Shown here piece after piece: positions 1 through 25,260 of a stretch of DNA of 25,260 bases. The position numbers were made by a program, and so were the translations under genes. Origin of the DNA: a virus. The DNA is taken from the IMG/VR virus record IMGVR_UViG_3300044705_000066, positions 1 to 25,260 of that record; one strand, 5' to 3'. The stretch's first letter is position 1. Each line of letters begins with the position of its first letter. The notes below the pieces were generated by a model. It ran no database searches. It saw nothing but the letters and a program-made list of their open reading frames with translations, and was not told the DNA's origin.

Positions 1-1573
1 CGATGCCGGTCTCTTTCCAGGCTTTCTCGCGATCGACGAGACCGGTGAAGTTGCGCATCATGAAATCGCGCTGCCGCTGGAACAGGTCCTCGGCACGCCG
101 ACCAGTCTCGGCAGCGGTCGCGAGCGCGATCGTCTGATCGGCCCGCTGGAAGACCGGCGCGAGCTTTGTCGACATGTCGCGCAATGCCGCGTCTGCCTCC
201 TGGAACTGCTGCTGCACCCGATTGAAATCGGCCTCGGATGGCACCTTCTCGATCTGCCCCTGGAGATCGGCGAGGCGCTGCTCGGTCGTCGCGCGCTGCG
301 CCTTCGACAGCTTTCCGGTGAGTTGCTGCTGTAGCTGAGTGATCTGATCGGCGATCAACTGATTGGCCGCCGTATCACCCCGAGCGCGCGCTGCATTCAT
401 TTCCTGCAACTGCGTCGACAGGGCCGCTGTGGTGGCCTCCTGGCGCTCGAAGTCGCGGACCATGTTGGGTGCGATCGTGCGGGCTACCTCGCGTCTGTCG
501 AGCCCCAGATCGGCCGAGGTGACGTTCTCGAACCAGGGGGCATTGAGGACGCGCCCCATCGCGGTCTCGGTGGTGCGGGCCGGCGCCTTCGGATAAAAGG
601 CATCGACATCGACCGGGCGACCGGTGACGATCTGCGCTACGGCGGACTGTGCTGCTGCATGATTGGTCTCGGCATCGGCAGCAACGACCGGTGGTGCTTC
701 CAACCGGACGCGCGCTGCTGCTTCCAGTTGCTCGGGCAATCGGCCCCGCAGATAGCGGACCGTATCAAACGCGCCGCCGAAGCCGAGATTGAGCACCGAT
801 CCACTGGCCGCACCGAGCAACACGTCGCGCAAGGCATTCCGGACATTATAGCCGGACTGCAAATCATCGGCGGCAGCGAGCCGAACCCCGGAAGCGATGG
901 CTTGCTGCGTCGCACCGAACTCCGCACCCATAACACCACGAGCGACCAAACGTGGCCCCAAACCACCGCCGAGCCGCGATATGATCGCTTCCTCACCGAT
1001 GCCCGGAATAAAGCCGAGCGCGATATTGGTCGGGTCGGTGATCATCCCGGTGACATCGAGCGCCCGCGCCGTCAACCACGAATGGTTGGCCTCGTAGCGC
1101 GCGATGTCGGATTGCTGCTGGATATCCTGCGCCTTCTGTTTGCCGAGAACTTCGGCGAGCTTCTCGGGCATCGGCTGGTCGCCGATCGGGATCACCTTGC
1201 CGCTGGGATCGCGTGGGGCATAGCGCTCGTTGTAGCCGTTCGGTCCATCCGGTTGCAGGATCGGCGACTCGATGTGCTGCACTTCGACTTCCGGGTGCTC
1301 GGTCGTGAAGCTCGGGTCTTCCATCGTCGCGTTGATGCTGGCGTTGAGGAAGTCGCGCCACCATCCCCCTTCCTTGTAGGGCGCCTGTTCGGCTTCCTTG
1401 AGGAAGATGCTACCGAGATGCTCCTGCGACATGACTTCCGGCAAGGTGCCAAGGAAGCTCGAACTCATCTTGCCGTAGGTGGAGGCCGCCGCCGCTTCGG
1501 ATGGCTCGACGATATCGCCTTTAGGTCCGGTGCCACCGAGACCATCAGCGATCAGGGGAAATGGCGATGCCAT
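1..1573 (-). CDS. Large internal virion (DNA ejection) protein, partial, C-terminus beyond window
   Basis: The frame is open without stops from the ATG at 1573 to the window edge, giving about 524 residues of an unfinished protein. The ATG overlaps the TGA of the preceding gene (TGATG), which points to coupled translation. Visible features are an N-terminal polar segment, a hydrophobic stretch near residues 174-200 (including DPTNIALGFIPG), an Ala/Gly-rich segment near 205-270, the motif TGRPVDVDAF near 315, and a Gln/Ala/Glu-rich probable coiled coil from about 385 to 500. This layout and its place right after two ejection-type proteins match the last and largest internal virion protein of T7-like phages (gp16 position). 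No lysozyme motif is visible in the part present; the neighbour at 1573-5784 carries the muralytic domains instead. The role is inferred from order, size and composition, and the missing C-terminus limits certainty. Confidence 0.8.
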   Translation of the reverse strand, partial: MASPFPLIADGLGGTGPKGDIVEPSEAAAASTYGKMSSSFLGTLPEVMSQEHLGSIFLKEAEQAPYKEGGWWRDFLNASINATMEDPSFTTEHPEVEVQHIESPILQPDGPNGYNERYAPRDPSGKVIPIGDQPMPEKLAEVLGKQKAQDIQQQSDIARYEANHSWLTARALDVTGMITDPTNIALGFIPGIGEEAIISRLGGGLGPRLVARGVMGAEFGATQQAIASGVRLAAADDLQSGYNVRNALRDVLLGAASGSVLNLGFGGAFDTVRYLRGRLPEQLEAAARVRLEAPPVVAADAETNHAAAQSAVAQIVTGRPVDVDAFYPKAPARTTETAMGRVLNAPWFENVTSADLGLDRREVARTIAPNMVRDFERQEATTAALSTQLQEMNAARARGDTAANQLIADQITQLQQQLTGKLSKAQRATTEQRLADLQGQIEKVPSEADFNRVQQQFQEADAALRDMSTKLAPVFQRADQTIALATAAETGRRAEDLFQRQRDFMMRNFTGLVDREKAWKETGI

Positions 1574-4500
1574 CAATACGGCCCCTCAAAGCTCGGTGGT
1601 CCGGGCGGCACTTGAACTGGCGGCCGGAGCGGCTGGTCGGTGAACATGATCTTGATCGGGTTGCCGGTCTTATCGAGCACGCGACGACCGGCGCCGTCGA
1701 CCATCACCACGCCGTCATCCATCTTGTCGGTGACCCATGATGGATTGGCCTTGATCTGCGCGATGTAGAGATCGGGCGACGGCTGCCCGAGCTTGCCGAA
1801 CCCATTGGGGATCGTGACGTTGTCGATGCTCAAACCCTGGCGGATCACTTCGGCATTGCCGCTGACCGTGTTGAACGCGGTATGCGGTACGCGAGCATTA
1901 CCAAGCCATTCGTACTTGCTATTGATCGCGGCGTTGACGGCATAGTTGGCAGCGCCATCGGTCGAAGTCGCGCCGCTCGGATCGAACGCATACTTCGACA
2001 ATGCCAGACTGTCGATCGCTCCCATCAACGAGTCGACCTGTGCGCCGCTGCCGCCGGCATTGAGGATCGACAGCCGGAACTTGCGAATGTCGTCATTGGC
2101 ACGGATGCCGTTGCGGATCGCGTCGTATTGCTGGGTGCCGACGATGTTGCGCCAGAACGACTCGTTCTTACTGGCGGTCTCACCCGGTCCGAGTTTTGCC
2201 TGCGCGGTGGTCTGCGCATTGAGACCGCGTGCCAGCAAGTATTGATCTTGCGGATCGTCGAGCGTCGCCATCAACTGATAGCCGGCCGGCAATTTGCCTA
2301 CGGTCACGAGATCGGCATAGGCTTTCTGATACTCGTCACCCCAGGCATGGTAAAAGGATTGCAGCTTATCGGCGGCATGTTCTGGATCACCGATGATTGA
2401 CAACGCCGTCTGGCGCGACATATCGGCGGGCATGATATGCTGCCGATCTTCCGGGAGGCCGAGTTCTTCTTGCCGCGTCAACATCGCGCGGCCGAAGGCT
2501 TGCAGGTTGTCCGGGTTCGATAGATCGGCGCTGTACAGCTTGTATAGATCGCGATCGTTGCTCACCAAGTAACGGGCCGGATCGGCGCGGGCATCCTCAT
2601 CCGGGTTGCCGGTCATGCCGATGCCCTTGAGGAAGCGGTTCGCGGCCGATGTATAAGCCAGCACCATCTTGTTGTGCTCGCTGAACCCCTCGGTGTCGGT
2701 GGCGACCAGCGAGTCTTGCAACTGCTGCATCGTCGCCTTGATTTCGTTGACCGGGGTGTGCGAGATCGCCGGGATCAAGGCGCCGATCGTCTTCGCCTCG
2801 TTGAGGTTTTGGATCAGCTTGTCGGCGGTCGGCTCATCGAAATAGAACCGGATCGTCTTCTCGTTGTAATTAAACGTCTGGCCTTTTTCGAGTTGCGCCA
2901 GACCATTCTTCAATTCGTTCGTGAGCGACTTGCGCTGGTCACCGGTGCGCAGGTTGTATTGCCGCACGGTATCATCGGCGATGCTCTGCGCTTCCTTCTC
3001 GTAGATCGCCCGCGACTCAGGATCGTTGGCGGTCGCTGCCGGCATCCGACCCATTATGGTGTTGTAAATCTGCTCGCGCGATGGGTATGGCCCTGGTCCC
3101 GGTGGCGGCTTACCAGCAAGTCCGGCTGCTGCCGGGGCAGTCGAGCTTCCACTTGTAGCAGGGGGGCCTTCGTCGCCTCCTGCACCCGTTGACGGTTGTG
3201 CCGGCTCGCCTCCCGGCGAGTAATAGTTCGCCTGTGATTCGTGGAGGCGCTGCGCGTAGGCATCGGCATGCTCGGGCGTGTCGAACTTGCCAAGGAATTG
3301 CCCGGTCTTGTGGTATTGCTCGATAGCCTCTTTGTCGGACAGAATGCGCGAGCCATCAGCAGCGACGGTCGGAATAAGGACTTCCTTGCCATCCTCGCTG
3401 AATGACATCGACCGCACGGTGCTGACAGTGCCGTCTTCATTACGGACGACAGGCCGCTTGGCGAGATCGATATTGCCCGGCTCTACGAGACCGGGGGTTG
3501 GCCCGGTTGGACCGGCTTCCGGCGCAGCACCAAAAGCTTTCGCGACTTCGGGTGACGGCTTCGGCCCCTGGTAAATTACCGTGCCGTTTTTATCTCGGAT
3601 GATCGTCGGGGCTTCCGTAGGCGCCTGACCGGCCCGCTCTTCAGCAGCACGATCCGGCGGTACGCCCTGAACCCCACCACCGGGCATCGCCGCGCGATTA
3701 GCCGCAGCGCGATCCGGTGGGGTCGACTGGAAACCAGTACCAACACCGGGCGCGGCTCCGGTGATCGCATCCATCTGTTGCTGCCAGCGTTGGACTGCCT
3801 GTGGCCCCTCCGCAACGATCGATGGCGGCGGATGTTGTGGTTGCGTCCATCCACCAGGGTATGTCTCGCCACCAGCCCCGACAGCGGCTTGAGATGGTGC
3901 GGTTGAGCTACCGACCATGGTATTAGCAGCACCGACACCACCCGGCCCGGCCCATTCGAAATGCATCGGGTCTTTGCGGTTGTGCCAATCGCCGCCCCAA
4001 ATCAATCCGTGTTTGGCAGCAATATCCGAAATATCAGCCGGCAGGTTTGTCTTGAGCGGCCCCGTTCCCATCGGGTTTTCGCCGGGGTTGATGTCGATGG
4101 CATTGCCAAAGGCATGTTGACTGAGAGTATGACCGCCGCGAATGTTGCGCAGGTTATATCCGCCGCCGCTGGCAATCTTGTAGCCGCGAGCTTCCAGGTC
4201 GTCGATGAACCCTTTGAATGCTTGTGCTGCCTGCGTGTTGACGCGGAACTCGACCCCTGATTTCGAGCTTATCAACGTCAGATTCTTTTCTTGCCAGCCG
4301 GGCTGATTGGGATCACCAAACGTCGCAGCGGTGGCGTAGTTCGCCGTACCACGAGCAACCGGGGGGGTTTGCCCTCCGTATTTCTCCACAGGCGGGGGCG
4401 GCTGACTGGCAATGGTGGTCGTAGGGGCCGGGGTGTGGTTCGGATCGGCCCCATCCCATTGGCCGATGCCATTGTCGCGGGCGCCATTGAACGGCTGCCA

Positions 4501-5784
4501 GCCGCCATTGCGACGCCAGTTCTGCATCGCCCACTTGATGGTCGCGACTTCGTTCTGCGGCTTCGACGGATCGATCCCGGTCTCCTGATAGAACTTGTCG
4601 CCGAGACCGCCGCCGCGATGCAGATGGAATGCACCGAACGACGTATTACCATCACCGGAAAAGCTGCTCAGACCTTCGTAGCTCGCAACCTCGACGGCGC
4701 GATCCGGGTTGATGCCATTCTCCATCGCGTAGTGTCGGATGACCGGCACCATGCCACGAGGATCATTTGCACTGCGCGGACCGGGCTGGACATCGGGATC
4801 GGTCTGGAATGTCGAGCCGGTATCTCCACCGGCACCGGGTGCTCCGAAATCGACCGGCGATGTCGAGCCGCCACCGGGTGCCCCCGGACGTGGTGGAGCA
4901 CCACCGGCTGGGCCACCCAACAGGCCATTGACGATATCGGTAGCAGCTTGATGCGCCCCCAAGGCCGCGTTGCGGCGCCTGTATTCCTCTGCCCGCCCTT
5001 CCAGGGTCGTCCGCATCGTCGGCGAGATATATTCGCCGTAACGAGAGCTTAATGCCGGCCATTGCGAGGGATCGTCCCGCAGCATCGAGGTGATGGCGGT
5101 TTCCGCATGCGCATCGTAGGTTTTCTGAAAGGTATCGAAGAGTTTGGCGCGATGCTCTGTGGTCATACCAGGGATCGCCAACGCGGCATTCAGATCGTTT
5201 TTATCCCCTTCCAGTACCCGGTCGAGATCGAGGGTCGTCGGGTGGGTGCCGAGCATCGCGGTGCGTTGGTTGAAGTTCTTCTGGAATCCGGCTTCGACCG
5301 CCGCACCAGCAGCATTGGCGGCATCGGTCTCATACTTCTGAAAGGAACTGCGTTGCTGCTCCCCCATCTGGCGAGCAAGTTCTAATTGCACCTTCGGTGA
5401 TGAACCGGCAAATCGTGCCCGAAATTGATCTAGGCTTCCGAGGTATTGCTGATTGAGCGCTTGCAGGCGACCCGGTAATTCTTGTGGGGGTATATTCGGA
5501 TCATGCTTGAGGGCATCGAGCGCTTGTTCGTGCTGGAATTCGAGATCGTTGAGGCCGGTGACCATGCTCAGTTGATCATTGGCATCCGCATGCTGTTGCA
5601 GCTTCTCGCCGAATTCGCTGAGACCCTGGCTGATCTTCTGGAAACCGGCACCTTCCATCGCAGCGCGTTCGCGGCCGAGTTCGCCGATCCGGGCAGCGGC
5701 ACGCTGCTGCGCGATCATCCCGATATCGGATACGCGGATAACGTTACGTGGCTCGTCTGCTTCGTAGGGAACAATCCGTGGCAT
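1573..5784 (-). CDS. Internal virion protein with lysozyme-like and M15 peptidase domains (1403 aa)
   Basis: This is a giant ejection-type protein. Residues 1-290 are helical and Gln/Ala-rich. Residues about 345-445 form a lysozyme/transglycosylase-like domain with a probable catalytic Glu370 in VASYEGL, followed by SFGAFHLH and a [10 protein letters not shown] segment. Residues about 500-612 form an M15-type zinc peptidase domain: [10 protein letters not shown] supplies His557 and Asp564, and DPMHFEW supplies His608 with Asp605 as likely acid/base. Residues 768-855 (GNIDL to LHESQANYY) match a small domain often seen in phage virion proteins. Pro/Gly-rich linkers separate the domains, and the last 470 residues are helical. 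It probably enters the envelope and cuts both glycan and peptide bonds of peptidoglycan during DNA ejection. AAGG lies about 10 nt before the ATG. Position and size fit the gp15/gp16 class of T7; the domain calls rest on motifs read by eye. Confidence 0.9.
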
Positions 5785-5798
5785 TCAGTTTTACATCC

Positions 5799-6413
5799 TT
5801 AAAACAATCCGAAGAGCTTGGTGACGCCGCCGAGGATGCCGCCGAGCAATCCGAACGTGCCGCTGCTCTGTGCTGCCGATGCATTATCACGCGCTGCCTG
5901 TGCCTGCGCTTTATCCGCCGCCGCCGCCTGCTCGTAATTGGTCACCGCAATCGCGGTATTGATCCCCACCATCCCTTGCTGCAAATAACCTTGCCGTACA
6001 CTGTCGCGAATGACACTGGATACACTGCCGCTGATGCGCAGCCCGCTCGCACCGGCAGCCGCCTCTTCCCGACCTTCATAAGCCTGGAACTTTCGGGCAT
6101 CAGCGAGCGCCTGGAGACCACCGACCTCGGCCGACAAACTGGCATTGGTCTGCGCATAATTGGCCGCTAGATCAAACCCTTGCGCTTCTGCCTGATAAGC
6201 CGCCGCCGTATCGCCCGCCGTGATGAAGCTGCCAATACCCCCGACGACAGAACCGAGTGCACCGATGCCGCCGCCAAGCTGGTTGCCACTCAGACCGAAC
6301 AGGCCACCGGTACTCGCGGTACCGCTACCCAATGACCCGGTGTTGAGACTAGGCGTTAAACTAAATCCAGAACCGAACCCAGAAACAGCCGCATCGCCAA
6401 TACTATCCGCCAC
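5799..6413 (-). CDS. Internal virion protein, gp14-like (204 aa)
   Basis: The start is GTG, with GAGAGGTG about 8 nt upstream as a good ribosome-binding site. The protein has a Gly/Ser/Thr-rich, partly hydrophobic N-terminal third (GGGIGALGSVVGGIGSF), a long Ala/Gln-rich helix (about residues 68-185, with AEAQGFDLAANYAQTNA and AAAADKAQAQAARDNA), and a hydrophobic C-terminal tail (GLLGGILGGVTKLFGLF). T7 gp14 has almost the same length (196 aa), and small Ala-rich ejection proteins with hydrophobic segments stand at this place in podovirus genomes. It probably forms the outer-membrane part of the ejection channel. It lies 14 nt before the 1403-aa ejection protein. Assignment is by order and composition, not by a catalytic motif. 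Confidence 0.8.
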   Translation of the reverse strand: MADSIGDAAVSGFGSGFSLTPSLNTGSLGSGTASTGGLFGLSGNQLGGGIGALGSVVGGIGSFITAGDTAAAYQAEAQGFDLAANYAQTNASLSAEVGGLQALADARKFQAYEGREEAAAGASGLRISGSVSSVIRDSVRQGYLQQGMVGINTAIAVTNYEQAAAADKAQAQAARDNASAAQSSGTFGLLGGILGGVTKLFGLF

Positions 6414-6427
6414 TCAAGTTGCACCTC

Positions 6428-7066
6428 TCAATCTCTTGCGAAGGTCTTGATGAACCCAGCCAATGAGGCAATCGTCGCCGGATAAGGCGCGATCATCTCC
6501 AGATACATCATACCGTCGTAATCATAATCGCAATCCAAGAACCCCCAATGCACCCCCGAGAACAACTCGCTGTTCGGCAAGTCGGCACCATCGGGGTCGG
6601 TGAACTCCATCGGCCGTACATTGTCCGGGGTCGTGCCGATCGAAATCCCGCGCGACTGCGCCAACAACACCCCATATTGGTGCAGCCGCCGCGTCTCGCC
6701 CAACGACGGACCATATTGCGAATTGGTCTGATCCGGCACATTCGGGCGCAATAGCTGCACCTTGCTCGTGTACGAGACCCCAATCGCGACATCCACAATC
6801 ACTCGCCCCAACGAACCATCCTGGTTCGTGATATCAATATTGCAGGCACTCGCACCGAACCCACCGACCGGCGGATTGTTCGATACATTGATCAAATAAT
6901 CCGCCGTGAATTTCTTGTCGGGGTCGGACTGCCACGGCACGAACACGTACCCCGATGGGTCTATCGGCTGCTGCCCGCAATACAGCCCCGCGACCCAGCA
7001 CGCGAGGGTGTCGGCCTTGCCGTAGAGGTACTGGTAATTCCAAAAGTAGATGCCGGTGCTGCTCAT
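6428..7066 (-). CDS. Stand-alone copy of fibre C-terminal domain (212 aa)
   Basis: The whole protein aligns with residues about 434-640 of the 646-aa fibre encoded just upstream. Shared landmarks in the same order are FFWNY/YFWNY, YGK.D.LACW.AGL.CG, VFVPWQSDPDK.FT, NPP.GGFGASAC.ID, RVIVD.AIG, RR.HQYG, GTT.D, GIHW/GVHW and a PYPA near the end. The first codons overlap the end of the upstream gene (ATGA). The shared domain is therefore a C-terminal receptor-binding or tail-tip module present once fused to a shaft and once free. The free copy may cap, trimerise with, or compete with the fused one. The family is not one I can name, and function is inferred from fibre context. Confidence 0.85.
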   Translation of the reverse strand: MSSTGIYFWNYQYLYGKADTLACWVAGLYCGQQPIDPSGYVFVPWQSDPDKKFTADYLINVSNNPPVGGFGASACNIDITNQDGSLGRVIVDVAIGVSYTSKVQLLRPNVPDQTNSQYGPSLGETRRLHQYGVLLAQSRGISIGTTPDNVRPMEFTDPDGADLPNSELFSGVHWGFLDCDYDYDGMMYLEMIAPYPATIASLAGFIKTFARD

Positions 7067-9003
7067 TTCTGATCTTCACCATCCCGCTTCTGCACGCGGA
7101 AGAACACGTTGAGCGCGTCGATCTTGGCGGGATAGGGCCGGCAGACCTCGACGATGAACATCGAGTCGTAGCCGTAATCGTCTTCCAGCAAATCCCAATG
7201 AATGCCAGTGTAAAGCGTGCTCATCGGATATTTATTCCCGCCCTTCTGCCGGAAGACCGCCGGCTCCAGTTTGTCGACAGTCGTCCCGACTTGAAGACCC
7301 TGCGTATTGGTGACCTGCAACCCGTACTGGTGGATGCGCCGCGTCGAGGCGGTCGAAGTCGGGAACGTGCCATGCCATTCCAATGCATGCGGGCGCAGGA
7401 TTTGCGCCTGCGAGCAATACGGGATGCCGATCGCGGTATCGACGATCACCCGCGTGATCGTGCCGTCCGGGTTCCCCAGATCGATCGTGCAGGCGGATGC
7501 CCCAAACCCACCTTCCGGCGGGTTGTCACTGACATTTTGCAGCCAGTCGCGGGTAAACAGCTTGTCGGGATCGCTCTGCCACGGCACGAAGACCGAGCCA
7601 TCCGGGTTGATTGGCCAGTCGCCGCAATCGAGACCGGCGATCCAGCAGGCGAGTTTGTCGACCTTGCCGTACCACGCGATGTAATTCCAGAAGAACAGGC
7701 CGTATGGGGTCGAGGCGAGCTTCGTCGCGGGATTATAGACGATAGTCGTGTAATGCCCGCCGGGACCACCATTACCACCGGTCATGATGGTGATCGTGCC
7801 GCTGCCCCCGCCGCCGGTACCAAACGTGCCGACGATCCCGGTCGTATCATTGCTGAACGTACCATCGCCGTTTTTACCGGAGGCCGCAACGATATAGCCA
7901 CCCGAGTTATAGAGCTTCGTGCCTTCGCGCGAGCATGGGGTCGTCGGAATAAAGAAGGCGTACGAGTCGCCGGGATTGTAGATGTTGACATTGGTCGCGA
8001 TCAGCGCATCGCCACCACCACCGCCATTGCCGCCAGTGAGATAGGTACCCGCGCTGCCGCAACCGCCCTGGCCGATCAAGACGATCTGGTTCGTATTGCT
8101 CCAATCGGACGGGAAGATAAACGGGCTGGTGCTGCTCTTGGTCAGGATGATGAATTTGGTCAGACCGGTGCTGGTCGATGTATACGATATCCAGATGACG
8201 CCATCGCCGCCGATCCCACCGGCGCCGCCGAGCAAGCTCGGGGCATCGGTACCACCACCCCCAGCACCACCACCGCCATACGTACCGCCGATGCCGCCCG
8301 CCTGCCCGTTGCCGCCGGGGATATAGGCACCGCCTGCACCACCCGACCCGGACCCGGTTACGCCGTCGCCGAACTCGGACCCGGTATTACCGGTCGCGCC
8401 GCTCGTGTATTGCCGGGGAGTGAGGCTATCGTCGCCCGCACCGCCATAACCGCCGGTCCCGTCGACATTGCCATTGCCGCCATCCTCGCCGAGGCCGAAT
8501 GGACCAGCCGCACCACCGCCACCGCCGCCCGATGGTGGGGTTCCAAGGTGATCCTGGGCGTTGGCCTCCTCGTCGATCGAGACGTTGTAGACGGCGATGA
8601 CCGTGATCGTGTCGGTGGCATTGCCTTCGTCATCCTGGGAGACAGCACCTTCGAGGGTAACCGTGATCGTATCGGTCGCATTACCTTCATCATCTTGCGA
8701 GACGTTGTAGATGCCGATGACGGTGATCGTGTCGGTGGCATTACCTTCGTCATCCTGGGTGACATGGTATTGCGCGATGACGGTAATCGTATCGGTGGCG
8801 CTACCGGCCTCGGTCTGGTGAATCGCATAATTGACCTTGGCCGTGATCGTATCGGTAGCGCTACAGGTTTCGTTGAACGAATCGTTGTAATGGACCGCGC
8901 TAGACTCGTCGACAAAGATGCTCGGCTGGATCGCATCGTAAACATGCGTCTCGTTGATAAAGATCGGGTTGGGGAACCCGCCGAGAATGACCTGCCGTGC
9001 CAT
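7063..9003 (-). CDS. Tail fibre with 20-aa repeats and glycine-rich domains (646 aa)
   Basis: Order of parts: a short N-terminus (1-40); a repeat shaft (about 41-150) in which DTIT recurs at residues 51, 71, 91, 111 and 131, exactly 20 apart; a glycine-rich domain (about 157-275) ending in GGDGVIWISY; a linker to about 305; a second glycine-rich block (about 310-417); and a C-terminal domain (about 434-640) repeated as the separate 212-aa neighbour. Glycine-rich domains of this kind occur at tips of phage fibres and adhesins, where they can form packed polyglycine II helices. The protein is probably a receptor-binding fibre. The ATG at 9003 follows the TAA of the preceding gene by 6 nt without a clear Shine-Dalgarno sequence, so translation is likely coupled. 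Confidence 0.88.
   Translation of the reverse strand: MARQVILGGFPNPIFINETHVYDAIQPSIFVDESSAVHYNDSFNETCSATDTITAKVNYAIHQTEAGSATDTITVIAQYHVTQDDEGNATDTITVIGIYNVSQDDEGNATDTITVTLEGAVSQDDEGNATDTITVIAVYNVSIDEEANAQDHLGTPPSGGGGGGAAGPFGLGEDGGNGNVDGTGGYGGAGDDSLTPRQYTSGATGNTGSEFGDGVTGSGSGGAGGAYIPGGNGQAGGIGGTYGGGGAGGGGTDAPSLLGGAGGIGGDGVIWISYTSTSTGLTKFIILTKSSTSPFIFPSDWSNTNQIVLIGQGGCGSAGTYLTGGNGGGGGDALIATNVNIYNPGDSYAFFIPTTPCSREGTKLYNSGGYIVAASGKNGDGTFSNDTTGIVGTFGTGGGGSGTITIMTGGNGGPGGHYTTIVYNPATKLASTPYGLFFWNYIAWYGKVDKLACWIAGLDCGDWPINPDGSVFVPWQSDPDKLFTRDWLQNVSDNPPEGGFGASACTIDLGNPDGTITRVIVDTAIGIPYCSQAQILRPHALEWHGTFPTSTASTRRIHQYGLQVTNTQGLQVGTTVDKLEPAVFRQKGGNKYPMSTLYTGIHWDLLEDDYGYDSMFIVEVCRPYPAKIDALNVFFRVQKRDGEDQK
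8554..8883 (-). repeat. 60-bp in-frame repeats encoding fibre shaft
   Basis: About five and a half tandem units of 60 bp encode 20-residue repeats of the type QDDEGNATDTITVxxxYNVS in the 646-aa fibre. Three middle copies of QDDEGNATDTITV are identical at protein level, while the outer copies have drifted. An identical 60-bp period makes unequal crossing-over or slippage likely, so shaft length may vary between relatives. Confidence 0.92.
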
Positions 9004-9009
9004 CGATCG

Positions 9010-11220
9010 TTAGCTCAAGGTGATCAACGGATCGACATAGAAGGTAGAACTGGCTTTCGCCACCTTGACATAGGCGCGCAGATAGCCCGCCAGTTGCGGC
9101 TGCGGGCTCGATAATGTGGTGGTCAGCAGGAACCGCACACCGGCACGGAATACCGCCGTACCATCGGTCACCGATCCACCATCGATCGCGCCGGCATAAC
9201 CGACCGGCAATGAACCTGACGATGTGCCAGCGGTCGTGCACCAGAACAAGCGACCGCTGTTCGACGAGACCGAGATGACATTACCAAGGCTGTAGGCATG
9301 GCTATTCTGGCGAGCCGAGGCAACGCTATCCCAAGCGCTTGCGCTATCACCGGTCAAAGCGGAACCCGTGGCAAGATTGTTCGATTTGCTCTCGGACTGG
9401 AACGAGGCTTTTGGCGATCCCGAATCGCCCAGGTAAGCGACATCTATCCAGATGTCATCGTTGTTTGGTAATGACGCGCTATTCCAGATACCGTGTAGCG
9501 TGACGGTGACATTGCTTGCGGTGGTCGGGTTCCAGATGGCAATCGGAAATGACTCGAATGGATTGAGCCACAGCACATTGGCGGTGGTCGTGATGTTCCA
9601 GGAAATACCGGTTGTACCGTCAGAGGCACCGTTGGTGCGAATAACGGTGGTTTCTTCTTGCAGAGTACCGGTGTACCAGTACCTACGTTGGACGTAGGTA
9701 CTCGCGGATGACCAGCAGCGAGTAACATCAACAAACGGGCCATTACGGGAAACGGGCGTAGAGGCGATGGTAACCGACGCTCCGAGCTTACAATCGATGA
9801 AATGAAAGTTGCAGCTACAACCGTTGGCGCTGATACCACTACCATTGACGATGGTTGTACCGGAACCCAATGCTGATAAATCAACACCTTCAATCGTGAT
9901 TGTGCCATCGGTGACTGTGGTAAATAAAGCTGTTGGTGCGCTGCCGGCAATAGCGCTGGCGGTGTTACGCCAAATTGTTGTGCCCTGACCCGGTTCGACG
10001 ATATGGGTACTGCCACCAAAATTCCATATGGTATTGACGAGTTCGACTCTAGTCGCGTTGGTGGTTGCGAATTGCAAAGACGACGACCCGGTGGTGTTAA
10101 TTTTAAGCGTACAACTTTCTAGTTTCACCCAGGAACCAGTGGACGTGGCAAAGGCAATATTACCAGTAGTACTGCCCGAACCAGAACTGAACGTAACACC
10201 ATACCAATATGCTGAGTCGCCCTGATTTACGTTCAGCGAAGAAGCCGTACCAACGCCGGAGGCGACGGTTGCGCCGGTTTTGAGGCCCGATGAACTGACC
10301 GGCAACGATAGCGTGTGATCAATTGAATACAAATAATTCGGAGAGGTAACTGTACCTAACGTAGAAAGCCCTAAACCGCTACTCCGCGTTTCGGAATGAT
10401 CGTCAGCGAGGTATATTGTATCCCCTGCTACTGCATAGGTATTAGCGACGACAAACTGGTTGGACAAATACGCATTCGGTGCTGCCCATGTCGAAAAGGA
10501 CGTACCGAGATAAGTCCAGGTAACAGTACCATCCGCCGTCGTATTACCGACCGCACTGGTATTCCACGAAGGCTCTGACCCATTACCAGTCGTACCAGCA
10601 GTTGTGATGATGAAAATGTGCGTGCCGGCGTTATCGGTGATGACATAGCCCAATCCTGGCGCGGTGTTCTTCACCGCCGTCCAGTTTTTGACATTTGTTT
10701 TATCGCCATTGAGTGCCGCCCATCCGGTGCACTCCTGCCAAGTCACCGTGTTATCGGTGGTCTTGGCTCCTCTAGTGGTTGTCCAGTTCGGTTCACTCGT
10801 ACCGGTCGTACCGCCAACGACCGCGATGAAGGCACGGGCATTAACAATTTGGAGACCACCATGCCATGTACCGCTGGCGACCGTCTGGCTGACATTGACG
10901 GTATAAGTGCCGGTGCCGCCGGTGCCGGTGCCAAGGGCAGTCACGATTGCTGTGCTACCAGTCGGGCCTGAGACATATGCCCCCAAATAGATGGTGCCCG
11001 ACGTGACCGCCGTAACCGTTAGTGTGGTGGTGCTCTGGCTGGCGGTGAATACTGCTGAACTCGCACTTTGCCGACGCAATGTACCGGCGGTGATCGAGGC
11101 GCCTGATGACCAACCGGTCATCGCGCTCCACCCCACAGTACCGAGTGTCAGCGCGTTGTTGCCTCCTGTTATATTTGTGTTGATTGTGGAGTTATCGCGG
11201 ACATACCACGCATTAGTCAT
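9010..11220 (-). CDS. Beta-rich tail/adhesin protein (736 aa)
   Basis: The protein is Ser/Thr/Gly-rich with few charged residues, as expected for a beta-helix or beta-sandwich fibre. Residues about 60-120 contain a [16 protein letters not shown]...[12 protein letters not shown] segment that recurs widely in phage fibres. Three copies of a Trp-containing motif are visible: near 137-165 (GTSEPNW...DNTVTW), near 207-240 (GSEPSW...ADGTVTW) and near 662-695 (GSLPVGY...TDGTAVF). These resemble small carbohydrate-binding (CBM5/12-like) modules. No catalytic motif was recognised. It lies between the 195-aa protein and the 646-aa fibre and is probably part of the host-recognition apparatus. The ATG at 11220 has no Shine-Dalgarno sequence; an imperfect hairpin and a TAAATAC motif lie directly upstream. 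Confidence 0.82.
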
Positions 11221-11227
11221 AAAGCAA

Positions 11228-11254
11228 AATACCCGATAGAAACTACCGGGTATT
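11228..11254 (-). terminator. Hairpin with T4 tail, likely intrinsic terminator after the 195-aa gene
   Basis: An inverted repeat pairs AATACCCG with CGGGTATT and TAG with CTA, with one A.C mismatch and an AAA loop (plus-strand view). On the minus strand the 3' arm runs into TTTTG. It lies between the TGA at 11280 and the ATG at 11220. The 5' arm on the minus strand overlaps the TAAATAC motif, so the full hairpin forms only in transcripts coming from upstream. Confidence 0.6.
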
Positions 11255-11257
11255 TAT
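11250..11257 (-). promoter_or_regulatory. TAAATAC motif, candidate phage promoter (site A)
   Basis: Minus-strand reading is CCCGATAAATAC, nearly the same as site C near 17932. With T4 late-promoter geometry, transcription would begin near 11245, about 25 nt before the ATG of the 736-aa gene. Promoter activity is inferred from recurrence in gene-free gaps. Confidence 0.45.
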
Positions 11258-11279
11258 CGGGACGACAGCAAGAGAATCC

Positions 11280-11867
11280 TCAAAGGGAGGCAGTATATGT
11301 CACGTTCAGGGTATCGCCGTTACCCACAGAACGATCACCGCCACTAAACAGCCCCGCAGAATACAAGGTCCCATTAGTGTCGTCCTTAGTATTAACCGCA
11401 CCCGTCGAGGTCACGACAAAGACTCCCTTCGCCGTGCCGGTACCGGTGATCGAGAACACCACCGCCGCGCTGGTGGTAATCGCACCAGCCGAAGCCGCAC
11501 CAAAGCTCATCGTCGGCCGGTTACCGGAATAGGTCGGGGCATTCGTGCCGCCCGCCTCGGTCCAACCGCTGTGCGAACTCATGGTGTCGCCGGATGCGGG
11601 GCCAGTCGTATACGAGACCGCACCAATCAAACCCATATACGGACCGGTTACCGTGTAACCGGAACCCGTCAAATACGTCGTCAACGCGAAGTTCTTGCCG
11701 ACCGTCGTGACCAAGTTGTCGATAACCTCGGACCATTTCTCTTCACCATCCGGGCCGTAGCACACGATATGATAGACACCATGCGCCTCTGCGGCTTCGG
11801 TCATTCCGCCATTGCGTTGGACGGTAGCGGTGGTTACCTCATTCGCATCGGCAACTTCTTGTGTCAT
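11280..11867 (-). CDS. Fibre-associated structural protein (195 aa)
   Basis: I recognise the type but not a named family. It has a polar N-terminus with EAHGVYHIVCYGPDGEEKW, then VTTVGKNFAL, a middle part rich in Gly/Ser/Thr (SGDTMSSHSGWTEAGG), and a C-terminus LFSGGDRSVGNGDTLNVTYTASL. Proteins ending in a 'GD.LNVTY' strand are common next to phage tail-fibre genes and are probably beta-sandwich virion proteins. GGAGG lies about 12 nt before the ATG at 11867; an earlier out-of-frame ATG lies between them. A TAAATAC motif at 11897 precedes it and a hairpin terminator at 11228-11254 follows it, so it may be transcribed as its own unit. Confidence 0.75.
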   Translation of the reverse strand: MTQEVADANEVTTATVQRNGGMTEAAEAHGVYHIVCYGPDGEEKWSEVIDNLVTTVGKNFALTTYLTGSGYTVTGPYMGLIGAVSYTTGPASGDTMSSHSGWTEAGGTNAPTYSGNRPTMSFGAASAGAITTSAAVVFSITGTGTAKGVFVVTSTGAVNTKDDTNGTLYSAGLFSGGDRSVGNGDTLNVTYTASL

Positions 11868-11896
11868 TAAGCATCAAAGCCTCCATTAGGATGAAA

Positions 11897-11904
11897 GTAT
11901 TTAT
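11897..11904 (-). promoter_or_regulatory. TAAATAC motif, candidate phage promoter (site B)
   Basis: Minus-strand reading is CCAATAAATACTTTC, the copy most like the T4 late consensus TATAAATACT. It lies 4 nt after the TAA of the 1168-aa fibre gene. The predicted start near 11892 would give a leader of about 25 nt that carries the GGAGG of the 195-aa gene. Confidence 0.5.
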
Positions 11905-11907
11905 TGG

Positions 11908-14900
11908 TTAGGGTTTGGAGTCGTATATTTTCACATAGTCAATGTTGAACACGAACGGTCCGGTGTGCCCGACCGTGACAATGCTATGCCAGTTATTGCC
12001 GCCGACATAGCTGACCAAATCGTGCGATAGCTGAAGCGCCAACCCGCCGGTCGGGATCGGCTGCGAATAGTAGTTCGGGAACAAGGTCGAACCGGTCGTT
12101 GCAAAGCACGAGAACAGCAATGTGCCGTCGAAATACACCTTCACATAGTTGTTCGGCCGGTAATCGACCCCGAAGATGTGATAGGCGGCCGACAGGTCGA
12201 CACCCAATCGGGTATCGAGCAGATTGATGCCGTTGAACTGGAACGAGAAATTCTGCTGGTAATCGATAATCCCACTCGACGTGACCCCGGTGCCATGCCC
12301 GAACTCGAATCCAAAGTAATTGCTGCCATCGGTCGCGGTATTCGGCTGGAACTGTATTCGTGGATACGCCCCGTAGCGCATGTCGGGGCATTTGAGACGG
12401 GTCTCGACATACCCGCCAGTAACGGGTACGACCATCGTCTTGCCGTTCGAATAGATCGCGCCGCTGACATAATCAAAACCATGGGTGAACGGGTTATAGG
12501 AACCGCTCGCCAAGGTCGCTCCCGCAGTCAGCGGGTTGACGATCAGTTGCAGCGTGCCGTCGACCTCGACCGTGTGCTGCCCCGATGTCGCGACCGAGCC
12601 GGTCAACGCCGGGTACGGGTCCTCGTAGCAGAGCCCCACCGGCAAAGTCGGCGACGCGGTCGTGTTCCCCACCGAGATCGTGACCGGGATCGCGCTGCCT
12701 GTGCTGATCGGGGCCGGCACAATCGTCACGGTGCCGCTGCCAGAGTAGAAGAAAGACGAGCCGGGTACGAGATGCCCGGCGCCGTTATCATTGATCAGAT
12801 AGCCGCCGGAGCCGCCCAGGTAGGTGGCAAGCCCGGTCGTGCTGGCGAGCGAGCAGTTGTTGGTCGAGCCGGTCGTAAACGTCGCGGTGGTGCTCAAGGC
12901 GACTTGCCGGGTGGGGCCGGAATAGGGCGATGGCAGGGCGGCAGAACCGCCGCGCAAGGTGCCGTTGACATTGCCGAGACCGAAATTCCATTTGGTCGTA
13001 TCGAGCACCCATTTCGAGGTCGGCAGGGCATAGACCTGGACATCGCTGAAATACGCTTCGAACGGGCCGGGATGCGCCGGGTCGTAGACTGTTCTCCAAC
13101 CCGAATTGAGCGGGCCGCTGAACCCGCCGGTAAGGAACACCGTATAGCGCGTCGTGGTCGGAATGCTTTGTGTCCAGGTGCCGAGCAGCACATTATCGAA
13201 GTAGATTTTGATCGAGACGCCGGGGATCAATTCGACGCCATACAGGTGATAGTCGGCGGTCAGATCGACACCGGGGGTCTCGGAGAGCACCTGGGTAAGA
13301 CCAGCAGAGGCAGCGACTTGATGCGGGAACAATCCCGACAGCGTGACACTGCTACTGTGAAAGTTCGAGGCGATGCACTGATTGGGCTGGAACCCTTGCG
13401 TGTAACCGGCTTCTAGGAGATCGATTTCGAGCGCGTCACCGTCGAGCGTATCCGGCATCATCCAGATCGCGTTCCACGAACCATACCGACTATCGGCAAT
13501 CTTGGCGCGCACCTGCACAAAGCCGCCGGTTGCGGGCAGGATCATCGGACCGCCGGTCTTGGTCGAGATCGTCGACGATACGGTCGACCAACCGAGATTG
13601 AAAAATGTGCTCGATGTCGTGGCGCAGCAACTAATCTGCAAAACATTGCTGCCGCCCCGCAAATGCAACCCGCTGTCCAGATCACCCGGCGACGTGTTCG
13701 ATAGCCCCGACCACGTATCGAGCGTCCATCCCACCGGGCTGTTGGCCTGACAATACGGGTACGGGTCGAGATACGACATCAGGATCGTCTGGGCGCCGTC
13801 CGGTGAAGTCGAGATGACAACGGCGCGGGCGGTCTGGGTGCTGATCGCGGTATAGGCCAACGTGATCGCCTGCGACCCGGTCGTGCTGTTGGTCGTGCCG
13901 GTGTACGTGAATAGACAGGTCGGCTCGATGGCGACGTTACCATCGTTGATGAAATAGATCGTGCCGTTGACGAGCCCGTTGGCGACACCGCCGGTCCAGG
14001 TCAAGGTCGCGGCGGTCGAACCACTCGTCAGGTTGACATGGAACCCGCCACTGATCGTGACCACCTGCATCCGGTTGCCGGAATATGGGCTCGGCAGATT
14101 ACCACCGCCGGCTTGCGGTGACCCGGTCCGGACGCTGCCATGCCATCCCAGCCACGGCACCCATTTGGTCAAATCGAGATTGGCGGTCGAGAAATGATCC
14201 TCACCGAGTAGATCGGTCGAGGAATAACCAGCGGGCGGGGTCAACCCATTGACCGTACCGCTGGTGTTCGGGAAGTTGTCCTGTATCAGCAATGCCCCAC
14301 CGATGATCGTATCGGTGGCGTTCGTCGCCTCCCTGATCGAGCGAGCCCAATGCGGCACGGCATTCGCGGTCGCGCTGGCATTGCCGGCCTCGGTGATTGA
14401 GGCGACGCGGTGCGCCAGCCCGGTCTCGCTGTCGGATGCGGATGCGCTCTCGTGCACGACATAGCCATCGGCATGCGAGAGTTCGCTGGCCGATGCGGCT
14501 TCGGTGATGCTCTGCGTCGAGGAGACCCCGCCGGTCTTGATATCGACCGCGATGCCCGACTCATGGATCGAGACGACATAGCTCGCGGTGTCGCTGGTCG
14601 TCATCGACGCCGAACCCGCCTCGGTGATGCGGGCGGCTGCCCCGAGCGTTTCGGATTGCGTCGTCGCGGCGGTCGCGGCCTCGGTGATGCTGGAACTTAC
14701 CGCGTTGACATAGGATGCTTCTGCGGCAGAAGCGTTGGCAGCCTCGGTCTCGTTGACATTGAAAATCAAATTATCGCGTTCGGCCGCGACACCACCCTCG
14801 ACCATCGTCTCGGCGATATGGAGCGTCGTGGTTTCGCTATCGAGCAAGCGAAGAGCCTCGGTGACCGACACGGCGCGATGCAAGATCACCGACTCGGTTT

Positions 14901-15414
14901 CGGTCGCTGAGGCGCTCTCGGTCTGCGAGGAGGGCAGGTTATTGATAAAATTGCCATCCCGAGCGGTGCCGCCCTCGGTAATCGAGAGCACAAAACTCGC
15001 TGTGGTGGTGGCCGTAACCGTCGCGCTGGCGGCATCGCTCGCACCCAACAGCTTGTCGAGCGCTGAGGTGATCGTGTCGCTGGCGGCCGATAGCTCGTTA
15101 AAAGTGTCGACCGCATCGAGCGTCGTGGTCGATCCATCATTGGCATTGCCGGCTTCGGAGGAGCCGCCGCCCGGCGCTGATCCGGTCCCCACGATCCCGC
15201 CTCCGCTCGGTGGGGGTGGGGGTGGGGTGATCGGGTATTGGTAATAGACGTTGGTGCCGGTCTGGTGCGGGCGCCACCACGGATCGGTGCTGAACGGGCC
15301 ATCCGGCGGTCCGATCGCCCAGCCACGGTTCGACAGCCCGTCATCGTAGACCGCGCGGGTGGTCGGCTCATCCACTTCGGGAAGCGGAAATAATATCTCG
15401 ATAAAACCGCCCAT
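11908..15414 (-). CDS. Giant tail fibre/tailspike with repeat shaft and two GH16-like domains (1168 aa)
   Basis: Residues 1-60 are an N-terminal adaptor shared with the 59-aa protein encoded just upstream. A Pro/Gly linker with six prolines spans 63-86. About twelve repeats of 19-20 residues (SITEAxxASxT type) span 145-372. Two concanavalin-fold, GH16-like domains follow at about 400-797 and 800-1168. Domain 1 has GGFVQVRAKI, YGSWNAIWMMPD and EIDLLE at 663-668, which fits the GH16 active-site pattern ExDxxE, then YHLYGVELIPG and KIYFDNVLLG. Domain 2 keeps the frame (GGYVETRLKCPDMRYGAYPRIQF, YHIFGVDYRP, KVYFDGTLL) but has FGFEFG in place of the catalytic motif. The protein probably binds and cleaves a beta-glycan on the host surface; the exact substrate cannot be told. 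No Shine-Dalgarno is seen before the ATG, so coupling to the 59-aa gene, whose TGA ends 7 nt upstream, is likely. Confidence 0.88.
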   Translation of the reverse strand: MGGFIEILFPLPEVDEPTTRAVYDDGLSNRGWAIGPPDGPFSTDPWWRPHQTGTNVYYQYPITPPPPPPSGGGIVGTGSAPGGGSSEAGNANDGSTTTLDAVDTFNELSAASDTITSALDKLLGASDAASATVTATTTASFVLSITEGGTARDGNFINNLPSSQTESASATETESVILHRAVSVTEALRLLDSETTTLHIAETMVEGGVAAERDNLIFNVNETEAANASAAEASYVNAVSSSITEAATAATTQSETLGAAARITEAGSASMTTSDTASYVVSIHESGIAVDIKTGGVSSTQSITEAASASELSHADGYVVHESASASDSETGLAHRVASITEAGNASATANAVPHWARSIREATNATDTIIGGALLIQDNFPNTSGTVNGLTPPAGYSSTDLLGEDHFSTANLDLTKWVPWLGWHGSVRTGSPQAGGGNLPSPYSGNRMQVVTISGGFHVNLTSGSTAATLTWTGGVANGLVNGTIYFINDGNVAIEPTCLFTYTGTTNSTTGSQAITLAYTAISTQTARAVVISTSPDGAQTILMSYLDPYPYCQANSPVGWTLDTWSGLSNTSPGDLDSGLHLRGGSNVLQISCCATTSSTFFNLGWSTVSSTISTKTGGPMILPATGGFVQVRAKIADSRYGSWNAIWMMPDTLDGDALEIDLLEAGYTQGFQPNQCIASNFHSSSVTLSGLFPHQVAASAGLTQVLSETPGVDLTADYHLYGVELIPGVSIKIYFDNVLLGTWTQSIPTTTRYTVFLTGGFSGPLNSGWRTVYDPAHPGPFEAYFSDVQVYALPTSKWVLDTTKWNFGLGNVNGTLRGGSAALPSPYSGPTRQVALSTTATFTTGSTNNCSLASTTGLATYLGGSGGYLINDNGAGHLVPGSSFFYSGSGTVTIVPAPISTGSAIPVTISVGNTTASPTLPVGLCYEDPYPALTGSVATSGQHTVEVDGTLQLIVNPLTAGATLASGSYNPFTHGFDYVSGAIYSNGKTMVVPVTGGYVETRLKCPDMRYGAYPRIQFQPNTATDGSNYFGFEFGHGTGVTSSGIIDYQQNFSFQFNGINLLDTRLGVDLSAAYHIFGVDYRPNNYVKVYFDGTLLFSCFATTGSTLFPNYYSQPIPTGGLALQLSHDLVSYVGGNNWHSIVTVGHTGPFVFNIDYVKIYDSKP
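14299..14982 (-). repeat. Degenerate 57-63 bp repeats encoding fibre shaft
   Basis: About twelve units encode repeats of 19-20 residues in the 1168-aa fibre. Repeating positions of the Glu in (S/R)I(T/H/R)E fall near residues 146, 184, 243, 263, 283, 303, 340 and 360, with weaker units between. Units are more diverged than those at 8554-8883 but share the E(A/G)xxA(S/T)xT core. Confidence 0.85.
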
Positions 15415-15421
15415 TAAAAAA

Positions 15422-15601
15422 TCACACGGGTGGGGTCAGATCATCCATGCCGATCTGGTGCGGCGAGGCGTCGGTAAATGTTCTGCCGGAAACGGGGCCG
15501 ACCGCATAACCCGCGTTACTCAAGCCATCGACATAGACAGCGCGGGTGGTCGGCTCGTCGACTTCCGTCAACGGAAAGATGATTTCGATCTGTGCGCTCA
15601 T
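15422..15601 (-). CDS. Stand-alone fibre N-terminal adaptor domain (59 aa)
   Basis: This short gene translates to a 59-residue protein beginning MSAQIEIIFPLTEVDEPTTR and ending DDLTPPV. It is clearly paralogous to residues 1-60 of the 1168-aa fibre encoded next (shared IEI.FPL.EVDEPTTRAVY.DGLSN.G.A.GP and PHQ.G). A strong AAGGAGG lies 9 nt before its ATG, so it is well translated. The TGA is followed by the fibre ATG after 7 nt. Because the shared part is the probable virion-attachment end, this protein may occupy the same docking site on the tail, prime docking, or be the remains of an exchanged fibre gene. It is too short to be detected by usual length limits. Confidence 0.85.
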   Translation of the reverse strand: MSAQIEIIFPLTEVDEPTTRAVYVDGLSNAGYAVGPVSGRTFTDASPHQIGMDDLTPPV

Positions 15602-15617
15602 AATGCGCCGCCTCCTT

Positions 15618-17924
15618 TTATGTAGCTGGCTGGTTGGGGTCGAACGCCGGCAGCGGCGCGTCGCTGGTGAGCATCACCAACTGGTCGAGCGAGCCATCCT
15701 GATTGGCCGCCATCGTCACCGACATGACGTTGCGGTTATCGGGCAGCGGATGCTTGGACCAGCCAGCGAAGACCGGTTCGGGCTGGAAGTTGTTGAACCG
15801 CCGATAGCTGCACGAGATCAGTTTGCCGGTCGATGTGCAGCACCACACGATCGGCGCCGACTCTTCTTGGTAGGCAACCTCGATGATCCCATCGCTGGTC
15901 AAATGCTTCGAGTACTCGTTCAGATGCCGGCCAATAAAGCGCCGCGCCCAGATGTCGACAATAAACTCGATGACCCGGCGACCAAAGGCTTGCACGAATA
16001 GCAGCGCACCACCGACCCGGATCGCCTCGATCGAGGCGCTGCCGAACCGAGTGACCTTTTTGACGAGCGCATCGGTCGGGGTGAGGCTGCCACCGTTTTC
16101 ATTCGACTGGATCACGTACTCGCCGGAGATCGAGCCGGCGACGAGACCCTCGTGGTGCGAATGCAGATAGTTGACAAGCTCCTGTTCCGAAGCATTGAGG
16201 ACCAGCGAAATGCCGTGATTATCGTAGACCTGCCCCTGCGCATTTGTCGGGCACCAGTAGACCTGATGCGTCGACACCGTCGCACCGGTCAATGGCTGCG
16301 ACCCGAGCGTACCGGAGAGCCCCTGCGACGTGCCCCAGGTGGCCTGGGATGATGTCGCCTGCACCACGACATTGCTGGTGCTGCTCGTTACGGTCGATGT
16401 CGGGTAGAAAGCGGGGTCTTGCAGGTTCGGTAGGGTCATGAAGCCCCCCGTGGAGCCCCCATCGCTCATGCACGCATCGATGCGGTTGGGGAGTGCACCA
16501 GCGAGCCACAGACGACCCTGATAGAATGCGCCGCAACTCGGATATTGCCCGGTCGTGTAGACGCCTAGCTGCCACGTGTCGACCTGTGCGCCGTCCGGTG
16601 CGGCGAGCCCGGTCGCGAGCAATGAGTTGCCGACGATCGTGTCGCCGTCCAATCCGCCGGTCAGACCGATCGGGTTGTGCCATTCGATCAAGCACTGTGA
16701 CTGAAACGCCAAGCTGACATCATTGTCCTTGGTATACTTGATGATCCCATAGCCCCAGCGACCGAATGAGCTATCGATGTACCAGTCGGAATTGACGCCG
16801 GGCACCGATGTACTATGGCTCACCTTGTCGATATTGAGCGCCCAGAAGTTCCCTTGCCATGTCGCTCGCGGCGGGCCGTTGCCGGCGTTGGTGTAGTCGC
16901 TATCTTTCTGGTAGGGTTGCGGCTGGCACCAGATGCGGATCATCCGGCCAATGTCGGATGCTTGGAAATTGTAAGCGCCATCGGCGACATCAAATAACGA
17001 TAGCCCGGTATCCTGATCCTCCTGAAAAACCGTTCCATGACTATTACCAGTTTGACTTGATCCCGGTAAAGGATCGAGGTACGGTCCGTCGAAGAATTCT
17101 GCCGTCCCAAGTGTAAACCATGGAGCATCTGTCGAGACTGCACCCGGTGGGGCGGGGATGACTTGCGTTAGTCGTTGCGGGAAGTGGTTTTTATTGAGGA
17201 AGTACGCCGAGTCGCCGGTTTGAATGACGCGCACGCGGCGCAGTTCGTCGAGGCTGGTATACGGGAGTTCGAACCGGGCGGCGTGCGCCGCGAACGAGTT
17301 GCCGTATTCGGCGACATAGAACCCGGTGGTGCTGCCATTGATCGCAACACCGGTCGCGGCGTCATATAGCTCGAACGTGACATCGGTCAGCTTGTGGATC
17401 AGAAATTGTCTGTTAGACCAGCCCGGCCCATTAGCTAAAGCAAGGCTCGGATCGATAAAAATCTGGACGATATCGGAATCGAACCAGCCGACCGTACCAT
17501 TCATCTGGGTTCCCGGTGCGGAATTGATCGTCAGCACCGCTGGTGTTGTATTCGACAGGTTGACGATCTTCACGTAACTGTCGCACAGCAGCGTGAGATC
17601 GTCGGAATAGACCTTGCCAAATTGCTGCACCCAGAACCGCAGAAACGCCTGCTCGTAATGCGTGCTGTAGGTCATCTCCAGAACACAAGGCTTATGGTTC
17701 GGCAGCCAGAACGTGCGGACGACCCCGAGATCACCGAGATTGGTGTCACCGAGCCGGCGCCGACCGGAGCGGCGGGTCCACGCGCCCTCTTCGAGCGGGA
17801 TGCCGTTTTCCGAAGTATTGAGAGCGGTCTTATACCTGGGATCGTCGATGCGACCTTGAGCAAAACTGCTCCATTCACCGCCAAGGAAGTTGCTTTGTTG
17901 AAATGCCGAGCCTGACTCTGTCAT
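15618..17924 (-). CDS. Tail tubular protein B / nozzle (768 aa)
   Basis: The length is close to T7 gp12 (794 aa), and the N-terminus has the pattern usual for this family: QQSNFLGGEWSSFAQGRIDDPRYKTALNTSEN followed by EEGAWTRRSGRRRLG and VRTFWLPN. Further on are many Trp/Tyr/Gly-rich beta segments and the GFMTLPN, QATSSQATWGTSQGLSGTLGSQP and IEFIVDIWARRFIGRHLNEYSKHL segments. It stands directly after two adaptor genes and before the fibres, the place of the nozzle gene in T7-like phages. It forms the end of the short tail through which DNA leaves. The ATG at 17924 lies 5 nt after a TAAATA motif and has no Shine-Dalgarno sequence nearby. Confidence 0.9.
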   Translation of the reverse strand: MTESGSAFQQSNFLGGEWSSFAQGRIDDPRYKTALNTSENGIPLEEGAWTRRSGRRRLGDTNLGDLGVVRTFWLPNHKPCVLEMTYSTHYEQAFLRFWVQQFGKVYSDDLTLLCDSYVKIVNLSNTTPAVLTINSAPGTQMNGTVGWFDSDIVQIFIDPSLALANGPGWSNRQFLIHKLTDVTFELYDAATGVAINGSTTGFYVAEYGNSFAAHAARFELPYTSLDELRRVRVIQTGDSAYFLNKNHFPQRLTQVIPAPPGAVSTDAPWFTLGTAEFFDGPYLDPLPGSSQTGNSHGTVFQEDQDTGLSLFDVADGAYNFQASDIGRMIRIWCQPQPYQKDSDYTNAGNGPPRATWQGNFWALNIDKVSHSTSVPGVNSDWYIDSSFGRWGYGIIKYTKDNDVSLAFQSQCLIEWHNPIGLTGGLDGDTIVGNSLLATGLAAPDGAQVDTWQLGVYTTGQYPSCGAFYQGRLWLAGALPNRIDACMSDGGSTGGFMTLPNLQDPAFYPTSTVTSSTSNVVVQATSSQATWGTSQGLSGTLGSQPLTGATVSTHQVYWCPTNAQGQVYDNHGISLVLNASEQELVNYLHSHHEGLVAGSISGEYVIQSNENGGSLTPTDALVKKVTRFGSASIEAIRVGGALLFVQAFGRRVIEFIVDIWARRFIGRHLNEYSKHLTSDGIIEVAYQEESAPIVWCCTSTGKLISCSYRRFNNFQPEPVFAGWSKHPLPDNRNVMSVTMAANQDGSLDQLVMLTSDAPLPAFDPNQPAT

Positions 17925-17928
17925 GCTC

Positions 17929-17936
17929 GTATTTAT
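17929..17936 (-). promoter_or_regulatory. TAAATAC motif, candidate promoter for leaderless nozzle mRNA (site C)
   Basis: Minus-strand reading is CCCGATAAATACGAGCATG. Exactly five bases lie between the last A of TAAATA and the start codon. In T4 late-promoter geometry this would place the first transcribed base on the A of ATG. Site E has the same spacing and a nearly identical downstream sequence. Confidence 0.5.
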
Positions 17937-17969
17937 CGGGGGGCGTGGCTCTCCTTGGGTTGGCTGGCG

Positions 17970-18059
17970 TTAGTAGTGATCGATCGAGAACAGCAAAATC
18001 ACAATTATCGCCAACACTGCACCGAAACCAAGCCAAACCAAGATGACATCGAAGGTCAT
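17970..18059 (-). CDS. 29-aa single-pass membrane micro-protein
   Basis: The ATG follows the TGA of the adaptor gene after one base (TGAGATG), so translation is probably by re-initiation. The product starts MTFDVILVWLGFGAVL and ends SIDHY. Residues 4-25 are almost wholly hydrophobic and would span a membrane once, with an acidic/polar tail. It does not match a family I know. Its place between adaptor and nozzle genes is odd for a lysis gene; it could be a small holin-like or inner-membrane factor, or a virion peptide. The conserved start-stop coupling and strong hydrophobic pattern support it as real, but 29 codons is too few to be sure. Confidence 0.6.
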   Translation of the reverse strand: MTFDVILVWLGFGAVLAIIVILLFSIDHY

Positions 18060-18060
18060 C

Positions 18061-19209
18061 TCAGTATCGAGCTACTATGAAATCATCCTCTACTGGATCG
18101 ATCGGGCCACGCTCGATGCCGTCGATCGTTCTCGCTTCGGTAATTGTCCGCGCATACTCCTCGCGGGCATCGCTGATGATCGAGACGAAATGCTCGGCAT
18201 CGGCAAGACGCGGTGCCAACTCGATCGCCAGCCGATGCGCCAACCCAATCTGGAATAAGCTATCCATTTCCGGCACGGTCTGAATGTCGGCGACGAACCG
18301 CAGCATCAGCGGTTTCGCATCCCACGAGACGATGTAATTCCCCTCGTATAGCCAGTCGCGCGTCAGGTTACCGGGGGGCGATCCCAAATATGGGTTGACC
18401 CGCGCCTTCGGGTTGCCCGGTGCCGGGCGCAAAAACCCAGCCGGCAGACGGAATGCGTTGAGGGTATGGGTGTCGGCTGCCGGTCCGGCACCCAATGGGT
18501 AATTGATGTTGAGCGGGGTGAGCACCGCCGAGGTGATCACCCGCCAGCTATTACTCACCAGCGGCGAGGTGATCGTCGTGGTCCATTGCGTCGGGCTGGT
18601 ATCGGGCTCGTTATTATGGTTCAGGTTGATGCGGCTCTGGTAATTGGTGCCGCCGAAGCTGACCACTTGCCCGCTGTTGTAGATGACCTTGCTATCCCAA
18701 GGATCGACCCCGGCCGGATCGTTGGCATTGGCGTTGACCAGCGAGCGGTACACGGTATAGGTACCGTCGTTGGGGGTCTTGTAGACCAATTCCCCATCGA
18801 AGTAGCTGACCGTGTCGTCGAACAGATCGACGGTGACCGGGCCGAAATACGAGTCCCAGATCAGGGTTCCCGATGCCGGCACGATGTCGGGCTCATTGCC
18901 GGTCGTGCTGGTCATGGCGACCCAAAGCTGGTTGTTGTAGGTGACGATATCCCCGGCGATGTACGCGGTGCCGGTCGCCCATGCCGGCGCGGTCAGGAGC
19001 AGCGTCGTGGTATCGATCGCCCGCAGCACGACGCGGCGGGTCGAGAACACCCACAGCGCACGGCGTAGTTCGGCAAGTCGAAGCGCATCGTACACACGAT
19101 TGCACTCGACGGCTTGGACCGTGTTATCGGCGAAGGAAAAGATCGCGGGTTGGCGAAGAACCGATAACGCTTTATTGCAGATATCGACGGGGGTCCGGAG
19201 GGCGGTCAT
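18061..19209 (-). CDS. Adaptor / tail tubular protein A, second paralog (382 aa)
   Basis: The N-terminus (VDICNKALSVLRQPAIFSF...ALRLAELRRALWVFSTRR) and C-terminus (LMLRFVADIQ...LAHRLAIELAPRL...DPVEDDFIVARY) fit the gp11-like head-tail adaptor family of podoviruses. Two inserted small beta modules, residues about 76-121 (AWATGTAYIAGDIVTYNNQLW) and 168-210 (WDSKVIYNSGQVVSFGGTNYQ), resemble CBM5/12 carbohydrate-binding repeats. The protein is a paralog of the 349-aa protein encoded immediately upstream, with the same order of parts. GGGAGG lies about 10 nt before the ATG. It probably forms the ring between portal and nozzle. Confidence 0.87.
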   Translation of the reverse strand: MTALRTPVDICNKALSVLRQPAIFSFADNTVQAVECNRVYDALRLAELRRALWVFSTRRVVLRAIDTTTLLLTAPAWATGTAYIAGDIVTYNNQLWVAMTSTTGNEPDIVPASGTLIWDSYFGPVTVDLFDDTVSYFDGELVYKTPNDGTYTVYRSLVNANANDPAGVDPWDSKVIYNSGQVVSFGGTNYQSRINLNHNNEPDTSPTQWTTTITSPLVSNSWRVITSAVLTPLNINYPLGAGPAADTHTLNAFRLPAGFLRPAPGNPKARVNPYLGSPPGNLTRDWLYEGNYIVSWDAKPLMLRFVADIQTVPEMDSLFQIGLAHRLAIELAPRLADAEHFVSIISDAREEYARTITEARTIDGIERGPIDPVEDDFIVARY

Positions 19210-19224
19210 GCATCACACCCTCCC

Positions 19225-20274
19225 TTAACCTTCCGGCGATCCCGCGTTTCTTTGCCCGCCGGACGGAACATTGTCGACGACGCCCGCCGGGCCGCGTGTG
19301 AGGATGTAGTCATCTTCGAGCGGCTCGGTAGAACCGGTCTCAATCAGGTTGACGACAACCGCGTCGTGAAGGAATTTCTGATAGGCCGCCGCTATACCCT
19401 GCCTCTTCTGCTCACTCTGGGTCAAAGGTTCACAAATCGAGTAGGCGATACGGGCTGCCAAGGCTTCGCACAGCAATGGATCGAGCATTGTCACGTCCGA
19501 TACATCAGCGACGTATCTCAAAAGGATTGGGTCCGTCTGTGCGCTGACAATAATATTGCCTTCGAGTTCGTAGTCATTGTACCGCAGACCGGCGCTGACG
19601 ACGTTCGTTGCTGTAGACCCTACTTTCGGATCAGGATTGGTTATGCGCAAGTAATATAGCGGCAAAGGAAAAACATTGCGTATTTTGCCATTGATCGTGA
19701 CATCGGAACCAAGCGGCATGTAGAACGGAATGTTGAATGCCGTCGCACCGGTTTGAGCCACCCAATAGGTTCCATTAGGTGGTGTATGATTGAGGTTCCC
19801 GTTGACCTTGCTCAGATACCACGTGGCATCTCCGACATTCCAGATTACCTCACCAGAATAGTACGTAACGGTGGTGTCGAAATCCGGTCCGTAAACGGTG
19901 CCGAACCACTGTTCCCAATACTGCGGCTGCCCCGCAACATAGGTCGACGGGGCATTGGTGGTCGATGCGGTGTTGTCCACCTTGCAAATCCAGTAGACGC
20001 CCGCCGTGTCTTGCACGATTTGGCCCTGGATATAACTGGTTCCCGATACCCAGGCGGGTGCGACAAACCGGTTGGTATTGGTATCCCAAGGGCGAAGAAC
20101 CGAGCGGCGGATGCAGCAGCGCCAAACCGACCGACGCAATTCTGCTTGCCGCAAGGTGGTCCAGGCGAAACCACCTTCGGCGGCCTGCTTGGAGTTGTCT
20201 TGTAACGTCGAGATGCGGGTCGCCCCGACATACTGGAGAGCGCGATTTACGACATCAGTAGCAGTGGTATACAA
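19225..20274 (-). CDS. Adaptor / tail tubular protein A, first paralog (349 aa)
   Basis: It shares with the next gene the N-terminal pattern DVVNRALQYVGATRISTLQD...LRQAELRRSVWRCCIRRSVLR and the C-terminal ILLRYVADVSDV...LAARIAYSICEPLTQSEQ...EPLEDDYILTRGP, as expected for gp11-like adaptors. Two CBM5/12-like inserts are visible at about 74-125 (AWVSGTSYIQGQIVQDTAGVYW) and 131-175 (FDTTVTYYSGEVIWNVGDATWY). The start codon is TTG, with GAGGAGG about 11 nt upstream; no better start lies in frame. Two adaptors in tandem suggest a mixed ring, two stacked rings, or a surface-exposed decoration. Confidence 0.87.
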   Translation of the reverse strand: MYTTATDVVNRALQYVGATRISTLQDNSKQAAEGGFAWTTLRQAELRRSVWRCCIRRSVLRPWDTNTNRFVAPAWVSGTSYIQGQIVQDTAGVYWICKVDNTASTTNAPSTYVAGQPQYWEQWFGTVYGPDFDTTVTYYSGEVIWNVGDATWYLSKVNGNLNHTPPNGTYWVAQTGATAFNIPFYMPLGSDVTINGKIRNVFPLPLYYLRITNPDPKVGSTATNVVSAGLRYNDYELEGNIIVSAQTDPILLRYVADVSDVTMLDPLLCEALAARIAYSICEPLTQSEQKRQGIAAAYQKFLHDAVVVNLIETGSTEPLEDDYILTRGPAGVVDNVPSGGQRNAGSPEG

Positions 20275-20293
20275 CTAGATCGGCGCCTCCTCA

Positions 20294-20572
20294 TTATTCG
20301 CTTGGGATACGGACGATCTGCACGTATACAGCGGTAGCGCTCGACACTGCGAGCTTGTACTTGCCCGGCGCAAGGTTGACCGTGGTGTAGCCGTTTGCGG
20401 CGAATGCCGTCGCGGCCGTCACATAGGTCGAGGCATCACTCGCCAACTTTTGCAATGTGACGGTGCCCCAATTACTACCGATATAGTCGATGCCGTACAG
20501 CCCACCGGCGAGCGGAAAGGCCGCCGTATCGGCAGAAATGTTTGATGCAGAAAATGAGTCACCAGAACGCAT
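20294..20572 (-). CDS. Small beta-type structural protein (92 aa)
   Basis: I do not recognise a family. The sequence is poor in charge, with LAGGLYGIDYIGSNWGTVTLQKLASDASTYV and APGKYKLAVSSATAVYVQIVRIP, a pattern of short beta strands typical of head-decoration or neck proteins. Such small 'GVTLQ' proteins are common downstream of phage capsid genes. It starts 5 nt after the stop of the ATT-start gene, without a clear Shine-Dalgarno sequence, and lies 19 nt before the first adaptor gene. Confidence 0.72.
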   Translation of the reverse strand: MRSGDSFSASNISADTAAFPLAGGLYGIDYIGSNWGTVTLQKLASDASTYVTAATAFAANGYTTVNLAPGKYKLAVSSATAVYVQIVRIPSE

Positions 20573-20577
20573 GCGCT

Positions 20578-20799
20578 TTAACCAATAAGAGTACCGGCCG
20601 CGATGATTTGATCGTTCGCGGTTGCGAACAAATGCTCCATCTTCTCGCAGAACTCGCGGACCTGCTGATATGTTACTGTCGCGTCGGTGACGCGCAGTTC
20701 GAGCGGACTGGCCGATGTCGCGCTGGTCGCAACCGTCACATCACCGGGATCGATATCGAAGGCATTGCCTAGCTTGATCGAGTAGAAAGTGTCAGAAAT
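20578..20799 (-). CDS. Small structural protein with ATT start codon (73 aa)
   Basis: The frame between two clear genes encodes a 73-residue product beginning (I/M)SDTFYSIKLGNAFDIDPGD and ending ANDQIIAAGTLIG. The composition is that of a soluble phage protein, and it fills an otherwise empty gap of 240 nt. There is no ATG, GTG or TTG between the upstream in-frame TGA and the coding start; the only later ATG lies some 52 codons in. A strong AAGGGGG stands 8 nt before ATT, so ATT (or the adjacent ACG) is the likely initiation codon. ATT is a rare start, known from infC, where it limits expression. The Shine-Dalgarno overlaps the TAA of the preceding gene. An alternative is a +1 frameshift near that stop, fusing it to the 118-aa protein. 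Confidence 0.75.
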   Translation of the reverse strand: MSDTFYSIKLGNAFDIDPGDVTVATSATSASPLELRVTDATVTYQQVREFCEKMEHLFATANDQIIAAGTLIG

Positions 20800-20812
20800 C
20801 GTAGTAGCCCCC

Positions 20813-21169
20813 TTAGCTCAAATCTTTTGCGCCGTTGACGGCTTGCATAATTGCGTTGAGACATGCCCGCAGCATGTTCTTCGATACGACGGTGCTCGGG
20901 TTGTAGCTGACGACGACATCGCCAGAGACCGCAGCATTCAGATCAACGGTTCCAATGTCGGTCTTCAACGTCGCGAAATCGGTCTGTATCTGGGTGACCA
21001 AGCCCAACGCGGTGCTGTCACCAGAGATCGTCGCATTGGCGAGCGCCGCTGTAATATCGGCATCGACGGTCGACTCGTCGGTCGAGATCAACGCGGCGGT
21101 CACCCCGCCAGAGGTGTGAGCCGCTGACGGGGAATACGCATTGACCGTGGCTTGTAGCGTTATCGCCAT
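20813..21169 (-). CDS. Small structural protein (118 aa)
   Basis: No family recognised. The product is Ala/Thr/Ser-rich with few basic residues. It has a polar N-terminus (YSPSAAHTSGGVTAALISTDES), two segments with helical heptad-like spacing (LGLVTQIQTDFATLKTDIGTVDL), and a C-terminus (NMLRACLNAIMQAVNGAKDLS). It lies 5 nt after the stop of the 176-aa gene and is followed at once by the ATT-start gene. Genes at this place often encode head-decoration or head-tail joining proteins, but nothing in the sequence proves that. Confidence 0.72.
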   Translation of the reverse strand: MAITLQATVNAYSPSAAHTSGGVTAALISTDESTVDADITAALANATISGDSTALGLVTQIQTDFATLKTDIGTVDLNAAVSGDVVVSYNPSTVVSKNMLRACLNAIMQAVNGAKDLS

Positions 21170-21174
21170 ACCAC

Positions 21175-21705
21175 TTACACCGTGTAGCTAACTTCGGCGT
21201 AGGTGACCGGCGCACCGCTGGTCGTGGCGGTTGTCTTCAACAGGATGTCAAAGTACCCACCAGGATCGTTGGTGTAACCCATGACCTGCCACATACGCTG
21301 GTTGCGCTGTGCCGAAGTCAAGTTCTTGGCATAGTCGACTAGACCGGCAGTCTTCAAGTCAACCGCAGCACCGAAAATTTTGTTATCGGCGCTGGCGATT
21401 TGGGGAATAGTGCCCTGATACTGCACCGGCGTCCCGTCGACTTTCGAGTCGCTCCAGGCCACGTCGATATCACACGTCCAGGTTGTAACTGTACCATCCA
21501 CACCAAGCCATAGGTGTTTTACTACCGCGTGCGACGGGAACCGGCAGATGCGGTACGTCGAGCCGCTGGTCTTGCCGGTGGTTGCCGTGATGCTGTCGCT
21601 GACGCTGCGCATCACACCCGGACCGCCTTCACCCGGTGGGTTGAAGACGATTGGGGTAGCGTCGAGGTTGGTTACGCTGGCGGAAGAGAGTGCCTCTGTT
21701 GTCAT
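21175..21705 (-). CDS. Post-capsid structural protein (176 aa)
   Basis: No named family recognised. The N-terminus (MTTEALSSASVTNLDATPIV) leads into SDSITATTGKTSGSTYRICRFPSHAVVKHLWLGVD, a beta-rich core with WTCDIDVAWSD, and a C-terminus QVMGYTNDPGGYFDILLKTTATT.....YAEVSYTV. This arrangement recurs in small structural proteins encoded just after podovirus capsid genes. AGGA lies about 13 nt before the ATG at 21705, a long spacing, with an ATGTAA start-stop between. A strong hairpin separates it from the capsid gene. Confidence 0.75.
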   Translation of the reverse strand: MTTEALSSASVTNLDATPIVFNPPGEGGPGVMRSVSDSITATTGKTSGSTYRICRFPSHAVVKHLWLGVDGTVTTWTCDIDVAWSDSKVDGTPVQYQGTIPQIASADNKIFGAAVDLKTAGLVDYAKNLTSAQRNQRMWQVMGYTNDPGGYFDILLKTTATTSGAPVTYAEVSYTV

Positions 21706-21742
21706 TATTACATGTGTCCTACACTGTTAGTTGTTATTAGTT

Positions 21743-21770
21743 TTGCGAAGCCCATCGAGGGGCTTCGCAA
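21743..21770 (-). terminator. Strong hairpin after the capsid gene
   Basis: An 11-bp perfect stem (TTGCGAAGCCC with GGGCTTCGCAA) encloses a 6-nt loop 14 nt after the capsid stop. On the minus strand it is followed by AACTAATAAC, not a U-tract, so it is not a textbook intrinsic terminator. It could be an inefficient terminator, as T7 has after gene 10, or a stabiliser of the capsid mRNA 3' end. Confidence 0.45.
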
Positions 21771-21783
21771 TATTGTAAGTTAC

Positions 21784-22737
21784 TTAGATGTTGTCGTTAC
21801 CGACCGAGTCGTTACCGGCATCAATTTCGATTACGCGGCCCGGCTCCAGACGAGTGGCCCCGAACATCGTGTTGGAATAGATTTGTACCGGGTGACCCGA
21901 GATATCCTTACGGATGGAAACGTCGGTGAACAAATCACGCCACAGGCCGAGCGCCAGACCCGAAGGTACAAACGCGAAGCACTGGCGAATACTGGAGGCG
22001 ACCGGCAGACGCTCGGAGACAATGATATTGAAACCAAGGAACTGCTGGAGCCGACCATCAACCAAAACCGGGCGGTCGTTGAACTCATCCGAGACTACTT
22101 GAGTCTGGGAAAGAAGGTCCATTTCCTGCTGTGACCCGATCACCAAGTACAAAGGCTCGGCGTCCAAATCCACATGTAAATGCCTGAATAGCTGCCTGCA
22201 TTTGAGCAATTTGCGGACCGTCATACCAATCGTGGTCGACCCGTTGCCGTACGTGTCGGCAATCGTCAGACCGGTATTGGAGCCAGTCGCGGTGTTTTGC
22301 GCGTTCGCCCAGGTCTCGGTCGTAAACCCACCCGGATCAGTACCAATGGTGGAGCTACCAAAGACCGCACTAATCAGCGCGTCGTCCCATGCACGACCAA
22401 TAGAAGCCGCAACGTCCTTGATGTACGCCGACTGCGGCGAAATCATTGTTTGCAGTTGCTCATAGGTATCCACCAAAAAGTTATTCTCTTTGGGGGACGG
22501 GAAGACCCAGCGACGCATGAACTGCACGTCGGTGCGACCGAGCGGCGAGAATGGTGCCGGCGGGGCTTCCATGTTGAATGCGCTGGTGTATTGGATCAGC
22601 GAATGCGCCTTACCAACACAGGCTTCTTCACGAACCTTGCCGCGAAGCTTGGACTGCATCTGCTGCAAACGCAGGTCGAGCAATGTTGAATATTGGACAG
22701 TGTATAACTGTGGAAGAAAATCTGAACCAAATGCCAT
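21784..22737 (-). CDS. Major capsid protein (317 aa)
   Basis: Length and composition fit a phage major capsid protein of the podovirus type. The N-terminus (MAFGSDFLPQLYTVQYSTLLDLRLQQMQSKL) is helical. It is followed by TDVQFMRRWVFPSP, a long middle part with SAYIKDVAASIGRAWDDALISAVFG, then LYLVIGSQQEMDLLSQTQVV and FLGFNIIVSERLPV, and a C-terminal beta domain (SGLALGLWRDLFTDVSIRKDISGHPVQIYSNTMFGATRLEPGRVIEID). The last part is the typical strand-rich P/A-domain end of HK97-like capsids. It follows the scaffold-like gene and precedes small structural genes. GAGG lies 10 nt before the ATG, below a hairpin with an A-rich loop, which fits the high expression expected of this gene. Confidence 0.9.
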   Translation of the reverse strand: MAFGSDFLPQLYTVQYSTLLDLRLQQMQSKLRGKVREEACVGKAHSLIQYTSAFNMEAPPAPFSPLGRTDVQFMRRWVFPSPKENNFLVDTYEQLQTMISPQSAYIKDVAASIGRAWDDALISAVFGSSTIGTDPGGFTTETWANAQNTATGSNTGLTIADTYGNGSTTIGMTVRKLLKCRQLFRHLHVDLDAEPLYLVIGSQQEMDLLSQTQVVSDEFNDRPVLVDGRLQQFLGFNIIVSERLPVASSIRQCFAFVPSGLALGLWRDLFTDVSIRKDISGHPVQIYSNTMFGATRLEPGRVIEIDAGNDSVGNDNI

Positions 22738-22752
22738 GGTTCCGCTACCTCA

Positions 22753-22779
22753 CAAAGCGTTTTTTTTGTTTTTGCTTTG
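22753..22779 (-). promoter_or_regulatory. A-rich loop hairpin directly upstream of capsid Shine-Dalgarno
   Basis: Minus-strand CAAAGC pairs with GCTTTG around a 15-nt loop made of A runs broken by C. The GAGG Shine-Dalgarno starts 1 nt after the stem. Unpaired A-rich RNA next to a Shine-Dalgarno is a known translation enhancer and ribosomal protein S1 binding feature, so this may raise capsid synthesis. The function is inferred. Confidence 0.45.
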
Positions 22780-22874
22780 GCTTATCCACGCCGTGTGAGG
22801 GCGACCGGGGCCTTGTAGGTTCTGCTGTATGCCGCCCTTATGGGTTATGGTTCAGCGTCACCTCTCGCGCGCCG

Positions 22875-22881
22875 GTATTTA
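22875..22881 (-). promoter_or_regulatory. TAAATAC motif, candidate capsid promoter (site D)
   Basis: Minus-strand reading is TTCGCCTAAATACCGGCGC. It lies 20 nt after the stop of the 59-aa gene and about 138 nt before the capsid ATG, so it would give the capsid message a long leader. No other gene can be found in the 164-nt gap 22738-22901. Confidence 0.45.
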
Positions 22882-22901
22882 GGCGAAATGAAGGGGTGGG
22901 G

Positions 22902-23081
22902 TTACTTGCCCCGGAATTTGGCAAATGTCAGCGCAAGGCGGGCACGCTTGCCGGTCGTACCCTTGTCGTTCTTATGCTCGCGGGCGAACTCCATCGGGGT
23001 TTGCCCTGCTGCGTTTGCCTGTGCGGTCAGTGCTCCGGGTTTGGAAACCGCGTTTTGCATCCATTTTGATTTCGCTGCCAT
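22902..23081 (-). CDS. Small basic phage protein (59 aa)
   Basis: The product begins MAAKSKWMQNAVSKPGALTA and continues QANAAGQTPMEFAREHKNDKGTTGKRARLALTFAKFRGK. The pattern 'KW...A..KPGAL...A...G......A.....KGTTG.RARLA.T..K' is one I recognise from many short phage proteins of unknown role. It is strongly basic at the C-terminus and may bind nucleic acid. It starts five bases after a TAAATA motif with no Shine-Dalgarno; the upstream bases are a terminator U-tract. It sits alone between that terminator and the capsid leader. Confidence 0.82.
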   Translation of the reverse strand: MAAKSKWMQNAVSKPGALTAQANAAGQTPMEFAREHKNDKGTTGKRARLALTFAKFRGK

Positions 23082-23085
23082 GGTC

Positions 23086-23092
23086 GTATTTA
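23086..23092 (-). promoter_or_regulatory. TAAATAC motif, candidate promoter for leaderless 59-aa gene (site E)
   Basis: Minus-strand reading is TTTTTCTAAATACGACCATG. It directly follows the U-tract of the terminator at 23094-23131 and ends four bases before the ATG. Bases and spacing match site C (TAAATACGAGCATG) except for one position. Confidence 0.5.
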
Positions 23093-23093
23093 G

Positions 23094-23131
23094 AAAAATA
23101 AAACCCCGCTTCGCTTACCCGAAGCGGGGTT
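23094..23131 (-). terminator. Intrinsic terminator (12-bp stem, U-rich tail)
   Basis: A perfect 12-bp stem (AACCCCGCTTCG with CGAAGCGGGGTT), a 6-nt loop and TTTTATTTTT on the minus strand. It ends transcription coming from the scaffold side before the 59-aa gene. Confidence 0.9.
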
Positions 23132-23190
23132 AGGGCTCGGCTGGTTTACCCAGCGCCATCCACCAGTTCTGGCCTGTATCGAGGTCGAAC
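23094..23190 (-). ncRNA. Candidate ~95-nt small RNA between site F and terminator
   Basis: If site F (23195-23201) is a promoter, a transcript would begin near 23190 and end at the intrinsic terminator, giving about 95 nt without a gene. Besides the terminator stem it can form a hairpin GCTGG-GTAAA-CCAGC near 23139-23153. The only ATG gives a nine-codon frame lacking a spaced Shine-Dalgarno. Its existence rests wholly on the promoter reading. Confidence 0.3.
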
Positions 23191-23194
23191 GAAC

Positions 23195-23201
23195 CTATTT
23201 A
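23195..23201 (-). promoter_or_regulatory. TAAATAG motif, candidate promoter (site F)
   Basis: Minus-strand reading is GTTTTTCTAAATAGGTTCG, directly after a terminator U-tract. The stretch TTTTTCTAAATA is identical to that at site E. Confidence 0.4.
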
Positions 23202-23202
23202 G

Positions 23203-23242
23203 AAAAACGCCGCCCCCAGGTCTACGAGTGGGAGCGGCGTTT
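23203..23242 (-). terminator. Intrinsic terminator (9+4 bp stem, T5 tail)
   Basis: AAACGCCGC pairs with GCGGCGTTT; after one mismatch CCCA pairs with TGGG around a 10-nt loop. On the minus strand the stem runs into TTTTTC. With the terminator 70 nt further on, it closes the scaffold transcription unit. Confidence 0.85.
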
Positions 23243-23536
23243 CGGCTGTTGTGGTAGCTAGGCTGACTGCGGGCCTGCCACCACCAAAATTATTTACAGT
23301 ATAATCGTCCTACCGGCGTGCCCCTATCGCGTTGCAGGGGTTTGTGAGCACGCTTTCCCGCCCTATCCAGTCTACGACTTATTCCGTCTTACTCTGGCAT
23401 CCAGCCCTCTCCAGGAGAGCTACGGTAGTAACAACAATGAAGACCCCAACACGAAGCACCACCAACTCCAGTCGGCGTTGCCACAACAGGGTCTTGAGGC
23501 TGCGGAGTTGAAATCGCTGTACATCACAACTCTCGT
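23243..23536 (-). other. Gene-free 294-nt stretch with possible RNA structure
   Basis: No convincing gene or tRNA is seen on either strand. Short inverted repeats occur: CCCCT with AGGGG near 23321-23340 enclosed by GCGTG and CACGC (23316-23353), CTCTC with GAGAG near 23407-23419, and ATTAT with ATAAT at 23289-23305. The last includes a TATAAT on the plus strand without a matching -35. This may be a long 3' untranslated region of the scaffold transcript. Confidence 0.4.
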
Positions 23537-23770
23537 TTATTTCTTGCCACGGCGAGCGGCACCGGCCATCTGGTTGGCCGCCTGTTGAGTCTGGGGTTTC
23601 GCTTGTTTCGGGTCGAACTTGTTGCACCAGTCACCCGGGTACACCTCGCCCATCACGATCTCGCAGGCAGCCGGCATCTTAAAATGTTTGCACATCTCGC
23701 AGTGATCGGCACCCTTTGCCGGATGCTCAAACTCGACCTCGTTCTTGCGGTACCGGATACGTCGCGCCAT
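23537..23770 (-). CDS. Four-cysteine small protein, HiPIP-like or zinc-binding (77 aa)
   Basis: Cysteines at 24, 27, 36 and 49 form CxxC-x8-C-x12-C, with GDWCNKF around the last. This resembles the cluster pattern of high-potential iron-sulfur proteins and of small zinc knuckles. The N-terminus is basic (MARRIRYRKN) and the C-terminus is a Gln/Ala tail ending RRGKK. Similar small Cys proteins stand between scaffold and capsid genes of many phages with unknown role. It begins 4 nt after the scaffold stop. Metal type cannot be told from sequence. Confidence 0.8.
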   Translation of the reverse strand: MARRIRYRKNEVEFEHPAKGADHCEMCKHFKMPAACEIVMGEVYPGDWCNKFDPKQAKPQTQQAANQMAGAARRGKK

Positions 23771-23774
23771 TCAC

Positions 23775-24623
23775 TTACACGCCAGAGATGATGTGGATCA
23801 GCGCATCGAGTTCCTTCCGGGCGTTCGGGTCACCGCGATCGAACCTGGAGCGGAAATCAGCATCGGCGATCAGTTCGGCGCGGCGCGAGATCGCCTGCTC
23901 GCGGGTCATGATGCCGGATGACGATGCCGGGGCGGCGCCACTGACGAACCGGTCTTCCTGCATCGCGCTGCCGATCTTGTGGAACAGTTTGGCGACCGCC
24001 ATCCGCCCCATCGTGTCGGCAAGCTGCTGCTGCTGTTCCGGGGTCACCCCGAGCGCATCGAGCGCCTTGTCGGCGACGAACATTGCGGCCTTGAAGCGGG
24101 CACCTTCCGGCGGTCCCCACTCGCGCACGAGTTCCTGCCGGTCGGCCTCTAATTGTGCCGAGGCGGCTGCTTCTGACTCGGCGCCTTTCCCCTCGGCGAA
24201 CCGGAAGACACTTTCGGCGATCTTCTCGGCCATCTCTTTGGGCACATGGTTCTCGATCGCGGCCTTGCGCACGGCGTCTGTAAAGCCCGTCTGCCACGCT
24301 GGATCATCGAACGCGATATTGGATAGGGTGATCTCCTCCGGCTTCTCTACGGCGCCCAGACGCGCCCAGAACGCCTTCGTACCCTCCGGGTCATCGACAC
24401 GCGGCAACCGCAATAGCTGGTCGGCCGGGGCGCCCATCAGCTTCTCGACACCCCGGTGCGCTTTGATGGCCTCGATCGCCACCTGCGCCGGGTCAAGCTG
24501 GTGCCAGCCTTTCGTCTGAATATGACCCTTGATCTCGGGATCGTTGATCTGATCCAGCCAGGAAGGTTGTTCGGTGGGAGTGGTTTGGCCGGTGGTAATG
24601 GGTTGATTCAAAATGTCATTCAT
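23775..24623 (-). CDS. Scaffold / capsid assembly protein (282 aa)
   Basis: The acidic, Ala/Glu/Gln-rich protein has PSWLDQINDPEIKGHIQTKGWHQLDPAQVAIEAIKAH near the start. Next comes a segment LLRLPRVDDPEGTKAFWARLGAVEKPEEI of the kind found in podovirus scaffold proteins, then helices (MAEKIAESVFRFAEGKGAESEAAASAQLEADRQEL) and a C-terminal helix with AISRRAELIADADFRSRFDRGDPNARKELDALIHII. It acts inside the procapsid to shape the shell and is usually lost or cleaved later. Its ATG overlaps the preceding TAA (TAATG), with AAGGAAAG about 6-7 nt upstream. Its place just before the capsid region supports the call. Confidence 0.87.
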   Translation of the reverse strand: MNDILNQPITTGQTTPTEQPSWLDQINDPEIKGHIQTKGWHQLDPAQVAIEAIKAHRGVEKLMGAPADQLLRLPRVDDPEGTKAFWARLGAVEKPEEITLSNIAFDDPAWQTGFTDAVRKAAIENHVPKEMAEKIAESVFRFAEGKGAESEAAASAQLEADRQELVREWGPPEGARFKAAMFVADKALDALGVTPEQQQQLADTMGRMAVAKLFHKIGSAMQEDRFVSGAAPASSSGIMTREQAISRRAELIADADFRSRFDRGDPNARKELDALIHIISGV

Positions 24624-24802
24624 TATTTGCTTTCCTTGTAAAATGCGGCGACTCGTTCTCTATACAAACGATTATATTCATCCGTGAATTTTACATAATC
24701 GTCAGGCGTCGCTGACAGGTCTTTTGCTACAGTGGCGCAAAACGAGGCTACATCAGATGCGGATAGAATCCGCGAGATTCCATAAAAAAGATCATCGTCC
24801 AT
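24623..24802 (-). CDS. Small hypothetical protein (59-60 aa)
   Basis: No family recognised. The product (MDDDLFYGISRILSASDVAS and onwards to RERVAAFYKESK) is acidic at the start and helical towards the end. Two starts are possible: ATG at 24802 or TTG at 24805; GAGG is 12 nt from the ATG and 9 nt from the TTG, so either may serve. It follows the Bbp19-like gene closely and overlaps the scaffold gene by one base, which supports it as a true operon member. Confidence 0.7.
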   Translation of the reverse strand: MDDDLFYGISRILSASDVASFCATVAKDLSATPDDYVKFTDEYNRLYRERVAAFYKESK

Positions 24803-24806
24803 CAAA

Positions 24807-25079
24807 TTAACTAACCTCTTGTTTTAGTTGAACGGATCGTCCGCGATACACGGCGAAAACTTCATCAATGTTCAATTCGAGATTTCTCAGGATGCGGAGA
24901 ACCGTCTGGCGGCGACCCTCGCGGACACCGAGACGGAACGGTTCGGTGTCGACGGCATCCTCGAATAGACCGCTCCACTCGATCAGGTCTTTGAGGACTA
25001 GCTGGCCGCTCGGGGTGGCAAATAGCTCACGGTACGAGCGGCACCATTCGCGAAAATCGTCTTCAGTCTTGAACTGCAT
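24807..25079 (-). CDS. Bbp19-like small phage protein (90 aa)
   Basis: The pattern 'F..W...YR.LF.TPSGQLVLKDLIEWSGLFED....EPFRLGVREGRRQTVLRIL..L' matches the small family named after Bbp19 of Bordetella phage BPP-1, found before capsid genes in many podoviruses. Its function is unknown. The gene overlaps the 62-aa gene before it by 17 nt. GATCAAGAAAG before the ATG gives only a weak ribosome-binding site, so coupling is likely. Confidence 0.82.
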   Translation of the reverse strand: MQFKTEDDFREWCRSYRELFATPSGQLVLKDLIEWSGLFEDAVDTEPFRLGVREGRRQTVLRILRNLELNIDEVFAVYRGRSVQLKQEVS

Positions 25080-25251
25080 CTTTCTTGATCAGTCGTACCA
25101 TATAGTCTTCGAAGACGCGGTTGATCTCTTTTGGCACCTGCTTGTATGGTACCTTTAACCGCAGGCAGCAGTTCACGCCCATCTTCATCTTGCGGAGATC
25201 AGCGGGCTCGAAATACTGGCTGAGAAACTTGAATGCATTATCGGGTGTCAT
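25063..25251 (-). CDS. Small hypothetical protein (62 aa)
   Basis: No family recognised. The product is basic, with AFKFLSQYFEPADLRKMKMG, a CC pair, and PKEINRVFEDYMVRLIKKDAVQD at the end, probably mostly helical. The gene overlaps the start of the Bbp19-like gene, as expected for an operon. Only 9 nt of upstream sequence are in the window, so neither the ribosome-binding site nor a longer start can be checked. Confidence 0.62.
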   Translation of the reverse strand: MTPDNAFKFLSQYFEPADLRKMKMGVNCCLRLKVPYKQVPKEINRVFEDYMVRLIKKDAVQD

Positions 25252-25260
25252 GTATAATCA

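Follow-up and report, generated by a model that had tools for sequence, protein, structure and literature searches.

A short motif, (A/C)TAAATA, was found on the coding strand in the gene-free gaps of a podovirus-type phage fragment. It is probably the core of a phage-specific promoter that lacks a -35 element and is likely read by host core RNA polymerase together with a phage specificity factor encoded outside the fragment. The motif set shows promoter-like placement and strand bias, is absent from relatives and recurs in unrelated phages; from these observations we infer promoter activity, a start point and a reader. The original prediction was a T4-late-like promoter set in a podovirus-type phage. 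Position, relatives and independent phages all favour a promoter, a call that is well supported at the sequence level, and a T4-late-like form, which is supported, whereas the gp55 or polymerase proposed as its reader was not found. Beyond that prediction, the motif class appears to span a podovirus, a siphovirus and a prophage, with leaderless mRNAs predicted from many of its sites.

The window, i.e., the whole stretch of DNA analysed, is an IMG/VR virus record of 25,260 bases, linear, with a GC content of 58%. All of its called genes are on the minus strand, and they make up a structural region; the terminase and replication genes and the early region are absent from the fragment. The capsid protein showed approximately 30–37% identity to those of HTVC010P-type pelagiphages and spring-water podoviruses, and approximately 45–53% to those of many metagenomic podovirus contigs, the longest of which are about 42–47 kb. 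HTVC010P-type podoviruses and their soil and freshwater relatives have capsid and tail genes in common with the window, as well as a hairpin in the capsid-gene leader. Single-protein scans with the capsid and tail protein gave no close relatives of the window, and Rfam detected no known RNA in the window and nine relatives.

Six minus-strand copies of the motif had been listed (sites A to F), and all were confirmed at their coordinates (Table 1). With independent gene calls, five of the six gaps of at least 40 nt again contained the motif, the exception being a 78-nt gap 3′ of the capsid gene. TAAATAC occurred five times on the minus strand, each time in a gap and never in a gene, and not at all on the plus strand. 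TAAATA occurred eight times on the minus strand (approximately 1.8 expected) and once on the plus strand. The comparison of gaps with coding sequence that had been proposed was run on the window and placed seven of the eight minus-strand TAAATA copies, and all five of TAAATAC, in gaps totalling 965 nt, of which 121 nt are actually covered by a 77-aa ORF. Two of these copies are additional to the original set, one in a gap (TGTAAATAA, 23291–23296) and one within a gene at 7229. When each gap was shuffled with its dinucleotides kept and the motif left free, so that any word counted, a 7-mer reached five copies with P = 0.0045 and a 6-mer reached seven with P = 0.002. The 12-mers said to be shared between sites are real, CCCGATAAATAC in A and C and TTTTTCTAAATA in E and F. 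The conserved length of the motif is only 6–7 bases.

Table 1. Features of the window. Predicted leader lengths, and the position of TAAATA relative to +1, assume T4 numbering, with +1 six bases after TAAATA.
Feature	Position	Strand	Remarks
736-aa probable virion gene	9010..11220	-	3′ of site A
Terminator-like hairpin at site A	11227..11255	-	13 pairs, T-rich tail
Site A, ATAAATAC	11250..11257	-	gap 5′ of 736-aa gene; predicted leader 25 nt
195-aa gene (phrog_8123)	11280..11867	-	3′ of site B
Site B, ATAAATAC	11897..11904	-	5′ of 195-aa gene; followed by GGAGG and ATG; predicted leader 25 nt
Tail tubular protein B-like gene	15618..17924	-	3′ of site C
Site C, ATAAATAC	17929..17936	-	5 nt 5′ of ATG of tail tubular protein B-like gene; predicted +1 at 17924, the A of ATG; leader 0 nt
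Major capsid protein gene	21784..22737	-	3′ of site D
Capsid-gene leader hairpin, CCCCGG...GGATAAGCC	22779..22810	-	at -73; common to relatives
Site D, CTAAATAC	22875..22882	-	5′ of capsid-gene leader; predicted leader 133 nt
59-aa gene (MAAKSKWMQ...)	22902..23081	-	3′ of site E; present in relatives too
Site E, CTAAATAC	23086..23093	-	5 nt 5′ of ATG of 59-aa gene; predicted +1 at 23081, the A of ATG; leader 0 nt
Terminator-like hairpin just 5′ of site E	23102..23131	-	12 pairs, T tract; site E follows directly
Site F, CTAAATAG	23195..23202	-	directly 3′ of hairpin with T tract
Hairpin then TTTTT, just 5′ of site F	23204..23243 (approximate ends)	-	
Weak extra site G, TGTAAATAA	23291..23296	-	

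The sites are placed as promoters would be, after terminators, before a Shine-Dalgarno sequence and ATG, or 5 nt before ATG. Transcription would start about six bases 3′ of TAAATA, and the sites would divide the structural region into separate transcription units. At sites E and F a terminator would be followed at once by a promoter, and at site A the putative promoter would overlap a terminator; site A lies over the 5′ arm of the hairpin, so a transcript from it would be without part of that arm. From site D, the capsid gene would receive a long leader. The sequences at sites C and E are TAAATACGAGCATG and TAAATACGACCATG, respectively, with ATG exactly 5 nt after TAAATA in both. Since the T4-family late box is numbered -13 to -6 (PMC2988020), +1 at these two sites would be the A of ATG, and at T4 spacing their predicted mRNAs would be leaderless.

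Of the internal arguments for TAAATAC as a promoter, apparently one that replaces a sigma-70 promoter, the strongest comes from the region upstream of the capsid gene. Of 141 loci examined in relatives, 58 carried TTGACA in the gap leading to the capsid gene, commonly paired with a -10-like box, compared with 3 for the reverse complement. Downstream of the TTGACA position, a hairpin of the form CCCCS...GGAYAMGG was found in 78 of 128 distinct leaders (0 in the reverse complement, 0.3% expected). The capsid leader of the window has this hairpin and no TTGACA, and TAAATAC of site D lies upstream of the hairpin. Sigma-70 promoters (TTGACA, 16–18 nt, TATAAT) were absent from the gap sites, and the window held 4 sigma-70 promoter-like sites, versus 9.1 in shuffles. 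Unlike the window, the 44–47-kb relatives examined in the HTVC010P-type group carry capsid promoters of sigma-70 type and are not enriched in TAAATA; de novo analysis of gap words in six of this size revealed no comparable recurrent motif, and relatives with capsids about 50% identical were also without it. A motif common to the whole clade was thus rejected, as clade relatives do not carry it.

T4 late promoters depend on gp55, gp33 and gp45, have the consensus TATAAATA at -13 to -6, and carry an AT-rich stretch 3′ of the box. The window sites resemble them in the TAAATA core, present in seven gap copies and by T4 numbering expected at -11 to -6, the lack of a -35 element, and the presence of one box per transcription unit of the structural region, and the proposed mode of action would be similar. 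They differ at -13/-12, where the seven sites read GA, AA, GA, CC, TC, TC, and TG instead of the TA of the full TATAAATA, and in the downstream bases (CCCGGTAG, CTTTCATC, CGAGCATG, CCGGCGCG, and CGACCATG), which are not AT-rich. They also differ in the prediction of leaderless transcripts, made for two of five window sites and, at the same distance to ATG, for none of the 57 sites counted across stretches of T4, phiM12, S-PM2, and Slickus01, and in their carrier, which is of podovirus type and in which gp55 was not found. Because TA at -13/-12 and the AT-rich downstream stretch are missing, the class is not to be filed under T4 late promoters, and gp55 is only a candidate for its reader. Sites A and C read CCCGATAA, which prompted consideration of sigma-28 (GCCGATAA); it was ruled out, as sites B, D, E, and F do not.

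Other phage promoters share some of these properties. A or C precedes TAAATA in the late promoter of S-PM2, NATAAATA (PMC2984593), and in the Aeh1 variant (a/g)CTAAATA (PMC2988020), as it does in the window (A or C at -12 in 6 of 7 sites), G041 and G062 (described below); S-PM2 and Aeh1 differ in being large myoviruses that encode gp55. The phages phiEco32 and 7-11 are podoviruses with a sigma factor of their own and the promoter motif tAATGTATAtA (PMC4281155), similar in that a -10-only promoter is read by a phage sigma and different in the motif sequence. T7-type single-subunit promoters go with a long conserved box and a phage RNA polymerase gene; in the window, 6–7 bases are conserved. Late transcription of the T4 kind has been described as unique to T4-related phages (PMC2988020), and a search of the papers covered found no description of phage late promoters with TAAATAC or TAAATA outside the T4 group.

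Because sites C and E run into the start codon, two extended patterns were available for scanning IMG/VR. Most matches of both scans were not promoter-like, either because the ATG did not open a gene of useful length or because the match was in-frame coding sequence, and were set aside. One of those retained, G031, has T4-type sheath, tube and baseplate genes, six (A/C)TAAATA copies forward and two opposite, a gp55 homologue (E = 1e-29), and an arrangement, terminator-GATAAATACGAACATG, resembling that of site E. A gp55 search of 24 records, many of them short fragments, was positive only for G038 (1.5e-62) and G040 (1e-57). As G031, G038, and G040 encode gp55, the extended motif does retrieve T4-type phages. 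ATG exactly 5 nt after TAAATA was observed at two of four sites in the window, three of seven in G031 (one of them the search match itself), and two of four in G041 (the queried site having been filtered out beforehand). The same spacing was found at 0 of 57 sites in the stretches of T4, phiM12, S-PM2, and Slickus01, and permuted words gave 0–2 per phage.

The motif was also found in phages of other kinds. IMG/VR genome 2922434878 includes two siphophages. One, G041 (18.5 kb), has genes for a tape measure protein, tail terminator, head-tail adaptor and major head protein; the other, G062 (35.7 kb), has genes for a small terminase, serine recombinase, primase-polymerase and DUF4055 protein. G062 carries 18 (A/C)TAAATA sites on the late strand and 1 on the opposite strand, about two thirds with ATG or GTG 4–6 nt downstream. 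Strand-biased sets were likewise present in G041 (9 to 0) and G063 (12 to 0), and metagenomic relatives of G062 retain the set (12/0, 6/0, and 4/0). The layout of site A is repeated in G062 and G063 as TAAATACCTCGCAAC...TGCGAGG..., with ATG at 27–29 nt. No conserved upstream column was seen in 27 G041/G062 sites or in 40 pooled sites, and the stretches examined of Synechococcus phage Yong-M4-211 and Dinoroseobacter phage R5C, whose terminases are related to that of the siphophage, had 0 copies. In the alphaproteobacterium Reyranella massiliensis 521, a prophage was identified with matches to the capsid (23%) and to two virion genes of the window. It contains 15 TAAATA in 30.8 kb (2.5 expected), one of them lying 5 nt ahead of the ATG of a short gene beside the tail tubular genes. 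Of the 14 copies of CTAAATAG in the 5.8-Mb chromosome, 7 fall in a 24-kb stretch of the prophage, indicating that the motif set is prophage-specific.

A gp55-like sigma or a divergent RNA polymerase had been inferred originally, and neither turned up in the relatives and non-T4 carriers searched. Profiles phrog_234 (gp55) and PF04542 (sigma-70 region 2) gave no match in about 25 long capsid-clade records, four named phages, G041, and G062, and phrog_234, used alone on G063, gave none there. A profile built from five gp55 proteins likewise had no match among the ORFs of G041, G062, G063, the window and the Reyranella stretch. Sigma factors of the phiEco32 type were covered via PF04542 only. PF00940, for single-subunit RNA polymerase, was found in 0 of 30 relatives, the control genomes being equally silent. 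Comparison of the Reyranella prophage with the siphophages by blastp (E up to 1e-4) yielded no common gene that could be a candidate for the reader. A degraded prophage or incomplete siphophage records might explain the absence of gp55, which is therefore suggestive and not proof. A reader encoded by the phage is still likely. GafA, an alphaproteobacterial GTA activator, is a phage-derived late regulator with sigma-like regions assigned only tentatively (PMC9638019), and it illustrates how such a reader can evade gp55 searches; no TAAATA motif was noted there for GafA and other GTA activators.

Several readers are conceivable. One real possibility, at perhaps one chance in three, is a sigma of the gp55 type that was taken over from a T4-type phage and whose gene lies in the part of the genome outside the fragment: the TAAATA core without a -35 element is that of T4-family late promoters, including (a/g)CTAAATA of Aeh1 (PMC2988020), and T4-type phages with the same sites (G031, G038, and G040) encode gp55, but none was found in the clade relatives, the 35.7-kb and 43-kb siphophage records or the Reyranella prophage ORFs. 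Somewhat more probable, though short of an even chance, is a promoter class of T4-late-like form, with mostly leaderless transcripts, that serves small podoviruses as well as temperate siphophages (at least one of these phages residing in an alphaproteobacterium). Its reader would be a phage specificity factor, either an extremely diverged gp55 or a new one, and not a recognisable gp55 or sigma-70 protein. That a host sigma factor reads the sites as an existing host promoter class is improbable. Among carriers of the motif, siphophages and a prophage of podovirus type indeed show no recognisable phage sigma; however, half of the CTAAATAG copies in Reyranella are in 24 kb of prophage, which speaks against broad host use, related podoviruses use TTGACA promoters, and TAAATA is without the final T of the sigma-70 -10 box. 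It is very unlikely that the small phages rely on a co-infecting T4-type phage to supply the late holoenzyme. The collection does include T4-type phages that carry this extended site, but capsid synthesis would under this reading hinge on co-infection, and a chromosomal prophage and siphophages with a recombinase have the motif as well.

The motif might instead function at the RNA level, in processing, stability or translation, or serve as an operator. Its strand bias is compatible with an RNA site, and two of the sites are near start codons. This reading is also quite unlikely, as terminators immediately precede E and F and another overlaps A, D lies 133 nt away from its start codon, distances to ATG range from 5 to more than 130 nt, and gp55-encoding T4-type phages carry the same sites. 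Chance is hardly credible: AT-rich words are expected in gaps that are AT-richer than genes, and the window copies number only 5–7, yet the free-motif shuffles gave P of 0.002–0.005, the strand bias of TAAATAC is total, two sites stand at a fixed 5 nt from ATG, and equal motif sets occur in unrelated phages.

If the (A/C)TAAATA sites are phage-specific promoters, the same promoter form in podoviruses, siphophages and a prophage would imply either transfer of gp55-type sigmas among unrelated phages or convergence of another factor on this site. The carriers provide a concrete set of genomes in which to hunt for the reader, including a cultured host, R. massiliensis 521, and the leaderless late mRNAs are predicted to the base. 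There is no gene between site F and the next terminator, and this site could drive a short RNA; the two box-hairpin units of about 90–100 nt between sites G, F, and E could yield small RNAs.

A hairpin of the form CCCCS...GGAYAMGG lies at 22779-22810 of the window and recurs in the capsid-gene leaders of relatives (e.g. L009, L103 and L104); it was found in 78 of 128 distinct leaders, located about 40–100 nt 5′ of the capsid gene, while its reverse complement occurred in none. The element had no match in Rfam; the aligned hairpins were picked by pattern and hence provide no fair basis for covariation. This leader hairpin is a candidate new cis-regulatory RNA. Folding of the 459-nt gap at 23078-23536 was better than that of shuffles (z = -3.4), and the gap contained stacked units of TAAATA box and hairpin, which could encode small RNAs.

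Features located in the window and in the Reyranella massiliensis 521 genome
Feature	Location	Remarks
Leader hairpin element	22779-22810	CCCCS...GGAYAMGG
Gene for 59-aa protein	15422-15601	
Gene for 1168-aa protein	11908-15414	
Tail tubular protein A-like genes	18061-19209 and 19225-20274	Adjoining pair; both match phrog_394
Tail tubular protein B C-terminal domain copies	6428-7066 and C-terminus of 7063-9003	
Podovirus-type prophage	R. massiliensis 521, within 1,540,001-1,600,000 (L270-L272)	Compact, roughly 30 kb

Dense (A/C)TAAATA sets, predicted to be leaderless late promoters, were observed in a siphophage lineage (L257 of G041, L262/L263 of G062, and L268 of G063), two members of which fall in one IMG/VR genome. 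No recognisable sigma was found in these three records.

Two genes matching the tail tubular protein A family are present in the window, whereas the relatives examined apparently have one. The homologue of tail tubular protein B is divided, with its main part at 15618-17924 and two copies of its C-terminal domain approximately 8 kb away. The 59-aa and 1168-aa proteins have near-identical N-termini (IEI-FPL-EVDEPTTRAVY-DGLSN), which gives one of them the look of a truncated copy of the other.

The prophage of R. massiliensis 521, an alphaproteobacterium, carries structural and terminase-like genes and few evident replication genes; it could be degraded or gene-transfer-agent-like.
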